DNA of 64,000 nucleotides from assembly GCF_015163075.1 (NCBI RefSeq), contig NZ_JADDXU010000002.1, positions 434,001 to 498,000 of the forward strand. Reading direction: 5' to 3'. The first letter of the stretch is position 1. Each line of letters opens with the position of its first letter. This stretch comes from Streptomyces justiciae (GTDB lineage: Bacteria; Actinomycetota; Actinomycetes; Streptomycetales; Streptomycetaceae). The position numbers were made by a program, and so were the translations under genes. Under the pieces are notes generated by a model. It saw only the letters and a program-made list of their open reading frames with translations. It searched no databases and had not been told where the DNA came from. Shown here piece by piece: positions 1 to 64,000 of the stretch.

Positions 1-699
1 TGGTTCCTGGCCGCGTTGTTCATGTGGCGGCTGACCACCCCGGTGTGGCGGCACGTGCGGTGGCCGCTGCCCCTCGCGCTCGGTGTCGCGGTGCCGGCGA
101 GCGTGACGCCGTCGATCGGCGAGGACCTTGATCTCCAGCGCACGTTGCAGTTCCTGCCGTACTTCGTGCTGGGCCTGTGTCTGCGGCCGGAGCACTTCCG
201 GCTGGTGCGCCGCCGTGCGGCGCGGGTGCTGGCGGTGCCGGTGTTCGTGGGTGCGCTCGGTGTGGCCTACTGGGCGGTGCCGCGGCTGAGCGGTGCCTGG
301 TTCTACCACCGGGACAGCGTGCAGGAGCTCGGTGCGCCCGGCTGGTCCGGCCTGGTCATGACGCCGGTGCTGTTCGGCTGCTCGGTGCTGCTGGTCGCGT
401 GCTTCCTCGCCTGGGTGCCGGGGAGACGGACGTGGTTCACCACGCTGGGCGCGGGCACGCTGTACGGCTATCTGCTGCACGGGTTCGTCGCGCGGGGCTC
501 CGAGCCCTGGGGCTGGTACGAGCCCGCCTGGGTCCACGGGCCGCTCGGCGCGGTCGTCGTCACGGCCGTCGCTGCGGTGACCGTGACGCTGCTGTGCACC
601 CCGCCCGTGCGCCGGGTGTTCCGCTTCGCGGTGGAGCCGGACCTGCCGTGGGTCTTCGGACGTCACGGGTCGCGGGAGCGGGTCGCCGCGCCCGTGTGA
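1..699 (+). CDS. acyltransferase family integral membrane protein, C-terminal part
   Basis: The reading frame is already open at base 1, so the 5' end lies outside the window; about 232 codons remain before the TGA at 697-699. The product is strongly hydrophobic, with several membrane segments alternating with short Arg-rich loops, for example the stretch after FPYFVLGLCLRPEHF and the late GAGTLYGYLLHGFV segment. That pattern, including the LYGYLLHGF motif near the last helices, fits the C-terminal half of acyltransferase-3/O-acetylase-type membrane proteins that modify sugars or cell-surface polymers. The active-site region would be upstream and cannot be checked. The convergent kinase gene ends 13 bases after the stop. 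Family assignment is moderate; the substrate is unknown. Confidence 0.7.
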   Translation, partial: WFLAALFMWRLTTPVWRHVRWPLPLALGVAVPASVTPSIGEDLDLQRTLQFLPYFVLGLCLRPEHFRLVRRRAARVLAVPVFVGALGVAYWAVPRLSGAWFYHRDSVQELGAPGWSGLVMTPVLFGCSVLLVACFLAWVPGRRTWFTTLGAGTLYGYLLHGFVARGSEPWGWYEPAWVHGPLGAVVVTAVAAVTVTLLCTPPVRRVFRFAVEPDLPWVFGRHGSRERVAAPV

Positions 700-711
700 G
701 CGGGTGTGCCG

Positions 712-1701
712 TCACGGGGACGGCGGCCTGGAGGTGCCCGCGACGGTGGGGGTCGGGGTGACCTCGGGCAGGTGGGTGTCACCGCCCGACGGGATCGCGG
801 TGACGGCCATGACGACGGCCACGGCCGCCGCGACGATCAGCACCAGGGCGACCAGGAGCCGCGAGCGCACGTCACGCACCGGCTCGGGGCTCGCCTCGGG
901 TCGCGCCGCCACGGCGGCCAGTGCGGCCACGATCTCGTCCGCGCCCGGTCGCCGCGCCGGGTCCTTCGCCAGGAGCTCGCGCAACAACGGCGTCAACGGG
1001 CAGTCCGCGCCGGGCAGTTCGGGCTCCTCGTACACCACCGCGTACAGCGTCCCCGGCGCGGACGGCCGGGCGAAGGGGGAACGGCCGGTCAGGGCCGTGC
1101 AGAGCGTGGCGCCGAGCGACCACCAGTCGGAGGCGGGCCCCGGCACCCCTCCGGTGGCGCGCTCGGGCGGCATGTACTCGGGCGAGCCGACGAGCAGACC
1201 GTCCTGGGTCAGCCGCTGCGCGTCCTGTACGGCGGCGATCCCGAAGTCGGTGAGCACGACCCGGCGGCCGGGGCCGAGCAGGACGTTGCCGGGCTTGACG
1301 TCGCGGTGCAGCACCCCGGCGGCGTGCACCCGGCGCAGCGCATCGGCGAGCGCGAGACCGATGCGTGCCGTCTCCCGCACGCCCAACGAGCCGTACCGGG
1401 CGACCGTCTGCTCAAGCGAGGGCGCCTCGACCAGTTCCATGACGATCCACAGCCGGTCGTCCTCCTCGGCCACGTCGTACACGCGGACCACGCCCGGATG
1501 GTCGATACGGGCACCGGCCCGTGCCTCACGCAGTGCTCGTTCGCGGCGGGTGCGCTCGTCGGGGTCGGTGCCCGGGCCGTCGAGACGCAACTCCTTGACC
1601 GCGACCTGCCGTTCGAGCATCTCGTCGCAGGCCCGCCACACCCGCCCCATGCCGCCCTGTCCGACGCTCTCCGCAAGGCGGTAGCGGCCGGCGATGCGCA
1701 T
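712..1701 (-). CDS. PASTA-less Ser/Thr protein kinase, single C-terminal membrane segment
   Basis: A 329-aa Hanks-type kinase. Visible motifs are the Gly loop GQGGMGRV (14-21), the ATP-anchoring Lys in VAVKEL (K36), the catalytic HRDVKPGN (132-139), DFG (152-154) and the SPEYMPPE activation segment, so it should be active. A hydrophobic helix at about 282-303 follows the kinase domain and leaves only a short Pro/Thr-rich tail outside, with no sensor domain. This is a common actinobacterial plan for membrane-anchored kinases. The start ATG at 1701 sits directly before the first kinase strand. Neighbours give no clue to its substrates. A second, larger kinase of the same family is at 58864-60555. 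Confidence 0.93.
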   Translation of the reverse strand: MRIAGRYRLAESVGQGGMGRVWRACDEMLERQVAVKELRLDGPGTDPDERTRRERALREARAGARIDHPGVVRVYDVAEEDDRLWIVMELVEAPSLEQTVARYGSLGVRETARIGLALADALRRVHAAGVLHRDVKPGNVLLGPGRRVVLTDFGIAAVQDAQRLTQDGLLVGSPEYMPPERATGGVPGPASDWWSLGATLCTALTGRSPFARPSAPGTLYAVVYEEPELPGADCPLTPLLRELLAKDPARRPGADEIVAALAAVAARPEASPEPVRDVRSRLLVALVLIVAAAVAVVMAVTAIPSGGDTHLPEVTPTPTVAGTSRPPSP

Positions 1702-1797
1702 GGGTGGTCACCTCCCCGGCTTCCATCACAACACAGGCCGCCGGTCCACGACAGGCCACGACCGGCCGGACGCGGGGCGGGGGTGTGAACACGCCGT

Positions 1798-2298
1798 TCA
1801 GGGACGCCAGTACAGCGCGGGATCGGGGTGGTCGGTGAACCCCAGGTCGCGGTAGAGGGGTTCGCCCTCGGCCGAGGCGTACAGGTCCACGCGTGACACC
1901 TCACGCTCCCGGAACCAGTCCAGCAACTCCCGCATGATCGCCCGGCTGTGACCGCGCCGTCGGTGCGCGGGGTCGGTGACGACGCCGACGACCTGACCGA
2001 CGCGGCCGTTGAGGAGGTGCGGTCCCGGCAGTCGTTGTTCGACGACCCCGATGCCGCAGGCGGCGAGCCGGCCGCCCGCGCCGTCGACGACGAGGATACG
2101 GACGGACTCCGAGGTCAGCTGCTCGGTCAGCACCACGGCCAGTGCGTCGAGCCAACCGTCGTCACCCGATGCGGAGTTGAAGAAGGGGTCCGCCAACTCG
2201 TCGAACAGCAGCGCCCTAAGACGCAGGAGCTCGACGAGGTCGTACGGCCCCGCCGGGCGTACGGCGGTACGGATCGCGGTGCGTTGTCCCATGCCCAC
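1798..2298 (-). CDS. GNAT-family N-acetyltransferase
   Basis: A 166-aa single-domain protein. The acetyl-CoA-binding core of GNAT enzymes is visible in the middle (VVGVVTDPAHRRRGHSRAIM, the V-x-P-x-x-R-x-x-G-x-x-R/A loop), followed by the ending YASAEGEPLYRDLGFTDH typical of the family. Such enzymes transfer acetyl from acetyl-CoA to an amine; the acceptor cannot be told. Two ATGs are close together (2298 and 2292); the first is used here. The gene starts only 20 bases from the divergent CGNR-domain gene, so the two must share a promoter region. Confidence 0.88.
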   Translation of the reverse strand: MGMGQRTAIRTAVRPAGPYDLVELLRLRALLFDELADPFFNSASGDDGWLDALAVVLTEQLTSESVRILVVDGAGGRLAACGIGVVEQRLPGPHLLNGRVGQVVGVVTDPAHRRRGHSRAIMRELLDWFREREVSRVDLYASAEGEPLYRDLGFTDHPDPALYWRP

Positions 2299-2318
2299 GA
2301 GCCTGATGTAATGACCTT

Positions 2319-2849
2319 ATGCATCTCAACCCTTACGGCGAGGATGCCGTGAACCTCGCCGCCGACCTGGCCAACCGCCGCCCGGCCGACGCCGGGGAGC
2401 TCGCGGACCGCTGCCGGGCCGCCGGGGTGGCGGTGGAGGGGCCGGTGACGCCGGACGACCTCGACCGGGTCGGGGCCGCGCTGGACGCCTGGGAGAAGGT
2501 CGTCGACGCGACGGCCGAGCACGAACGCGCCGCGCTGGTCAACGCGATGCTGGCCGCGGCCGCCGCCCATCCCCGGATGACGAACCACGTCGGCACCGGC
2601 TGGCACCTTCACTACCGCGACGACGGCCAGCCGCTCGGCGCGGTCGTCTCCTCACTGATCTCGGTCGGCACGGCACTGCACCTCGCGGGCCGCGGCATGC
2701 ACCGCCTCGGCCGCTGCGCGGTGACCGAGTGCACCACGATCTTCGCCGACACCTCCCGCACCGGCAGACAGCGCTACTGCTCCCACCCCTGCGCCAACCG
2801 CGACGCGGTCCGCCGCCACCGCGCCCGCGGGGTGCCGCCCACCGGCTAG
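2319..2849 (+). CDS. CGNR zinc-finger / ABATE-domain protein, putative regulator
   Basis: A 176-aa protein with an N-terminal alpha-helical ABATE-type domain (starting LNPYGEDAVNLAADLANRRP) and a C-terminal four-Cys zinc finger of the CGNR family: C-AVTE-C, then RYCSHPCANRDAVRRHRAR. Members are thought to be stress-linked DNA-binding regulators, but few have been tested. The name-giving CGNR tetrapeptide is CANR here, a Gly-to-Ala change; all four Cys remain. It is divergent from the GNAT gene with 20 bases between starts. The ATG at 2319 is preceded by little or no Shine-Dalgarno sequence, so a leaderless or very short-leader transcript is possible. Confidence 0.85.
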   Translation: MHLNPYGEDAVNLAADLANRRPADAGELADRCRAAGVAVEGPVTPDDLDRVGAALDAWEKVVDATAEHERAALVNAMLAAAAAHPRMTNHVGTGWHLHYRDDGQPLGAVVSSLISVGTALHLAGRGMHRLGRCAVTECTTIFADTSRTGRQRYCSHPCANRDAVRRHRARGVPPTG

Positions 2850-2872
2850 CGAACGGCACCCTCAGGATCAGC

Positions 2873-3928
2873 TCACTCGCCGACCGGCTTGCCGCGCTGC
2901 CAGGCCCAGGCCAGGCGGTCCGCGCCGGACTGGTTTGTGGTCTTCAGCCAGGGCTTCGCCGGGTCACCGGTCAGCTCCTGTATCGAGTAGATGTCGTCGG
3001 TGCGCAGGCCCGGCCAGTACACCGAGCCCATCTTCAGCTCGCGGAAGGTGTCCGTGACGGCCTGGATGAAGTTGACGTAGTTGTCGTCCGGCGTCTTCAC
3101 GTTGTAGTTCAGGCCCGTGGTCATCGGCGCCCCGAACTCGTCGGCGACGGTCCGGTTCGCGCAGTCGCCGATGCGCACCTTCAGGTCGGCGACCCACTCG
3201 TCGTAGGTGGCGTACGACTTCCAGAAGCCGTAGTGGTGCAGGGACAGGTACGTGCCCTTCAGGCGCGGGTCGGCGCAGACGGACGTGACGTGGTCGTTGT
3301 AGCCGGCGCCGCTGACGAAGACGCGGTTGCGCGGCACGGACTTGTAGGTGTCCAGCCACTTCGCCGCGATGTCGGCCCACTCGGTGTCGGTGTAGCCGTG
3401 CGGCTCGTTCATCGGCTCGAAGTAGACCCGGGAGTTGCCCTTGTAGGCCTTCACGACGGTGTTCCACATCGGCCAGTAGGTGGCCTCGTCGTCGATGTAG
3501 CCGTCCTTGCGCTCGCCGGTGCCCTCCCAGTAGGACACGATCACCTTGAATCCGTGGGCCGTCGCGGCGTCGATGACCCCGCGGTACGACTTCCAGTAGG
3601 CGCCGTTGACCGTGGACGGGTTGATCGGCAGCCGGACCGTGTTGGCGCCGAGGTTGGCGCGGAACGCGGAGATGATCCGGCTGGCCTTGACGTAGGTCTG
3701 GGCGTAGGTGTCCGTCGTCGACAGGCCGGACAGCTGGAGCGTGTCGTCGGCGAAGTTGTCCCGCGGGTCGGCCCAGTTGACGCCCTTGAACTGGGTGGTG
3801 TCGATGCTCGGTGCGGCGACTGCGGGGCTGCCCGCGAGACCGGCACCGGTGACGGCGGCGATCGCGACCGCGGCGAGGGCGGCCCGTGTACGGGGCTTGA
3901 GGCGGGTGCTGACAGGGGTCTTGCGCAT
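2873..3928 (-). CDS. secreted glycoside hydrolase family 5 (cellulase-type)
   Basis: A 351-aa exported enzyme. The N-terminus carries a signal peptide (Arg/Lys-rich start, hydrophobic AALAAVAIAAVTGAGLAG, then AVAAP), so it acts outside the cell. The catalytic acid/base lies in YFEPMNEPHGY and the nucleophile in VADEFGAP, the two Glu motifs of GH5. The substrate is a beta-linked glycan; the exact subfamily cannot be read by eye. The ATG at 3928 is chosen over an in-frame upstream start at 3991 because it is preceded by AAGGG and begins the signal peptide. A perfect 18-bp palindrome lies 25 bases upstream and the divergent neighbour is a LacI regulator, so sugar-inducible expression is expected. 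Confidence 0.9.
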   Translation of the reverse strand: MRKTPVSTRLKPRTRAALAAVAIAAVTGAGLAGSPAVAAPSIDTTQFKGVNWADPRDNFADDTLQLSGLSTTDTYAQTYVKASRIISAFRANLGANTVRLPINPSTVNGAYWKSYRGVIDAATAHGFKVIVSYWEGTGERKDGYIDDEATYWPMWNTVVKAYKGNSRVYFEPMNEPHGYTDTEWADIAAKWLDTYKSVPRNRVFVSGAGYNDHVTSVCADPRLKGTYLSLHHYGFWKSYATYDEWVADLKVRIGDCANRTVADEFGAPMTTGLNYNVKTPDDNYVNFIQAVTDTFRELKMGSVYWPGLRTDDIYSIQELTGDPAKPWLKTTNQSGADRLAWAWQRGKPVGE

Positions 3929-3952
3929 CGACGTACCCTTCCGGAGCGACAG

Positions 3953-3970
3953 GATGTTTACGTAAACATC
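3953..3970. promoter_or_regulatory. 18-bp perfect palindrome, candidate LacI-family operator
   Basis: The sequence GATGTTTACGTAAACATC is identical to its reverse complement, with the central CG pair typical of LacI-family sites. It lies between the GH5 start (3928) and the LacI regulator start (4084). A partial half-site-like CGTAACATC follows at 4022-4030. It probably represses the hydrolase, and perhaps the regulator itself, until a sugar is present. Confidence 0.8.
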
Positions 3971-4083
3971 ACGGCGCCGGAATCGTGGCATCCACCCCCA
4001 CGACCGTCAAGGTTTCCCACACGTAACATCCGTTGCGACGACAGTGCGGACAGCGGGGTCCGCGACGACCGAGGGGGTCACCA

Positions 4084-5130
4084 GTGGTGGAGCGAGGCGG
4101 TTCCGGGGTGCCCGGCGGGCGCCGGAGACAGCGGGTGTCCATGGCCGACGTGGCCCGGCTCGCGGGCGTCTCCTCGCAGACCGTCTCCCGGGTCTCCAAC
4201 GGCCATCCCGGGGTGGTCGACGCGACGCGGGAGCAGGTCCTCGCGGCGATGCGGGAGCTCGGCTACCGACCCAACAGCGCGGCCCGCGCCCTGCGTTACG
4301 GCCAGTTCAACACCATCGGCGTGATCCTCTTCGACCTGGCCTCGACGGGCAACAGCCGCACCGTGGAGGCCATCGCCACGCATGCCGCCGCCGAGGGCTA
4401 CGCGATCACCCTCATCCCGATCGACGTGCCGACGCAGGACAACGTGCTGGGCGCCTTCACGCGCATGGGCGAGCTGGCGGTCGACGCCGTGATCGTCATC
4501 ATGGAGGTCCGGCTCCTGGACGCCGGAACCGTCCAACTGCCGCCGGGGGCCCATGTCGTGGTGGTGGACTCCGACGCCGGCGACCGCTACAGCGTGGTCG
4601 ACACCGACCAGGCCGACGGCACCGGGAAGGCCGTACGGCATCTGCTGGACCTCGGCCATCGCACCGTATGGCATCTGACGGGTCCCGCGGAGTCCTTCGC
4701 CGGGCAGCGTCGCACGCAGGCCTGGCGGGCGGTCCTGGAGGAGGCCGGGTGCCCGGTGCCGGCGCCGCTGCACGGGGACTGGTCGGCCGAGTCCGGGTAC
4801 GCGGCCGGGCTCGCGCTCGCCGAGGAGCCGGACTGCACGGCGGTGTTCGCGGCCAACGACCAGATGGCGCTGGGCCTGCTGCGGGCGTTCCAGGAGCGCG
4901 GGCTGGCGGTGCCCGGCGACATCAGTGTCGTCGGCTTCGACGACATCCCGGACGCCGCCTACTTCGTGCCGCCGCTGACCACCGTCCACCAGGACTTCGC
5001 CGAGGTGGGCCACCGCTGTGTCCAGAAGGCACTCCAGCAGATCCGCACCCCGGGCGCGGCCCTGCCGGGTCGCGATCTGGTCCCGACCCGACTGGTGCTG
5101 CGGTCGAGCACGGCACCGCCGCGGGGCTGA
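4084..5130 (+). CDS. LacI-family transcriptional regulator
   Basis: A 348-aa repressor-type protein. The N-terminal helix-turn-helix is classical (VSMADVARLAGVSSQTVSRV, then SNGHPGVVDATREQVLAAM, with the hinge YRPNSAARAL), followed by a periplasmic-binding-protein-like sugar domain ending in VVGFDDIPDAAYFVPPLTTV. The GTG at 4084 is chosen because GAGGGGG (4071-4077) precedes it at 7 bases and it leaves a short arm before the helix-turn-helix; the frame is open further upstream to 4033. It is divergent from the secreted GH5 gene, and the palindrome at 3953-3970 is the obvious target. The effector sugar is unknown, presumably a breakdown product of the GH5 substrate. Confidence 0.93.
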   Translation: MVERGGSGVPGGRRRQRVSMADVARLAGVSSQTVSRVSNGHPGVVDATREQVLAAMRELGYRPNSAARALRYGQFNTIGVILFDLASTGNSRTVEAIATHAAAEGYAITLIPIDVPTQDNVLGAFTRMGELAVDAVIVIMEVRLLDAGTVQLPPGAHVVVVDSDAGDRYSVVDTDQADGTGKAVRHLLDLGHRTVWHLTGPAESFAGQRRTQAWRAVLEEAGCPVPAPLHGDWSAESGYAAGLALAEEPDCTAVFAANDQMALGLLRAFQERGLAVPGDISVVGFDDIPDAAYFVPPLTTVHQDFAEVGHRCVQKALQQIRTPGAALPGRDLVPTRLVLRSSTAPPRG

Positions 5131-5271
5131 GGGCCAATTCGGCAACACCGTCTCGCGGAACCGGACGCCGAGTCCCGACTGCCCTGGCCACGACGGCGAT
5201 GTGAAAGGTCCCCGAGAACGCCTCGCGCCCGTCGCGGCGGGACGCGGAGACCGACCTGAACGTGTGACGCG

Positions 5272-5301
5272 TGGGCCCGGCCCCAAGTGCGGCCGGGCCC
5301 A
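5272..5301 (-). terminator. strong hairpin terminator after the secreted protease
   Basis: Perfect 11-bp inverted repeat (TGGGCCCGGCC ... GGCCGGGCCCA) with an 8-base loop, placed just after the stop codon of the minus-strand protease gene (5309) and 140 bases after the plus-strand LacI stop. It has no T-run, as is usual in Streptomyces. Confidence 0.75.
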
Positions 5302-5308
5302 TGCGGGT

Positions 5309-6472
5309 TCAGGCGGTGTGCAGGGTCAGGCCGTACCGGTTGAGGATCTCGTTGACCGGCTGGAACCAGGTCTCGCCGCCGCTGGAGCAGTTGCCCCAGC
5401 CGCCCGAGGTGACGCCCTGGGCCTGGTCGCCGCTGATGAACGAGCCGCCGGAGTCGCCCGGTTCGGCGCAGACACTGGTCTTGGTCATCTGATGCACCGC
5501 GCCCTGGCTGTAGTTGACGGTCTCGTTCATCGCGAGGACCGTGCCGCAGTGCCAGTGCGTGGTCGAACCGGACCGGCAGATGGAAGAACCCACCGGCGCC
5601 ACGTTGGAGCCGCGCACCAGTTGGTCGGAGACGGTGCCCCAGCCGAGCACGACCGGTACCGTCCACCAGCCGCTGCCCACGTTGACCCAGGCGTAGTCGT
5701 TGTCGGGGAACGACGAACCCTGGAAGTTGCCGATGTAGCTGCGGTCCCAGCCGTAGACGGCGCCGGTGTGCTGGTCGCAGTGTCCGGCGGTGATGAAGCC
5801 GCCGTACACCGAGAAGCCTATGGAGCAGCGGACGTTGCCGGTGTAGAAGGGGTCGCCGCCCACGGTTCCGGCGGCGAAGGTCTGCGGTGCGGTGGAGACG
5901 TGCCGGACGGTGACGGGGCCGGCGCGGTGGGCCCGCTCCACGAAGCGCCGGACATCGTTGTCGGCCTGCTCGCCGGCGACGACGTTGACGACGACCGTGC
6001 TCTCCTGCGGGTCGACATGCCAACTGGCGACGCCCGCCGGGGCGTTGAGCTTGTCCAGGCGGGCCTGGGTGGCGGCGAGTTCGCGGGCCGTGTGGGCGAC
6101 GGTGCGGACGTGGGCGCCGGTGGCCCGGACCGCTCGGACGGTCGCCTGCGGCGCGTCCGGGGTGAGGCCCACGGTCAGGGTGCCGGCGGTGGCGTCGTAC
6201 CAGGTGCCGCCGAGTGAACTACCGGCGGCCTTGCGGGCCTTGGGATCGGCGGCCGTGGCCCGCTGTTCGGCGGCGAGCCGCTGCTCGGCCTGGGCCTTGG
6301 TGAGGTGCAGGTCGCTCTGCATCGCGGTGAGGAGACCGGCGGAGGCGGGTGCCTTCGTCGGACGTGCGTCGCCGGAGGAGGAGGCGGAGGCGGGTGCGGT
6401 GCCCGCCGCGAAGCCGGCCCCGAGCGTAAGCAGGGCGGCCAGGGCGGCATGGGTGAGTCTGGTGCGTCTCAT
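5309..6472 (-). CDS. secreted S1-family serine protease, streptogrisin/alpha-lytic type
   Basis: A 387-aa preproenzyme. A signal peptide (ALAALLTLGAGFAAGTAPASA) is followed by a pro-region of about 160 residues resembling the alpha-lytic pro-domain, which folds and inhibits the enzyme, and a mature domain from about residue 200. The catalytic triad is visible: His in TAGHC (H231), Asp in DNDYAWV (D259) and Ser in EPGDSGGS (S341). Paired Cys residues near the His and Ser support disulfides in an extracellular enzyme. The gene is divergent from the large PKS gene. A CebR/LacI-like 16-bp palindrome lies 60 bases upstream, unusual for a protease. It has no extra C-terminal binding domain. Confidence 0.94.
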   Translation of the reverse strand: MRRTRLTHAALAALLTLGAGFAAGTAPASASSSGDARPTKAPASAGLLTAMQSDLHLTKAQAEQRLAAEQRATAADPKARKAAGSSLGGTWYDATAGTLTVGLTPDAPQATVRAVRATGAHVRTVAHTARELAATQARLDKLNAPAGVASWHVDPQESTVVVNVVAGEQADNDVRRFVERAHRAGPVTVRHVSTAPQTFAAGTVGGDPFYTGNVRCSIGFSVYGGFITAGHCDQHTGAVYGWDRSYIGNFQGSSFPDNDYAWVNVGSGWWTVPVVLGWGTVSDQLVRGSNVAPVGSSICRSGSTTHWHCGTVLAMNETVNYSQGAVHQMTKTSVCAEPGDSGGSFISGDQAQGVTSGGWGNCSSGGETWFQPVNEILNRYGLTLHTA

Positions 6473-6531
6473 GGGGGTTGCCCTTCGTCGTTCCAGTGGA
6501 GTGGGGTGGAACAGCGGGGAACAGCAGGATG

Positions 6532-6547
6532 CTGAGAGCGCTCTCAG
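6532..6547. promoter_or_regulatory. 16-bp perfect palindrome resembling CebR/LacI operators
   Basis: CTGAGAGCGCTCTCAG is self-complementary. Its core GAGCGCTC matches the style of actinobacterial sugar-repressor boxes such as the CebR/CelR box TGGGAGCGCTCCCA. It lies 60 bases before the protease ATG and 180 bases before the PKS ATG, in a 254-base divergent gap where nothing else was recognised. Confidence 0.65.
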
Positions 6548-6726
6548 GGGTGTGGCCGGGCAGAGCCTAGCGGCTGATCATGGTCAGGTCCATACCAATT
6601 CGGCCACTCTGTCGAAGGCCGCGCACGCCGGCTCAACTGGTCAGGGTTTGGCGCGTCGTTGGGACGGCCCGACATAGGCTGCTCCAAGATCCGCCGCGGA
6701 GCGGAGTCCCCTCGACAGGAGGCCCG

Positions 6727-9700
6727 ATGGGTGTGGCGGATGCGATCAGGGTTCGGCCGGTGCCGGAGCTCCTCGCGGAGAACGCCGTACGGTACGGCGA
6801 GAAGCTCGCGTTCGCCGACGACCGGCGCGAGGTGAGCTGGGCCGAACTCGACCGCAGGACCGCACGGTTGGCGACCGGACTCGCGGTCGGGCGCGGCACC
6901 CGGGTGGCGTTCTTCCTCGACAACGGCGTGGAGCTGGTCGAGGGTCTCCTGGCGACCGTGCGTGCGGCGGCAGTCGGGGTGCCGTTGCCGCCGCGTGCCA
7001 CGCACACCGAGCTGGCCCAGCTGTTGGCGGACTGCGACCCGGCCGTGGTGGTCACCGACCAGCGGCGGTTGCCTCGGATCGCCGGGATGGTCGCGGGGCG
7101 GCCGGTGCGGCTGGTGGTGATCGGCGAGGGACCCGTACCGGAGGGCGCGTCGCACTTCGAGGATCTGCTCTCGGGGCAGCGGGCCGAGCCCCGAGACGAC
7201 CTCGGTCCGGACGAACCCGCCTGGCTGCTCTACACGTCCGGCACCTCGGGCACCCCCACGGCGGCCGTGTCCAGTCAACGCTCCGCACTCTGGTCCTCGT
7301 TCGCGTGCTATCTGCCCCGGCTCGGACTGACCGCCACGGACCGGGTCCTCTGGCCCCTGCCGCTCGCCCACACCTACGCCCACTCGCTGTGCGTGCTGGG
7401 CACGACCGTGGCCGGGGCGAGCGCACGCATCACCTCGACCCCCGGCCCCTCCCAACTCACCCGGCTGATCGGCGAGTTCGAGCCGACCGTGCTCGGCGGG
7501 GTGCCGCTCACCTTCCGGCAGCTCCTCGACACCGGCCTCGGCGCGGTGCCCTCGCTTCGGGTGTGCGTCACCGCGGGCGCGCCGAGCGACCCGGAGCTGC
7601 GGGAGCAGGTGGAGCGGCGGTTCGGGGCGCCGCTCCTGGACGGGTACGGCTCCACCGAGACCTGCGGCAAGATCGCCATGGAGTCGCTCGACGGGCCACG
7701 GGTGCCGGGGAGCAGCGGAACGCCGGTGCCCGGCATGGACGTCCGCCTGGTCGACCCGGACAGCGGCTTGGACGTCGTGGGCGGCGAGGGCGAGATCTGG
7801 GTGCGCGGCCCCGGCGTCATGCTCGGCTACCACAACCGGCCCGAGGCGGACGCCGACGCCCTGCGCGAGGGCTGGTATCGCACCGGTGACCTGGGGCGGC
7901 TCGGGGCGGGCGGCAGTCTGACCGTCACCGGACGGCTCAACGACCGGATCGTGCGGGGCGGCGAGAACGTCGATCCGGCCGAGGTCGAGCGGGTGCTGCG
8001 CGGTCTGCCCGGGGTGCGGGACGCGGCCGTGGTGGCGCGGGCGCATCCGCTGCTGGGTGAGGTCCCGGTGGCGTTCGTGGTCCCGGCGGAGGAGTCCCTG
8101 GACCCCGCCGGTCTGCTGCGCGAGTGCGCCGCCGTGCTGTCGGCGCACAAGGTGCCCGAGGAGGTCCTGTTCACGCCGGCCGTCCCGCGCACGGCGGCGG
8201 GCAAGCCGCGGCGGGCGGTGCTGCGCGAGACGCTCGCCGAGCGGCCCCCGGCGCCGGACCTCGCGGGGCTGGCCGGTCTGACCGCCGGTGAACGGCGGTC
8301 CGCGCTCACGGAGTTGGTGTGCCGGGAGGCCGAGGCGATCCGGGGCACGGTCGCCGATCCCGGCACCGCGTTCGCCGATCTCGGGCTGACCTCGATGGAT
8401 GCCATGACCCTGTGGCACCGGCTCAGCCTGCGCACCGGACTGCGGCTGCCGGCGACCCTGGTCTGGGACCACCCGACCCCGGCCGCGGTCGCCGCCCACC
8501 TGGACACCCGGATGACCGGCGAGACAGCGGCGACGGTCCCGCCGCCGCGCGGCCCGGAGGCCGAGCCGGTGGCGATCGTGGCCGTCGGCTGCCGCTACCC
8601 GGGCGGGGTGAGCTCCCCGGAGGACCTGTGGCGGCTGGTCTCCGACGGTGTGGACGCCACGGGCGACTTCCCCACTGACCGCGGCTGGGACGTCGACGCC
8701 CTGCACGATCCCGACCCCGACCGGCTCGGCACGACGTACACCCGCCGCGGCGGCTTCCTCGATGGCGCGGCCGACTTCGACCCGCTCTTCTTCGGCATCT
8801 CGCCGCGCGAGGCCCTGGCGATGGACCCACAGCACCGCCTGCTGCTGGAGGTCGCATGGGAGACGCTGGAGCGCGCCGGCATCCCCGCGCCGTCGCTGCG
8901 CGGCAGCGCGACCGGCGTGTTCGTGGGCCTGATGCACGCCGGGTACGGCACCGGGCTCTCGCCGCACGAGCTGGAGTCGCACATCGGCATCGGCTCGTCG
9001 GGCAGTGTCGCCTCGGGGCGGATCTCGTACGTCCTCGGCCTGCGCGGTCCGGCCATGACCGTGGACACGGCGTGTTCGTCGTCGCTGGTCGCGATGGACC
9101 TGGCCGCCAAGGCGCTGCGGGCGGGTGAGTGCACGCTCGCGCTGGCCGGCGGGGTGACGGTGCTGTCGAGTCCGCAGCCGTTCATCGCGTTCAGCAGGCA
9201 GCGCGGGCTGTCGGCGGACGGCCGGTGCCGGTCGTTCGCGGCAGGCGCGGAGGGCACCGCGTGGGCCGAGGGTGTCGGCCTGGTGCTGCTGGAGAAGCTG
9301 TCGGACGCCCGGCGCAACGGCCACCCGGTGCTGGCGGTGCTGCGTGGGTCCGCGGTGAACTCCGACGGCGCGTCCAACGGCCTCACGGCCCCCAACGGCG
9401 AGGCCCAGCGCGACCTCATCCGCCTGGCGCTGGCCGACGCGGGCCTCGGCCCGGCCGACATCGACGTGGTCGAGGGCCACGGCACGGGCACGGCACTCGG
9501 CGACCCGATCGAGGCGGGCGCCCTCCTGGCCACCTACGGCCAGGACCGCGACCCGGCCGACCCCGTCTGGCTGGGCTCGGTCAAGTCCAACCTCGGACAC
9601 TCGCAGGCCGCCGCCGGAGTGGCCGGAGTGATCAAGATGATCGAGGCGATGCGCCACGGCGAACTCCCCCGCTCCCTGTACGCGGAAGAGCCGTCGCCGC

Positions 9701-12700
9701 ACGTGGACTGGACCGAGGGGGCGGTACGACTCCTCGACCGCCCGCGACCGTGGCCGCACCGCGACCGGCCGCGCCGGGCGGCCGTGTCGTCGTTCGGCAT
9801 CGGCGGCACCAACGCCCATCTCATCCTCGAAGAGCCACCGTCGCAGGCCGCGGTCGGCGTCGAGAACCGCCTTGTGGCCGCCGCCCCTTGGCTGGTCAGC
9901 GGCGGCGACGAGGCCGGACTGCGGGCGCACGCCGCGAAGTTGGCGGAGACGCTGGCGGACGTCACGGACGAGGACGCGCTGGACGTGGCGTTCTCGCTGG
10001 CGACCACGAGGACACCCCTCCCCCACCGAGCGGCTGTGCTGGGCGACAGCACCGCCGAACTCCTCGCGGGTCTGCGCCGATTGGCAGCGGGCGAGGACAG
10101 CCCCGGGCTGCTGAAAGGCACGGTGCGCGGCACCCCGAAGCTGGCGCTGCTGTGCGCAGGCCAGGGCACGCAGCGGGCCGGGATGGGGCGCGAACTGGCC
10201 GCCGCCTTCCCGGCGTTCGACGCCGCCTTCACCGAGGTGTGCGAGCTGTTCGACCCGCTGCTGGACCGGCCGCTGCGTGAGGTGATCGACGACCACGACG
10301 GCGATCTACTGGACCGCACGGACTACGCACAGCCCGCGCTGTTCGCCTTCGAGGTCGCCCTGCACAGGCTGCTCGCGGAGTGGGGTGTACGCCCTGACTA
10401 CCTGGTCGGCCACTCGATCGGCGAGCTGGCCGCCGCCCATCTCGCGGGCGTGTTCTCGCTGGCCGACGCGGTCCGGCTCGTGGCCGCGCGGGGCCGGCTG
10501 ATGGCGGCCCTGCCCGAGGGCGGCGCGATGGTCGCGGTGCGGGCGCCGGAGGCGGAGGTCGCGCGCAGGCTCGCCGAGACGCCCGGCCGGGTGGCGATCG
10601 CGGCCGTCAACGGGCCGACGTCGGTAGTGGTGTCCGGCGACGAGGCCGCGGTGACCGCGCTGGCCGCCTCGCTCGGCGGGCACAGCACCCGGCTCCGGGT
10701 GAGCCACGCCTTCCACTCTCCGCTGCTCGATCCGATGCTGGCCAAATTCCGTGCCGTCGCCGAGACCGTGACGTACCGGCGGCCGTCCGTGCCGGTGGTC
10801 TCCACGGTCACCGGCCGCCCCGAGCCGGACGCGCTCGCCACCGCCGACCACTGGGTACGGCAGGTGCGCGAGACCGTCCGGTTCGCCGACGCGGTGAGCT
10901 GGCTGGCGGAGGCGGGCGTGACGGCGTTCGTCGAAGCCGGTCCCGCCGCCGCCCTGAGTGTGGCGGCCGAGGGGTGCGTCGTACCGGAGTCGGGCTCGGT
11001 GTTCACGTCGTGCGCCGATGCGCAGGGAACGCTCGCGGCACTGGCCGCCCTCCAGGTGCACGGGGTGCCGGTCGACTGGCGGTCGGTGTACGCGGGCAGT
11101 GGTGCGCGGCGGCGCGCGTTGCCGACGTACCCGTTCCAGCGGCAGCGCTACTGGCTGCATGCGGTACGGCATCCGGTCGCGGCCGGCCATCCGGTGCTGG
11201 GCGAGGCTCAGCCGGACGCCGACGGGCCCGGCGTGCGGCACGCCGGGGTGCTGTCCGCCGTACGGCAGTCCTGGCTCGCCGACCATGTGATCGGCGGCCG
11301 GGTGCTGCTGCCTGCGGCGGCCTTCGCCGAGCTGGCGTGTCATGCGGCCGGGGCGTCCGGGCCCGTACGCCTGGCCGAACTGGCCTTCCGGGAGCCGTTG
11401 GTGCTGCCGGAGTCCGAGCCGGTGCGTGTGCAGGTCGTGACCGGCGGTCCGGACGAGGCGGGGAACCGGCCGGTCGCGGTCTGGGCGCGGGAGGGCGAGA
11501 CGTGGACGCGGCATGCGACGGCGACGATCGCCCCGGTCGGCGCGGCGCCCGTCGTACCGCTCCGGGTGTGGCCGCCCGCCGGTGCCGAGCGGCTCCCGGT
11601 CGACTACGACCGGCTCGCGGCTCACGGTCACGACTACGGACCGGCTTTCCGGGCGGTGACCGGTCTCTGGCGTCGGGGCACCTCCCTGTACGCCGAACTG
11701 GCCCTGCCGCCAAGGGAAGCGGCGACCGCGGGTTCCTACACCCTGCACCCCGCGCTGCTCGACGCGGCCCTGCACGCGGCACTCCTGGCCGACGGCCCCG
11801 GCGAGGCACGGGTCCCGCTCACCTGCGCCGGGCTCACGGTGTACGCCACCGGCGCCACCAGCGCCCGGGCCCACCTGGAACGGCTCGGCCCGGACGAGTT
11901 CCGGGTGACGCTCACCGACCCCACCGGGCAGCCGCTTGCCGCGGTCGAGTCGATGGTCACCCGGGTGCTGCCGCCCCAACGCCCGGTCGCACACGGCGAG
12001 TTGTACCGTCTGGCATGGCTTCCGGCGACGGCTTCCGGCAACGCCGACGCGCGCCATGAGGTGTTCGACGTGAAGAGGTCGGGCACGGACGCAGACACGC
12101 CTGCCCGCGTGCGGAGCCTGCTCGGCGGAACGCTCGCGCGGATTCAGGAGTGGGTCGCCGACGCGCGCCCGGGGCGGCTGCTGATCCTCACCCACAACGC
12201 GACCGGCGACGATCCCGACCCGGCCGAGGCGGCGGTGGCCGGGCTCGTGCGCAGTGCCCAGTCCGAGCATCCCGGCCGGATCGTGCTGGTCGACCGGCGC
12301 GGGGGCCCGGCGTCCCCGGCGGACCTGGAGGCGGCACTGCGGACCGGCGAACCGCAGGTCACCCTGCGCGACGGTGCCGTGCTCGTGCCCCGGCTGACCG
12401 CCGTGCCGTCCACCGTCGAGACCGAGGCGCCCGTTCTCGATCCCGACGGCACGGTGCTGATCACCGGCGGCACCGGGGCGCTCGGGGCGAGCCTCGCCCG
12501 GCACCTCGTCGACCGGCACGGGGTGCGTCAGCTGGTGTTGGCCGGGCGGAGCGGTCGTACGCCGGCGTGGGTCGCCGAACTCGGGGCGGCGGTACGGGTG
12601 ATGGCCTGCGATGTGAGCAACCAGGACGCTGTCGATACCCTGGTGGCGGCCTGTGGGCCGAAGTTGACCGCCGTGTTCCATCTCTCCGGTGTCGTGGACG

Positions 12701-14352
12701 ACGGTGTGGTGGACGGCCTGACGCCGGAGCGGCTCGCGGCCGTGCTCGCGCCGAAGGCGGACGGGGCCTGGCATCTGCACGAGGCCACCAAGGATCTCGG
12801 GCTGTCCGCGTTCGTGCTCTACTCCTCGGCGGCGGGCGTGCTGGGCCGCCCCGGACAGGCCAACTACGCGGCCGCCAACGGTTTCCTGGACGCGCTGGCC
12901 CGCCATCGCACCGCCCAGGGGCTGCCCGCGCAGTCGCTGGCCTGGGGACCCTGGACCACGGCCGACGACGAGGGCATGGCAGCCCAGGTCGCTCCGCACC
13001 GACTCACCGACGGGGGTGTCCTGTCCGTCGGCGAGGAGAAGAGCATCGGCCTGCTCGACCGGGCGTCGCGGACCTCGGAGCCGGTCCTCGTGCCGCTCGC
13101 GTTGGACCTGACGGCGCTCCGCGCGCAGACCGCGCCGCCGGTGCTCACGGATCTGCTGCCGCGCCGTCCGGCGGCCGCCCCCGCCACCACCGTTCCCGCG
13201 CAGGCGCCCGGTGCCTGGCGTGAGCGGCTCGCCGCCGCGCCGGTGGACGAACGCGAGGCAGTGCTCGTCGAGTTGATGCGCGCCGAACTGGCCCTGGTGC
13301 TGGGCTTCCCGGACGCCGCGTCCTTCCCCGTCGAGCGGGCCTTCACCGAACTCGGCTTCGACTCGCTGACGGCGGTGCAGTTCCGCAACCGGCTGAGCGC
13401 GTTCACGCGGGTTCGGTTGGCGCCGTCGATCGTGTTCGACCATCCGACGCTGCCCGCGCTGGCCGCGCATGTGCACGAAGCGCTGCGTCAGGTGTTGCCG
13501 GATGCCGGAGCGGAGGTCGCAGGGGACGAACCGGCCTCCTACCGTTTCGGCCCCCTGTACCACCAAGTCCTCCGCGAACGCGGCCCGTTGGAGGCCATGG
13601 GCCTGCGCTACCTCGCCTCCCACGCCCTCCCCTCCTTCTCCGCCGCCGACCGCGCCCGGCATGCCGTCCCGCCGGTCCGGCTGGCCCAGGGCGCGGGCAC
13701 GGCCCTGGCCTACGTCCCGGACTACCTCACGCCGTACCACCGCGTTCCCGCCGGGCTGGCCAAGCAGTTCGACGGCGAACGCGACCTGTTCCTGCTGGAG
13801 CACCCGGGATTCGGCACCCGCCGAGCCGTTCCGGAGGACGTGGACGCGGTCGTCAGGACGCATGTCGACACCGTGCGGACCTTGTCGGCGAACAGTCCGG
13901 TCGTCCTCGTCGGCTACTGCGCGGGCGGCGCGATCGCGCACGCCGTGGCGCGGGAGCTCGCGCGGGCCGGGGAGCCGCCGGCGGGGCTGATCCTGCTCGA
14001 CGGACACGCCGGTGTGCTGCGTCGGGACGACGAGCGGGCGTTGGCGCTGATGGCCGCCGGTGCCGAACTGCCGGACGACGTCGTGGTCGAGTTCGACGAC
14101 TCGCTGCTGATCGCGGGCGGAGGCTACGCACGGGTGCTGGAGAACTGGGAGCCGGAGCCCTCTCCCGTCCCGACCCTGCTGGTACGGGGCCGCCCGACCG
14201 CGCAGATGCTCCGCATCGCCCCCAAGGCCGACTGGCAGCCGCGCTGGCCGCTCCCCCACCAGGCCGTCGACGTCCCCGGCGACCACTACACCCTCGTCCA
14301 CCACGACGCCGACACCACGGCCGCGGCGATGCGCGCCTGGCTGCCGGCATGA
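6727..14352 (+). CDS. type I polyketide synthase: CoA ligase-ACP-KS-AT-DH-KR-ACP-TE
   Basis: A 2541-aa multienzyme. Order: acyl-adenylating ligase (1-530; YTSGTSGT at 169, YRTGDLG, TAAGKPRR), ACP1 (Ser556 in LTSMDAM), KS (Cys783 in DTACSSS, His918, His958), AT (GHSIGE around Ser1230 and HAFH at 1327-1330, the malonyl pattern), DH (His1520 in HVIGGRVLLP, Asp1679 in LLDAALH), KR (GGTGALG near 1914, Tyr2047, VDD motif), ACP2 (Ser2213 in FDSL) and TE. There is no ER. The TE has Cys2398 in GYCAGG where Ser is usual, with Asp2425 and His2520 intact. The ligase should load a free carboxylic acid onto ACP1 as in rifamycin- or rapamycin-type starters; whether the module iterates is not visible. The ATG at 6727 follows AGGAGG at 6717-6722; the frame is open to 6580. 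Halogenase and exporter follow in line. Confidence 0.95.
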   Translation: MGVADAIRVRPVPELLAENAVRYGEKLAFADDRREVSWAELDRRTARLATGLAVGRGTRVAFFLDNGVELVEGLLATVRAAAVGVPLPPRATHTELAQLLADCDPAVVVTDQRRLPRIAGMVAGRPVRLVVIGEGPVPEGASHFEDLLSGQRAEPRDDLGPDEPAWLLYTSGTSGTPTAAVSSQRSALWSSFACYLPRLGLTATDRVLWPLPLAHTYAHSLCVLGTTVAGASARITSTPGPSQLTRLIGEFEPTVLGGVPLTFRQLLDTGLGAVPSLRVCVTAGAPSDPELREQVERRFGAPLLDGYGSTETCGKIAMESLDGPRVPGSSGTPVPGMDVRLVDPDSGLDVVGGEGEIWVRGPGVMLGYHNRPEADADALREGWYRTGDLGRLGAGGSLTVTGRLNDRIVRGGENVDPAEVERVLRGLPGVRDAAVVARAHPLLGEVPVAFVVPAEESLDPAGLLRECAAVLSAHKVPEEVLFTPAVPRTAAGKPRRAVLRETLAERPPAPDLAGLAGLTAGERRSALTELVCREAEAIRGTVADPGTAFADLGLTSMDAMTLWHRLSLRTGLRLPATLVWDHPTPAAVAAHLDTRMTGETAATVPPPRGPEAEPVAIVAVGCRYPGGVSSPEDLWRLVSDGVDATGDFPTDRGWDVDALHDPDPDRLGTTYTRRGGFLDGAADFDPLFFGISPREALAMDPQHRLLLEVAWETLERAGIPAPSLRGSATGVFVGLMHAGYGTGLSPHELESHIGIGSSGSVASGRISYVLGLRGPAMTVDTACSSSLVAMDLAAKALRAGECTLALAGGVTVLSSPQPFIAFSRQRGLSADGRCRSFAAGAEGTAWAEGVGLVLLEKLSDARRNGHPVLAVLRGSAVNSDGASNGLTAPNGEAQRDLIRLALADAGLGPADIDVVEGHGTGTALGDPIEAGALLATYGQDRDPADPVWLGSVKSNLGHSQAAAGVAGVIKMIEAMRHGELPRSLYAEEPSPHVDWTEGAVRLLDRPRPWPHRDRPRRAAVSSFGIGGTNAHLILEEPPSQAAVGVENRLVAAAPWLVSGGDEAGLRAHAAKLAETLADVTDEDALDVAFSLATTRTPLPHRAAVLGDSTAELLAGLRRLAAGEDSPGLLKGTVRGTPKLALLCAGQGTQRAGMGRELAAAFPAFDAAFTEVCELFDPLLDRPLREVIDDHDGDLLDRTDYAQPALFAFEVALHRLLAEWGVRPDYLVGHSIGELAAAHLAGVFSLADAVRLVAARGRLMAALPEGGAMVAVRAPEAEVARRLAETPGRVAIAAVNGPTSVVVSGDEAAVTALAASLGGHSTRLRVSHAFHSPLLDPMLAKFRAVAETVTYRRPSVPVVSTVTGRPEPDALATADHWVRQVRETVRFADAVSWLAEAGVTAFVEAGPAAALSVAAEGCVVPESGSVFTSCADAQGTLAALAALQVHGVPVDWRSVYAGSGARRRALPTYPFQRQRYWLHAVRHPVAAGHPVLGEAQPDADGPGVRHAGVLSAVRQSWLADHVIGGRVLLPAAAFAELACHAAGASGPVRLAELAFREPLVLPESEPVRVQVVTGGPDEAGNRPVAVWAREGETWTRHATATIAPVGAAPVVPLRVWPPAGAERLPVDYDRLAAHGHDYGPAFRAVTGLWRRGTSLYAELALPPREAATAGSYTLHPALLDAALHAALLADGPGEARVPLTCAGLTVYATGATSARAHLERLGPDEFRVTLTDPTGQPLAAVESMVTRVLPPQRPVAHGELYRLAWLPATASGNADARHEVFDVKRSGTDADTPARVRSLLGGTLARIQEWVADARPGRLLILTHNATGDDPDPAEAAVAGLVRSAQSEHPGRIVLVDRRGGPASPADLEAALRTGEPQVTLRDGAVLVPRLTAVPSTVETEAPVLDPDGTVLITGGTGALGASLARHLVDRHGVRQLVLAGRSGRTPAWVAELGAAVRVMACDVSNQDAVDTLVAACGPKLTAVFHLSGVVDDGVVDGLTPERLAAVLAPKADGAWHLHEATKDLGLSAFVLYSSAAGVLGRPGQANYAAANGFLDALARHRTAQGLPAQSLAWGPWTTADDEGMAAQVAPHRLTDGGVLSVGEEKSIGLLDRASRTSEPVLVPLALDLTALRAQTAPPVLTDLLPRRPAAAPATTVPAQAPGAWRERLAAAPVDEREAVLVELMRAELALVLGFPDAASFPVERAFTELGFDSLTAVQFRNRLSAFTRVRLAPSIVFDHPTLPALAAHVHEALRQVLPDAGAEVAGDEPASYRFGPLYHQVLRERGPLEAMGLRYLASHALPSFSAADRARHAVPPVRLAQGAGTALAYVPDYLTPYHRVPAGLAKQFDGERDLFLLEHPGFGTRRAVPEDVDAVVRTHVDTVRTLSANSPVVLVGYCAGGAIAHAVARELARAGEPPAGLILLDGHAGVLRRDDERALALMAAGAELPDDVVVEFDDSLLIAGGGYARVLENWEPEPSPVPTLLVRGRPTAQMLRIAPKADWQPRWPLPHQAVDVPGDHYTLVHHDADTTAAAMRAWLPA

Positions 14353-14389
14353 GCGACCGAAACGACCACCAGACCGCAGGAGTTGACGC

Positions 14390-15847
14390 ATGACCCAGGA
14401 GTACGACCTGATCGTCGTCGGCGGCGGACCGGCCGGCTCGACGGCCGCGACCGCCGTGGCCCTGCGCGGGCACCGGGTCCTGCTGCTGGAACGCGAGACC
14501 TTCCCGCGCTACCAGATCGGCGAGTCGCTGCTGCCCGCGACCGTGCACGGCCTGTGCCGCATCCTCGGCGTCGCCGACGAGGTCCAGCAGGCCGGCTTCA
14601 CCCTCAAACGCGGGGGCACCCTGCGGTGGGGCCGTGATCCGGAGCCGTGGCAGTTCTCCTTCGCCATGACCCCGCGCGTCCCCGAACCCACCGCGACCGC
14701 CTTCCAGGTGGAGCGCTCACGCTTCGACGAGATCCTGCTGCGGGGCGCCCGGCGAGCCGGTGCCGAGGTGCGCGAGGGCAGCACGGTGCGGCGGGTCGTC
14801 GCCGACGAAGAGCGGGTGCGGGGCGTGGAGTTCAGCGACGCGGACGGCAACTCCCGTACGGCGTACGCCCGGTACGTCATCGACGCGTCCGGCAACACCA
14901 GCCGCATCCACACCGGCGTCGGCGGCGGGCGCGTCTACTCCGACTTCTTCCGCAACCTCGCCGTGTTCGGCTACTTCGCGGGCGGCGCCCGGCTTCCCGA
15001 GCCGAACAGCGGCAACATCTTCTGCGCCGCGTTCGACGCGGGCTGGCTCTGGTACATCCCGCTGCGCGACGACCTGACGAGCGTCGGCGCGGTGATCTCG
15101 CCCGAGCACATCGGCGCCGTGCAGCGGGACGCGCGGGGCGCCTGGCGGGACATGATCGAGGCGTGCCCGGAGGTGAGCCGCCTGGTGGCGGGCGTTCCGG
15201 AGGCGACCGAGGCGCCGTACGGCCAGGTGCGGGTGCGCCGGGACTGGTCGTACTGGAAGCAGTCCTTCTGGAAGCCGGGCATGGCGCTCGTCGGCGATGC
15301 CGCCTGCTTCGTGGACCCGGTGCTGTCCTCCGGAGTCCATCTGGCCACGTACGGCGCCCTGTTGGCGGCCCGCGCGGTGAACGCGGCGCTGGACGGCAGT
15401 GTGCCGGAGGAGCGGGGCTTCGCCGAGTTCGAGGCGCGCTACCGGCGCGAGTACCGCGTCTTCTACGAGTTCCTCATCGCCTTCTACGACATGGAGCGCA
15501 ACGAGGACTCGTACTTCTGGTCGGCGAAGAAGATCACCAACGTGGATCTCGGCGAGGCGGCGGCGTTCGCCGAGCTGGCGGGCGGGCTGGTCTCCCGTGA
15601 CTCCGCGGTGGTCCGCACGGACTGGCACACGGCGGCCACGCAACTGGACGGAGCGGTAGGCGAGTTGGCGACATCGGACGGGCGCATGAACCCCCTCCTC
15701 TCCGCTCCGGTCGTCGGCGAGACCTTCCGCACCGGCAACGACCTTCAGGAGCAGGCCCTGTACGGCGGTCCGCTCGACGACCCCGGCCCGGCGGCCCCGG
15801 ACGGGCTGGCCGTCACCCCGGACGGACTGTCCTGGATCAAGGTGTGA
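14390..15847 (+). CDS. flavin-dependent halogenase
   Basis: A 485-aa protein of the FADH2-dependent halogenase superfamily. The FAD-binding GGGPAGS (11-17) opens the protein; FPRYQIGESLLP is typical of halogenases rather than hydroxylases. A Lys at 73 (TLKRGG) sits where the chloramine-forming Lys is found in this family, and GWLWYIP (218-224) is the W-x-W-x-I/P motif that blocks oxygen insertion into substrate. GDAACFVDPVLSSG (302-315) closes the FAD site. The pattern looks closer to phenol- or carrier-bound-substrate halogenases (CmlS/CndH type) than to tryptophan halogenases. It starts 37 bases after the PKS stop behind GGAG, so it is probably co-transcribed and chlorinates or brominates the polyketide. 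A separate flavin reductase is not encoded nearby. Confidence 0.9.
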   Translation: MTQEYDLIVVGGGPAGSTAATAVALRGHRVLLLERETFPRYQIGESLLPATVHGLCRILGVADEVQQAGFTLKRGGTLRWGRDPEPWQFSFAMTPRVPEPTATAFQVERSRFDEILLRGARRAGAEVREGSTVRRVVADEERVRGVEFSDADGNSRTAYARYVIDASGNTSRIHTGVGGGRVYSDFFRNLAVFGYFAGGARLPEPNSGNIFCAAFDAGWLWYIPLRDDLTSVGAVISPEHIGAVQRDARGAWRDMIEACPEVSRLVAGVPEATEAPYGQVRVRRDWSYWKQSFWKPGMALVGDAACFVDPVLSSGVHLATYGALLAARAVNAALDGSVPEERGFAEFEARYRREYRVFYEFLIAFYDMERNEDSYFWSAKKITNVDLGEAAAFAELAGGLVSRDSAVVRTDWHTAATQLDGAVGELATSDGRMNPLLSAPVVGETFRTGNDLQEQALYGGPLDDPGPAAPDGLAVTPDGLSWIKV

Positions 15848-15922
15848 CCACGGCAACCTGTTGACCTTGCCCGAAGGGGAACCCGCAGCATCGGCGTACC
15901 GAGGGCTGCGGGAGGAGCGAGG

Positions 15923-17131
15923 GTGCGCGGGCTGCTGATCGACGTACGGCCGTTGCGGCGGGCCGAGTTCCGGCGGCTGTGGGCGAGCGGCATGGTGACC
16001 ACACTGGGCGCCCAACTGACCGCGGTCGCCGTGCCGATGCAGCTGTACGACCTCACCGGGTCCTCGGCGTACGTCGGGCTGGCCGGGTTCGTGGGGTTCG
16101 CGCCGATGGCGCTCGCGGCGCTGTGGGGCGGCACGCTGGCGGACGTACGGGACCGGCGGCGGGTGCTGCTGGCGACCACGGCCGGGATCGCTCTGACGTC
16201 GCTGCTGCTGTGGGCGCAGGCGTGGGCGCGGCTGGAGTCGGCGGGGGTGCTGCTGGCGCTGGTGGGGGTGCAGCAGGCGTTGTTCGGCGCCAACGCGGCG
16301 GTGAGCGGGGCGGTCGTCCCGCGCCTGGTGCCGCGTGAGCTGCTGCCCGCCGCGAACACGTTGCAGTCGCTGGTGTCCTGGTCGGCCGGGATCGCCGGCC
16401 CGCTGCTGGCCGGCGGGCTGCTGCCGGTCGTCGGGGCCGCGTCGCTGTATCTCGCGGACGCGGCGACGCTCGGCGTCACGCTGTGGGCCGTGTGGCGACT
16501 GCCGTCGCTCCCGCCCGTCGCCGAACAGGGCGCCGGAACACGGCAGTTCGCCGCGGGCTTCCGGCTGCTCGCCGCCCGGCAAGTGCTGCTGGTCGTCTAT
16601 CTCGCCGACTTCTCGGCGCTGCTCCTGGGCATGCCCGCCGCGCTGTTCCCGCAGTTGGCGAGGGAGACGTACCCGGGGGCGAACGTCGGGGTGCTGTACG
16701 CGGCGATCTCCGCCGGGGGCGTGCTCGCGGCCCTGTTCTCCGGTGGCTTCACCCGTGCGTCCCGGCACGGTGTCGCGGTCGCGGTGTCGGTGTGCGTGTG
16801 GGGGCTCGCGCTGGCAGCGTTCGGGCTGGCCGACTCGCTTGTGGTGGCGGCGGGTTGGCTGGTGGTGGCGGGCGGTGCGCTGCTGACGCTGGGTGTGTTC
16901 CGCAAGTCGGTCCTGCAGTCCGCGGTGCCGGACGGGATGCGGGGCCGCCTCCAGGGCGTCGACACCGTGATCGCCGCGGGAGGTCCACGGCTGGGCGACC
17001 TCGTGCACGGCCTGGCCGGCGCCTCTTTCGGGGCGACCTGGGCCGTCACCGGCGGCGGGCTGCTGACTGTGACGGCCGGGCTGGCGCTGCTGGTGTTCTT
17101 CCCCGCCTTCAGACAACACCGGGCCGCGTGA
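15923..17131 (+). CDS. MFS exporter, EntS-like
   Basis: A 402-aa protein with about 12 membrane helices. The opening LRRAEFRRLWASGMVTTLGAQLTAVAVPMQLYDLTGSS and the ADVRDRRRVLL loop after helix 2 are typical of the enterobactin-exporter (EntS) branch of the major facilitator superfamily, often found as self-resistance or export genes in biosynthetic clusters. The GTG start at 15923 is preceded by GGAGGAG (15911-15917). It is the third gene of the PKS-halogenase transcription unit (75-base gap) and ends 6 bases before the convergent YceI gene. Export of the PKS product is the natural inference. Confidence 0.88.
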   Translation: MRGLLIDVRPLRRAEFRRLWASGMVTTLGAQLTAVAVPMQLYDLTGSSAYVGLAGFVGFAPMALAALWGGTLADVRDRRRVLLATTAGIALTSLLLWAQAWARLESAGVLLALVGVQQALFGANAAVSGAVVPRLVPRELLPAANTLQSLVSWSAGIAGPLLAGGLLPVVGAASLYLADAATLGVTLWAVWRLPSLPPVAEQGAGTRQFAAGFRLLAARQVLLVVYLADFSALLLGMPAALFPQLARETYPGANVGVLYAAISAGGVLAALFSGGFTRASRHGVAVAVSVCVWGLALAAFGLADSLVVAAGWLVVAGGALLTLGVFRKSVLQSAVPDGMRGRLQGVDTVIAAGGPRLGDLVHGLAGASFGATWAVTGGGLLTVTAGLALLVFFPAFRQHRAA

Positions 17132-17137
17132 GGGGCG

Positions 17138-18049
17138 TTACTCCGGCGGGGTCGGTGTGTCGTGGGTGCGGTACATGGCCTGTACGTCCAACTCCAGCTG
17201 GACCGTGGGACCGACGACCGCGATGCCCCGGGCCAGCATGGAACGCCAGTTGAGGGTGTAGTCCTCGCGGTGCAGCTCCGCCTTCGCGAGGGCGGCGCAG
17301 CGCAGCTCCTCGCCGTAACCGCCGTTGACCATGCCCAGGTACGTCGTGTCCAGGGACACCGAGCGGCTCACGCCGTGCATGGTCAGCGTGCCGAGCAGGG
17401 ACCACTTGCTGCCGCCGCGGTAGGCGAAGCGGGTGCTGCGGAAGTCGATGTACGGGAAGTGCTCGACGTCGAGGAAGTCGGCCGAACGCAGGTGGTTGTC
17501 ACGGGTGTTGTTGCCGGTGGTGATGCTGGCGGCGTCGATCCGCACATGGACGCGGGAGTCGGCGACGTCCTGGGTGACCTGGATGCCGCCCTCGAAGCGT
17601 TCGAACCGGCCGTGCACATGGGCCATGCCGACGTGCTTGGCGATGAAGCGGATCGCGGTGTGCGGCGGGTCGAAGAGCCAGGTGCCGGGGACCGGGAGCT
17701 CGGCCTGCCGGGCGGGCTGGAGCCAGACGCGCTGCGAGGACAGACCGGCGTCGGCGGCGACCTCGACGGTCTCGCGGTGCGGTTCCAGGCCCTCCGCCAT
17801 GACCATGAGGCTGTAGCTGCCGGCCGGCAGCACGGCCAGGAACGTTCCGTACGGGTCCGTGGTGCCGCGCGCCACGACCTGGTGGCTGCGGAGTTCGGTC
17901 ACGGTCACGTCGGCGGCGCCCAGGGGCTGGTTCACCGGGTCGAGGACCTCGCGGACGAGGACACCGGCACCGGCCGGAACGGGAAGCGTGTGGCCCGCGG
18001 CGCCTCCGGAGGCACTCCTGAGTCGCCGCCGGAGCAGTCCGAGGGGCAT
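17138..18049 (-). CDS. YceI-family protein with N-terminal carboxypeptidase-regulatory-like domain
   Basis: A 303-aa two-domain protein. Residues of about 25-110 form a beta-sandwich of the CarboxypepD regulatory type (VLVREVLDPVNQPLGAADVTV ... GTFLAVLPAGSYSLMVMAEG). Residues of about 120-290 are a YceI lipocalin-like domain (GTWLFDPPHTAIRFIAKH, the S/T-x-I-x-F-x-x-x-H signature, then GGIQV, ADFLDVEHFPYIDFRST and a VSLD strand). YceI barrels bind isoprenoid or other apolar molecules. No signal peptide is evident. It follows the flavin monooxygenase by about 52 bases on the same strand, so the two probably form an operon. The ATG at 18049 is preferred over a GTG at 18058 because GAAAGG lies at the right distance. 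Confidence 0.87.
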   Translation of the reverse strand: MPLGLLRRRLRSASGGAAGHTLPVPAGAGVLVREVLDPVNQPLGAADVTVTELRSHQVVARGTTDPYGTFLAVLPAGSYSLMVMAEGLEPHRETVEVAADAGLSSQRVWLQPARQAELPVPGTWLFDPPHTAIRFIAKHVGMAHVHGRFERFEGGIQVTQDVADSRVHVRIDAASITTGNNTRDNHLRSADFLDVEHFPYIDFRSTRFAYRGGSKWSLLGTLTMHGVSRSVSLDTTYLGMVNGGYGEELRCAALAKAELHREDYTLNWRSMLARGIAVVGPTVQLELDVQAMYRTHDTPTPPE

Positions 18050-18101
18050 GGGTCTCACCTTTCAGTGGGGGGACAGTGGGTGCGTGGGGGGAGGAAGGGG
18101 G

Positions 18102-19871
18102 TCAGCGGTGATGCCCGAGGATCGTCCGCACCGCTTCGGTGAGCCTGCGCTCGGCGTCGTCCGCGGAGTCCGGTGCCGTCGCGTGCCGGAAGGCGACATA
18201 ACCGTCCGGCCGTACGAGGAGCGCGCCGGCGTCGGCCACCTCGCTCAGGCGGGCCCAGTCGCCGTACGGGTCCTCGTACTGCTGCCCCGGGCCGATGACC
18301 ACGGTGGCGATCTCCACGTCCTGATTCGCGGCAGCCTGCACCCAGGCGCCGCCGCCGATGCCCGTGACGAGCGTGAACCGGCCCTGTCCCACGGTGTCGA
18401 GGGTGGAGAGCGTCCGGGTGCCGGAGGTGAGCCAGGCGTGCGGAAGCTTGGCGCCGGGGCGGGACGTGGGCTGGTGGTGGAGCTCGGGGTCGCGGTCGAA
18501 GCCGGGGTCGGCGGTGCCGTCCGGGACGATCGCGGCGGAGGTGTAACGCTGATTGAGGTCGACGCCGTGCGCGTTGAACTCGTACGCCTTGAAGGCGATG
18601 GCCTCGCGCAGCCGCGCCCGCTGCTTCTCGGCCGCCTCGCCGGTCTCCTTGCGGGCGGCGATGTTGGCCCACAGCTGCTCGGGGGTCTGCGGGGAGAGTC
18701 CGTCGAGCGCCTCGAAGATCGGGGCGGTCTCGCCGATGGACTTGTTGGCGCGGGTGACGATCTGGCGGCCGATCGGGGCGCGTTCGGCGGTGTAGGTGTC
18801 GAGGAGCTTCGGGGAGGCGGTGCCGTCGAGGACGAGCTTGAGCTTCCAGGCCAGGTTGTAGGAGTCCTGGATCGAGGTGTTGGAGCCGAGGCCGTTGGAC
18901 GGCGGGTGGCGGTGCGTGGCGTCGCCGGCGCAGAAGACGCGGCCGTTGGAGTAGGTCTCGGCGTACATCTCGTTGACGGTCCAGGCCGAGGACGACTTGA
19001 TGGTCACCGGTATGTCGTCGTCTCCGACCAGCTTGCGGACGATCGACTCGGCGTACTCGGTCGTCAGGTCGGGGGCGCCGGCCGTGACGTCGTACCCCCA
19101 CACGATCAGCCACTCGTTCCAGGGCCGCACGCAGCGCACGAGGCCCGCGCCGATGCCGCCGACCGTGGCGCCGGGGGCGAGCACCCAGTAGAGGGTGGAG
19201 GGGCGGTGGGCGGTGTACTTGCTCAGGTCGGCGTCGAAGACGATGTTGATGCTGCCGGCCACGCCCATCTGGCCGCCCATCGGCAGCCCGGCGTCCTCGG
19301 CGACCTGGCTGCGGCCGCCGTCGGCGCCGATGAGGTACTTGGCGCGGATCGTGTACTCGTCACCGCGCAGCCGGTCCTCGACGGTGACCGTCACGCCGTC
19401 GTCGTCCTGGACGAAGGACTTGTAGACGGTGGAGAAGCGCAAGTGCGTGCCGCGCGCGACGGCCGCGTCCATGAGCACCGGCTCCATGAGGTGCTGGGGC
19501 ATGTCGCACATGCGGCTGGGGCTGGCGAGCTCGTGGGCGGCCTGCACGAGCGGGTCGTTGCCCCAGGAGCGGACCCGGCCCAGTTCCTCGCCGGCCAGGC
19601 TCGTGCAGAAGGTCGTATTGCCCATCAGGTGCTGCGGGGTCGCCTTCGCGACGACCTCGTCCTCCACACCGAGGTCGCGCAGCACCTCCATGGTGCGCTG
19701 GTTGGTGATGTGCGCCCTGGGCGTGTCGGCCAGGCTCGCGTAGCGGGTGACGACCATGTTGGGGACGCCGTAGGTGCTGAGGGCGAGCGCGGCGGAGGCT
19801 CCCGCGGGACCGCTGCCGACGATGAGTACGTCGGTCACGACATCGGGCTCGGCGGTGGGGACGCGGGTCAC
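18102..19871 (-). CDS. FAD-dependent aromatic monooxygenase, dichlorophenol-hydroxylase (TfdB)-like
   Basis: A 589-aa class A flavoprotein. Motifs: dinucleotide-binding GSGPAG near the N-terminus, the NAD(P)H/FAD motif YLIGADGGRS, and the GD segment CAGDATHRHPPSNGLGSN with IQDSYNLAWKL, followed by the C-terminal thioredoxin-like domain found in phenol hydroxylases. Overall length and motif wording resemble 2,4-dichlorophenol 6-monooxygenases, which hydroxylate chlorinated phenols next to the OH. The GTG at 19871 is chosen because GGAG precedes it at 8 bases; the frame is open to 19919. A transcription factor is divergent and an operator-like repeat lies between. It could degrade a phenol or tailor the halogenated polyketide. 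Confidence 0.88.
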   Translation of the reverse strand: MTRVPTAEPDVVTDVLIVGSGPAGASAALALSTYGVPNMVVTRYASLADTPRAHITNQRTMEVLRDLGVEDEVVAKATPQHLMGNTTFCTSLAGEELGRVRSWGNDPLVQAAHELASPSRMCDMPQHLMEPVLMDAAVARGTHLRFSTVYKSFVQDDDGVTVTVEDRLRGDEYTIRAKYLIGADGGRSQVAEDAGLPMGGQMGVAGSINIVFDADLSKYTAHRPSTLYWVLAPGATVGGIGAGLVRCVRPWNEWLIVWGYDVTAGAPDLTTEYAESIVRKLVGDDDIPVTIKSSSAWTVNEMYAETYSNGRVFCAGDATHRHPPSNGLGSNTSIQDSYNLAWKLKLVLDGTASPKLLDTYTAERAPIGRQIVTRANKSIGETAPIFEALDGLSPQTPEQLWANIAARKETGEAAEKQRARLREAIAFKAYEFNAHGVDLNQRYTSAAIVPDGTADPGFDRDPELHHQPTSRPGAKLPHAWLTSGTRTLSTLDTVGQGRFTLVTGIGGGAWVQAAANQDVEIATVVIGPGQQYEDPYGDWARLSEVADAGALLVRPDGYVAFRHATAPDSADDAERRLTEAVRTILGHHR

Positions 19872-19942
19872 GGGGGACGCTCCAGGGAATGAGAACAGGC
19901 ACCGGCTCTTCAAGATCATGAAGGGGGTCGCCGGGCCGTGGG

Positions 19943-19959
19943 TGTCTCAATACGAGACA
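19943..19959. promoter_or_regulatory. inverted repeat TGTCTC-N5-GAGACA, candidate activator site
   Basis: Two perfect 6-base arms separated by AATAC. The TGT-N11-ACA form is close to the upstream activator sites of NifA/AcoR-type regulators. It sits 72 bases upstream of the monooxygenase start and 70 bases upstream of the AcoR-type regulator, the most likely binder. Confidence 0.7.
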
Positions 19960-19961
19960 GA

Positions 19962-19999
19962 CGGGTAGTTGTTTTGCGTTCGGGTAGTTGTTTTGCGTT
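19962..19999. repeat. 19-bp perfect tandem duplication in a promoter region
   Basis: CGGGTAGTTGTTTTGCGTT occurs at 19962-19980 and again, without a gap, at 19981-19999. It lies immediately before the regulator gene at 20029 and next to the TGTCTC inverted repeat. The sequence is AT-rich against its surroundings and may duplicate a promoter element. Confidence 0.9.
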
Positions 20000-20028
20000 C
20001 AACCGTTCCCCGTAGGCTGAGCGGTGCC

Positions 20029-21810
20029 ATGACCACCGCAGAGCGCCCCACCGCCCTCACCTCGCTGCGCCGTGCCCGGGAGCTGTTCCTGCGCGGACAG
20101 CAACCGCCGGACGGAGTGCCGGACGACGTCCTCGCCGCGTGGAAGCGTGCCCGGTTCTTCGGCGTACGACACGACGTAGGTGACCCCGCGCCGGAGGCGG
20201 CGTCCGGGACCGCCGACTCCCCCTTGCTGGCCGCGGCCCGCCCGGTGCTCGACCGGATCGCCGGGACGCTCGGCGGCGGGGAGACCTCCCTCGTACTCAC
20301 CGACGCGCGGCTGCGGGTGCTGTGGGCGTCCGGGTTCGCGCCGGACCACCACTGCCGGGACCTCTCCGAGGAGCTGGTCGGCCACAACAGCGCCGCCCTC
20401 GCCCTGCACACGCACCGCCGCGCCGAGGTGCACGGGCCCGAGCACTTCCTCGACCGCTGGCAGGACGTCTCGGCGGTGAGCGTGCCGGTGCGGGCGCCGG
20501 AGACGGGGGACACCGTGGGGACGGTGACCGTGGCTACCGGGTTGTACGGCGGGCGAGGGGAAGGACCAGGATACGGACCGCATCCCGGTGCTCCGCTGGC
20601 CGAGGCCGTGGCGACGGCCGTCGAGACCGAGCTTCTCTCTCGGTCGCGGGCGGCCGAACGGGCGCTGCTGGACGCGTACTTGCGGGCCTCGGGGAAGAAG
20701 GGCCAGGCGGTCGTCGCGTTGGACGGCCGCAACCGGCTCGTGAGCGAGGCGGCGGGGCGGATGTTGTCGCCGGAGGGGCTGGAGGCGCTGGAGCGGAGGG
20801 CGGTCGCGCTGATACGGGAGTCCGGGTCCGGGCGTCCGACAGCGCTCGCGGACGGCCCAGACGGGTCCGCGCAGCCGGACAGCCCAGACGGGTCCGCGCA
20901 GCCGACAATGCTCCCCGACGGCCCAGGCGGCACCGTCTCCCTCACCCCCGTCTCCCACCAGGGTTCCGTCATCGGCGCGGTCGCGATGCTGGAGTCGTCG
21001 GGGTGCCCGGCGCCGGTCACAGCCGACAGACGCGACCTCGGTCTGGCCGGGCGTTCCGTGCCGTGGCGGCACGCGGTCGGGCGGGCCCTGGAAATGGCCA
21101 CGTCCAGCGAGCCGCTGCTGCTGGTCGGCGAACGCGGCACCGGGAAGACCTCACTCGCCCGCGAACTGGCCGCCGACGCCCTGCTCATGGACGCGGCCGA
21201 GACCGAACTCGGCACCCACGCTGACGTGTTGCGCACCGGCCGCCCCCTCCTGGTCCGCCACGTCGAGCGACTCGCCCCGCCCGACACGGCGACCCTCAAC
21301 TCCCTCCTCGCGGCTCACCCGAACGTCCCGCTCCTCGCCACGTACACCCCCGGAGCCCCTCCGGGCCCCTGCCTCCAGCGCCTCCTGGACACCCTCGCGG
21401 CCCGCTCGGTCACGCTGCCCGCCCTCCGTGAACGCCCCGAGGACATCCGGGAGTTGCTCACCTCCCTGACCCCGCGCCCCGAGCCCGGACGTCCTCCGCT
21501 CACCTGGTCCCTCGATGCGCTGCGTGCCCTGGAGCGGCACCCCTGGCCCGGCAACGTCACCGAACTCGCCCACCTGGTCCGGACGTTGGCCGAACACCGC
21601 CGCACGACCGGCCCCGTCCGCCGTACCGAACTCCCGGACGCCGTACGCGAAGGCCCGGCGCCCCGCCCGCTGACCCCGATGGAACTCGCCGAACGGTCCG
21701 CCATCCTGGACGCCCTCCACCTCCACGGCGGCAACAAGGCCCGAGCGGCGGCGTCCCTGGGCATCGCCCGCGCGACGCTCTACCGGAAACTGCGGGGCTA
21801 CCGGGTTTGA
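20029..21810 (+). CDS. GAF-AAA-Fis regulator, AcoR-like, lacking the sigma-54 loop
   Basis: A 593-aa regulator. The N-terminal 220 residues carry a GAF-type sensor region (LAAARPVLDRIAGTLGGGETSLVLTDARL, then WASG and SEELVGHNS as in AcoR/DhaR proteins). An AAA-type domain has an intact Walker A (GERGTGKT, about 367-374) but is shortened and has no GAFTGA loop. The C-terminus is a Fis helix-turn-helix (GGNKARAAASLGIARATLYRKLRGY). Streptomyces lack sigma-54, so it must act with a different polymerase. The ATG at 20029 replaces an upstream start that would overlap the tandem repeats. A 27-bp in-frame duplication lies at about residues 276-293. It is divergent from the monooxygenase. Confidence 0.9.
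   Translation: MTTAERPTALTSLRRARELFLRGQQPPDGVPDDVLAAWKRARFFGVRHDVGDPAPEAASGTADSPLLAAARPVLDRIAGTLGGGETSLVLTDARLRVLWASGFAPDHHCRDLSEELVGHNSAALALHTHRRAEVHGPEHFLDRWQDVSAVSVPVRAPETGDTVGTVTVATGLYGGRGEGPGYGPHPGAPLAEAVATAVETELLSRSRAAERALLDAYLRASGKKGQAVVALDGRNRLVSEAAGRMLSPEGLEALERRAVALIRESGSGRPTALADGPDGSAQPDSPDGSAQPTMLPDGPGGTVSLTPVSHQGSVIGAVAMLESSGCPAPVTADRRDLGLAGRSVPWRHAVGRALEMATSSEPLLLVGERGTGKTSLARELAADALLMDAAETELGTHADVLRTGRPLLVRHVERLAPPDTATLNSLLAAHPNVPLLATYTPGAPPGPCLQRLLDTLAARSVTLPALRERPEDIRELLTSLTPRPEPGRPPLTWSLDALRALERHPWPGNVTELAHLVRTLAEHRRTTGPVRRTELPDAVREGPAPRPLTPMELAERSAILDALHLHGGNKARAAASLGIARATLYRKLRGYRV
20855..20904 (+). repeat. in-frame 27-bp period tandem duplication
   Basis: A 23-bp block is repeated exactly at 20855-20877 and 20882-20904, so the period is 27 bp or nine codons. 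It encodes PDGSAQP twice in the linker between the sensor region and the AAA domain of the regulator. The linker is probably disordered, so the insertion is likely to be tolerated. Confidence 0.9.
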
Positions 21811-21877
21811 GGTGTCGTCAGGGGATGGGTACAACGACCGGGTGGGCGTCTGAGGCTGCCGGAGGGGGTGGCGCCGC

Positions 21878-22732
21878 ATGTCGTTCGAGGATCTGCACCG
21901 GATATCGGTGCTGCACATCGACCGCGACGCCGACCTGCCGCTGTACTACATGTATCTGCCGGAGTCCGGCACCTTCCAGACCATGGGCTACGTCCGGCTG
22001 CGGGCCGTGACCGCCTGGAACGGTGTGACGCACACCGGTCCTGACACGGCCGAGGAGCGCGACGCGTTCCTGATGAAGGTGCTGACCACGCTCCTGGTGT
22101 CGCCCCGTGAGGCGCGGCGCATCGTGCGCACCGCCGACCACCTCTCACCGGACGGCGGCACCAGCTTCACTTCTCCGGCCCCCTTCACGGCCGCGACCCC
22201 GGAGGAGGAGCAGGGCGGCACCCACATGATCGGGCCCGGTGTCGTCGTGGGGCTGGTGAGCGGGCTGCTCATCGGGCTGCTGCTGGCGGGCTGGACCGGC
22301 GCGGTGATCGGGGCGTTCGTCGGGGTGTCCACGTTCCCGGACCTGTTCATGGGCGGTTGGCAGCTCGTCCACCGCGACAGCCCCCGCAACTACGTGGAGA
22401 TCCACGACACTTGGGCCGTCCTGCTGCTGGCCGCGGGCACCGTCGCGGGAGCCGTGGCCGGTTACGCGGTCGGCGGCGGAGGCTTCGAGAGCGCGCGTGG
22501 TGTCTTCCTCGGCATGGCGTCGGTGGCGTTCGTCCTCGCCCTCCTCGCCACGCAGTTCAGCATGGAGCCGTTCCGGCAGCGGTCGGTGGTCTGGTACGGG
22601 CCGTTGATCGTGGGCGGGTTCGCCTGGGCCGCGCATGCCGTGTGGAGCGGCCCGGTGCTGTTGACGGTGGGGATCGTCGTCGGGTCGGTGGTCTCGGGCT
22701 CGCTCGCGCGCCGGATCGCCGGTGTCGGTTGA
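21878..22732 (+). CDS. hypothetical multi-pass membrane protein
   Basis: A 284-aa protein not recognised as a named family. The first 110 residues are soluble (SFEDLHRISVLHIDRDADLPLYYMYLPES ...) and contain a possible helical module ending TLLVSPREARRIVRTADHL. From about residue 115 come five or six hydrophobic segments with Gly-rich turns (VVVGLVSGLLIGLLLAGWTG, then AGTVAGAVAGYAV and others). It precedes the zinc-ribbon/CHAT gene pair but starts about 70 bases after the regulator stop, so its own promoter is uncertain. No functional residues were identified. Confidence 0.7.
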   Translation: MSFEDLHRISVLHIDRDADLPLYYMYLPESGTFQTMGYVRLRAVTAWNGVTHTGPDTAEERDAFLMKVLTTLLVSPREARRIVRTADHLSPDGGTSFTSPAPFTAATPEEEQGGTHMIGPGVVVGLVSGLLIGLLLAGWTGAVIGAFVGVSTFPDLFMGGWQLVHRDSPRNYVEIHDTWAVLLLAAGTVAGAVAGYAVGGGGFESARGVFLGMASVAFVLALLATQFSMEPFRQRSVVWYGPLIVGGFAWAAHAVWSGPVLLTVGIVVGSVVSGSLARRIAGVG

Positions 22733-22745
22733 GCCCCGGGCGCGG

Positions 22746-23228
22746 TCAGGTGTCCGGCGGCCGGTCCTCGGTGCGGGGGGCCTGGCCCGGATCGGCCTGG
22801 GCGATGTGCCACGACCGGGACGGGGCGTCGTACGAGATCCGAAAACGCCCGTCGGCCTCCTGGAGGGTCGCCACGACGTCCCGCAGGTCCCGGGCGGCCT
22901 CCGGTGGCAGCCGCTCGGGCATGCTGATGGCCAAGCGGCCGTCGAGTGCGGCGATTTCGAGGAGACCGGTCTCCTCGACGCCCTGGCCGAGTTCCTCGCG
23001 CCGACCCGGCCGGACCAGGCCCGCGATCTTGGGCCAGACCTCCTCGCCGGCCTTGCTCGCGATGGCCTGCACGAAGGGCTGCACCGCCGCGGTGACCACG
23101 ACCGTCGTCACCAGGTCGTGCAGGCCGATACGGTCGCCGGAGTCGCGCACATCGCATTCCCAGCAGCGCGCGGCCGTTCTCCGGTGACCGCAGACCGGGC
23201 AGGGGAACTTCGCCAAGTCGCCTGTCAT
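22746..23228 (-). CDS. hypothetical zinc-ribbon protein divergent from the CHAT gene
   Basis: A 160-aa protein. A short zinc ribbon opens it (FPCPVCGHRRTAARCWECD: two CxxC pairs), then comes a hydrophobic or amphipathic helix (LVTTVVVTAAVQPFVQAI), followed by a small mixed domain (GLLEIAALDGRLAISMPERLPPEAARDLRDVVATLQEA). The tail is polar. The ATG at 23228 is chosen because GAGG precedes it; GTG 23234 is an alternative. It is transcribed away from the large TPR-CHAT gene with 113 bases between starts, which suggests a functional pair. The shape (membrane-seeking helix plus small adaptor-like domain) recalls effector-associated partners, but I could not match a family. Confidence 0.68.
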   Translation of the reverse strand: MTGDLAKFPCPVCGHRRTAARCWECDVRDSGDRIGLHDLVTTVVVTAAVQPFVQAIASKAGEEVWPKIAGLVRPGRREELGQGVEETGLLEIAALDGRLAISMPERLPPEAARDLRDVVATLQEADGRFRISYDAPSRSWHIAQADPGQAPRTEDRPPDT

Positions 23229-23341
23229 CCTCACCTCGCTCGCGGGACGGCCGGGATCGTCGCGTCAGCGTGCACCGAAGACGGGATCACCGCAAGGCGG
23301 CGTGCGTCCGGGCACGGCAGCTCACAGGGCAGGGAGAGCCG

Positions 23342-26300
23342 GTGGACGACGGGTTCCTGAAACACAATCAGCTGGCGCGCCGGGCGTTGTGGGAGCTGCA
23401 ACGCGCCGTCAAGAAGCGCAACTTGAAGAAGCTGGCGGGTGCCCAGGACGCGTTCGCGGACCTCCTGGACGTCATGTCGCCCGCGCATCCGGACCGGCCG
23501 GCCTGCCTCGGCAATCTGAGCACGGCCCTGCGCCTCCAGTACGAGTGGTCCCAGGACGTCTCGGCCGTCGAACGGCTCGTCGACGTGGACGAGTTGATCC
23601 GGCGGAGCCTCGATCCAGCCGATCCGCAGCGCGCCCTGCACCGGCACAACCTGCGGAACGTCATGGTGCACCTCATGACCGGCCCGCGCCGTCCCGGCCT
23701 GCTCGCGCGGGCGGTCCCGCTCGCCAGGGAGGCCGCGGCCGACCCCGCCGAGCGGACCCTGTTCCTGGAGGCGCTCGTCGCCTGCCTGGACGAGCTGTTC
23801 GAGCAGACCGAGGACGAGCACGTCATGGTCGAACTGATCGCGCTGGACCGGGAACGGCTTGCCGCGCGCCACCCCGACGACCCCGAAGTCGGTCCGATCC
23901 TGGCCGACTTGGGCGCCGGGCTGCGCACCCTCGCCCTGCTGCGGGGCCGCCCGGAAGACCTGCCGGGAGCCGTCGCCGTCGGTCGGCAGGCCGTCGGGAA
24001 GTGCCCGGACGGCCACGAGAACCGCGCGTTCTGCCTCGCCCTGCTCGCCAACTCCCTGCACGCCCGGTTCGTCCAGCTGGACCGGTCGATGGAGACCTTG
24101 CGGGAGTCGGTCACGGTCGCACGGCAGGCGGTCGCGGCGGCCCCGCCCGGGCACCCGGACCGGCCCGCCGCCCTCAACGGCCTCGGGATCGGCCTGCGTT
24201 CGGTGTTCGAGGAGGCCCGGGAGCTCGACGCCCTGCACGAGGCGGCGCAGGTCCTCCAGGACGCCGTTGCCGAGCTCGGCCCGGACGAGCCCGCCCGCCG
24301 CGCCCGTTACCTCGGCAACCTCAGCGCCGTGCACCAGGAGCTGTTCAAGCGGACCGGGGAGACCCGAGCGATCCTGGCGGCCGTGGAGGCCTCCCGCGAG
24401 GCCGTACGACTGAGCCCGCACGACACTCCGCAGCGGGCCGGCCGGCTCAGCGACCTCGGCAACGCGCTGCACATCCTGTCCACGGGCCTGTACTTCGCCG
24501 CGCCGGGGGACGAGGACGCCGTCACGACCGGCACGGAAGGCCCTGTCGATCTGCCGTACCTGCGGGAGGCGGTCGAGGTCGCCCGGGCCGCGGTGGCGGG
24601 CACCCGCGACGACCCCGACCTCGGCGGACGGCTCAGCAACCTCAGCGTGACCACCCGCACCCTGTACGAACTAACCGGCGACACCGAAGCGTTGGACGAG
24701 GCCGTCCGAGCCGCCCGCGCAGGCGTCGCCGCCGCGACGGCCGACACCACGAACCACGCGACAGCGCTCATGGCCCTGGTACGCGCCCTCGCCCAGCGCC
24801 CCGCCGCACCGGACGTCCTGCACGAGATGCAGGAGTGTTGCAAGGAACTCGCGACGGCCACGACCACACCCCGCACCCGGGTCATCGCCCACCTCCTCCT
24901 CGGCCGTACGGCGATGTCCGCCACGCCGCCCGAGGCCGCGACCGCCCTCGCGGCGTACGAGAAGGCCGTCGGGTGGCTGCCGGAGATCGCCCCGCGTCAA
25001 CTGCTGCGCCCCGACCGGGAGTACGGCCTGGGCGAGCTGTCCGGTCTGCCCGCCGAGGCCGCCTCCGCCGCCCTGCACCTCGGCCGCCCCGAACACGCGC
25101 TTCTGTTGCTGGAACACGCCCGGGGCCTGCTCCTGCGGGAGGGCATGAGCGGCCGCGACGACCTCACCGAGGTACGCCGCGCCGACCCGGAGGCCGCCGA
25201 CGATCTCGTACGCCTCAGGGACCTGCTCAACGCCTCCGACCAGGGTGGGGTGGACCTCTATCGCGGCGACGGAAACGCAGCACCACGGGCCCGGCACGGA
25301 AACGAAGCACCACGGGCCCGGCACGGCGCAAGGGCCCGCCGCCACCGTGAACTGGCGCTGGAGTGGGAGCAGTTGCTCGACCGCATCCGCTCGCGTCCCG
25401 GTCTGGAGGGCTTTCTGCTCCCGCCGACGATCGAGTCCCTGCGACGCCGTCCCGTGGACGGTCCGGTCGTCCTGGTCAACCCCGGTCCGGCCCGGTGCGA
25501 CGCGCTGCTGCTCACGCCGGACGGCGGCGTCCGCGCCCTGCGCCTCGACTGCGACCACGTCGAACTGCGCGAGCGGGCGCGGGCGTTCCGTCGGCTGCCG
25601 CGCTCCGCTGGGGGCGCGTCGCCGGACGAGGCCGAGTTGCTGGGTCACCTGGCCTGGCTGTGGGACCGCATCGGCCGGCCGGTCCTGTCGGAGCTGGGGC
25701 TGCTGTCCCCGGTACGGCTCCCGGCGGAGGCGGCGCCCAGGATTTGGTGGTGCCCGATCGGGGTGGCCGCGTCCCTGCCTCTGCATGCGGCGGGCCGGCA
25801 CGACGCCGCCGATCCGGCCGGGGTCTCCGCGGTCATGGATCACGTGGTGTCGTCGTACACCTCGACCGTGCACGCGCTCCAAAGGGGCCGCAAGGACGGC
25901 CACAGCGCGTCCGCGCACAGGCCACTGGGCAGGTCACCTGGGCAGCCGCTGAACAGCGTCCTGGTGGTCGAGATGAGCAAGACCCCCGGCGCGGGTCCGC
26001 TGCCCGGCGCCCGTCTCGAGGCCGAGCGGCTGACCGAGCTGGCGCCGCAGCCGACCGTCCTGTCCGGCCCTGGGGCCACCCGGGAGGCCGTCCTGCGGGA
26101 GCTGCCCGGCCACACCGTCGCCCACTTCGCCTGTCACGCCGTGACCGACCCCCGCTCCCCGTCCCTCGACCGGCTGCTGCTGCACGACCACGGGTCGACG
26201 CCCCTCACCGCCGTCGAGCTGTCGTCGGTGCACGTCCCGAACGGCACGCTGGCCTATCTGTCGGCCTGCGAGACGGCCAAGTCCGACGAGCGCCTCGCCG

Positions 26301-26542
26301 ACGAGGCGATCCACATCGCCACCGCCTTCCAGCTCGCCGGCTACCGCCATGTCATCGGCACGCTCTGGCCCGTCGCCGACAGCGCCGCCGGACGCATCGC
26401 GGACGACTTCTACACGGGCCTCACCCGGTCCCCCGACGCTGCCGACGCGGCCAGAACCCTGCACCGCGCGGTGCTGGAGCTCCGCGAGGACGCCGCCGGC
26501 AGGCCGTCCCGGTGGGCGGCGCACGTTCACTTCGGCGGCTAG
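23342..26542 (+). CDS. TPR-CHAT protein, putative caspase-like protease
   Basis: A 1066-aa protein. About residues 1-640 are helical TPR-like repeats (recurring motifs such as LGNLSTALRLQYEWSQD, LNGLGIGLRSVFEEAREL, LSDLGNALHILSTG), and about residues 700-1066 form a CHAT domain. The predicted caspase-type dyad is His932 in HFACHA and Cys976 in LSACETA, with the family ending FQLAGYRHVIGTLWPVAD. Known CHAT proteins include the Craspase protease and other proteolytic effectors in defence or signalling, whose TPRs sense partners. The GTG at 23342 follows AGGGAGA (23331-23337). A 27-bp in-frame duplication at 25271-25324 lies in a flexible linker before the CHAT domain. A divergent zinc-ribbon gene is next to it. 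Confidence 0.92.
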   Translation: MDDGFLKHNQLARRALWELQRAVKKRNLKKLAGAQDAFADLLDVMSPAHPDRPACLGNLSTALRLQYEWSQDVSAVERLVDVDELIRRSLDPADPQRALHRHNLRNVMVHLMTGPRRPGLLARAVPLAREAAADPAERTLFLEALVACLDELFEQTEDEHVMVELIALDRERLAARHPDDPEVGPILADLGAGLRTLALLRGRPEDLPGAVAVGRQAVGKCPDGHENRAFCLALLANSLHARFVQLDRSMETLRESVTVARQAVAAAPPGHPDRPAALNGLGIGLRSVFEEARELDALHEAAQVLQDAVAELGPDEPARRARYLGNLSAVHQELFKRTGETRAILAAVEASREAVRLSPHDTPQRAGRLSDLGNALHILSTGLYFAAPGDEDAVTTGTEGPVDLPYLREAVEVARAAVAGTRDDPDLGGRLSNLSVTTRTLYELTGDTEALDEAVRAARAGVAAATADTTNHATALMALVRALAQRPAAPDVLHEMQECCKELATATTTPRTRVIAHLLLGRTAMSATPPEAATALAAYEKAVGWLPEIAPRQLLRPDREYGLGELSGLPAEAASAALHLGRPEHALLLLEHARGLLLREGMSGRDDLTEVRRADPEAADDLVRLRDLLNASDQGGVDLYRGDGNAAPRARHGNEAPRARHGARARRHRELALEWEQLLDRIRSRPGLEGFLLPPTIESLRRRPVDGPVVLVNPGPARCDALLLTPDGGVRALRLDCDHVELRERARAFRRLPRSAGGASPDEAELLGHLAWLWDRIGRPVLSELGLLSPVRLPAEAAPRIWWCPIGVAASLPLHAAGRHDAADPAGVSAVMDHVVSSYTSTVHALQRGRKDGHSASAHRPLGRSPGQPLNSVLVVEMSKTPGAGPLPGARLEAERLTELAPQPTVLSGPGATREAVLRELPGHTVAHFACHAVTDPRSPSLDRLLLHDHGSTPLTAVELSSVHVPNGTLAYLSACETAKSDERLADEAIHIATAFQLAGYRHVIGTLWPVADSAAGRIADDFYTGLTRSPDAADAARTLHRAVLELREDAAGRPSRWAAHVHFGG
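25271..25324 (+). repeat. 27-bp tandem duplication inside the CHAT gene
   Basis: Two 27-bp copies (25271-25297 and 25298-25324) differ at one base and encode GNAAPRARH and GNEAPRARH. They lie in an Arg-rich linker before the CHAT domain. The near identity suggests a recent slippage event. Confidence 0.9.
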
Positions 26543-26729
26543 AAGGCGAGGGCGCAGTACCCCCGTACAAACGCACATGCGATGCCGTCACGGAGACTGG
26601 CCCGCTCATGCGATGCGACAGGAGACTTTCGCCTCGCACCTGCGGCACTATTATCGGCGCATGCACACCGTGACCGGTCCGCCAGGGCCGGTGCGATTGT
26701 GGCCGTGAGGACCAGAGGGAGTTGGACCC

Positions 26730-27554
26730 GTGAAGACCCGTTCCGTGCGTCGGACCCGTCGGATGATGCAGGTGACCGGCGCCGGCGCCGCCGCCCTGCT
26801 GGCCCTGACCGCCTGTTCGTCCTCCGACGACGACTCCTCCGCGGGGTCCGACTCCGCCGGCTCCGCCTCCGGCAAGCTGTCCGGCGAGGTCACCGTGTTC
26901 GCGGCGGCCTCGCTGAAGGAGAGCTTCGAGACGCTGGGCAAGCAGTTCGAGAAGGCCCACCCCGGTACGAAGGTCACGTTCAGCTTCGGCGGCAGTGACG
27001 CGCTCGCCGCGAGCATCACCGGCGGTGCCCCGGCGGACGTCTTCGCCTCCGCCAGCCCCAAGACCATGAAGATCGTGACGGACGCGGGCGACAACGCCGG
27101 CGAGCCGGCCACGTTCGTGCGCAACCAGCTGGAGATCGCCACCCTGCCGGGCAACCCCGACAAGGTCGCCTCCCTCAAGGACCTCACCGACTCGGACCTG
27201 AAGGTCGTCCTGTGCGACAAGACGGTGCCCTGCGGCGCGGCCGCCGAGAAGGCCCTGACGGCGAGCAAGCTGAAGCTCACCCCGGTCTCCTACGAGGAGG
27301 ACGTCAAGTCCGCCCTCAACAAGGTGGTGCTCAAGGAGGCCGACGCCGCGGTCGTCTACAAGACCGATGTGAAGGCCGCGGGTGACAAGGTGGAGGGCGT
27401 GGAGTTCCCCGAGTCCGCCGACGCGATCAACGACTACCCGATCACCCTGCTGAAGGAGTCGAAGAACACCGACACCGCCAAGGCGTTCATCGCGCTGGTG
27501 CGGTCCGCCGAGGGGCAGAAAGTGCTGACCTCGGCCGGGTTCCTCAAGCCGTGA
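26730..27554 (+). CDS. modA: molybdate ABC transporter, substrate-binding lipoprotein
   Basis: A 274-aa lipoprotein: basic start, hydrophobic stretch and lipobox LTAC with the lipid-bearing Cys at 29, then an acidic Ser-rich linker. The mature part opens VTVFAAASLKESFETLGKQF and contains FSFGGSDALAASITGGAPADVFASAS, the ModA signature for binding tetrahedral molybdate or tungstate outside the membrane. The GTG start at 26730 follows GAGGGAG. The 187 bases upstream hold two CATGCGATGC direct repeats (near 26577 and 26608) that could be regulatory; no molybdate repressor gene or Moco riboswitch was recognised. It overlaps modB by four bases (GTGA). Confidence 0.95.
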   Translation: MKTRSVRRTRRMMQVTGAGAAALLALTACSSSDDDSSAGSDSAGSASGKLSGEVTVFAAASLKESFETLGKQFEKAHPGTKVTFSFGGSDALAASITGGAPADVFASASPKTMKIVTDAGDNAGEPATFVRNQLEIATLPGNPDKVASLKDLTDSDLKVVLCDKTVPCGAAAEKALTASKLKLTPVSYEEDVKSALNKVVLKEADAAVVYKTDVKAAGDKVEGVEFPESADAINDYPITLLKESKNTDTAKAFIALVRSAEGQKVLTSAGFLKP

Positions 27555-28408
27555 CGTCCTCCGACTCGGGCAAGGCCGGCACCGTGGACACCCTCAGCGG
27601 TGGTCCGCGGCGCCGCGCACGCCGTCGTGGGGGTGCCGCTCCGCTGCCGCTCCTCGTGCCCGCGCTGATCGGTCTGGCGTTCCTCGTCCTGCCGCTGGTC
27701 GCCCTGCTGATCAGGGCGCCCTGGCACAGCATGCCCGACCTGCTGACCAGCACCGAGGTGTGGCAGGCGCTGCGGCTGTCCCTGGTCTGCGCGACGGCGG
27801 CGACCGCAGTGAGCCTGGTGATCGGGGTGCCGTTGGCCTGGCTGCTGGCCCGGGTGGAGTTCCCAGGACGTGGTCTCGTACGGGCCCTGGTCACCCTGCC
27901 GCTGGTGCTGCCGCCGGTCGTCGGGGGTGTGGCGCTGCTGATGGCGCTGGGCCGCAACGGGGTCGTCGGGAAGTGGCTGGACTCCTGGTTCGGGGTCACG
28001 CTTCCCTTCACCACCACCGGCGTCGTGATCGCGGAGGCGTTCGTCGCGATGCCGTTCCTCGTGATCAGCGTGGAAGGCACCCTGCGGGCGGCCGACCCGC
28101 GCTACGAGGAGGCCGCCACGACGCTCGGCGCATCCCGCTTCACCGCGTTCCGCCGGGTCACGCTCCCCCTCATCGCGCCCGGTATCGCGGCGGGCGCCGT
28201 CCTCGCATGGGCGCGGGCGCTCGGCGAGTTCGGCGCGACGATCACCTTCGCCGGCAACTTCCCCGGCCGCACCCAGACCATGCCGCTGGCCGTCTACCTC
28301 GCCCTCCAGAACGACCCGGAGGCCGCCATCGCCCTCAGCCTGGTGCTGCTCGCCGTCTCCATCGCGGTCCTCGCGGGCCTGCGCGACCGCTGGATGACGG
28401 CCTCATGA
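27551..28408 (+). CDS. modB: molybdate ABC transporter, permease
   Basis: A 285-aa membrane protein with about five to six helices. The conserved EAA loop that contacts the ATPase is present (EEAATTLGASRFTAFRRVTLPLIAPGI), as is LGEFGATITFAGNFPGRTQTMPLAVY, diagnostic of ModB. The GTG start overlaps the modA stop (GTGA), so translation is coupled. The N-terminal Arg-rich extension before the first helix is a little longer than usual. A repeat-filled gap of about 240 bases separates it from modC. Confidence 0.94.
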   Translation: MTSSDSGKAGTVDTLSGGPRRRARRRGGAAPLPLLVPALIGLAFLVLPLVALLIRAPWHSMPDLLTSTEVWQALRLSLVCATAATAVSLVIGVPLAWLLARVEFPGRGLVRALVTLPLVLPPVVGGVALLMALGRNGVVGKWLDSWFGVTLPFTTTGVVIAEAFVAMPFLVISVEGTLRAADPRYEEAATTLGASRFTAFRRVTLPLIAPGIAAGAVLAWARALGEFGATITFAGNFPGRTQTMPLAVYLALQNDPEAAIALSLVLLAVSIAVLAGLRDRWMTAS

Positions 28409-28424
28409 CCGGCCGCGCCGGAAG

Positions 28425-28534
28425 ACCGCCTCACGACCGGACGTGCCTGATGACCGCCCCATTTCGACCGTGCCGGAAAACCGCCTCACGACCGGACGTG
28501 CCTGATGGCCGCCCCGTTCCGACCGTGCCGGATG
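28425..28534. repeat. 55-bp tandem repeats in the modB-modC gap
   Basis: Two near-identical 55-bp units (28425-28479 and 28480-28534) are followed by degenerate partial copies up to the modC start. The units contain repeated ATGACCG and CCTGATGRCC words. 55 is not a multiple of three and the region is out of the modB frame, so it looks non-coding. The gap from 28409 to 28651 holds nothing else I can recognise. Confidence 0.88.
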
Positions 28535-28651
28535 ACCGCCCATGGCCGGACGCGCCGGATGACAGCCCCATGACCAGCCACGCCCGATGACCACCCCATG
28601 ACCGACCATGCCGATGACCGCCTCATGACCGACACCTCTGGACGACCGCCC

Positions 28652-29740
<1,089 letters not shown>

Positions 29741-29779
29741 GCCGGCTACCCGTAACTCATCGCCCTCGCACGGCAGTTG

Positions 29780-30604
29780 TCAGCGTTCCAGGAACACCAT
29801 CGCCGCCAGAACGACGACGAGCAGAGTGACGTAGGCGAGCGAGTGGACCCGGTCCGGGACCCGGCCGGTGAGGCGGCGGGTCAGCGCGATCGCGGGCAGG
29901 GAGCCCAGCAGCAGGGCGGCGCCGGCGGTGAGGTCGACGTAGCCGAGTGGTCCGGTGCCGGTGGGGGCGAGGGCGTAGACAAGGGTGCCGGTGACGGCGA
30001 CGGGGACGCTGAGCGGGTTGGCCAGGGCGGTCGCCTCGGCCATCGGCAGCCCCCTGCGGCGCAGCAGCGGCACCGTCATGACGCTGCCGCCCACGCCCAG
30101 GGCGGCGGCCACGAGGCCGATTCCGGTGCCGCCGAGGGTGGTGGTGGCGGGGCCGAGCGGCTTCGGGCCTGTTCCGGGTGCCACGGAGAGGAAGCCCTTG
30201 CGCAGCACGCTGTCGGCGATCGTCACCAGCAGGTAGGCGGCGAACAGCAGGCGCAGCGTCGTACCGCCGAGCAGGGTGGCCGCGAAAGACCCGGCGGCGG
30301 CGCCGAGCACGATGTACGCCGCCAGGGGCCAGACGTACGCGCGCCGCAGCCGGCCCTGACGCCACGACGCACGGGCCGCCACCACGGCGTTCACGACCAT
30401 CACCGCCGCCGAGGTCGCCACGGCGATGTGCATGGCGTCGGCGGCGGCGCCCGGGCGAGCGGTGGCGGTCAGGACGCCGTAGACGACGGGCACCGTGACG
30501 AAGCCGCCGCCGAAGCCGAAGAGGACGGTCGTGACGCCGGTCAGGCAGCCGAAGAACAGGAGGGTGAGGAACATGGTCAGCACGGGCACGACGGTAGGGA
30601 TCAT
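29780..30604 (-). CDS. TauE/SafE-family permease
   Basis: A 274-aa membrane protein with about seven or eight helices. The opening FFGCLTGVTTVLFGFGGGFVTVPV and the repeat GLVAAALGVGGSVMTVPLL are the paired Gly-rich motifs of the TauE/SafE (DUF81) family of sulfite, sulfonate or organic-acid exporters. The substrate cannot be told. The ATG at 30604 starts the first helix; the frame is open to 30733 but that would overlap the divergent AraC gene. The divergent gap is 67 bases, so the AraC-type regulator probably controls it. Confidence 0.9.
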   Translation of the reverse strand: MIPTVVPVLTMFLTLLFFGCLTGVTTVLFGFGGGFVTVPVVYGVLTATARPGAAADAMHIAVATSAAVMVVNAVVAARASWRQGRLRRAYVWPLAAYIVLGAAAGSFAATLLGGTTLRLLFAAYLLVTIADSVLRKGFLSVAPGTGPKPLGPATTTLGGTGIGLVAAALGVGGSVMTVPLLRRRGLPMAEATALANPLSVPVAVTGTLVYALAPTGTGPLGYVDLTAGAALLLGSLPAIALTRRLTGRVPDRVHSLAYVTLLVVVLAAMVFLER

Positions 30605-30671
30605 GAAGTGTGGCGGGCAATCGATGAATCGCCAGGTTCCTACGCGCAGCAGACACCCGTAGCCTGCGGGC

Positions 30672-31442
30672 ATGCGCAACATCCCGGTCGCCGAGGTGGA
30701 CGGCCTCGACCGTGCCGTGCTCGCCATCGGCACCGACTACCCCGCGGACCATCTGCTGCCGTGGCACGAGCACCGCCGCGCCCAGGTGCTGTACGCGGCG
30801 ACCGGCGTCATGCGGGTGGAGACGGCGGACGGCAGCTGGACGATCCCCACCGCCCGCGCCGTGCTGATCCCGCCGACGACCAGGCACCAGGTCACCATGA
30901 CGGGCGTCAGCACCCGCAGCCTCTACCTCGAACCGGCCGCCGTCCCCTGGTTCCCGGCCCGCTGCCAGGCCGTCGACGTCTCTGCCCTGCTCCGGGAACT
31001 GATCCTGGAAGCCGTCGAGATGGACCCGTACTACCCCGAACACGGCCGCGACGCGGCGGTCGCCGCCCTCCTGCTCCACGAGTTGAGGCACCTCGCCCCG
31101 CTCCCGCTGGACGTGCCACTGCCGTCCGAGCCCCGGCTGCGCGGCCTGTGCGAGGAGTTCCTCGACAAGCCCGACATCCATGATCCGCCCGCGCGTTGGT
31201 GCGCGGCCCTCAACGTCAGCGAACGCACCCTCGCCCGGCTGTTCCGGCGCGGTACGGGCCTGAGTTTCTCCGAGTGGCGGCAACGGGCGTGCGTCCTGCA
31301 CTCCCTGCACCACCTCACGACGGGCGTGCCCGTCACCCGTGTCGCGGCCCTGCTGGGCTACGACAATCCCGCCGCCTACACGGCCGCGTTCGGGAAACTC
31401 CTCGGCCGGCCGCCGACGGCGTACCGGCAGACGGGCCGGTGA
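30672..31442 (+). CDS. AraC-family transcriptional regulator
   Basis: A 256-aa regulator. The N-terminal cupin is visible (LPWHEHRRAQVLYAATGVMRVETADG, ARAVLIPPTTRHQV) and the C-terminal double helix-turn-helix is complete (LNVSERTLARLFRRGTGLSFSEWRQR, then VTRVAALLGYDNPAAYTAAFGKLLGRPPTAYR). Such cupin-AraC proteins often control the permease beside them; here that is the divergent TauE/SafE gene 67 bases away. The effector is unknown. It is followed 125 bases later by the isoprenoid cassette on the same strand, for which it could also act. Confidence 0.92.
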   Translation: MRNIPVAEVDGLDRAVLAIGTDYPADHLLPWHEHRRAQVLYAATGVMRVETADGSWTIPTARAVLIPPTTRHQVTMTGVSTRSLYLEPAAVPWFPARCQAVDVSALLRELILEAVEMDPYYPEHGRDAAVAALLLHELRHLAPLPLDVPLPSEPRLRGLCEEFLDKPDIHDPPARWCAALNVSERTLARLFRRGTGLSFSEWRQRACVLHSLHHLTTGVPVTRVAALLGYDNPAAYTAAFGKLLGRPPTAYRQTGR

Positions 31443-31566
31443 TCCGCACGGTCGAGCGAGTTGATCACTCGATCGTGAGTTCCTCCGACCCGGCGGCCGA
31501 CGTGCGGCGATGCTCGATGGCACGGGTGCGCGGCCGGTGCTCGGACGTACGGCGGGTGGGGAAGAA

Positions 31567-31842
31567 GTGACGCGAGAAGCAGGACGCGAAAGCCTCGACG
31601 AGCAGGCGTTACTCCTGGTGGCGGGGCTGGCCGACCTGGCCGTGAGCACACTGGGGTCGGCCGTGGGCACGGTCCGGGGCCTGCTGCGGCGTTCGGCCGC
31701 GGCGGACCTCGCCGCGCAGGCCGAGCAGGACCTCGCCGCGCGGGGACGCCTGGTGCTGGACCGGTATGCGGCCGTGCCACCGGCCCAGTTGGAGATCCTC
31801 GCCCGGCAGTCCCTGGCCCGGAAGAGCGCCGGTGAGGACTGA
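31567..31842 (+). CDS. 91-aa helical protein opening the isoprenoid cassette; contains a TTA codon
   Basis: A small, Ala/Leu-rich, probably all-helical protein with no recognised family (ALLLVAGLADLAVSTLGSAVG and LAAQAEQDLAARGRLVLDRYAAVPPAQ are visible). The GTG at 31567 follows GGGGAAG; the frame is open to 31510. Leu codon 31609-31611 is TTA, the codon read only by the bldA tRNA in Streptomyces, so synthesis should be delayed to development. Its stop overlaps the start of the polyprenyl synthetase (GTG at 31832), so translation of the two is coupled. A role as partner or regulator of the synthetase is inferred from position only. Confidence 0.8.
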   Translation: MTREAGRESLDEQALLLVAGLADLAVSTLGSAVGTVRGLLRRSAAADLAAQAEQDLAARGRLVLDRYAAVPPAQLEILARQSLARKSAGED

Positions 31843-32887
31843 CCGCTGGGAACCGGCGGCGTTCAAGGCCCGCGTCGACGAGGTGCTGAGCCGGTTCGTG
31901 GCCGAGGAGGCCGAGCAGTTCGCCGGGATCGACCCTCTGCTGGGGCCGGTGGCCGGGCAGTTGGAGGAGGCGGTGACGCACGGCAAGCGGCTGCGCGCGG
32001 CCTTCTGCTACTGGGGCTGGCGTGCCGTGGGGCAGCCGGACTCCGACGCGCTGGTGCGGGCGGCGGCGTCCATGGAGCTGGTGCACTGCGCGGCCGTCGT
32101 CCATGACGACCTCATCGACGACAGTCCCCTGCGGCACGGGCGCCCCACGGCCCACGTCGCCCTGCGTGACGTCGTACGGCATCGTCCGCATGCCCCGGCT
32201 GCGGCGCGGTCGTTGGCGATGCTGGTGGGCGATCTGCTGATGGCGCTGGCGGGGCAACTGTTCGCCACCAGCGGCCTGCCCGCCGCGTATCTCGCCCGCG
32301 CCCGGCCCCTGTGGTCGGTGATGGCCCGGGAGCTGATCGCGGGTGAGTGCCTGGAGATCCTGCGCACGGGAGCCGGGCCGGACACCGACGCGTCGCTGAA
32401 GGTGATCCGCTACAAGACCGCCAAGTACACCGTGGAACACCCCCTGTTGATCGGCGGCGCCCTGGCCGGGGCCGGCACCCGGCTGCGCGAGGGCTACTCG
32501 TCGTACGGGCTGCCCCTGGGCGAGGCCTTCCAGCTCCGGGACGACCTGCTCGGCCTGTTCGGGGACCCGGCGCACACCGGCAAGGCCAACACCGACGACG
32601 TCGAGGGCCACCGCCCCACGGCCCTGCTGGCCGAGACCTGGCGCCTGGCCGGCGACGCCGACCGGAAGCGGCTGAGCTCGCTTCTGGGCCGCCCCAGCGT
32701 GAACACGGAAGCCCTCGACGACATCCGCGAACTGATGCGTGCGCTGAGGGCACCTGACCGTATCGAGGACATGATCGGCGCTCGGGTCGAGGAGTCGCTC
32801 GGCGCCCTCGACCAGCTGAATCTCCCGCCGCACGCCGCCGCCGCGCTGACCGCGCTGGCGCGGTCGGCGACCGACCGCCTGTCCTGA
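31832..32887 (+). CDS. polyprenyl diphosphate synthase family protein
   Basis: A 351-aa trans-isoprenyl diphosphate synthase. The first Asp-rich motif is DDLIDD (92-97), with the Lys/Arg-bearing GKRLRAAFCYWGW region before it; the second is RDDLLGLFGD (from Asp237). KTAKYTVEHPLLIG is the usual K-T substrate segment. It condenses isopentenyl diphosphate with an allylic diphosphate to a C10-C20 or longer chain; chain length cannot be read from the residues seen. The GTG at 31832 overlaps the upstream 91-aa gene by 11 bases. The DUF2236 oxygenase follows after 41 bases. No terpene cyclase with DDxxD/NSE motifs is in the window. Confidence 0.93.
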   Translation: MRTDRWEPAAFKARVDEVLSRFVAEEAEQFAGIDPLLGPVAGQLEEAVTHGKRLRAAFCYWGWRAVGQPDSDALVRAAASMELVHCAAVVHDDLIDDSPLRHGRPTAHVALRDVVRHRPHAPAAARSLAMLVGDLLMALAGQLFATSGLPAAYLARARPLWSVMARELIAGECLEILRTGAGPDTDASLKVIRYKTAKYTVEHPLLIGGALAGAGTRLREGYSSYGLPLGEAFQLRDDLLGLFGDPAHTGKANTDDVEGHRPTALLAETWRLAGDADRKRLSSLLGRPSVNTEALDDIRELMRALRAPDRIEDMIGARVEESLGALDQLNLPPHAAAALTALARSATDRLS

Positions 32888-32928
32888 AGCGACCCCGGGC
32901 AACCCCACGGACCACAAGGAGCATTGCC

Positions 32929-34092
32929 ATGACCCGCACCGAGGCCTCGATGGACGCCCTGCGGCGGACCGGGGACGAACTCGCGGACGCCACCGTCGCC
33001 ACGCTCTTCGAACGCGGCGAGGTGGGCACGTTCAACTCCCTGATGCGTTACGTCTCCACGGCCGGCGCTCCCCTGCCGGACGGACTGCCCGAGGTCGCAC
33101 GGGAGTACCTCGAAGCCACCCGTGTCCCGCCGAGCTGGGTGGACTGGTCGGAGATGGAGAAGGCCCGGCTGTTCTTCATCGACAACAACGTGCACATCTC
33201 CACCGCCCTGTCCTTCGCCTCCATGCCCGCCTGCTACGTCGTCCCGCATGTGGCGAGACTGCTGTCGGCCACGCACGGGCTGAAGTACCCCGCCAAACGG
33301 ATGGCGGAGACAGGCCAGTTCACCGTCCATCTCATGCAGCCGGACGCCTTCGAGGCGGGCAGCCGCTTCATCCCGGCCGCCCAGAAGGTCCGACTGCTGC
33401 ACGCCTCCATCCGTCACCATCTGAGGCGCGAGAACCGCTGGGACGTCGACGCGTCGGGGGTGCCGATCTGTCAGGAGGACATGATCGGCGGGCAGATGTT
33501 CTTCTCGCTGCTCGTGCTGGACAGCCTGCACCGTCTCGGCATCCACATGTCGCAGGAAGGCGCGGAGGCCTACTACTACGCGTGGCGGGTGGTGGGAGCG
33601 ATGCTCGGCGTGGACCAAGACGCCGTCCCCAAGTCCCTCGACGACGCACGCCAGTTCCTCGACCTCTACATGATCCGGCACATGGGCCCGTCCGAGGAGG
33701 GCGCGCACCTGACCCGCCAACTCATCGACCTGTACGAGGAGATCGTCCCCGGCACCTTCTTCGACCCGATCGTCTCCGCGCTGATCCGCTATCTCGTCGG
33801 CGACACCTGCGCCGACTGGCTGGAGGTGCCACACACCCCGTGGGACACCGCGGTCAAGGCCGTACCCCACCTCCTGGGCGTCCTGGAGTCGATCGAGGAC
33901 CGCTCCCCGCTCGGCGCCTGGGCCCTGGACCGCCTCGGCCACCTCACGACGGTCCTCGAACTGTCCTCCCTGACGCGCGGCCGGGTCATGCACTACGCCA
34001 TCCCCGAACACCTCAAGAAGGACTACGGCGTCCCGGGCACGGTCCCCCGCACCCGGCGGTGGGTCCCGCCGGTCGGCGCGTCGGGCCGATGA
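32929..34092 (+). CDS. DUF2236/MpaB-family haem oxygenase, Lcp-like
   Basis: A 387-aa protein of the DUF2236 family, which includes the rubber oxygenase Lcp. In Lcp of strain K30 the haem-site residues are Arg164, Thr168 and His198. Here Arg124, Thr128 (RMAET) and His158 (VRLLHASIR) occur with the same spacings of 4 and 34. Lcp residues reported as important for rubber cleavage (Glu148, Lys167) do not appear to be kept: position 127 is Glu and 108 is Val. No Tat signal is present, so it is likely cytosolic. It lies 41 bases after the polyprenyl synthase, implying oxidation or cleavage of an isoprenoid made by that enzyme. The family is firm; the role is inferred. Confidence 0.88.
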   Translation: MTRTEASMDALRRTGDELADATVATLFERGEVGTFNSLMRYVSTAGAPLPDGLPEVAREYLEATRVPPSWVDWSEMEKARLFFIDNNVHISTALSFASMPACYVVPHVARLLSATHGLKYPAKRMAETGQFTVHLMQPDAFEAGSRFIPAAQKVRLLHASIRHHLRRENRWDVDASGVPICQEDMIGGQMFFSLLVLDSLHRLGIHMSQEGAEAYYYAWRVVGAMLGVDQDAVPKSLDDARQFLDLYMIRHMGPSEEGAHLTRQLIDLYEEIVPGTFFDPIVSALIRYLVGDTCADWLEVPHTPWDTAVKAVPHLLGVLESIEDRSPLGAWALDRLGHLTTVLELSSLTRGRVMHYAIPEHLKKDYGVPGTVPRTRRWVPPVGASGR

Positions 34093-34165
34093 GTTTGCCG
34101 GTCACCGGAAGTCTTCCCTGTGGCAGGCCCGCACTCTCGGGGCAGTGAGGGAGAGGAAGAGCAGG

Positions 34166-34750
34166 ATGGACAATCCGATTCGGCTGTACATGTCGATGTC
34201 GCTCGACGGTTATGTCGCCGGCCCGGACGACCGGCCGGGGCAGGAGCTCGGACGCGACGGTGGGCGGCTGTTCAACTGGCTCGACGACCGGGAGTCCGAC
34301 GGCCCGAGCGGCCAGGTCTACCGCGAGGCGCTGGCGACCGGCGCGGTGATCTCCGGCCGACGCACGTTTGAACTCGCCGGCCGCTGGCAGGGCGACCACC
34401 ACGACGGCGTACCGATCTTCGTCCTCACCCACCAGGTGGCGGACGGCGACGTCCCACCCGGCCACGCGCGTTTCGTCACCGATGTCGAGGACTGCGCCCG
34501 CCAGGCCCGCAAGGCCGCCGGGGACCGGCCGGTCATGGTCCACGGGGCGGGCGCGGCGCAGGCACTGCTGCGCGCCGGGCAGCTGGACGAGATGGAGATC
34601 CACCTGGTCCAGGTCCTCCTCGGGGGCGGTCGGCGGCTCTTCGAGCACCTGGGCGGCGACCACATCGAACTCGACCTCGTCCGACGCCTCGACGACCGGG
34701 ACGTCACGCATCTCCGCTACCGGGTGCGGCGCCCCGAGGAGGCCGCGTGA
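34166..34750 (+). CDS. dihydrofolate reductase / RibD C-terminal-like protein
   Basis: A 194-aa protein of the RibD-C family: MSMSLDGYVAGPDD at the start, GAVISGRRTFELAGRW in the middle and VMVHGAGAAQALLRAGQLDEMEIHLVQVLLGGGRRLFEHL near the end. These bind NADPH and reduce small heterocycles, but the real substrate of most stand-alone members is unknown; they are not folate enzymes by default. The ATG at 34166 sits after GAGGAAGAGCAGG. The stop overlaps the start of the VOC gene (GTGA), so the two are translationally coupled. Confidence 0.9.
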   Translation: MDNPIRLYMSMSLDGYVAGPDDRPGQELGRDGGRLFNWLDDRESDGPSGQVYREALATGAVISGRRTFELAGRWQGDHHDGVPIFVLTHQVADGDVPPGHARFVTDVEDCARQARKAAGDRPVMVHGAGAAQALLRAGQLDEMEIHLVQVLLGGGRRLFEHLGGDHIELDLVRRLDDRDVTHLRYRVRRPEEAA

Positions 34751-35160
34751 GGACGCTCTTCGTCTCCTACCGCGTCACCGACCTCGCCCGCTCGCTCGCG
34801 TTCTACACGGCCTTGGGCTACACCGAACTGGGCAGGGTCGAACTCGACGGCGGGGCTCGCCTCGTACTCCTCAACTTCCCGGACGAACCGGCGGCGTCAC
34901 TGGAACTGGTCCACCGCCCCGCCGCCGGACCGGTCGACGTCGGCAGCGGCTTCGACCACCTCGCGATCCAGGTGGAGACGCTCGCCACCACACTGGACAC
35001 GCTGACCGCAGCCGGCCTGCGGCCCGAGCCCCTCCAGCATCCGGGCGGACCGCAGGGCCCGAAGACCTCGTGGCTCACCGACCCGGACGGCTACCGGATC
35101 GAGCTGGTGGAGTGGCCGCCCGGACACCCCGACGGCATCACCGCGGCGGACTTCGCGTGA
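34747..35160 (+). CDS. glyoxalase/VOC-superfamily protein
   Basis: A 137-aa VOC-fold protein. Two beta-alpha-beta-beta-beta modules are seen: YRVTDLARSLAFYTALGYTEL with SLELVH, then FDHLAIQVETL ... KTSWLTDPDGYRIELVEW. The metal-binding pattern (His in FDHLAI and Glu in RIELVEW) resembles lactoylglutathione-lyase types. The GTG start overlaps the stop of the upstream reductase, which suggests joint handling of one reactive small molecule. The substrate is not predictable. Confidence 0.9.
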   Translation: MRTLFVSYRVTDLARSLAFYTALGYTELGRVELDGGARLVLLNFPDEPAASLELVHRPAAGPVDVGSGFDHLAIQVETLATTLDTLTAAGLRPEPLQHPGGPQGPKTSWLTDPDGYRIELVEWPPGHPDGITAADFA

Positions 35161-35188
35161 GCGCGTCTCGGCCGGCCCCGCGGCTGGG

Positions 35189-35980
35189 TCAGCCCGGCTT
35201 CACCGCCCGCGTCGCGAAGTAGTGCGACATGTATGCGGCGGACGCGCTGGACTGGTGCGGCGCCTCCGTGAAGCCGGTGAGAACGAACCCCGCGGCGAGT
35301 TGCCCGCCGATCTGGTCGGTGAGGGTGTGGCTGTGTTCAAGAGCGGCGTCCGCACCGAACTTCGCCGCGCGCTCCTCGGCGGAGTACTGCGTGACATCGC
35401 TGTAGGGCAGCTTGTGCACGACGACCAGCTCGCCCCGCTCCTCGAGCGCCTCGTGGTCGAACAAGTACGCGTCCGGGTTGAGGAAGCCCGCGAGCAGCGT
35501 TCCGCCCGGTCGCAGGACGCGGAAGCACTCACGCCACACCGCCCCCAACTCCGGGACGAACAGGTTGGAGACCGGATGGAACACGACGTCGAAGGTGGCG
35601 TCGCCGAAGGCGCTGAGGTCGCGCATGTCGCCCAGGACGGTGCGCAGCTCGAGTCCGTCGCGGGCCGCCACCATCTGGTCCTGGCCGAGCTGACGGGGTG
35701 AGTTGTCGAACACGGTGACCCGCGCCCCGGCGGCGGCGAGGATCGGCCCCTGCTGACCACCGCCGGAGGCCAGGCACAACACGTCCGTGCCGGTCAGGTC
35801 CGTCGGCAGCCAGGAGCGGTCGACGGGCTCATGCCCGATGAGAACGACCGACCAGTCGCCCGTGCGGGCCCGCTCGACCTCCTCGGCACTCACCGGCCTC
35901 GACCACTCGCTGCCCTCTTGGACGTACTTGTCCCAGGCGGCCCGATTGTGGGCAACCGGGTCGACCTCCCTGTCCTGCAC
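35189..35980 (-). CDS. class I SAM-dependent methyltransferase
   Basis: A 263-aa methyltransferase. The SAM-binding motif is LTGTDVLCLASGGGQQGPILAAAGARVTVFDNS, followed by DMRDLSAFGDATFDVVFHPVSNLFV (motifs II-III) and CFRVLRPGGTLLAGFLNP. The GTG at 35980 follows AGGGAG at 6 bases; the frame runs on to 36088. The acceptor substrate is not evident. It faces the VOC gene end to end and stands alone. Confidence 0.9.
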   Translation of the reverse strand: MQDREVDPVAHNRAAWDKYVQEGSEWSRPVSAEEVERARTGDWSVVLIGHEPVDRSWLPTDLTGTDVLCLASGGGQQGPILAAAGARVTVFDNSPRQLGQDQMVAARDGLELRTVLGDMRDLSAFGDATFDVVFHPVSNLFVPELGAVWRECFRVLRPGGTLLAGFLNPDAYLFDHEALEERGELVVVHKLPYSDVTQYSAEERAAKFGADAALEHSHTLTDQIGGQLAAGFVLTGFTEAPHQSSASAAYMSHYFATRAVKPG

Positions 35981-36141
35981 GTTCAACTCCCTGCTACGGG
36001 CAAGCGGACACCTGCGCCACTGATGGTTCGGTGCGCCAGCCAACACGATCACAGGGTGCGGGCTCAACGAAATTTGCGCCCGCGGCAAGGCAGCGGCGCA
36101 ATGCCAGGACGGTCTCCCTCACCCCGCTCACCCGAACGCCC

Positions 36142-36170
36142 TTGCCCACAACCGAGCACACCCCTACCCT
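36142..36170 (+). promoter_or_regulatory. sigma-HrdB-type promoter giving a leaderless transcript
   Basis: TTGCCC at 36142-36147 and TACCCT at 36165-36170 are spaced by exactly 17 bases. The GTG start of the MFS gene (36177) begins 7 bases after the -10 box, where transcription should start. No Shine-Dalgarno sequence is present, so the mRNA is predicted to be leaderless. Confidence 0.65.
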
Positions 36171-36176
36171 GATTTT

Positions 36177-37385
36177 GTGCCGCCAATAAACAAACCCCGA
36201 ACGCACAACGCCGTGCCGGGCCACTCCACCACCGACCTCAGCCGCCTCCGCACCGCCCTCACCGTCTTCTTCGCCCTCGACGGCTTCATCTTCGCCGGGT
36301 GGGTCGTCCGTATCCCCGCGATCAAGGAACAGACGAACGCCTCCGCCACCACCCTCGGCCTCGCCCTCCTCGGCGTCTCCGCGGGCGCCGTCGTCACCAT
36401 GATCCTCACCGGCCGCCTCTGCCGCCGCTACGGAAACCACCAGGTCACCGTCGCCTGCGCCGTCCTGCTCTGCCTCAGCGTGGCACTCCCGCCCCTGACC
36501 CACTCCGCCCTCGCCCTGGGCGCCGTGCTCCTGGTCTTCGGCAGCGCGTACGGCGGGATCAACGTCGCCTTCAACAGTGCCGCGGTCGACCTGGTGCACG
36601 CCCTGCGGCGTCCGATCATGCCCAGCTTCCACGCCGCGTTCAGCCTCGGCGGCATGGCCGGCGCCGGGCTGGGCGCGCTGGTCGCCGGTGCGCTCTCGCC
36701 GACCCAGCACCTGCTCGGCCTCACCGCGCTCGGCCTCCTGGTCACCGCCTTCACCGGCCGCGTCCTCCTGCGCATCCCACCGCCCGCACCGCCCCGGGAC
36801 ACTCCCCAGGCATCGCCCCGAGCGCACCGGCCGGGCGCCGGCACCCGCCCCCTCGTGCTGACCTTCGGACTGATCGCCCTGTGCACGGCCTACGGCGAGG
36901 GCGCCCTGGCCGACTGGAGCGCTCTGCACCTCAAACAGGACCTGGACGTCACCGCCGGCATGGCCGCCGCCGGCTACTCCTGCTTCGCCCTCGCCATGAC
37001 CATCGGCCGCCTCACCGGCACCCGCCTGCTGGAACGCCTCGGACAGACCCGCACCCTCGTGGCGGGCGGAACCACCGCCGCGATCGGCATGCTGCTCGGC
37101 GCCCTCGCCCCGGCCCTGTGGATCGTGCTCCTCGGCTTCGTGATCACCGGGCTCGGACTGGCCAACCTCTTCCCGGTCGCCATCGAACGCGCCGGCACAC
37201 TCGCCGGGCCCGACGGGGTGGCGATCGCCTCCACCCTCGGCTACGGCGGCATGCTCCTCGGGCCTCCCGCCATCGGTTTCATGGCCGACTGGTTCTCCCT
37301 GCCTCTCGCCCTCACCAGCGTCGCCGCGCTGGCCGCGACGGCAGCCGTCATCGCCCTCCTCACGCACCGCGCGACGCAACGCTGA
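36177..37385 (+). CDS. MFS transporter, FucP/YbjJ-like
   Basis: A 402-aa protein with about 12 helices. The features VFFALDGFIFAGWVVRIPAIKEQ, LTGRLCRRYGNHQ and the mid-protein FGSAYGGINVAFNSAAVDL match the YbjJ-like subgroup of the major facilitator superfamily. Substrates of this subgroup are mostly unknown. The GTG start at 36177 lies 7 bases from a good -10 box, so it is probably translated from a leaderless mRNA. The divergent methyltransferase starts about 200 bases upstream. Confidence 0.88.
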   Translation: MPPINKPRTHNAVPGHSTTDLSRLRTALTVFFALDGFIFAGWVVRIPAIKEQTNASATTLGLALLGVSAGAVVTMILTGRLCRRYGNHQVTVACAVLLCLSVALPPLTHSALALGAVLLVFGSAYGGINVAFNSAAVDLVHALRRPIMPSFHAAFSLGGMAGAGLGALVAGALSPTQHLLGLTALGLLVTAFTGRVLLRIPPPAPPRDTPQASPRAHRPGAGTRPLVLTFGLIALCTAYGEGALADWSALHLKQDLDVTAGMAAAGYSCFALAMTIGRLTGTRLLERLGQTRTLVAGGTTAAIGMLLGALAPALWIVLLGFVITGLGLANLFPVAIERAGTLAGPDGVAIASTLGYGGMLLGPPAIGFMADWFSLPLALTSVAALAATAAVIALLTHRATQR

Positions 37386-37483
37386 GCAGGTGATCGGCCA
37401 CGTCCGCCGATCCGCCGACGATCACCGCGCCCGCTTCTCGAACCCCCGCCTTTCGAGCGCACTCGATACGTCAGACTCACCCC

Positions 37484-38263
37484 ATGGACACCTCCATGGA
37501 CACCTCCTCGGACACACCCCTGGACGCCCCTTTGGACACTGCCGAGTTCATCCGGATCCTCGACCGGGAGGGCCGCCTGCTCGCCGACGCCGCGGAGCGG
37601 GCCGGCACCGACGCCAAGGTGCCCACCTGCCCGGAGTGGCAGGTGCGGGACCTGGTACGGCACACCGGCGCGGTGCACCGCTGGGCCACCGGCTACGTCG
37701 CCGAGGGGCACCCGTCCCGCCGCCCCTTCGACGACCCGCCCGTCCTCGACGGCGCCGAGCTTGTGGCCTGGTTCCGGGAGGGCCACGCGAACCTCGTCCG
37801 CACCCTCACCTCCGCCGCCCCCGACCTGGAGTGCTGGCACTTCCTGCCCGCCCCGTCGCCCCTCGCGTTCTGGGCCCGCAGGCAGGCGCACGAGGCGAGC
37901 GTGCACCGGTTCGACGCGGAGGCCGCCCGCGGTGGCACCCCGAGCGACCTGGACCCGCGGTTCGCCGCCGACGGCGTCGACGAACTGCTGCGCGGCTTCC
38001 ACGCCCGCCCCAAGAGCCGGGTGCGCAGCGAGGAGCCGCGCGTGCTGCGGGTGCGGGCGACGGACGCGGACGACGCCGTGTGGACCGTACGCCTGACGCA
38101 GGAGCCGCCCGCTGCCGAGCGGGGCGAGACGGGGGACGCGGAGTGTGAAATCAGCGGGCCCGCGGCCCAGTTGTACCTGTCGCTGTGGAACCGCGTGCCG
38201 TTCCCGAGCGTGACCGGCGACCGGGCGCTCGCCGAGCTGTGGCGGTCGAACTCGGCCGTGTGA
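37484..38263 (+). CDS. maleylpyruvate-isomerase-family mycothiol-dependent enzyme
   Basis: A 259-aa protein. An N-terminal DinB/MDMPI four-helix domain with the metal-site pattern (VPTCPEWQVRDLVRHTGAVHRW, then RRQAHEASVHRFDAE) is followed by a C-terminal MDMPI domain (EISGPAAQLYLSLWNRVPF). The three His expected to hold zinc are present. These enzymes use mycothiol as cofactor or substrate, which fits an actinobacterium. The first codons (MDTSMDTS) are a tiny tandem duplication of ATGGACACCTCC, giving two candidate starts 12 bases apart. Confidence 0.9.
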   Translation: MDTSMDTSSDTPLDAPLDTAEFIRILDREGRLLADAAERAGTDAKVPTCPEWQVRDLVRHTGAVHRWATGYVAEGHPSRRPFDDPPVLDGAELVAWFREGHANLVRTLTSAAPDLECWHFLPAPSPLAFWARRQAHEASVHRFDAEAARGGTPSDLDPRFAADGVDELLRGFHARPKSRVRSEEPRVLRVRATDADDAVWTVRLTQEPPAAERGETGDAECEISGPAAQLYLSLWNRVPFPSVTGDRALAELWRSNSAV

Positions 38264-38280
38264 TGCGAAGTCGCCCCGGC

Positions 38281-38676
38281 TCAGCCTGAGTTCAGCATCC
38301 GGGTCAACACCGCACGCTGCACGGGCAGTACCTCGCCGTGCAGCGTGCGCCCCTTGTCCGTGAGGCCCACCCGGACGCCGCGCCGGTCCTCGGGACACAT
38401 GCCGCGCTCGACGAGCCCGTCCTTCTCCAGGCGGGCGATCAGCCGGGACAGCGCGCTCTGGCTGAGATGGATGCGGTCGGAGATCTCCTGGACGCGGTAG
38501 AAGCAGGCGTCGCCCTTCGCACGCCCGTCGGCGAGCACGTCGAGGACCTCGAAGTCGCTGGCGCACAGGCCGTGTTGGTGGAGCGCGCGGTCGAGTTCGC
38601 ATTGGGTGCGCGCATGCAGCGCCAGGATGTCCCGCCACTGTTCCACGAGTGCCTGCTCGGCCTTCTTCGCCGCCAT
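38281..38676 (-). CDS. MarR-family transcriptional regulator
   Basis: A 131-aa winged-helix repressor. The recognition region reads VQEISDRIHLSQSALSRLIARLEKDGLVERGMCPEDRRGVRVGLTDKG, a complete MarR core. The ATG at 38676 is used although the frame runs to 38922, since a longer protein would read across the divergent promoter. There is no Shine-Dalgarno; TACGGT lies 6 bases before the ATG and could give a leaderless mRNA. It is divergent from an EmrB-type exporter with a strong inverted repeat between, the standard plan of a drug-sensing switch. Confidence 0.92.
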   Translation of the reverse strand: MAAKKAEQALVEQWRDILALHARTQCELDRALHQHGLCASDFEVLDVLADGRAKGDACFYRVQEISDRIHLSQSALSRLIARLEKDGLVERGMCPEDRRGVRVGLTDKGRTLHGEVLPVQRAVLTRMLNSG

Positions 38677-38720
38677 GGGCGCACCGTAGCAGAGAACGAG
38701 AATTATTGCACCGTAATTAA

Positions 38721-38747
38721 ATGCGCTTGCATTCGATGCATGCGCAT
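38721..38747. promoter_or_regulatory. MarR operator: nested inverted repeat over the exporter promoter
   Basis: Outer arms ATGCGC (38721-38726) and GCGCAT (38742-38747) enclose inner arms TGCAT and ATGCA separated by TCG. The repeat overlaps a likely exporter promoter: -35 TTGCAT (38727-38732) and -10 TAGTGT (38749-38754), with the exporter ATG 7 bases further on. Binding here would block the exporter directly. Confidence 0.82.
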
Positions 38748-38761
38748 GTAGTGTCTTCGGC

Positions 38762-40249
38762 ATGACCTCTCCGCTCACCACCCCCGCGTCCGAAGGACGC
38801 TGGACCCCCCGGCTGTGGGGCACCCTGCTGGTGCTCTGCGCCGCGATGTTCCTGGACGCACTGGACGTGTCGATGGTCGGCGTCGCCCTGCCGTCCATCG
38901 GTGCCGACCTCGGCCTGTCCACCTCGACCCTGCAATGGATCGTCAGCGGCTACATCCTGGGCTACGGCGGTCTGCTGCTCCTCGGCGGACGCGCCGCCGA
39001 CCTGCTGGGCCGCCGCCAGGTCTTCCTGGTCGCCCTCGCCGTCTTCGCGATCGCCTCGCTGCTCGGCGGGCTCGTCGACTCCGGACCGCTGCTGATCGCC
39101 AGCCGGTTCGTCAAGGGCCTGAGCGCCGCGTTCACCGCGCCCGCCGGCCTGTCCATCATCACCACGACCTTCGCCGAGGGCCCGCTGCGCAACCGCGCCC
39201 TGTCCATCTACACCACCTGCGGCGCCACCGGATACTCGATGGGCCTGGTCTTCTCCGGCCTGCTGACGGAGGCCAGTTGGCGGTACACGATGCTGCTGCC
39301 CGCCCCCGTCGCGCTCGTCGCCCTCGTCGTCGGCCTGAAGCTGCTGCCGCGCACCGAGCGCGAGAAGAACAGCGGTGGCTACGACATCCCGGGCGCCGTT
39401 CTCGGCACCGCCTCGATGCTGCTGCTGGTGTTCACCGTCGTCCAGGCCGCCGAAGTCGGCTGGGGCTCCGCCCGAACCATCCTTTCCTTCCTGGCAGTTG
39501 CCGCCCTCCTCACCGCCTTCGTGGCCGTGGAACGGCGCAGCCCGAGCCCGCTCATCCGGCTCGGCGTCCTGCGCTCCGGTCCCCAAGTCCGGGCCCAGCT
39601 GGGTGCGTTGACGTTCCTCGGCAGCTACATCGGCTTCCAGTTCCTGGTCACGCTGTACATGCAGCAACTGCTCGGCTGGTCGGCACTGCACACCGCCCTG
39701 GCCTTCCTGCCGGCGGGCGCGCTCGTGGCGCTCTCCGCGACGAAGGTGGGCACCGTCATCGACCGCTTCGGCACCCCGCGGCTGATCGTGCTCGGCTTCG
39801 CACTGATGGTCGTCGGCTATCTGCTGTTCCTGCGCATCGACCTCGACCCGGTCTACGCGTCCGTGATCCTGCCGACCATGCTGCTCGTCGGCGCGGCCTT
39901 CGCACTGACCTTCCCGTCCCTCAACGTCCAGGCCACGAACGGCGTCGACGAACACGAGCAGGGCATGGTGTCGGGGCTGCTCAACACCTCGGTGCAGGTG
40001 GGCGGCGCGCTGTTCCTGGCCGTGGTGACGGCGGTGCTGACGGCCAACGCCCCGCAGGACCCGGCCGCGTCGAGGCAGGAGATCCTCGACGGCTATCTGC
40101 CCGGCCTGGTCGTGGTCACCGGCATCGCGGTCGCGGGCCTGCTGATCTCCCTCACGGGCCTACGCGTCCGACGCCCGCGCCAGCCGTCCGTGGTGGTCGC
40201 CAAGTCCACGTCCCAGGAGGAGCCGGACCGCGTCGCCGTACGCGACTAG
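38762..40249 (+). CDS. MFS drug exporter, EmrB/QacA (DHA2) type
   Basis: A 495-aa protein with about 14 helices. AAMFLDALDVSMVGVALPSIGADLGLSTSTLQWIVSGYILGYGGLLLLGGRAADLLGRR is seen as its opening block in pieces, the clear DHA2 signature with the D-x-x-x-x-x-x-L-P motif of helix 1 and the G-R-x-x-D-x-x-G-R-R loop. It exports hydrophobic drugs or metabolites by proton antiport. The ATG at 38762 has no ribosome binding site and is probably read from a leaderless mRNA. The MarR repressor is divergent. A perfect 19-bp stem lies downstream. Confidence 0.92.
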   Translation: MTSPLTTPASEGRWTPRLWGTLLVLCAAMFLDALDVSMVGVALPSIGADLGLSTSTLQWIVSGYILGYGGLLLLGGRAADLLGRRQVFLVALAVFAIASLLGGLVDSGPLLIASRFVKGLSAAFTAPAGLSIITTTFAEGPLRNRALSIYTTCGATGYSMGLVFSGLLTEASWRYTMLLPAPVALVALVVGLKLLPRTEREKNSGGYDIPGAVLGTASMLLLVFTVVQAAEVGWGSARTILSFLAVAALLTAFVAVERRSPSPLIRLGVLRSGPQVRAQLGALTFLGSYIGFQFLVTLYMQQLLGWSALHTALAFLPAGALVALSATKVGTVIDRFGTPRLIVLGFALMVVGYLLFLRIDLDPVYASVILPTMLLVGAAFALTFPSLNVQATNGVDEHEQGMVSGLLNTSVQVGGALFLAVVTAVLTANAPQDPAASRQEILDGYLPGLVVVTGIAVAGLLISLTGLRVRRPRQPSVVVAKSTSQEEPDRVAVRD

Positions 40250-40303
40250 CCGTACGTTTTCGACACGCTGGCCATGCCCTTTCTGAGTGCTGGCCGCCTT
40301 TTC

Positions 40304-40347
40304 GGAGTGCGCCCGGCGGAGCCTGCTTGCTCCGCCGGGCGCACTCC
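40304..40347. terminator. bidirectional terminator, perfect 19-bp stem
   Basis: The arms 40304-40322 and 40329-40347 are exact reverse complements, beginning GGAGTGCGCCCGGCGG, with a 6-base loop CTGCTT. The site lies between the convergent exporter (stop 40249) and response-regulator (stop at 40456) genes, so it can end both transcripts. Confidence 0.88.
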
Positions 40348-40455
40348 TGGGCGAAACCGCCGTTGCTCTTCGAGCTGCGTCGGGCTCGGGATCGCCCCCG
40401 TGTTGTTCGTGGCCCGGGTCATCAGCGTGCTGGTCCGGTTCCGTCAGGACGACGC

Positions 40456-41121
40456 TCAGCCCAGCCAGCCCGGTCGCACCAACCCCGACTCGTAGGCCAG
40501 CACCACGAGTTGGGCCCGGTCGCGGGCCCCCAGCTTCACCATCGTCCGGCTGACGTGGGTCTTCGCGGTGAGCGGGCTGACCACCAGACGCCGGGCGATC
40601 TCCTCGTTGGACAGCCCGATGCCGACCAGGGCCATCACCTCCCGCTCCCGCTCCGTGAGCCCCGCCAGGGCGCCCTCGGCCGCGGGTTCCTTGGAGCGGG
40701 CCGCGAACTCGGCGATCAGCCGCCGCGTCACCCCCGGCGACAGCAGCGCGTCGCCCTCGACCACCGCCCGTACGGCGCGCAGGAGTTCCTCCGGCTCCGT
40801 GTCCTTGACCAGGAAGCCGGAGGCACCCGAACGGATCGCCTCGAAGACGTACTCGTCGAGCTCGAAGGTCGTCAGCATGACCACCTTCACGTCCGGCAGG
40901 TCACCGTCGCCGGTGATCGCGCGGGTCGCCGCGAGGCCGTCGAGCACCGGCATGCGGATGTCCATCAGGACGACGTCGGGGCGGAGTTCACGGACCATCC
41001 GCAGCGCCTCCTCGCCGTCCGACGCCTCCCCGGCCACCTCGATGTCCGGCTGCGCGTCGAGCAGCGCGCGGAATCCGGCCCGTACGAGTGACTGGTCGTC
41101 GGCGAGCAGTACGCGGATCAC
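40456..41121 (-). CDS. NarL/LuxR-family response regulator
   Basis: A 221-aa regulator. The receiver domain has the acidic pair DD (8-9), the phospho-acceptor Asp54 in VVLMDIRMP and the conserved Lys in FLVKD. The C-terminal LuxR helix-turn-helix reads LTEREREVMALVGIGLSNEEIARRLVVSPLTAKTHVSR. The GTG at 41121 overlaps the histidine-kinase stop (GTGA), so the pair is coupled. The kinase-regulator unit lies directly beside the MMPL transporter on the same strand and may control it. Confidence 0.95.
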   Translation of the reverse strand: MIRVLLADDQSLVRAGFRALLDAQPDIEVAGEASDGEEALRMVRELRPDVVLMDIRMPVLDGLAATRAITGDGDLPDVKVVMLTTFELDEYVFEAIRSGASGFLVKDTEPEELLRAVRAVVEGDALLSPGVTRRLIAEFAARSKEPAAEGALAGLTEREREVMALVGIGLSNEEIARRLVVSPLTAKTHVSRTMVKLGARDRAQLVVLAYESGLVRPGWLG

Positions 41122-42356
41122 CGGTCGTCCTCCTTGGCCTTGGTCGTCAACGGCAGTACGGCGAGCACCCGGAAGCCCCCGTCGGGCCGCGGTCCCGCCT
41201 CGATCGTGCCACCCAGCGCGGCGGCCCGCTCCCGCATTCCGGCCAGCCCGTTGCCGCTGCCGCCCGCGTCGGCGCCGGTCGCGGGACCGTCGTCGTCGAT
41301 ACGCAGCCGTAGCGTCGTACCGTCGCCGGAATCGACGTGCACGCGTGCGTGCCGCGATCCCGAGTGCCGTACGACATTGGTGAGGGCCTCCTGGACGATG
41401 CGGAACGCGGCGAGGTCCGTGCCGGGCGGCAGCTTGGGTGCCGTCCCCTCGACCGTCACGGTCAGGCCCGCGCTCGCGGCCTGCTCCACCAGCTCGGGGA
41501 GGCGGTCGAGGCCGGGGGCGGGCGCGCGGGGCGCGTCTCCGGGCGTGCGCAGGGTGTCGAGGACCTGGCGGACCTCGCCGAGGGCCTCCTTGCTGGCGGC
41601 CTTGATCGTGGTGAGCGCCGTGCGGGCCTGCTCGGGGTCGCTGTCGAGGAGGGCGAGACCGACACCGGCCTGCACGTTGATCACGGAGATGCTGTGGGCG
41701 AGGACGTCGTGCAGTTCGCGCGCGATCCGCAGCCGCTCCTCGTCGGCCCGCCGCCGCGCGGCCTGCGCCCGTTCGGCCCGCTCCCGCACCCACTGCTCCC
41801 GCCGGGTCCGGGCCAGCTCCGCCACCGCCACGATCGCGACGGCCCAGGCCGCGACCACACCCTCCGACCCCCAGGAAGCGGCCTGGTCCCCGGACGGCGG
41901 CAGCCACTGGTAGAGCCAGTGAGCCACCAGCACATGCCCGGCCCAAAGCCCGCCGAGCGCGGTCCAGGCGGCCGTACGGTGTCCGGCGACGATGGCGCTG
42001 AAGCAGGCCACCGCGACGGCCAGGAAGACGGGTCCGTACGGGTATCCGGCACCGAGATAGAGCATGGTCGCGGCCGCCGTGCCGAAAACGACGACCACCG
42101 GGTACCGGTGCCGCCACAGCAGCAGCCCGGCCGCCACCACGAGCAGCACGCGCGCGAAGGTGTCGAGCGAGGCCCGCTCGGGCACCTGCTGCTCGGCCGC
42201 GAAGCGTGACCCGCCGAGCACGAAGGCCGTGATCAGCAGGGTGGAGGGCCAGGGCCACCGGGAGGTGGTGCCCTCCTCGCCCCAGCGGTTCCACCAGGGC
42301 GGCCCGTGCCGCCACCACTGGGGCAGGCCGCCGCCGCGTACGCGCTGCTCGTCCAT
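41118..42356 (-). CDS. sensor histidine kinase, NarL-partner type
   Basis: A 412-aa membrane kinase. About five helices span residues 40-180 with short loops and no extracellular sensor domain. The phospho-acceptor is His216 in RIARELHDVLAHS (HisKA_3 type), followed by an HATPase with LRIDDDG and GNGLAGMRERAAALGG. The start is taken at ATG 42356; the frame is open to a GTG at 42380. This is the usual architecture of DesK-like kinases that sense membrane state. It is paired with the overlapping response regulator and follows the MMPL gene by about 50 bases. Confidence 0.93.
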   Translation of the reverse strand: MDEQRVRGGGLPQWWRHGPPWWNRWGEEGTTSRWPWPSTLLITAFVLGGSRFAAEQQVPERASLDTFARVLLVVAAGLLLWRHRYPVVVVFGTAAATMLYLGAGYPYGPVFLAVAVACFSAIVAGHRTAAWTALGGLWAGHVLVAHWLYQWLPPSGDQAASWGSEGVVAAWAVAIVAVAELARTRREQWVRERAERAQAARRRADEERLRIARELHDVLAHSISVINVQAGVGLALLDSDPEQARTALTTIKAASKEALGEVRQVLDTLRTPGDAPRAPAPGLDRLPELVEQAASAGLTVTVEGTAPKLPPGTDLAAFRIVQEALTNVVRHSGSRHARVHVDSGDGTTLRLRIDDDGPATGADAGGSGNGLAGMRERAAALGGTIEAGPRPDGGFRVLAVLPLTTKAKEDDR

Positions 42357-42409
42357 GTCCGCCACGCTAGACGCCACCACGCGCGCGGGGCGTCAGCCGG
42401 GCGAGGTGA

Positions 42410-44575
42410 TCACACGTACTCCCCCCGAAGTACGTCGCCGTCCCCGGCCGCGCGCTCCCTGATCCGCAGCCCGCGCAGCCACCTCGGTGCCCACCAGTTC
42501 GCGCGCCCGGCGAGCCGCATCGTCACCGGCAGCAGCACCACCCGGATGAGGGTGGCGTCGACGAGGACGGTGAGGGCCGTGCCGACGCCGAGTTCCTTCA
42601 GGAAGACGACGCCGCCGGTGGCGTACGACAGGAAGGACAGCGCGAGGATTCCTGCCGCGGCGGTGATCAGCGGCGCGCTGCGCCGGATGCCCTCGCCCAC
42701 CGCGCGCACGGTGTCGCCGGTCCGCTCGTGCTCCTCCTTGATGCGGGCCAGCAGGAACACCTCGTAGTCCATCGACAGCCCGTACGCCACACAGAACATC
42801 AGCACCGGGATGCTCGGCTCGATCGAGCCGGTCGGGGTGAAACCGAGGAGCCCGGACAGGTGCCCGTCCTGGAAGACCCACACCAGGCAGCCGAACATCA
42901 CCGACAGGCTCAGCAGGTTCAGCACGGTCGCCTTCAGCGGCAGCAGCACGCTGCCGGTCATCAGGAAGAGGATCACGTACGTCGCCACCAGCACGATGCC
43001 CACCGCGAACGGCAGCCGGTCGAGGAGCGTGGCGCGGAAGTCGGTGGTCTCGCCCGGGTAGCCGCCGACGAGTGCGGGGGCTGGAGCTTCGGTGTCCCGG
43101 ACCCGTTCGACGAACGCGGGCACGTCCCCGTACATGGCCTGCTGTGTCGGTACGACGGCCAGGCGCGCGCGTCCGTCGGCGGCCGTGAGCCGGTCCTGGC
43201 CCGGAGCGCCGGTGCGTCGGCCGTCCCGGTAGGCGCCCTCGGGCGCGTCGACCTGGAAGACGCCCGGGACGCGGGAGAGCCGGGCGGCGTACGCGCGCGT
43301 GTCGGCGGGTGCGGTGCGTTCGGTGAGGACCACCTGGATGGTGTCCGTGGGTTCGCCGGCGAACTCGCGGTGGACGATCTCGGACGTGGTGCGCGAGGAG
43401 GTGCCGGCGGGCAGGGTGCGTTCGTCCGGCAGGCCGAAGCGCAGGCCGAGCACGGGCGCGGCGGCGACGAGGAGGACCGCCAGGACCCCGGCGCCGGCGA
43501 GGACCGGGCGGCGCAGGGCCGCGAGGGCGGCGCGGTGCCAGAAGCCGGAGGCGGGGGCCGCGGGGCGTTCCACGCGGTGCCCCCAGCGGGCGAGCCCGGC
43601 CGGCAGGACGAGGACGGCGCCGGCGACCGCGGTGAGGACGACGAGGACGCCCGCGTACGCGAACGAACTCAGGAAGAAGAACGGGAACACCAGCAGCGCG
43701 CACAGCGACACCGCGACGGTGACCCCGCTGAAGACGACCGTGCGCCCGGCCGTGACGGTCGTCGCGAGGACCGCGTCCCGCTGCGCGCGCCCCGCGGCAC
43801 GCTCCTCGCGGTAGCGGTTGATGACGAACAGGCTGTAGTCGACGCCGAGTCCGAGGCCGAGGACCAGCGCCAGGTTCGCGGCGAACGTCGACACGGAGGT
43901 GAACTGCGCCAGCAGCCGCAGGCCCGCGAGCGTGCCGAGGACGGAGAGGAGACCGACGGCCACCGTGAGCAGGGCGGCCACCGTGCGCCGGTACACCAGG
44001 ATGAGCAGGAGCAGGACGAGGGGCAGGGCGAACGCCTCCGCGCGCAGGAAGTCGGCGCGGGCCTCTTCGCCGACCTGCCGGGAGATCTCCTCCTGTCCCC
44101 CGACGCGGACGTCGAGTTCAGCAGTGGTGCGGGTCAACTCAGGTGAGAGGGCGGCGAGTTGTTCGCGTGTATCGGTGGCGCTGCCCGCCAGGTGAGCGAG
44201 GATCAGGGCACGGCGGCCGTCCTCGCCGCGCAGGGCGGGACTGCGGGCGTCCCAGTAGGAGCTGACGTCCGTGACGCCAGGCAACTCCTCGACCTCGGCG
44301 ACGAGTTCACGAGCGGCCCGCCCGGTGCGCGGGCTGTCCACGTCGCCGTCGCGGGCCGTCACGAGGAGGGCGAGGTTGGGGTTGCCGGTACGGAAGTCGG
44401 CGCGCAGCCGGTCCGCCGCCCGCACCGACTCCGTGCCGGGCGCGCTCCAGCGGGAGAGGTCGAGATCCTGCTGCGCGCCGGCACCGTAGGCAGCGAGGCC
44501 GAGCAGGACGAGGAGCGCGCCGAGCAGCACGGCACCACTGCGCCGCACGGCAAGACGGCCGAGCCGGGTGAGCAT
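42410..44575 (-). CDS. MMPL/RND-family transporter
   Basis: A 721-aa inner-membrane protein with the RND two-fold plan: one helix, a large outer domain (from about 40 to 170), a bundle of helices (LVLGLGLGVDYSLFVINRYREE), a second outer domain (380-510) and a final bundle (CVAYGLSMDYEVFLLARIKEEHERTGD). The paired GxDYxLF / MDYEVFLL motifs carry the proton-relay Asp-Tyr residues of MMPL proteins that export lipids, siderophores or drugs. The gene is divergent from a SARP activator and upstream of the two-component pair. A lipid or antibiotic substrate is plausible but not shown. Confidence 0.93.
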   Translation of the reverse strand: MLTRLGRLAVRRSGAVLLGALLVLLGLAAYGAGAQQDLDLSRWSAPGTESVRAADRLRADFRTGNPNLALLVTARDGDVDSPRTGRAARELVAEVEELPGVTDVSSYWDARSPALRGEDGRRALILAHLAGSATDTREQLAALSPELTRTTAELDVRVGGQEEISRQVGEEARADFLRAEAFALPLVLLLLILVYRRTVAALLTVAVGLLSVLGTLAGLRLLAQFTSVSTFAANLALVLGLGLGVDYSLFVINRYREERAAGRAQRDAVLATTVTAGRTVVFSGVTVAVSLCALLVFPFFFLSSFAYAGVLVVLTAVAGAVLVLPAGLARWGHRVERPAAPASGFWHRAALAALRRPVLAGAGVLAVLLVAAAPVLGLRFGLPDERTLPAGTSSRTTSEIVHREFAGEPTDTIQVVLTERTAPADTRAYAARLSRVPGVFQVDAPEGAYRDGRRTGAPGQDRLTAADGRARLAVVPTQQAMYGDVPAFVERVRDTEAPAPALVGGYPGETTDFRATLLDRLPFAVGIVLVATYVILFLMTGSVLLPLKATVLNLLSLSVMFGCLVWVFQDGHLSGLLGFTPTGSIEPSIPVLMFCVAYGLSMDYEVFLLARIKEEHERTGDTVRAVGEGIRRSAPLITAAAGILALSFLSYATGGVVFLKELGVGTALTVLVDATLIRVVLLPVTMRLAGRANWWAPRWLRGLRIRERAAGDGDVLRGEYV

Positions 44576-44623
44576 GAAGGGGCCTTTCCGGAGGGGGCGT
44601 TGACCCGCCCACCGTCCACCGGA

Positions 44624-44659
44624 CCGCTGGAAGACCCACTGGAAGATCCGCTGGAAGGC
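44624..44659 (+). repeat. three 12-bp direct repeats before the SARP gene
   Basis: CCGCTGGAAGAC, CCACTGGAAGAT and CCGCTGGAAGGC follow each other without gaps, sharing the heptamer CTGGAAG at 12-base period. They end 43 bases before the SARP start and 49 bases from the divergent MMPL start. SARP regulators bind direct heptamer repeats about one helical turn apart, so this is a candidate binding site. Confidence 0.7.
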
Positions 44660-44702
44660 CTTGGTCGGCCTGCCGGGCCAGCGCCCGGGTTAGGCTCGAC
44701 GC

Positions 44703-45491
44703 ATGGGTGAGGGGACGGAAAACGGGACGCTGCGCTTCGAACTGCTGGGCCCGCTGCGCGCGTTGCGCGACGGCGCCGACGTCCCGCTCGGCCCGCCGAA
44801 GCAGCGCGCGATCCTCGCCGTGCTCCTCCTCCAGGACGGGCGGACGCTGTCGTACGAGGGTCTGGTCGAGGCCGTGTGGGGCGACGCACCGCCGGCTCAT
44901 GTCCGCAACCTGGTGCAGAAGTACGTCTCCGGGCTGCGCCGCGCCCTCGGGGACGGGGTGGAGCTGTCGTGGACGGGCGCCGGTTACCGGCTGACCGGCG
45001 CCGCCGTCGACGACCTGGCGGAGCGCCGGCAACTGGTGGACGCGGCGCTCACGGCGCGGGACGCCGGTGACGTGCGCCGCGCCGTCGAACTGGCCTCGGA
45101 GGCCGAGGAGTTGTGGCGCGGCGACTTCGCGGAGGGCCTGCGGGCGCCCTACCTCGCGGCGGAACGCCTGCGCTGGGCGGAGAAACGGCTCACGGTCCTC
45201 GAAGCGCGCCTGGAGGGCGAGATCACCCTCGGCCGCTCCTTCGAGCACGTCCACGAACTCGTCCGGCTCGTCGCCGCCCACCCCCTCCGCGAGCGCCTCG
45301 TCGAACTCCTCATGCTCGCCCTGTGCCGGCTCGGCCGCCCGACCGACGCCCTCACCACGTACGAGGCCGCACGCCGACGCCTGGCGACAGCGCTGGGCGC
45401 GGACCCGGGACCGGCACTGCGCTCCCTGCACACCCGAGTCCTGCGCCAGGACGCGGAACTGCTGCCGTCACCCCCGGTTCCGGTGGCCTGA
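44703..45491 (+). CDS. SARP-family transcriptional activator (AfsR/DnrI type)
   Basis: A 262-aa activator without extra domains. The N-terminal OmpR-like winged helix (LRFELLGPLRALRDGADVPLGPPKQRAILAVLL) is followed by a bacterial transcriptional activator (BTAD) domain (about 100-245, ending MLALCRLGRPTDALTTYEAARRRLATALGADPGP). Small SARPs are usually pathway activators for secondary metabolites. No biosynthetic genes lie beside this one except the divergent MMPL transporter, so its target may be that exporter or a distant cluster. Three 12-bp direct repeats in the divergent gap could be its site. Confidence 0.94.
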   Translation: MGEGTENGTLRFELLGPLRALRDGADVPLGPPKQRAILAVLLLQDGRTLSYEGLVEAVWGDAPPAHVRNLVQKYVSGLRRALGDGVELSWTGAGYRLTGAAVDDLAERRQLVDAALTARDAGDVRRAVELASEAEELWRGDFAEGLRAPYLAAERLRWAEKRLTVLEARLEGEITLGRSFEHVHELVRLVAAHPLRERLVELLMLALCRLGRPTDALTTYEAARRRLATALGADPGPALRSLHTRVLRQDAELLPSPPVPVA

Positions 45492-45536
45492 GGTGCCGGC
45501 CCACGACTGTCACTGCCGTCCGCCATGCTCTGGCCC

Positions 45537-45968
45537 ATGAACGAGAACACCTTCTGGGAACTCATCGCGGAGTGCACCCCGCAGACCCCTGACCCCGACG
45601 CCGAGCAACTGGCCGCCACCCTGACGGCCCGCCTGTCCGACGGCCCGATCACCGTGGTCACCGGCTTCGCCGAGCAACTGTCGTGGGCTCTTTACCGACT
45701 GGACCGCGAGGAGTACTGCGGCGACCTGTCGGGCGACCCCTTCCTCTACACCCGCGCCGCGGTCGTGGCCGCTGGTCGCGCCGCCCACGAGGCCGTCCTC
45801 CACGACCCGTCGAACTTCGCCCCCTACGCCGCCGGTCTCGTCTGGGCCGAGAGCCTGCTCTACGTGCCGGACCGGGCATACCTGCACCTCACGGGCGAGG
45901 AATGGCAGCGCGAGACGCGCTACAGCTATGAGACCGGCTCCAACGCGGAGGGTTGGGCAGCTGCATGA
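45537..45968 (+). CDS. DUF4240 domain protein
   Basis: A 143-aa protein that opens MNENTFWELIAEC and continues with LAATLTARLSDGPITVVTGFAEQL and SWALYRLDREEYCGD, the pattern of the DUF4240 family. The function of that family is not known; members are small, soluble and often scattered singly in Streptomyces. The ATG at 45537 is the second in-frame ATG and fits the family start. It ends 22 bases before the convergent TetR gene. Confidence 0.78.
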   Translation: MNENTFWELIAECTPQTPDPDAEQLAATLTARLSDGPITVVTGFAEQLSWALYRLDREEYCGDLSGDPFLYTRAAVVAAGRAAHEAVLHDPSNFAPYAAGLVWAESLLYVPDRAYLHLTGEEWQRETRYSYETGSNAEGWAAA

Positions 45969-45990
45969 ACGGCAGGGCCACCGGGCGTCC

Positions 45991-46701
45991 CTACTCGCCG
46001 TGCACCAGGCCCACCCCATGGGCGAGTTGACCGACCGCGTGCCGGAAGAACGTCGCCCGGTCCTCCACCACCCGTTTGAACTGTCCGAAGAGCTCGAACC
46101 CGATCAGCCCGTACAGCTGGGCCCAGGCCGCCACGAGCGTGGTGACCGTCTCCGGTGGGAGGTCGGGAGCAAGGTCGGCGGTCATGCGCTCGGCCTCGGG
46201 GCGCAGTTCGGCGGGCAGCCTGGGCTTGGCGAGGCCGCGGCCCTGGTACGCCTCACGCGTGATGCCGATGAGGAGGAGCCCGACGCGGGAGGCGGCCGGG
46301 ACGGTCGCCTCGGGGGCGCTGTACCCGGGGACCGGGGAACCGTAGATCAGCGCGTACTCGTGCGGATTCCCCAGCGCCCAGCCGCGCACCGCCTCACAGA
46401 CCGCCACCCAGCGCTGTGCGGGCGCGGCGCCGGCCGTCTTCCGGTGCGCCGCCTCCGCGCTCTCGCCGAGGGAGTTGTAGGCGTCGATGATGAGTGCGGT
46501 GAGCAGGTCGTCACGGCTGGGGAAGTAGCGGTAGAGCGCGGAGGAGACCATGCCGAGTTCACGCGCCACGGCCCGCAGCGAGAGCTTGGCGGCGCCGTCG
46601 ACCGCGAGCTGTCTGCGCGCCTCGTCCTTGATGGCCGCGGTGACTTCGATACGGGCGCGCGCTCGGGCGCCGCGGGGGGTGCTGTCGTCTGCGGGGCTCA
46701 T
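45991..46701 (-). CDS. TetR-family transcriptional regulator
   Basis: A 236-aa repressor. The DNA-binding region is ARIEVTAAIKDEARRQLAVDGAAKLSLRAVARELGMVSSALYRYFPSRDDLLTALI, typical of TetR proteins; the C-terminal part is a helical ligand domain with GFELFGQFKRVVEDRATFFRHAV, as in the TetR_C_13-like group. The ATG at 46701 matches the usual start distance. It is divergent from a deazaflavin-dependent reductase, and the gap holds four copies of a GAGAGCA-type motif, presumably its operators. Confidence 0.92.
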   Translation of the reverse strand: MSPADDSTPRGARARARIEVTAAIKDEARRQLAVDGAAKLSLRAVARELGMVSSALYRYFPSRDDLLTALIIDAYNSLGESAEAAHRKTAGAAPAQRWVAVCEAVRGWALGNPHEYALIYGSPVPGYSAPEATVPAASRVGLLLIGITREAYQGRGLAKPRLPAELRPEAERMTADLAPDLPPETVTTLVAAWAQLYGLIGFELFGQFKRVVEDRATFFRHAVGQLAHGVGLVHGE

Positions 46702-46723
46702 GAGGGCCAGTCTCCCATGAAAC

Positions 46724-46847
46724 GAGAGCAGTGCACACAAACGAGAGCGCCGATACAAAAAGAGAGCACTGCTCTTGCTTTGGAGCACCGATCCGGTGCA
46801 GACTGAAGACCAAGCGAGAGCACCGCTCGCAAAAGAGAGCAGTGCTC
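46724..46847. promoter_or_regulatory. cluster of four GAGAGCA-type operator copies
   Basis: Copies are at 46724-46735 (GAGAGCAGTGCA), 46763-46775 (AGAGCACTGCTCT, a perfect 13-base palindrome), 46814-46830 (GCGAG ... CTCGC around AGCACCG) and 46837-46847 (GAGCAGTGCTC, perfect 11-base palindrome). They fill the gap between the TetR gene and the reductase it faces. Confidence 0.75.
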
Positions 46848-46870
46848 CACACAAACCCCTGGGGGACCCC

Positions 46871-47326
46871 ATGTCCGCGTCCACGCACGTCAAGAAGCCC
46901 GGCTGGTTCACCGTGAACGTCTTCAACCGCGTCGTGGCCTGGCTGACCCGCCGCGGCCTCAGCGTCTGGGGCTCCAGGGTCCTCGCCGTGCGCGGTCGCA
47001 AGAGCGGCGAGTGGCGGACCACCCCCGTGAACCTGCTGACCGTCGACGGACAGCAGTACCTCGTCGCCCCGCGCGGTCACGTCCAGTGGACGCACAACAT
47101 GCGGGCGGCCGGCGGCGGCGAGCTGCACCTGGGCAAGAAGGTGGACGCGTTCACCGCGACGGAGGTCGCCGACGACGACAAGGTCCCGCTGCTGCGCGCC
47201 TACCTCAAGCGCTGGAAGGCAGAGGTCGGCGTCTTCTTCAACGGCGTCGGCCCCGACTCCCCCGACACCGACCTGCGCCGCATCGCCCCGGACCACCCGG
47301 TCTTCCGCATCACGTTCGCGAGCTGA
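46871..47326 (+). CDS. F420/deazaflavin-dependent nitroreductase-family protein (Ddn-like)
   Basis: A 151-aa protein of the deazaflavin-dependent reductase family. Diagnostic blocks: NVFNRVVAWLTRRGLSVWGSRVLAVRGRKSGEWRTTPVNLLTVDGQQYLVAPRGHVQWTHNMRA is seen in pieces, containing the RGRKSG-RTTPV core and W..N.RA motif that bind F420. It should reduce quinones or nitro compounds with reduced F420. The ATG at 46871 is preferred over an upstream frame start at 46775, which lies inside the operators. Regulation by the divergent TetR protein is likely. Its stop codon overlaps the first unit of a long tandem-repeat block. Confidence 0.9.
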   Translation: MSASTHVKKPGWFTVNVFNRVVAWLTRRGLSVWGSRVLAVRGRKSGEWRTTPVNLLTVDGQQYLVAPRGHVQWTHNMRAAGGGELHLGKKVDAFTATEVADDDKVPLLRAYLKRWKAEVGVFFNGVGPDSPDTDLRRIAPDHPVFRITFAS

Positions 47327-47590
47327 CGCCGCGCCCCACGACCGACGCCGTGCTCAGCCGCCGACGCCCCCACAAGCTGACGCCACACACCACGGCCGAC
47401 GCCGCACTCAGCCGCCGCCGACACCCCCACAGGCCGACGCCGCGCCCCACGACCGACGCCACACTCAGCCACCGACGCCGCCCACCACAGGCTGACGCCG
47501 CTCACCCCACGCCCCGGCGTCACGTTCCGCGACCGACGCCGCCTCCAGAGGCTGACGCCACCCGCCAAAGCCAGCCGGCACGCAGGACAG
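47322..47590. repeat. degenerate tandem repeats of 54-60 bp between convergent genes
   Basis: Units begin GCYGACGCC at 47322, 47376, 47433, 47491 and 47551 (lengths 54, 57, 58, 60, then a partial 40). Most units carry further GACGCC words (ACCGACGCC, CAGCCGCCGACGCC). The whole 393-base gap from 47327 to 47719 contains no credible gene and no clear terminator hairpin; GACGCC words continue thinly to about 47690. Confidence 0.85.
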
Positions 47591-47719
47591 GCCGACGTGC
47601 CGCTTCACCGCTGACGCCCCACAGGGCCGCTGACGTCCTACTCACCACCGACGCCACGCGTCACCGGCAGACGCCCGCCTCACCGGCCAGCACCCCACTC
47701 CACCGACGGCCCCCGTACG

Positions 47720-48991
47720 TCAGGAGCCCGCCCCACCGTCCGCCGGAGCAGCCGGAGCAGGCTCAGCAGCGCCCGCAAGCCCCACCCGCCGGTCCAACGC
47801 CGCCAACGCCCGCTGTGCCATAGGACGCCCCCGCACGATCTCCCCCAACGACGTCGACCCGCGGGTGATCTCCATGAACGCCCGCCAAGCCGGGCGGAAC
47901 CCCGTCAGCGCCGCATGGAACAGCCCCGGCCGGCGCTCGAACGCCAGCAGCAGCCGCTTGCCGACGCTCATCTCCACGCCCAGCCCCGCCTTGATCGCGA
48001 AGGCGTAGTTCAGGGCCTGGCGCCGGGTGTCCACGGCGTCATGGGCCTCGGCGATCCGCACCGCCCACTCCCCCGCGAGCCGCCCAGACCGCAACGCGAA
48101 CGAGATCCCCTCGCGGGTCCACGGCTCAAGGAGCCCCGCCGCGTCGCCGCAGACGAGCACCCGCCCACGCGACAGCGGGGAGTCGTCGGCACGGCAGCGG
48201 GTCAAGTGCCCGGAGGAGATGCTCGGTTCGAAGCCGGCGAGCCCGAGCCGGGCGATGAAGTCCTCCAAGTACCGCTTGGTGGCGGCGCCTTCACCGCGTG
48301 CGGAGATGACGCCGACCGTCAGCGTGTCGCCCTTGGGGAACACCCAGCCGTAACTGCCCGGCATCGGCCCCCAGTCGATGAGCACCCGCCCCTGCCAGTC
48401 CTCCGCGACGGTCTCCGGCACCGGGATCTCGGCCTCGAGCCCGAGGTCGACCTGGTCGAGCTTCACCCCGACATGTGCTCCTATGCGGCTGGCGCTGCCG
48501 TCCGCGCCGACCACCGCGTGCGCCAGCAGCGTCTCACCGCCCTGGAGGACGACCGCGACCGTGCGCCGGTCGGGCACCGCCGAGCCGTGCTGCTCGACCC
48601 GCTGGACGGTGACGCCCGTACGCAGCTCGGCGCCCGCCTTCTGCGCGTGCTCGACGAGCTGATGGTCGAACTCGGGCCGGTTGATCAGCCCGAACAGCAT
48701 CTGCTTGGAGCGGCGGGTGCGGGTGAAGCGGCCGTTGTGCGAGAACGTCACCGCATGCACCCGATCCCGGAAGGGCAGCTCGAAGCCCGGCGGCAGGGAG
48801 TCACGGGAGGGTCCGATGATGCCGCCGCCGCACGTCTTGTAGCGGGGCAGCTCCGCCTTCTCCAGCAACAGCACACGCCGCCCGGCGACAGCCGCCGCAT
48901 AGGCGGCCGAGGCCCCCGCGGGTCCCGCGCCCACCACGACGACGTCCCACACCTGCCGCGCGTCGTCCGCCGAAGAGTTCTCGCTGGTCAC
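47720..48991 (-). CDS. geranylgeranyl reductase-family flavoprotein
   Basis: A 423-aa FAD enzyme. The N-terminal VVVVGAGPAGASAAYAAAVAGRRVLLLEKAELPRYKTCGGG holds the dinucleotide loop and the family's PxYxxCGGG motif; CGDAAGLLEPWTREGISFALRSG closes the FAD site. Family members reduce double bonds of geranylgeranyl chains (archaeal lipids, chlorophyll) and, in actinobacteria, menaquinone or other prenyl chains. The substrate here is not known. The gene is divergent from the dipeptidase gene. It is 13 kb away from the polyprenyl synthase cassette, so no joint operon is suggested. Confidence 0.92.
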   Translation of the reverse strand: MTSENSSADDARQVWDVVVVGAGPAGASAAYAAAVAGRRVLLLEKAELPRYKTCGGGIIGPSRDSLPPGFELPFRDRVHAVTFSHNGRFTRTRRSKQMLFGLINRPEFDHQLVEHAQKAGAELRTGVTVQRVEQHGSAVPDRRTVAVVLQGGETLLAHAVVGADGSASRIGAHVGVKLDQVDLGLEAEIPVPETVAEDWQGRVLIDWGPMPGSYGWVFPKGDTLTVGVISARGEGAATKRYLEDFIARLGLAGFEPSISSGHLTRCRADDSPLSRGRVLVCGDAAGLLEPWTREGISFALRSGRLAGEWAVRIAEAHDAVDTRRQALNYAFAIKAGLGVEMSVGKRLLLAFERRPGLFHAALTGFRPAWRAFMEITRGSTSLGEIVRGRPMAQRALAALDRRVGLAGAAEPAPAAPADGGAGS

Positions 48992-49123
48992 GATGGTCTA
49001 CTGCTCCGATCAAGCCGCTTGCCGCTGCTGCCTTGTGCATCCTACGACCGCCATCGCCGCAGGCCACTGTGGGAGGATCTCCGTACCCACACGTACAACG
49101 TCGCACCTACAAGGAGCGTGCCC

Positions 49124-50479
49124 ATGTCGTCGAATCCGGTCGCCGAGACCGTCGCCTCACTGATGCCCCGGGCGAAGGCGGAGCTCACCGAACTGGTGGC
49201 GTTCAAGTCGGTGGCGGACTTCGACCAGTTCCCGAAGAGCGAGAGCGAGGGCGCCGCCCGCTGGGTGGCGGACGCGCTGACCGCCGAGGGTTTCCAGGAC
49301 GTGGCGCTGCTCGACACCCCGGACGGCACCCAGTCGGTGTACGGCTACCTGCCCGGCCCCGAGGGCGCGAAGACCGTCCTGCTGTACGCGCACTACGACG
49401 TGCAGCCGCCGCTGGACGAGTCGGCGTGGACGACTCCGCCGTTCGAGCTGACCGAGCGCGACGGCCGCTGGTACGGGCGCGGGGCCGCCGACTGCAAGGG
49501 CGGCGTGATCATGCACCTGCTGGCCCTGCGCGCGCTGAAGGCGAACGGCGGTGTGCCGGTGCACGTCAAGGTGATCGCCGAGGGCTCGGAGGAGATGGGC
49601 ACGGGCGGTCTGGAGCGGTACGCCGAGGAACACCCGGACCTGCTGGAGGCCGACACCATCGTGATCGGCGACGCGGGCAACTTCCGCGTCGGTCTGCCGA
49701 CCGTGACGACGACCCTGCGCGGCATGACCCTGGTCCGCGTCCAGGTCGACACCCTCGCGGGCAACCTGCACTCCGGCCAGTTCGGCGGCGCGGCGCCCGA
49801 CGCGCTGGCCGCGCTGATCCGCGTACTGGACTCGCTGCGCGCGGAGGACGGTTCGACGACGGTCGACGGGCTCGCCCCCGGGACGGCGTGGGACGGGCTG
49901 CAGTACGACGACGAGCAGTTCCGGCAGGACGCCAAGGTGCTGGACGGTGTGGAGCTGATCGGTTCCGGCACGGTCGCCGACCGTATCTGGGCGCGTCCGG
50001 CCGTGACGGTCCTCGGCATCGACTGCCCGCCGGTCGTCGGCGCCACCCCGTCCGTGCAGGCGGGAGCCCGTGCGCTGGTGAGCCTGCGGGTGCCGCCGGG
50101 CGTGGACGCCGCCGAGGCGACGAAGCTGCTCCAGGCCCACCTGGAGACGCGCACCCCGTGGGGCGCCCGGGTGCGCACCGAGCAGGTCGGCCAGGGCCAG
50201 CCCTTCAGCGCCGACCCGACCAGCCCGGCGTACACGGCGATGGCCGAGGCCATGTCGGTGGCCTACCCGGGCCAGGAGATGCAGTACGCGGGCCAGGGCG
50301 GCTCCATCCCGCTCTGCAACACGCTCGCCGCCCTCTACCCGAGCGCGGAGATCCTCCTGATCGGCCTGAGCGAGCCGGAGGCGCAGATCCACGCGGTCAA
50401 CGAGAGCGTCTCCCCTGAGGAGTTGGAGCGGCTGTCGGTGGCGGAGGCCCTGTTCCTGCGGAACTACGCGGCGATGTGA
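49124..50479 (+). CDS. M20-family dipeptidase/metallohydrolase
   Basis: A 451-aa zinc peptidase. Metal-site blocks: YAHYDVQPP (His and Asp), WYGRGAADCKGG (bridging Asp), EGSEEMGTGG (catalytic Glu-Glu), IVIGDAG and, near the end, GQGGSIPLC with HAVNESVSPEELE (C-terminal His). It should remove or split dipeptides in the cytosol, as in peptidase V/carnosinase-like enzymes. The ATG at 49124 follows AAGGAG (49111-49116). The stop overlaps the GTG of the kinase-like gene (GTGA), coupling the two. Confidence 0.93.
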   Translation: MSSNPVAETVASLMPRAKAELTELVAFKSVADFDQFPKSESEGAARWVADALTAEGFQDVALLDTPDGTQSVYGYLPGPEGAKTVLLYAHYDVQPPLDESAWTTPPFELTERDGRWYGRGAADCKGGVIMHLLALRALKANGGVPVHVKVIAEGSEEMGTGGLERYAEEHPDLLEADTIVIGDAGNFRVGLPTVTTTLRGMTLVRVQVDTLAGNLHSGQFGGAAPDALAALIRVLDSLRAEDGSTTVDGLAPGTAWDGLQYDDEQFRQDAKVLDGVELIGSGTVADRIWARPAVTVLGIDCPPVVGATPSVQAGARALVSLRVPPGVDAAEATKLLQAHLETRTPWGARVRTEQVGQGQPFSADPTSPAYTAMAEAMSVAYPGQEMQYAGQGGSIPLCNTLAALYPSAEILLIGLSEPEAQIHAVNESVSPEELERLSVAEALFLRNYAAM

Positions 50480-51495
50480 ACCGCCTGACGGCACACTCCG
50501 ACATCGGAATATCTCTGGCCCGCCTCGACGACCACGACCTCGCCGGTCTGGTGGCGTCGGGGCGGCCGCTGGGCACCGGGACAGGCGGCCGGACCACGGT
50601 CGTCGAGGTGGCGGGCAGACCGGTGTTCGTGAAGCGGGTGCCGCTCACCGACATGGAGCGGCACCCGTTTCACGTCCGGTCCACGGCAAACGTCCACGAC
50701 GTGCCCCTCTACTGCCACTACGGTTTCGGCAGTCCGGGTTTCAGCGCCTGGCGTGAGCTGTCCGTCCACACGATGACGACCGACTGGGTCCTGTCCGGCA
50801 AGTTCACGGGTTTCCCGCTCCTGCATCACTGGCGGGTGCTGCCCGACACGCCCCAGCCGCTCCCGGCCGAACTCGCCGACGTGGAGCGGACGGTGGCGTA
50901 CTGGGGGCCGGGCGTGCGCGAGCGCATCGAAGAGCTGCGGACGGCGTCCGCGAGCCTGACACTGTTCCTGGAGCACGTGCCGTACACCCTGCACGACTGG
51001 TTCGACGCCCAGTTGCGCACCAGCCAGGCCGACCGCGCCTGTTCCCTGGTGGAGCGGGGTCTGCGGGCGGTCACCGACTTCCTGCACGCGCGCGAACTCC
51101 TGCATTTCGACGCCCACTTCAAGAACATCCTCACCGACGGCCGGCAGCTCTATCTGACCGACTACGGCCTCTCGCTCTCGGCCCGCTTCCAACTCGCTTC
51201 GCACGAGCGGGACTTCTTCACGAGACACCGCCACTACGACCGCGCCTACACGGCCAGTTACCTGGTGAACTGGCTCACCGTCGCGCTGTACGGCTATGAC
51301 CCGGACGATCGCCGGGCGTTCATCGAGGCCTGCGCCGAGGGCATGCGGCCCAGGGGCATCCCCCGGGCCGCGGCGAGCATCCTCGTCCGGCACGCGCGCG
51401 TGGCGTCTTTGATGGGCGACTTCAACCGCCGGTTCCAGCAGGTGAGCAGGACGACGCCGTATCCGACGGAAGAGCTGCGACTCGCGAGCGCCTAG
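50476..51495 (+). CDS. protein-kinase-like protein
   Basis: A 339-aa protein with a kinase-like fold. Catalytic-loop-like HFDAHFKN (210-217) has the catalytic-type Asp212 and Asn217, and TDYGLSL supplies a DYG metal site (Asp229). The nucleotide Lys is probably in PVFVKRVPL. The second Asp of HFDAH matches aminoglycoside-phosphotransferase-like kinases rather than Hanks kinases. The substrate may be a small molecule or protein. GTG 50476 overlaps the dipeptidase stop, and the stop overlaps the convergent NUDIX gene by 4 bases. I cannot name a closer family. Confidence 0.8.
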   Translation: MNRLTAHSDIGISLARLDDHDLAGLVASGRPLGTGTGGRTTVVEVAGRPVFVKRVPLTDMERHPFHVRSTANVHDVPLYCHYGFGSPGFSAWRELSVHTMTTDWVLSGKFTGFPLLHHWRVLPDTPQPLPAELADVERTVAYWGPGVRERIEELRTASASLTLFLEHVPYTLHDWFDAQLRTSQADRACSLVERGLRAVTDFLHARELLHFDAHFKNILTDGRQLYLTDYGLSLSARFQLASHERDFFTRHRHYDRAYTASYLVNWLTVALYGYDPDDRRAFIEACAEGMRPRGIPRAAASILVRHARVASLMGDFNRRFQQVSRTTPYPTEELRLASA

Positions 51496-52535
51496 CCCAC
51501 CGGAATTCCGGCCTCCAGGTAGAGCGCGGCGCCGCGTTCGCGGGCCCGCAGTGCCCAGCGCAGCCGCTCGTAGCGGACGGGGGGCAGCAGGTCGGCGGCC
51601 TCTTCTTCGCTGACGAAGCGCCATTCGCGCAGTTCGGGCCCGGGCAGCAGGAGTTGAGCGGCCTCGGCGGCGTCGAGCCGGCCGCCGTCGAAGAGGAGGC
51701 GCAGACCGCCGTATCCGGGAGGCGCGGGCTGTTCCCAGTCGACGACGAGCAGGCGTGGTACGTCGTCCAGCTCGATCCCGGTCTCCTCGGCGACCTCGCG
51801 CATGCCCGCGCGCGCGGGCGCCTCGCCGGGTTCGACGACGCCGCCGGGGAACTCCCAGCCGGGCTTGTAGGTGGGGTCGACGAGCAGCACGCGGTCCTGC
51901 TCGTCGAAGAGGAGGACGCCGGCGGCGACGGTCTCGGCGGTCGGTTCGGGCGTCTGCACGATGTCGCAGACGGGGACGGCACCGGAGCCGACGGCCTCGG
52001 CGATCTGGACGGCCGTCTCGTACGGGGTGAGGGCGCTGGTGTCGACGAGATGGGCGTCGGCGGTGAGCCAGGAGGCGAGGGCGGTGCGGTACGGCTCGAT
52101 GTGGTCGTACGACCACTGCCGTACCCGTATCTCGCCGTCGGGGAGGTCAGGCGGGATCTCCCGCCCGGCTATTCGCTCGCGCAGGATCGTTTCCGCCGGG
52201 GCGAGGAGGAGGTGCTGGACGGTGATGCGGCGGGCGGCGAGGCCGCCGAAGATCTCGTCGCGGTACTCCTGGCGCAGCAGGGTCATGGGGACCACGAGGG
52301 TCCCGCCGAGTTCGGTGAGCAGGGCGGCCGCCGTGTCGATCACGAGCCGGCGCCAGATCGGCAGGTCCTGGAAGTCGCCGACCTCGGCGAGGCGCTTGGG
52401 CGGGAGCAGGTGCGTGAGCGCTCCGCCGACGACCTCGGGGTCGAAGAGCGTGCTGTTCGGGATCAGTTCGATCAGTTCCCGTGCGGTGGCGGTCTTCCCC
52501 GCACCGAACGCGCCGTTGATCCAAACGACGGTCAC
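51492..52535 (-). CDS. P-loop kinase-like / NUDIX hydrolase fusion
   Basis: A 347-aa two-domain enzyme. Residues 1-180 are a P-loop nucleotide-binding domain with Walker A GAFGAGKT (8-15) and a lid-type helix (HLLLAPAETILRERIAGRE), similar to small kinases of the AAA_18/zeta-toxin-like kind. Residues 200-340 are NUDIX, with the full box GGVVEPGEAPARAGMREVAEETGIEL in parts at 231-256 (G-x5-E-x7-RE-x2-EE-x-G). The fusion may phosphorylate and then hydrolyse, or sense, the same nucleotide. The gene stands alone on this strand; a perfect hairpin upstream ends the neighbouring small gene. Confidence 0.88.
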   Translation of the reverse strand: MTVVWINGAFGAGKTATARELIELIPNSTLFDPEVVGGALTHLLPPKRLAEVGDFQDLPIWRRLVIDTAAALLTELGGTLVVPMTLLRQEYRDEIFGGLAARRITVQHLLLAPAETILRERIAGREIPPDLPDGEIRVRQWSYDHIEPYRTALASWLTADAHLVDTSALTPYETAVQIAEAVGSGAVPVCDIVQTPEPTAETVAAGVLLFDEQDRVLLVDPTYKPGWEFPGGVVEPGEAPARAGMREVAEETGIELDDVPRLLVVDWEQPAPPGYGGLRLLFDGGRLDAAEAAQLLLPGPELREWRFVSEEEAADLLPPVRYERLRWALRARERGAALYLEAGIPVG

Positions 52536-52620
52536 GGTTCCCCCTCTTCTGTTGGCCCCCTGAGGCTTGCCCGCTCCACCCCGGCACGGAAACCAGCCCC
52601 AGTTGAGGGCCCTCGTACGA

Positions 52621-52659
52621 CGGTGCCGGCGCCCCTCGCGGAAAGGGGCGCCGGCACCG
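52621..52659 (-). terminator. hairpin terminator for the small secreted-protein gene
   Basis: Perfect 16-bp arms (52621-52636 and 52644-52659) start CGGTGCCGGCGCCCCT with a 7-base loop. The site lies 15 bases after the stop of the 63-aa gene and upstream of the NUDIX gene on the same strand. Confidence 0.82.
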
Positions 52660-52673
52660 GGGTGCGGTGGCCG

Positions 52674-52865
52674 TCAGTTGTTCTGGCCGAGGGCGTTCTC
52701 GTCGACGGCCAGGCTGTCGCTGGCGATCGTGTGGTCGAGGGTGCTGAGGGTCTTGTCGACGTCGAGGTCGGTGAGGTTGTCGCCGACCGCGTGGGACGGG
52801 GTGATGGCGGCGACGACGAAACCGGTGGCCAGGGAGGCGATGGCAGCCATGGTGCGCTTCTTCAT
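52674..52865 (-). CDS. 63-aa small secreted protein
   Basis: A 63-codon gene. The product has a signal peptide (MKKRTMAAIASLATGFVVAA ... SHA) leaving a mature peptide of about 37 residues, VGDNLTDLDVDKTLSTLDHTIA and an acidic, Asn-rich end. No Cys or known motif is present; I do not recognise a family. A clear ATG and a dedicated terminator support a real gene. It lies between the NUDIX gene and the decayed epimerase. The mature part is acidic and could be a small extracellular peptide, but function is unknown. Confidence 0.72.
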   Translation of the reverse strand: MKKRTMAAIASLATGFVVAAITPSHAVGDNLTDLDVDKTLSTLDHTIASDSLAVDENALGQNN

Positions 52866-52895
52866 GCCCCGTTCAACTGCGAAACGGCACGCGGG

Positions 52896-53664
52896 TCACG
52901 CGCCCGCCCGCGCGGGCACCCGGCCGGCTCCGGCGCGGGCGCGTCGTACGAGGTCACGGGCGGCGTCGGACCACTGCGGGTGCTCGAACTCGAACCCGGC
53001 CTCCAGCAGGCGCCCCGGCACCACCCGGCGGCTCTTCAGCAGCAGTTCGGTGTCCGAGCGCAGCACGAACGCCCCGGTCTCGGCCATCCACCGGGTGGCG
53101 GGCAGCCCGACGGGCATGCCTTGGGCGGCCCGCAGGTCCCGCATGAACGCGCGGTGCGGCAGCGGCCCGGGGGCGGCGAGGTTCACCGGCCCGGCGAGGT
53201 CGTCGCGGTCGACCAGGAACTCGACCGCGCGGACGAAGTCGTGCTCGTGGATCCAGGAGACGTACTGCGCCCCGCCCGCCACGGGGCCGCCCAGCCCGAG
53301 CCGCACCATGTTCCGCAGCACGTCGAAGACCCCGCCGCGGTCCGGACTCATGACCATGGCCGACCGGAGGGCGACCTTCCGGGTGTGCGGGGTGTCGGCT
53401 GCGTCCTGGGTGGGGCGCGTCGAAGCGATGGGCGTAGACGGTGGCCGTACTCATCTGCAGCCAGACGCGTGGCGGCCGTACGGCCCCCCGCGATCGCCTC
53501 TCCGACGACCCTGGCGGAGTCGACCCGCGAGTCCATCATGGCCTTCAGGTTGGCCGCGGTGTAGCGGCAACTGACGCTGCGCCCGGCCAGATTGATGACC
53601 ACGTCGCTGCCGTCGACCGGACCGTGCCCACCTGCCCGAGTCCCCCGCGGATCACGAACTTCAT
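52896..53664 (-). pseudogene. decayed NAD-dependent epimerase (TIGR01777-like)
   Basis: Three pieces of one SDR/epimerase survive in different frames. From ATG 53664 the start reads MKFVIRGGLGQVGTV, the Gly-rich nucleotide loop, then breaks. GSDVVINLAGRSVSCRYTAANLKAMMDSRVDSARVVGEAIA continues in another frame, followed by QMSTATVYAHRFDA in the third frame and by MVMSPDRGGVFDVLRNMVRLGLGGPVAGGAQYVSWIHEHDFVRAVEF to the stop in a fourth stretch. Between the pieces 40-50 residues expected after GTV and around the middle are missing, so deletions as well as frameshifts occurred. The last part is well preserved, suggesting recent decay. Confidence 0.82.
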
Positions 53665-53754
53665 CAGGACCGCGCGACAGGCGGTCTACCGGGATCCCGC
53701 CTCGACGCGTACATGTAGTCATCCCATCTTTCGCTGGTACGGAGGAACGTAACG

Positions 53755-55761
53755 ATGCGTCACCTTCACACCCGCACAACCCGTGGCCGAGTGGTCGGAG
53801 CACTCGCCGCCGCGCTGCTCGCCGCGGCGGGACTCGCCGCACCGTCGGCGCGAGCCGCCGCGCCCGCCCTGGACGACGGTCTCGCCCTCACCCCGCCCAT
53901 GGGCTTCAACAACTGGAACTCCACGCACTGCCGTGCCGAGTTCAACGAGGCGATGGTCAAGTCGATCGCGGACATCTTCGTGGACAAGGGCCTCAAGGAC
54001 GCCGGGTACCAGTACGTCAACCTCGACGACTGCTGGGCCCTGCCCGAGAGAAACGCGGACGGCAAACTCGTACCGGACCCCGTCCGCTTCCCCAACGGGA
54101 TCAAGGCGGTCGCCGACTACGTCCACTCCAAGGGACTGAAGTTCGGCATCTACACGAGCGCGGGCACCAAGACATGCAACAGCGCGGGATTCCCCGGTGC
54201 GCTGGGCCATGAGTACAGCGACGCCCAGCAGTTCGCGGACTGGGGCGTGGACTATCTCAAGTACGACAACTGCAACAACCAGGGCGTGGACGCGAAAACG
54301 CGTTACACGACCATGCGCGACGCCCTCCGGGCGACCGGCCGGCCCATCGTCTACAGCATCTGCGAGTGGGGCGAGAACAAACCCTGGGAGTGGGCGTCCG
54401 ACGTCGGCCATCTGTGGCGCACGACCGGCGACATCAGCGACAACTGGGGCTCGATGCTCTCGATCCTCAGGCAGAACCTCCCGCTCGCCGCGCACGCGGG
54501 CCCCGGGCACTGGAACGACCCGGACATGCTGGAGGTCGGCAACGGCGGCATGACGGACACCGAGTACCGCTCGCACTTCTCCCTGTGGTCGATCATGGCC
54601 GCGCCGCTCCTCATCGGCTCCGACCTGCGCACCGCGAGCGACGCGACCTACGAGATCCTCGGCAACAAGGAGGTCATCGCGGTCGACCAGGACCCGCTCG
54701 GCAAACAGGGCACCGTCGTCTCCTCGGAGGGCGGCCGGTGGGTCGTCGCCAAGCCGATGCGGGACGGCAGCCGCGCGGTGGCCCTGTTCAACGACTCCGG
54801 CACCGCACAGCGTATCGCCACGACCGCCACGGTCGTCGGCCTGCCCGCCGCCGACGCCTACACGCTGCGCGACCTGTGGCAGCACCGGAGTTACAACACC
54901 GCGGGGACCATCGCGGCGACCGTCCCGGCGCACGGCACGGTCCTCGTACGGGTCTCCGCCGACTCCGCGTGGGCCAAGCACCCGCCCGCCGCGGAACTCG
55001 GCCTGGAGGGCGGCCAGTTGATCGAGGCCGGCACCCCGGCCACGCTGACGAGCACGGTCACCGACCTGGGCCGCACCCCGGCCCGGCAGGTCTCCGTCGC
55101 CCTGACCGGCCCCGCCGGCTGGTCCGTACGCCCCACCTCGGCGACCACGGCGGCCCTCCTGCCGACGAACCGTTCGCTGCGCACCGGTTGGACGGTGGCA
55201 GCCCCGGCCGGGACGCCTGCCGGGTCGTACGACCTGACGCTCAAGGCGAGTTACCGCTCACCGACCGGCGTCCGCGTCGCCACGGCGCTGACCGTTGCGG
55301 TCTCCGTGGTGGTGCCGCCGCCCTCAGGGACCTCCGAACTCGGCGACCTTCCCTGGCTGTCGGCCCTGAGCGGATGGGGGCCGGTGGAGCGCAACACCAG
55401 CAACGGGGAGAGCGCCGCGGGCGACGGACATCCGATCACCATCGGCGGCGTGGTGTACGCCAAGGGGCTCGGTGTGCACGCCCAGAGCATCATCGAGTAC
55501 TACACGGGCAGGACGTGCGAGACGGTCACCGCGGACGTCGGCGTCGACGACGAGAAGGGTGCCGCCGGGACGGTCGCCTTCGAGATCTGGGCGGACGGCA
55601 CCAAGGTCGCCTCGACCGGCGTCCTCACCAACGCCATGCCGGCCCAGCCGCTCACCGCGGACGTCACCGGCGCCCAGGTGGTCCGGCTCGTCGTCACCGA
55701 CGGCGGCGACGGCCTCGACTCGGACCACGCGGACTGGGCGGACGCCCGCCTGAGCTGCTGA
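53755..55761 (+). CDS. secreted GH27 alpha-galactosidase with C-terminal NPCBM domain
   Basis: A 668-aa exported enzyme. Signal peptide up to about residue 34 (ALAAALLAAAGLAAPSARA). The GH27 barrel opens LTPPMGFNNWNSTHC; the nucleophile is Asp171 in YLKYDNC and the acid/base Asp226 in RTTGDISDNW; WNDPDMLEVGNGG completes the signature. An all-beta domain and a NEW3-type linker region (about 400-520) follow, then an NPCBM carbohydrate-binding module with YAKGLGVHAQSIIEY. It hydrolyses alpha-galactosides outside the cell. The ATG at 53755 follows GGAGGA. A hairpin terminator lies 7 bases after the stop; a sugar kinase and LacI regulator are the next genes. Confidence 0.94.
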   Translation: MRHLHTRTTRGRVVGALAAALLAAAGLAAPSARAAAPALDDGLALTPPMGFNNWNSTHCRAEFNEAMVKSIADIFVDKGLKDAGYQYVNLDDCWALPERNADGKLVPDPVRFPNGIKAVADYVHSKGLKFGIYTSAGTKTCNSAGFPGALGHEYSDAQQFADWGVDYLKYDNCNNQGVDAKTRYTTMRDALRATGRPIVYSICEWGENKPWEWASDVGHLWRTTGDISDNWGSMLSILRQNLPLAAHAGPGHWNDPDMLEVGNGGMTDTEYRSHFSLWSIMAAPLLIGSDLRTASDATYEILGNKEVIAVDQDPLGKQGTVVSSEGGRWVVAKPMRDGSRAVALFNDSGTAQRIATTATVVGLPAADAYTLRDLWQHRSYNTAGTIAATVPAHGTVLVRVSADSAWAKHPPAAELGLEGGQLIEAGTPATLTSTVTDLGRTPARQVSVALTGPAGWSVRPTSATTAALLPTNRSLRTGWTVAAPAGTPAGSYDLTLKASYRSPTGVRVATALTVAVSVVVPPPSGTSELGDLPWLSALSGWGPVERNTSNGESAAGDGHPITIGGVVYAKGLGVHAQSIIEYYTGRTCETVTADVGVDDEKGAAGTVAFEIWADGTKVASTGVLTNAMPAQPLTADVTGAQVVRLVVTDGGDGLDSDHADWADARLSC

Positions 55762-55767
55762 ACCCCA

Positions 55768-55802
55768 CCGGGCGGGCCGGTCGCGCCGACCGCCCCGCCC
55801 GG
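55768..55802 (+). terminator. hairpin terminator after the alpha-galactosidase
   Basis: Arms of 16 bases (55768-55783 and 55787-55802), with one C-C mismatch and a 3-base loop; the inner part pairs CGGTCG with CGACCG. It begins 7 bases after the GH27 stop codon. Confidence 0.75.
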
Positions 55803-55810
55803 CATACGCC

Positions 55811-55913
55811 GTGAGCGTTCCGCCCGGCCCGACCAGCCCACGGCGTGAACGTTCCGACCGACCCGGGGTGTGACCGTTCCGACCGACCCTCCGGCGCCCG
55901 GCGTGAACGTTCC
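55811..55913. repeat. four GTGANCGTTCC direct repeats
   Basis: GTGAGCGTTCC (55811), GTGAACGTTCC (55845), GTGACCGTTCC (55870) and GTGAACGTTCC (55903) are spaced by 34, 25 and 33 bases, with GACCGACC words between. They lie between the GH27 terminator and the 3' end of the convergent sugar kinase, so a promoter role is unlikely. Confidence 0.8.
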
Positions 55914-55920
55914 TGCGGAA

Positions 55921-56868
55921 TCAGACCGTCGCCTTGTCCGCGCCCTTGGCGAGCGCCGCCGCGGCCGCCCCCACCAGGCCCGCGTCCGTGCCCATCTGGG
56001 CCGGCACGACCGCCAGACGCTGGACGAAGGACAGGGTGGCGTAGTCGGTCAGGGCCTTGCGGAGCGGGGTGAGGAGCACTTCGCCCGCCTTGCCCACTCC
56101 CCCGCCGATCACCGCGATGTCGATCTCGACGAGGGTCGCGGTGGCGGCGATCCCGGCGGCCAGCGCCTGCGCGGCCCGCTCGAAGGAGGCCACCGCGATC
56201 GGATCGCCGGCGCGGGCCGCGTCCGCCACGGCGGCGGCGGACGTGTCGCCGTCCGGCCCGGGCCGCCAGCCGTTCTCGTACGCCCGGCGGGCGATGTTGG
56301 GGCCACTCGCGATGCGCTCCACGCAGCCGCGCGAGCCGCACGCGCACGGGTCGCCGTCCATGTCCACGCTGATGTGCCCGATGTGGCCCGCGTTGCCGGT
56401 CGGCCCCGGGTGCAGCCGACCGCCCAGGACCAGGCCGCCGCCGACGCCCGTCGACACCACCATGCACAGCGCGTTGTCGTGCCCGCGCGCGGCGCCCTGC
56501 CAGTGCTCGGCCGCCGTGATCGCCACGCCGTCGCCGATCAGCTCGACCGGCAGCCCGCCGGTCGCCGCACGGACCCGCCGGACCAGCGGATAGTCGCGCC
56601 AGCCGGGCACGTTGACCGGACTCACAGTGCCCGCGGAGGCGTCCACGGGGCCCGCGCTGCCGATACCGAGGGCCGAGGCGCGTCCCCACAGCGGCGACAC
56701 GGTGAGTTCACCGAGCACCTCCTCGACGGCCCGCATGACGGTCTCGCCGTCCTCCTGGGCGGGCGTGGCGCGCTGCGCGCGGACCAGGATGTGGCCGCGG
56801 TCGTCGACCAGCGCGCCGGCGATCTTGGTGCCGCCGATGTCGAGCGCTGCCACGAGGTCGGTGTGCAT
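55921..56868 (-). CDS. ROK-family sugar kinase (glucokinase-like)
   Basis: A 315-aa kinase. The N-terminal phosphate loop is LDIGGTKIAGALVDD, the sugar site has GDGVAITAAEHW and GHIGHISVD, and the zinc motif is CACGSRGCVE with the ROK spacing. Catalytic Asp is expected in ELIGDGVA. It phosphorylates a hexose such as glucose or N-acetylmannosamine with ATP. It is divergent from a LacI regulator with a GACAACGTTGTC palindrome between; the secreted alpha-galactosidase is the next gene downstream on the opposite strand, so it may use its product sugar. Confidence 0.93.
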   Translation of the reverse strand: MHTDLVAALDIGGTKIAGALVDDRGHILVRAQRATPAQEDGETVMRAVEEVLGELTVSPLWGRASALGIGSAGPVDASAGTVSPVNVPGWRDYPLVRRVRAATGGLPVELIGDGVAITAAEHWQGAARGHDNALCMVVSTGVGGGLVLGGRLHPGPTGNAGHIGHISVDMDGDPCACGSRGCVERIASGPNIARRAYENGWRPGPDGDTSAAAVADAARAGDPIAVASFERAAQALAAGIAATATLVEIDIAVIGGGVGKAGEVLLTPLRKALTDYATLSFVQRLAVVPAQMGTDAGLVGAAAAALAKGADKATV

Positions 56869-56965
56869 CAGTGTCAGATCTCCCCGTCAACCGTGAGAAA
56901 GGGCGGGCCGTTCCGAGGTGGGGGCACGGACACGGCAATTGCGGTGGACAGTGTCCCCCGCATCT

Positions 56966-56977
56966 GACAACGTTGTC
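56966..56977. promoter_or_regulatory. 12-bp palindrome, candidate LacI operator
   Basis: GACAACGTTGTC is perfectly self-complementary with the central CG of LacI-family sites. It lies between the ROK kinase start (56868) and the LacI regulator start, about 98 bases from each. Confidence 0.7.
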
Positions 56978-57063
56978 CAGGCTCTATGCTCGACGCCACA
57001 TCCTCATACAAAATCATGGACGCCGCACCCCTCCCCGTGGACGACAGGACAGGACGCCGCATC

Positions 57064-58113
57064 GTGCCCGAGACCACCCGCCGTGCAGACCGAATCGCCG
57101 CCACGCGTTACGGCAACCGTCCGACGATGAAGGACGTGGCCGCACGCGCCGGAGTGGGCCTCAAGACGGTCTCCCGCGTGGTCAACGGCGAGCCGGGCGT
57201 CACCCCGGAGACCGAACGCCGCGTGCAGGAGGCCATCGACGCGCTCGGCTTCCGCCGCAACGACAGTGCGCGCGTGCTGCGCAAGGGCCGTACCGCCAGC
57301 ATCGGCCTGGTCCTCGAAGACCTCGCGGACCCGTTCTACGGCCCGCTCAGCCGCGCGGTCGAGGAGGTGGCCCGCGCCAACGGCGCCCTGCTGATCAACG
57401 GCTCCAGCGCGGAGGACCCGGACCGCGAGCAGGAGTTGGTGCTGGCGCTGTGCGCCCGGCGCGTGGACGGCCTGGTGGTCATCCCGGCCGGTGACAACCA
57501 CCGGTATCTGGAGCCGGAGTTGAAGGCGGGCGTGGCCACGGTGTTCGTGGACCGTCCGGCCGGCCAGATCGACGCCGACGTGGTCCTGTCCGACAACTAC
57601 GGCGGCGCCCGCGACGGCGTCGCCCACCTCATCGCGCACGGACACCGCCGGATCGGCTTCATCGGCGACATGCCCCGCATCCACACCGCCGCCGAGCGGC
57701 TGCGCGGCTATCGGGCCGCCATGGAGGACGCGGGGATACCGGTCGAGGAGAAGTGGATGTCCCTCGGGGTCACCGATCCGGAGCGGGTGCGCCGGGCGGC
57801 CGAGGAGATGCTGTCCGGGCCCGATCCGGTGACCGCGGTCTTCGCCGGCAACAACCGGGTGACGGTCACCGTGGTCCGGGTTCTCGCCGAGCACGCGCGC
57901 CGGGTCGCCCTGGTCGGCTTCGACGACATCGAGCTCGCCGATCTGCTCCAGCCGGGCGTCACCGTCGTCGCCCAGGACGCCGCCGCCCTCGGCCGCACGG
58001 CCGCCGAGCGGCTGTTCCGGCAGCTGGACGGCACGCTGGTCACCCCGGAGCGGATCGAACTGCCGACACGGCTGATCACCCGCGGTTCGGGCGAGCTGCC
58101 GCCGGCGGACTGA
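57064..58113 (+). CDS. LacI-family transcriptional regulator
   Basis: A 349-aa regulator from this start. Helix-turn-helix PTMKDVAARAGVGLKTVSRVVNGEPGVTPETERRV, hinge LGFRRNDSARVLRKGRTASIGLV, then a sugar-binding domain ending VALVGFDDIELADLLQPGVTVV. The start is uncertain: ATGs at 56986 and 57016 would add 26 and 16 residues ahead of the DNA-binding domain. GTG 57064 is chosen because AGGACAGGA precedes it and the arm before the helix-turn-helix becomes normal. It is divergent from the ROK kinase and is its likely repressor through the 56966-56977 palindrome. Confidence 0.9.
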   Translation: MPETTRRADRIAATRYGNRPTMKDVAARAGVGLKTVSRVVNGEPGVTPETERRVQEAIDALGFRRNDSARVLRKGRTASIGLVLEDLADPFYGPLSRAVEEVARANGALLINGSSAEDPDREQELVLALCARRVDGLVVIPAGDNHRYLEPELKAGVATVFVDRPAGQIDADVVLSDNYGGARDGVAHLIAHGHRRIGFIGDMPRIHTAAERLRGYRAAMEDAGIPVEEKWMSLGVTDPERVRRAAEEMLSGPDPVTAVFAGNNRVTVTVVRVLAEHARRVALVGFDDIELADLLQPGVTVVAQDAAALGRTAAERLFRQLDGTLVTPERIELPTRLITRGSGELPPAD

Positions 58114-58117
58114 GGCC

Positions 58118-58918
58118 GTGCCCTTGAGCGACCGCACCCTGGAAGCGCTCGGTCTGGCCGAGGCGCCGCGCGATCACCCGCTGCTCTACCCGGGCGCGTG
58201 GCCCTCGGACTCCGGGCTCCTCGACGGGGACCGGCTGTTGCCCCTCGACCGCCTCGTGCACGAGGACCGCGTCCCCGTCCTCGCCGTCGGCTCCAACGCC
58301 AGCCCGGCCCAACTACGGCACAAAATGGCCGAGTACGGGATCGTCTCCCCGATCCCGATGGTGCGGACCCGTGTCACGGGCATCGACATCGGCGTCTCCG
58401 CGCACGTCAGCCGCCTGGGCTATGTGTCCGCCTCTCCGGTCGAAGCACCGGGAGCCGTACGGGAGTTGTTCGTCACCTGGCTCGACGCCGAGCAGCTGGC
58501 GGTCGTCGACGCGAGCGAGGGCGCGCATCTGGCGGCCGGGAACTACCGGCGAGCGTGGCTGCCCTCCCCCGAGGTGCGGTTCGAACTCGCCGACGGTACC
58601 GCACTGTCGGGCGCGTACGTGTACGTCAACACGCACGGCGTCCTCCACGACGGCACCGGCGCCCCGCGCGGTCACCCCGGCCAGCGGCCGCTGCTCACCG
58701 AACTCCTCGTCGGATCGGCCCGGTTGAGGGAGCTGTTCGGCGTGACGCCCGAGGAGTTCTGCGCCCGGGCGCGCGCCGACCACGAGCTGTGCCGACAGGG
58801 GACGCGGCTGTTCAAGCGGGAGAAGCTGGTGACGGTCTCCGGTCTGGAGCGGTACGCGGAGGCTCAGCAGACGGGCAGTCCGGGCACCGGCTCGTCGTTG
58901 TCGCCGCCCTTGAGGTAG
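58118..58918 (+). CDS. hypothetical protein, possible GGCT-like fold
   Basis: A 266-aa protein starting at GTG 58118, four bases after the LacI stop, so it is probably co-transcribed with it. The only recognisable patch is VLAVGSNASPAQLRHKMA, which resembles the G-S-N loop of gamma-glutamylcyclotransferase-like proteins; the following beta-rich region (GYVSASPVEAPGAVRELFVTWL, VDASEG) could fit that fold. No catalytic residue was confirmed. The last 55 bases overlap the 3' end of the convergent kinase gene. Confidence 0.72.
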   Translation: MPLSDRTLEALGLAEAPRDHPLLYPGAWPSDSGLLDGDRLLPLDRLVHEDRVPVLAVGSNASPAQLRHKMAEYGIVSPIPMVRTRVTGIDIGVSAHVSRLGYVSASPVEAPGAVRELFVTWLDAEQLAVVDASEGAHLAAGNYRRAWLPSPEVRFELADGTALSGAYVYVNTHGVLHDGTGAPRGHPGQRPLLTELLVGSARLRELFGVTPEEFCARARADHELCRQGTRLFKREKLVTVSGLERYAEAQQTGSPGTGSSLSPPLR

Positions 58919-60555
58919 ACGTCGCTGACGAAGACGCCGGTGTTGCCGCTGTCGTCGTCGGTCTTCGCCCACCAGACGTTGGTCCACTCGCCGTAGGTCT
59001 CGCGGCGGCCCAGATTCTGCTGGCAGTAGAAGTAGTTGGTGCCCGCCTTGAGGATGCCCGCCTTGGCGCCGGAGGCGGTGTAAGAGTCGGCGGTCCGCCA
59101 GACCTCGCAGTTGTACTTGCCGCCGCCTATGGAGACGCAGGACGCGGCGGGCTTGGGCTCGCCGGTATCGCTGTCGCTGGGGGCGGGGGCGTTGCCCGAA
59201 GTCCTGCTCGGGGCCGGGCTGGTGGCCCGCTCGGTGGGCTTGCTGTCGGCCGTGCGGCTCGCCGAGGGGGTTTCCGTCGGCGTCTTCTTGTCGTCCTTCT
59301 CCGTCGGTTCGGGCTCGTCCGTGCGTACGGCGTCGCCACGGCCGCTCGCCGCAGACGTGGTCTTGGCGTCGGTGACGGAGGACGTCGACCGCGCGTCGGT
59401 GTCCTTGTCACCCGAGTCGTTCAGAAGAGCCACCGTCACGCCTGCCGACGCGAGCACGAGAGCCACAGCCGCGGCAACCAGCAGAACGCGGCGCCTGCCC
59501 CGGGTGGGGCGGGTGGTGTCCATGGGGCCGGTGACGACCTGGGCGTCCTGCGGCGGTCCGAAGCCCTGGGGTACCGAGGGCGCGTTCTGTGCCGGCGGCG
59601 GCCCGAATCCCGGCGGTACCGCCGGGACGCTGTGCTCCGTCACCACGGGCGCCGCCACCGCCGTACCCCGAAGGCGCGTCGTCGCGGAGTCGGTCGCCCC
59701 GGCATCCGCGACCGCCTGGAGCAGTGCGCGGGCCTCCTCCGCCTCCGGACGCCCCTCGGGGCGCTTGTCCAGAAGCCGCTGGAGCACGGGACCGAGCGCT
59801 CCCGCGCGGGTGGGTTCCGGCAGGGGCTCGGTGACGATGGCGGTGAGCGTGGAGAAGGTCGACGTACGGCGGAACGGCGAGGAGCCCTCGACCGCCGCGT
59901 ACAGGGTGGCGCCCAGGGCCCAGACGTCCGAGGCGGGGCCCGGGTCGGCGCCTTGGGCGCGCTCGGGCGCCAAGTAGTCCAGGGAGCCGACGAGTTCGCC
60001 GCTGCGGGTCAGATGCGTGGCCGAGCCGTCGCCCGGGTCGTCCATCGTGGCGATGCCGAAGTCGGTGAGGACCACGCGGCCCGACCGGTCGAGCAGGATG
60101 TTGCCGGGCTTCACGTCCCGGTGCAGGACGCCTACTTGGTGGGCGGCGGCGAGCGCGTCCATGACCTTGGCGCCGATGCCGGCGGCCTCGTGGGGGTCGA
60201 GGGTGCCGCGGTCGCGCAGGACGTCGTCCAGGGAGGGCCCGTCGACCAGTTCCATGACGATCAGCGGGCGGCCGTCGACCTCGGCCACGTCATGGACGGC
60301 GACGACTCCGGGATGGCGCACCCGGGCCGCCGCGCGGGCCTCACGCTGCATGCGCAGCCGCAGATCGGACAGTTCCGGCCCGTCCGCGTCGGTGTAGGTG
60401 CGCAGTTCCTTGACGGCGACCTCACGGCCGAGGACCTCGTCCACCGCCCGCCAGACCACGCCCATGCCGCCCCGCCCGAGCTGGGCCAGGACGCGATAGC
60501 GCCCGGCCAGCAGCCGGCCGGCCCCCTCCGTCTGTCCGTTGTCCCCCGAAGACAC
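58864..60555 (-). CDS. Ser/Thr protein kinase with extracellular SH3-like tail
   Basis: A 563-aa membrane kinase. The Gly loop is GRGGMGVV, Lys49 is in VAVKEL, HRDVKPGN is at 146-153 and DFG at 166-168. A Pro-rich juxtamembrane stretch and a single helix near 352-372 (RRVLLVAAAVALVLASAGVTVALL) lead to a long Ser/Thr/Pro-rich outer stalk and a C-terminal module of about 80 residues (CVSIGGGKYNCEVWRTADSYTASG ... VYLKGGDNDEPVPGLPVC) with four Cys. The outer module may sense a cell-wall or ligand signal. The 3' end overlaps the convergent hypothetical gene by 55 bases. Confidence 0.94.
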   Translation of the reverse strand: MSSGDNGQTEGAGRLLAGRYRVLAQLGRGGMGVVWRAVDEVLGREVAVKELRTYTDADGPELSDLRLRMQREARAAARVRHPGVVAVHDVAEVDGRPLIVMELVDGPSLDDVLRDRGTLDPHEAAGIGAKVMDALAAAHQVGVLHRDVKPGNILLDRSGRVVLTDFGIATMDDPGDGSATHLTRSGELVGSLDYLAPERAQGADPGPASDVWALGATLYAAVEGSSPFRRTSTFSTLTAIVTEPLPEPTRAGALGPVLQRLLDKRPEGRPEAEEARALLQAVADAGATDSATTRLRGTAVAAPVVTEHSVPAVPPGFGPPPAQNAPSVPQGFGPPQDAQVVTGPMDTTRPTRGRRRVLLVAAAVALVLASAGVTVALLNDSGDKDTDARSTSSVTDAKTTSAASGRGDAVRTDEPEPTEKDDKKTPTETPSASRTADSKPTERATSPAPSRTSGNAPAPSDSDTGEPKPAASCVSIGGGKYNCEVWRTADSYTASGAKAGILKAGTNYFYCQQNLGRRETYGEWTNVWWAKTDDDSGNTGVFVSDVYLKGGDNDEPVPGLPVC

Positions 60556-60642
60556 CGCGGCCCCGTTCCTCCGTACGCATGTGCAAGGTCGCGTCCAGAG
60601 TACGGGGCGGCTGTGACAGTCCTCGTCCAGGCGGCCGAGGTG

Positions 60643-61932
60643 TTACTTGGCCGAGGCCGTCAGGTCCGCGCGGCGGGGTCCGGCGTACGACTGGAGGCGC
60701 GCCAGGGTCAGCCCGGTGAGGCGGGTGACCTCGCCGGAGTCGAGGGCGCCGCAGTCCAGGCCGCGCAGGAGGTACCCGGCGAGGGCCTTGGCGGTGGCGG
60801 GCTCGTCCATGACGTCGCCGTCGACGTGGTTGGCGTAGGCGGCGAGGCGCTTGGCGGCCGCTTCGAAGCCTTCGCGGTAGAAGGCGAAGACGGCCGCGTA
60901 GCGGGTGGGGAGGTGGCCGGGGTGCATGTCCCAGCCCTGGTAGTAGGCGCGGGCCAGGGCGCGGCGGGTGAGGCCGTAGTGCAGCTTCCAGGCCTCGTGG
61001 ACCTTCGCGGTGGTGCCGACCGGCAGGACGTTGGTGGAGCCGTCGGAGACGCGTACGCCGGTGCCCGCGGCGGCGACCTGCATGATCGCCTTGGCGTGGT
61101 CGGCGGCCGGGTGGTCGCTGGCCTGGTAGGCGGCGGAGACGCCGAGGCAGGCGCTGTAGTCGAAGGTGCCGTAGTGCAGGCCGGTGGCGCGGCCCTCGGC
61201 GGCGTCGATCATGCGGGCGACGGTGGCGGTGCCGTCGGCGGCGAGGATGGACTGGCTGGTCTCGATCTGGATCTCGAAGCCGATCCGGCCGGGGTTGAGT
61301 CCGCGGGCCTTCTCGAACTGCTCCAGGAGCCGGACCATCGCGGTGACCTGCTCGGGGTAGGTCACCTTGGGCAGGGTGAGGACCAGTCCGTCGGGCAGTC
61401 CGCCGGCCTCCATCAGGCCGGTGAGGAAGACGTCGAGGGTGCGGATGCCGCGGTCGCGGACCGGGGACTCCATGCACTTCATGCGGATGCCCATGTACGG
61501 CGCCGCCGTGCCGTTCTTGTACGCGTCCGCAATCAGGCGTGCCGCGCGGGCGGCGTCCTGGTCCTCGTCGGCGCCCTTGTAGCCGTCCTCGAAGTCGACG
61601 CGCAGGTCCTCGATCGGTTCGCGCTCCAGCTTGGCCCGCACGCGCGCGTGGACGGGTTCGGCGAGTTCGTCGGAGAGGCCGAGCACGGCGGCGAAGGACG
61701 CGGCGTCCGGGGCGTGTTCGTCGAGGGCCGCGAGGGCCTGGTCGCCCCAGGAGCGCAGGGTGTCGGCGGCGAAGACGTTGCCGGGCACGTAAACGGTGTG
61801 GACGGGCTGGCGGGTGCCCGGGTCGCCGGGGTAGCGGCGCTCCAGCTCGGCGTCGACCGGCGCGAGGGAGGCGCTGATCTCCTCGCTGACGGCGCCCGCG
61901 AGGCTCGTCGCCACCTGCTCCTGCTGACCCAT
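60643..61932 (-). CDS. HpcH/HpaI aldolase/citrate lyase-like protein (DUF6986 type)
   Basis: A 429-aa protein with a citrate-lyase-beta-like barrel: EDLRVDFEDGYKGADEDQDAARAA, GLVLTLPKVTYPEQVTAM and IGFEIQIETSQSILAADGT carry the acidic metal-binding residues of the family. The size and wording match the DUF6986 members that in Streptomyces sit with allantoin/glyoxylate genes; the reaction is probably C-C lyase on a glyoxylate-derived compound. No allantoin genes are in the window. The ATG at 61932 follows GGAGGG; a 15-bp palindrome lies just upstream. Confidence 0.85.
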   Translation of the reverse strand: MGQQEQVATSLAGAVSEEISASLAPVDAELERRYPGDPGTRQPVHTVYVPGNVFAADTLRSWGDQALAALDEHAPDAASFAAVLGLSDELAEPVHARVRAKLEREPIEDLRVDFEDGYKGADEDQDAARAARLIADAYKNGTAAPYMGIRMKCMESPVRDRGIRTLDVFLTGLMEAGGLPDGLVLTLPKVTYPEQVTAMVRLLEQFEKARGLNPGRIGFEIQIETSQSILAADGTATVARMIDAAEGRATGLHYGTFDYSACLGVSAAYQASDHPAADHAKAIMQVAAAGTGVRVSDGSTNVLPVGTTAKVHEAWKLHYGLTRRALARAYYQGWDMHPGHLPTRYAAVFAFYREGFEAAAKRLAAYANHVDGDVMDEPATAKALAGYLLRGLDCGALDSGEVTRLTGLTLARLQSYAGPRRADLTASAK

Positions 61933-61948
61933 GCCACACCCTCCTGTT

Positions 61949-61963
61949 TTCCGCAGTACGGAA
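61949..61963. promoter_or_regulatory. 15-bp inverted repeat TTCCG-N5-CGGAA
   Basis: Perfect 5-base arms around CAGTA, 17 bases before the lyase ATG, followed by a half-site-like TCCGTAGAA (61971-61979). Symmetry and spacing recall IclR-family (for example AllR) operators, which would fit the lyase. It overlaps the probable 5' leader, so binding would repress. Confidence 0.6.
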
Positions 61964-62123
61964 TCAACAATCCGTAGAATGAAGTTATCCGTGGATCTTC
62001 CCGCAGGTCAACACCCCGTCCACAGCATGGGCCGCCCCGCCCCTTCCGGCACGCCCGGTCCCACCACGCCCTCTTTCGCACACCGGTTCGCCCCTTCATC
62101 CTGATCCGTCGGGAGGGGATTAC

Positions 62124-63017
62124 ATGCCGGACACCGACAGAATGACGCGTCGCATGGGACTGAGAACCATGGTGGCCACCGCGCTCACCTTGCCCCTGAT
62201 GGCCACGATGCCCGCCTCCGCCGCCCGCTCGGTCGGCCGCCGGCTCGACGCCATGACCTTCAACCTGCGTTTCGCCAGTGCCGTCGAACCCAACAGCTGG
62301 GCCGTCCGCCGCCCGGTGATGCGCGCCCTCCTGCGCCGCGAGGCCCCGACGTTCCTCGGCACCCAGGAGGGCCTCTACCAGCAGCTGCTGGACATCCACG
62401 CCGACCTCGGACCGCACTACGCCTGGATCGGCACCGGCCGCGAGGGCGGCAGCCACGACGAGTCGACCGCGGTCTTCTACGACACCCGGCGTCTGGCCCC
62501 GCTCGAACACGACACCTACTGGCTCTCCGACACGCCCCGGACGATCGGCTCGAACACCTGGGGCGCCGCACTCCCCCGGATCGTCACCTGGGTGCGCTTC
62601 CGCGACCGCGCCGACGAGGGGCGCGAGTTCTACGTCCTCAACACCCATCTCGACCACGTGAGCCAGTACGCGCGTGAGCGGGCCACCCTGCTCATCGCCA
62701 AGGGGATCGCCGCGTTCGACCGTTCCTTACCGGTCGTCGTCACGGGCGACTTCAACGCGGCGGCCCACAACAACCAGGCCTACGACAACCTCGTCGAGTC
62801 CGGGCTCGTCGACACCTGGGACGCGGCCGCCGAACGCAGCGACGCCTACGGCACGTTCCACGGCTACCAACCGCTCACGCCGGACGGCGAGCGCATCGAC
62901 TGGATCCTGGCCACGACAGGGGTGAAGGTCCACCGGGCCTCGATCAACACCTTTGCCGTCGACGGGCAGTTCCCGAGCGACCATCTGCCGGTCCAGGCGT
63001 CTTTGACCCTGGGATGA
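62124..63017 (+). CDS. secreted endonuclease/exonuclease/phosphatase-family protein with a TTA codon
   Basis: A 297-aa exported protein. A signal peptide (TMVATALTLPLMATMPASAA) leads to an EEP fold: MTFNLRF at the first strand, QEGLYQQL with the metal-binding Glu, NTHLDH, VVTGDFNAA and, at the end, IDWIL with SDHLPV. These residues hydrolyse phosphodiester or sphingomyelin-type bonds. Leu codon 62727-62729 is TTA, so translation needs the bldA tRNA in Streptomyces. The start ATG at 62124 follows GGGAGG with a short spacer. A bidirectional hairpin follows the stop. Confidence 0.9.
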   Translation: MPDTDRMTRRMGLRTMVATALTLPLMATMPASAARSVGRRLDAMTFNLRFASAVEPNSWAVRRPVMRALLRREAPTFLGTQEGLYQQLLDIHADLGPHYAWIGTGREGGSHDESTAVFYDTRRLAPLEHDTYWLSDTPRTIGSNTWGAALPRIVTWVRFRDRADEGREFYVLNTHLDHVSQYARERATLLIAKGIAAFDRSLPVVVTGDFNAAAHNNQAYDNLVESGLVDTWDAAAERSDAYGTFHGYQPLTPDGERIDWILATTGVKVHRASINTFAVDGQFPSDHLPVQASLTLG

Positions 63018-63020
63018 GCC

Positions 63021-63063
63021 GAGGCCCCCGCCGCCGCCGGGAAGGCGGTAGCGGGGGCCTCGT
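63021..63063. terminator. bidirectional terminator between the EEP gene and etfA
   Basis: Outer 12-bp arms CGAGGCCCCCGC (63021-63032) and GCGGGGGCCTCG (63052-63063) with an inner weaker stem. Both flanking genes end within 20 bases of it. Confidence 0.85.
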
Positions 63064-63080
63064 ACGGGCGCCTTCGGGGA

Positions 63081-64000
63081 TCAGCCCTTGCGGGACTTGA
63101 TCTCCTCGGTGAGGGCGGGGACGACGTCGAAGAGGTCGCCGACCACGCCGTAGTCGACGAGGTCGAAGATCGGGGCCTCGGCGTCCTTGTTGATCGCCAC
63201 GATCGTCTTCGAGGTCTGCATGCCCGCGCGGTGCTGGATCGCGCCGGAGATGCCGGAGGCGATGTACAGCTGCGGCGAGACGGACTTGCCGGTCTGGCCG
63301 ACCTGGTTGGTGTGCGGGTACCAGCCGGCGTCCACCGCGGCACGCGAGGCACCGACGGCCGCGCCGAGGGAGTCGGCGAGCGCCTCGATGATCGCGAAGT
63401 TCTCGGCGCCGTTGACGCCACGGCCGCCGGAGACGACGATCGCGGCCTCGGTCAGCTCCGGGCGGCCGGTCGACTCGCGCGGGGTGCGCGCGGTGACCTT
63501 GGTGCCGGTCGCGGCGGCGGAGAAGGTCACGGCCAGCGCCTCGACGCTGCCTGCGGCCGGGGCGGCCTCCACGGCGGCCGAGTTGGGCTTGACCGTGATG
63601 ACCGGGGTGCCCTTGGAGACACGGGACTTGGTGGTGAAGGAGGCGGCGAACACCGACTGGGTGGCCACCGGGCCCTCGTCGCCGGCCTCGAGGTCGACGG
63701 CGTCGGTGATGATGCCGGAGCCGATGCGCAGCGCCAGACGCGCGGCGATCTCCTTGCCCTCGGCAGAGGACGGCACCAGCACGGCGGCCGGGGAGACGGC
63801 CTCGACGGCGGCCTGGAGGGCGTCGACCTTGGGGACGACCAGGTAGTCGGCGTACTCTGCGGCCTCGTGGGTGAGGACCTTGACCGCGCCGTGCTCGGCG
63901 AGGGCGGCGGCGGTGTCACCGGCGCCGTTGCCCAGCGCGACGGCGACCGGCTCGCCGATGCGGCGGGCCAGGGTCAGCAGCTCCAGGGTGGGCTTGCGGA
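63081..64000 (-). CDS. etfA: electron transfer flavoprotein alpha subunit, N-terminus outside the window
   Basis: About 306 codons remain; the start lies beyond base 64000. The visible protein has the N-terminal ETF domain ([14 protein letters not shown], then [10 protein letters not shown] seen on the reverse strand), and the C-terminal FAD-binding domain with [55 protein letters not shown] in pieces, then [17 protein letters not shown] and the ending [25 protein letters not shown]. The product carries FAD and passes electrons from acyl-CoA dehydrogenases to the respiratory chain. etfB is expected immediately upstream, off the end of the window. Confidence 0.96.

Follow-up and report, generated by a model that had tools for sequence, protein, structure and literature searches.

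Gene content of the region

The window is a stretch of 64,000 nucleotides from the soil bacterium Streptomyces justiciae. In 6727-21810, every gene named by an earlier note was found by Pfam and NCBIfam, and the features are listed below with coordinates and strand.

6727..14352 (+), one-module type I PKS, A-ACP-KS-AT-DH-KR-ACP-TE (Pfam)
6775..8205 (+), adenylation (A) loading domain, aryl/acyl-AMP ligase type (PF00501 and PF13193)
8563..9678 (+), ketosynthase (KS), DTACSSS intact (Pfam, motif; nearest solved structures, DEBS modules)
10150..10968 (+), acyltransferase (AT) with HAFH motif (Pfam, motif)
11188..11979 (+), dehydratase (DH) with HxxxGxxxxP and DAALH (Pfam, motifs)
12448..12957 (+), ketoreductase (KR) with VDD and catalytic Tyr motifs (Pfam, motifs)
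13276..13473 (+), second acyl carrier domain (Pfam)
13756..14325 (+), thioesterase (TE) with GYCAGG nucleophile motif (Cys) (Pfam, motif)
14390..15847 (+), CndH-type flavin-dependent halogenase (sequence comparison with CndH, 3e1t)
15923..17131 (+), MFS exporter, accessory (Pfam/NCBIfam)
17138..18058 (-), YceI-domain protein (PF04264; synteny)
18102..19919 (-), HbpA/TfdB-like FAD aromatic-ring hydroxylase, FMO (Pfam, PDB comparison, synteny)
19943..19959 (no strand), operator-like palindrome TGTCTC-AATAC-GAGACA between FMO and regulator
about 20029..21810 (+), AAA/Fis-HTH regulator, divergent from the FMO (Pfam/NCBIfam; synteny 14/14)

The PKS, the halogenase and the exporter stand in series on one strand, as previously described. 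Unit 1 was defined as 6727-15847, extending to 17131 with the optional exporter, and unit 2 as 17138-21810. The PKS start at 6727 matched the N-terminus of its orthologue in locus L014. The protein has an N-terminal A-ACP loading part and a full extension module, as an aryl-primed modular PKS requires, and its acyltransferase carries HAFH, which we take to be malonyl-type. In relatives the His of the dehydratase HxxxGxxxxP motif was retained and the Gly was substituted in many, while the thioesterase nucleophile was Cys in all 25 readable Streptomyces orthologues (S. justiciae counted).

The PKS-halogenase pair

All PKS-halogenase loci were located through the halogenase. Among 29 related loci the PKS adjoined it in 28 (the remaining contig begins within the halogenase). 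Four additional loci all showed this arrangement, as did 8 of a more divergent set of 9; both non-adjacent cases, one among the 29 and one among the 9, were contig ends. In 3 Lentzea loci the two genes were divergently oriented and still adjacent. PKS and halogenase have diverged in parallel (Mantel r 0.98 across 39 loci, with 0 of 2000 permutations as high), and the view that they form one conserved unit is supported. Loci L116, L118, L119, L122 and L124, which by their length duplicate the contigs of L015, L018, L017, L025 and L033, were left out of the Mantel test, while both copies were counted in the comparison of PKS domain motifs. L027 and L031, whose PKS reads shorter than 2300 residues, were left out of both the Mantel test and the domain-motif comparison and were included in the A-domain motif and synteny reading. 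L001-L006 are fragments of the S. justiciae genome itself. Six of the 29 related loci have an exporter homologue no more than about 1.1 kb downstream, and the exporter is clade-specific; the top NCBIfam model of the S. justiciae exporter was EntS (180 bits, under that model's cut-off of 324).

The nearest solved halogenase was CndH of Chondromyces crocatus (3e1t), with 502 bits against 248 bits for the next one, and 226 of 407 aligned columns were identical (55%; 3 columns were gaps). The LKRGG and WLWYIPL stretches align with CndH, and the enzyme is of the CndH type (variant B) by sequence. A catalytic role is assigned to the Lys of the LKRGG stretch in CndH-type halogenases. The motif F-x-x-P-x-x-S-x-G is common to flavin halogenases and not phenol-specific, so of the earlier proposal of phenol-type motifs the putative phenolic substrate is retained because of the CndH similarity, and the motif as its marker is given up. 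Passages of a review (PMC8407142) state that CndH and SgcC3 probably act on carrier-tethered tyrosine analogues, and its table places CndH among 'aliphatic substrates', which counts against an aromatic substrate. Judged from these relatives and from the PKS partner, the substrate in S. justiciae would be carrier-tethered.

In non-Streptomyces loci, a chorismatase was found downstream of the pair in 6 of 7 cases (directly in 5, past about 1.4 kb in L028). It is Hyg5-like (5ag3, 363 bits, vs 276 for FkbO) and suggests a 3-hydroxybenzoate starter in these loci. The A-domain motif was DGYGSTETCGKIA in 26/26 Streptomyces orthologues (S. justiciae counted) and DCYGSTETCGMIA in the 6 chorismatase-linked loci; this pocket-side motif, with C/M vs G/K, tracks the presence or absence of the neighbouring chorismatase. 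At E 1e-12, chorismatase was absent from the S. justiciae genome and from each of the 18 others whose halogenase is at least 62% identical, and was rejected as the Streptomyces starter source. The PF01947 chorismate lyase was likewise absent from the S. justiciae genome, and an Rv2949c-like lyase was rejected as a source, being present in 3 of 295 genomes and in none of the 18 halogenase (at least 62%) genomes. Since both chorismatase and PF01947 lyase are absent, no phenolic starter source was identified in S. justiciae. A scan of 14 window ORFs around 712-26542 revealed neither the type III PKS nor the aldehyde dehydrogenase of a venemycin-type 3,5-dihydroxybenzoate route.

The hydroxylase unit and its co-occurrence with the pair

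The FMO matched 2-hydroxybiphenyl 3-monooxygenase HbpA (647 bits) above 2,4-dichlorophenol 6-monooxygenase (553 bits) in PDB; its description as dichlorophenol-hydroxylase-like thus holds for the HbpA/TfdB-like family and not for the nearest match. For the regulator, only HTH_8 and AAA_lid_14 passed the Pfam cut-offs, and the GAF domain attributed to it was missing in a Pfam scan at E up to 0.1. The palindrome is the sole exact copy in the S. justiciae genome, and the form TGTCTC-N5-GAGACA was present in 16/16 FMO-regulator gaps (14 exact, 2 with one mismatch), a conserved site which the regulator may bind. Elsewhere in the window, the PKS vicinity included, no copy was found at up to 2 mismatches, which speaks against a substrate-sensing regulator shared with the PKS.

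Fourteen FMO regions were chosen from 43 genomes, among those with high identity. FMO, YceI and regulator occurred together without the PKS-halogenase pair in all 14, and an intradiol dioxygenase and an Fe-ADH accompanied them in 13. These two genes were missing beside the S. justiciae FMO, and their homologues lie adjacent to each other on contig C15 of that genome. Unit 2 looks like an unrelated hydroxyquinol-type unit of nutrient breakdown, and may work like the regulated hydroxylase part of such aromatic catabolism; it is likened to this operon type and not filed under it, because only the hydroxylase is left locally. The alternative in the earlier note, a separate catabolic unit, is the better reading of the second operon.

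Of the 29 related loci, covered for about 2 kb on the upstream side and at most 10 kb on the downstream side, a single one has an orthologous FMO beside the pair; this adjacency is known from S. justiciae and L007. The FMO was present in 13 of 18 genomes with a halogenase at least 62% identical vs 30 of 276 others (p 1e-8), genomes whose best halogenase was 51-59% identical not being scored as carriers. The rpoB tree comprised 89 genomes, with 41 of the 246 genomes without halogenase or FMO taken in handle order and G001 (partial rpoB) excluded. One clade contained all carriers placed on it, and within this clade the FMO excess was weak (13/18 vs 29/35 sampled, p 0.48; vs 29/65 scaled, p 0.06). 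The genus-wide co-occurrence thus arises mostly, not wholly, because both units belong to one clade.

A single pathway, with the chlorinated PKS product as hydroxylation substrate of the FMO and as signal for the regulator, would agree with the two adjacencies, with the co-occurrence and with the spacing of 38-95 kb between halogenase and FMO loci in G228, G254 and G079. Against it, the two loci are on separate contigs in 3 of the 7 other genomes with the FMO and a halogenase at least 79% identical and are separated by about 0.65-8.5 Mb in the remaining 4, the FMO is grouped with the dioxygenase and Fe-ADH, orthologous FMOs are rare beside the pair and the palindrome is missing near the PKS. 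Each unit is kept without the other in relatives, the pattern that the earlier note had named as refuting a joint pathway. On synteny, palindrome search and rpoB tree, the single pathway was dropped as the main explanation and is most unlikely, with a weak residual association left; FMO, YceI and regulator are not supported as later steps or control of the PKS product. We consider it probable that 6727-21810 holds two neighbouring, functionally unrelated units, a chlorinated-aryl PKS cassette and a catabolic-like hydroxylase set.

Predicted product and comparison with known systems

Beyond the observed domain order, motifs and co-inheritance of unit 1, its starter, chlorination timing, number of rounds and product are put forward as predictions. 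The A domain would adenylate an aromatic, probably hydroxylated, acid and load it onto the first ACP, KS and AT would add malonate, and KR and DH would yield an alpha,beta-unsaturated aryl acid in one or a few rounds. The halogenase would chlorinate the ring on a carrier domain, and the Cys-type TE would release the aryl acid, predicted to be a chloro-hydroxyaryl acrylic or short polyenoic acid. Of the halophenol or chlorinated polyketide proposed earlier, a chlorinated aromatic polyketide, probably an undescribed chlorinated aromatic acid, is plausible for unit 1 only, where the conserved pair fits it, and its hydroxylation by the FMO is not supported.

Two other origins of the product were weighed. 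A fatty-acid-primed iterative PKS might build a salicylate- or resorcylate-type ring de novo, which the halogenase then chlorinates. The best PDB match of the A domain, the fatty-acyl ligase FadD13 (208 bits; the top matches include fatty-acyl, malonyl and feruloyl ligases side by side, and coumarate and benzoate ligases score lower), would fit this, as would the lack of any recognised aromatic starter gene next to the pair in Streptomyces loci. The KS-to-KR stretch, in contrast, best matched modular DEBS in PDB (1113 bits), though iteration is compatible with it, and the chorismatase neighbours outside Streptomyces also argue against a fatty-acid starter, which we regard as unlikely. The PKS might instead be the iterative enzyme to which lagunapyrone synthesis was attributed in Streptomyces sp. 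MP131-18, supplying a type III PKS. The L014 PKS of that strain is 77% identical to the S. justiciae PKS, is divergent to a type III PKS, agrees in map position with SBA_00390 and almost certainly corresponds to the 'putative lagunapyrone iPKS' of the published cluster 3. As passages of PMC5301196 report, lagunapyrones were detected in the strain and the putative cluster was assigned via genome inspection; there the compounds are methyl-branched alpha-pyrones with no halogen mentioned, and the halogenase adjoining the PKS goes unmentioned. A type III PKS was rejected as pathway partner, since one related to that of L014 occurred in 1 of 47 PKS-halogenase loci, L014 only (in most loci the flanks covered were about 2 kb upstream and at most 10 kb downstream), with none among the 14 scanned window ORFs, and a halogenase accompanies the PKS wherever the contig permits (in loci all located through the halogenase). 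The lagunapyrone role is very unlikely.

With aryl-primed unit 1 as the preferred reading, a joint interpretation can be offered tentatively, at somewhat below even chances: the pair would be a widespread, unrecognised two-gene family making chlorinated hydroxyaryl acrylates or short aryl polyenes, the A-motif change would mark a change of starter in Streptomyces, and the 'lagunapyrone' label would be misassigned. If true, a very small PKS-halogenase pathway type would be defined in actinomycetes, with a testable product class and a natural A-domain series linked to the choice of starter. The same reading suggests a need to check the published gene-to-compound assignment, which has since been repeated in one review and one genome survey.

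Among known systems, CndH shares the LKRGG/IKRGG and W-x-W-x-I-P stretches with the S. justiciae halogenase but belongs to the chondrochloren pathway, whereas the latter pairs with one self-loading PKS module. On the plasmid of S. globisporus C-1027, the halogenase that neighbours enediyne genes, presumably SgcC3, is 52% identical and differs in this enediyne context. Resorcinol/hydroxyquinol catabolic operons, for example in Corynebacterium, combine a FAD hydroxylase, an intradiol dioxygenase and an Fe-ADH, a set matched by 13 of the 14 unit 2 relatives. Lagunapyrone cluster 3 contains the L014 PKS, and its assignment differs in that it draws on a type III PKS next to it that was not found at the other loci. 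The venemycin (vem) cluster of Streptomyces venezuelae, according to passages of PMC5132015, resembles unit 1 in its small type I PKS, A-domain loading, TE and flavin halogenases, with a hydroxybenzoate-primed PKS and an observed monochlorinated product.

Conservation of the PKS and halogenase

An earlier note on this DNA had read six genes as one candidate halogenated-phenolic pathway, with a separate catabolic unit as its alternative for the second operon. All of these genes were recovered in place in the window (G000:C12:434001-498000, part of a 10.45 Mb Streptomyces genome). The first three are referred to as unit 1 and the last three as unit 2.

6727-14352, plus strand: PKS
14390-15847, plus strand: CndH-type halogenase
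15923-17131, plus strand: accessory MFS exporter
17138-18058, minus strand: YceI
18102-19919, minus strand: FMO (FAD hydroxylase)
20029-21810, plus strand: AAA/Fis-HTH regulator

Further along (21878-26542), a CHAT-domain protein was located at 23270-26542, and the two reading frames upstream of it were without Pfam matches.

A halogenase scan of a species-genome collection, which detects close relatives only, gave 29 loci. The PKS adjoined the halogenase in 28 of them, while in the 29th, L012, the contig is 5.5 kb long and begins within the halogenase; 2 of the 28 PKS genes appeared damaged or short (L027, frame breaks; L031, without a TE match). The same pair was present in four further orthologous loci and in 8/9 loci with a 62-67% identical halogenase (the divergent group), the contig of the ninth ending there; all pair loci were located via the halogenase, and PKS copies without one are invisible to such sampling. 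Pairwise identities of PKS and halogenase were correlated with r 0.98 (39 loci; 0/2000 permutations as high), and adjacency was kept in Lentzea, where the two genes are divergent. The PKS and halogenase form one unit. In the genus sample of 295 genomes, the halogenase occurred at an identity of at least 79% in 10 (own included) and at 63-67% in 9 more.

The other neighbours varied between loci. Within about 2 kb past the PKS and 10 kb past the halogenase (shorter stretches in L012, L020 and L031), the exporter was found in 6/29 loci, an orthologous YceI in 3/29 (L007, L008, L012), and the orthologous FMO and regulator in 1/29, namely L007 of S. antibioticus, the closest relative of the window among the loci.

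The Pseudosporangium PKS (L027:2462-9977) was matched end to end in three segments, with breaks near 5503-5554 and 7284-7287 and no run of N; decay or sequencing error is possible. In L031, a record under the name Rhodococcus rhodnii, the pair has Streptomyces-like identity (76% for the halogenase) and a G+C of 0.69, above the flank (0.64-0.65), reflecting either transfer or a mislabelled contig.

Relation of the FMO, YceI and regulator to the pair

The FMO was detected at an identity of at least 81% in 44/295 genomes (own included). Regions were fetched for 14 of the 43 others; YceI and the regulator accompanied the FMO in 14/14 of them, and the PKS-halogenase pair was absent from 14/14. An intradiol dioxygenase and an Fe-ADH lay between FMO and YceI in 13/14 regions (Pfam on one copy each); both are missing there in the window, and adjacent homologues of the two (78% and 77%) occur on contig C15 of its genome. 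We take these enzymes to be the hydroxyquinol-cleavage and maleylacetate-reduction steps; unit 2 resembles ordinary aromatic catabolism.

The gap between FMO and regulator contains a palindrome, TGTCTC-N5-GAGACA (19943-19959), present in 16/16 such gaps, 14 times exactly and twice with a single mismatch. It is the sole window site at two mismatches or fewer, and since shuffles yield about 2 by chance, its weight rests on conservation and position. Genome-wide the pattern had a single exact match and six matches with one mismatch, against 4 for the reversed control pattern. Locus L115 has a second exact copy immediately upstream of YceI, while 46 other PKS-halogenase loci held one site with at most one mismatch (L032, within the halogenase).

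Genus-wide co-occurrence counts against a separation of the units, the FMO being present in 13/18 halogenase genomes vs 30/276 others (p 1e-8). In an rpoB tree of 89 genomes, all halogenase and FMO carriers on the tree fell in one 54-tip clade (support 0.94), within which the FMO occurred in 13/18 halogenase genomes vs 29/35 sampled others (p 0.48), or vs 29/65 when scaled for the sampled fraction (p 0.06). The association reads as a clade effect with a possible weak residue. The halogenase and FMO loci are 38-95 kb apart in G228, G254 and G079 and about 0.6-8.5 Mb apart in G067, G140, G049, G207 and G124; G049 also carries another FMO copy, at a distance of 0.84 Mb. Judged from gene neighbourhoods, unit 2 is separate from unit 1; the earlier note was correct about the genes and half right about the pathway, and its alternative, a separate catabolic unit, held.

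PKS architecture and starter unit

The window PKS has the domain order A-ACP-KS-AT-DH-KR-ACP-TE with intact catalytic motifs. In an alignment of 44 PKS rows, including 5 duplicates, motifs of the KS, AT and carrier domains were conserved, and the DH-motif Gly and one KR-motif Asp were variable. The TE nucleophile motif is GYCAGG, whose Cys was retained in 25/25 readable Streptomyces orthologues including the window (L021 is cut), in 4/5 aligned non-Streptomyces orthologues and in 1/8 PKSs of the divergent group. FluC, the nearest solved TE, likewise has GYC. Since Cys TEs are already known, e.g. ObiF (PMC6668435), this Cys is a feature and not evidence for a new reaction.

An FkbO/Hyg5-like chorismatase (confirmed by Pfam on two copies) was found downstream of the halogenase in 6/7 non-Streptomyces loci, from Nucisporomicrobium, Actinoplanes, Pseudosporangium and three Lentzea, and not in the seventh, the R. 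rhodnii record. It is the next gene in five loci and about 1.4 kb off in L028. The copy of L035 matched 5ag3, presumably Hyg5, with 363 bits vs 276 for FkbO, and retains a Cys present in 5ag3 and absent from FkbO. The known activity of Hyg5 points to 3-hydroxybenzoate as the starter in these loci.

The A-domain motif, whose positions we assume from related ligases to line the acyl pocket, was DCYGSTETCGMIA in the 6 chorismatase-linked loci, DGYGSTETCGKIA in 26/26 Streptomyces orthologues, DGYGSTETCGMIA in the R. rhodnii record and DAYGSTETCGMIA in 8/8 of the divergent group. A chorismatase was absent both from the window's genome and from all 18 others whose halogenase reaches 62% identity or more, so the Streptomyces starter is probably different from that of the chorismatase-linked loci, which weakens 'phenolic' as a label for the window itself.

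Comparison with known halogenases and the proposed lagunapyrone cluster

CndH was the top match of the halogenase (502 bits vs 248 for the next entry), identical at 226/407 aligned columns. A 52% relative, which we take to be SgcC3, lies on the S. globisporus C-1027 plasmid beside sgcD, sgcG and an enediyne chromoprotein gene. A review names carrier-tethered tyrosine analogues as probable substrates of CndH and SgcC3, and files CndH under 'aliphatic substrates' in one table (PMC8407142).

The window's genome encodes a second flavin halogenase (G000:C28:29078-30193), 36% identical to that of the window. At six loci (L097-L100, L134, L135) the halogenase is 55-57% identical and has NRPS genes nearby that belong to a single family. 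Several of these loci also contain P450 and Na/H-exchanger genes, reminiscent of the antiporter next to the halogenase of C-1027.

In L014 (Streptomyces sp. MP131-18) the PKS and a type III PKS are arranged divergently, the layout described for SBA_00390 and SBA_00389, which were proposed as the lagunapyrone cluster (PMC5301196). The MP131-18 genome has 7,054 genes in 7.86 Mb, which would put gene 390 near 0.43 Mb, and L014 spans 0.415-0.437 Mb; from layout and map position, SBA_00390, published as the 'putative lagunapyrone iPKS', is almost certainly the L014 PKS. A halogenase lies directly 3' of this PKS (L014:873-11461); the main text of PMC5301196 does not mention it, naming 'halogenase' three times and always for the lyn cluster. 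In an open-access library that paper alone combined 'lagunapyrone' with 'halogenase', and papers elsewhere may do so too. Among the 47 fetched PKS-halogenase loci (42 distinct genomes), 1 contained a relative of the type III PKS.

The lagunapyrone assignment is repeated in a review (PMC8471533), and a Lentzea survey gives it for L. aerocolonigenes NBRC 13195 (PMC9120177), the strain of L035. An Actinomadura paper puts the label, at 22%, on a region typed type III PKS (PMC12837462); the label does not always denote an L014-type PKS.
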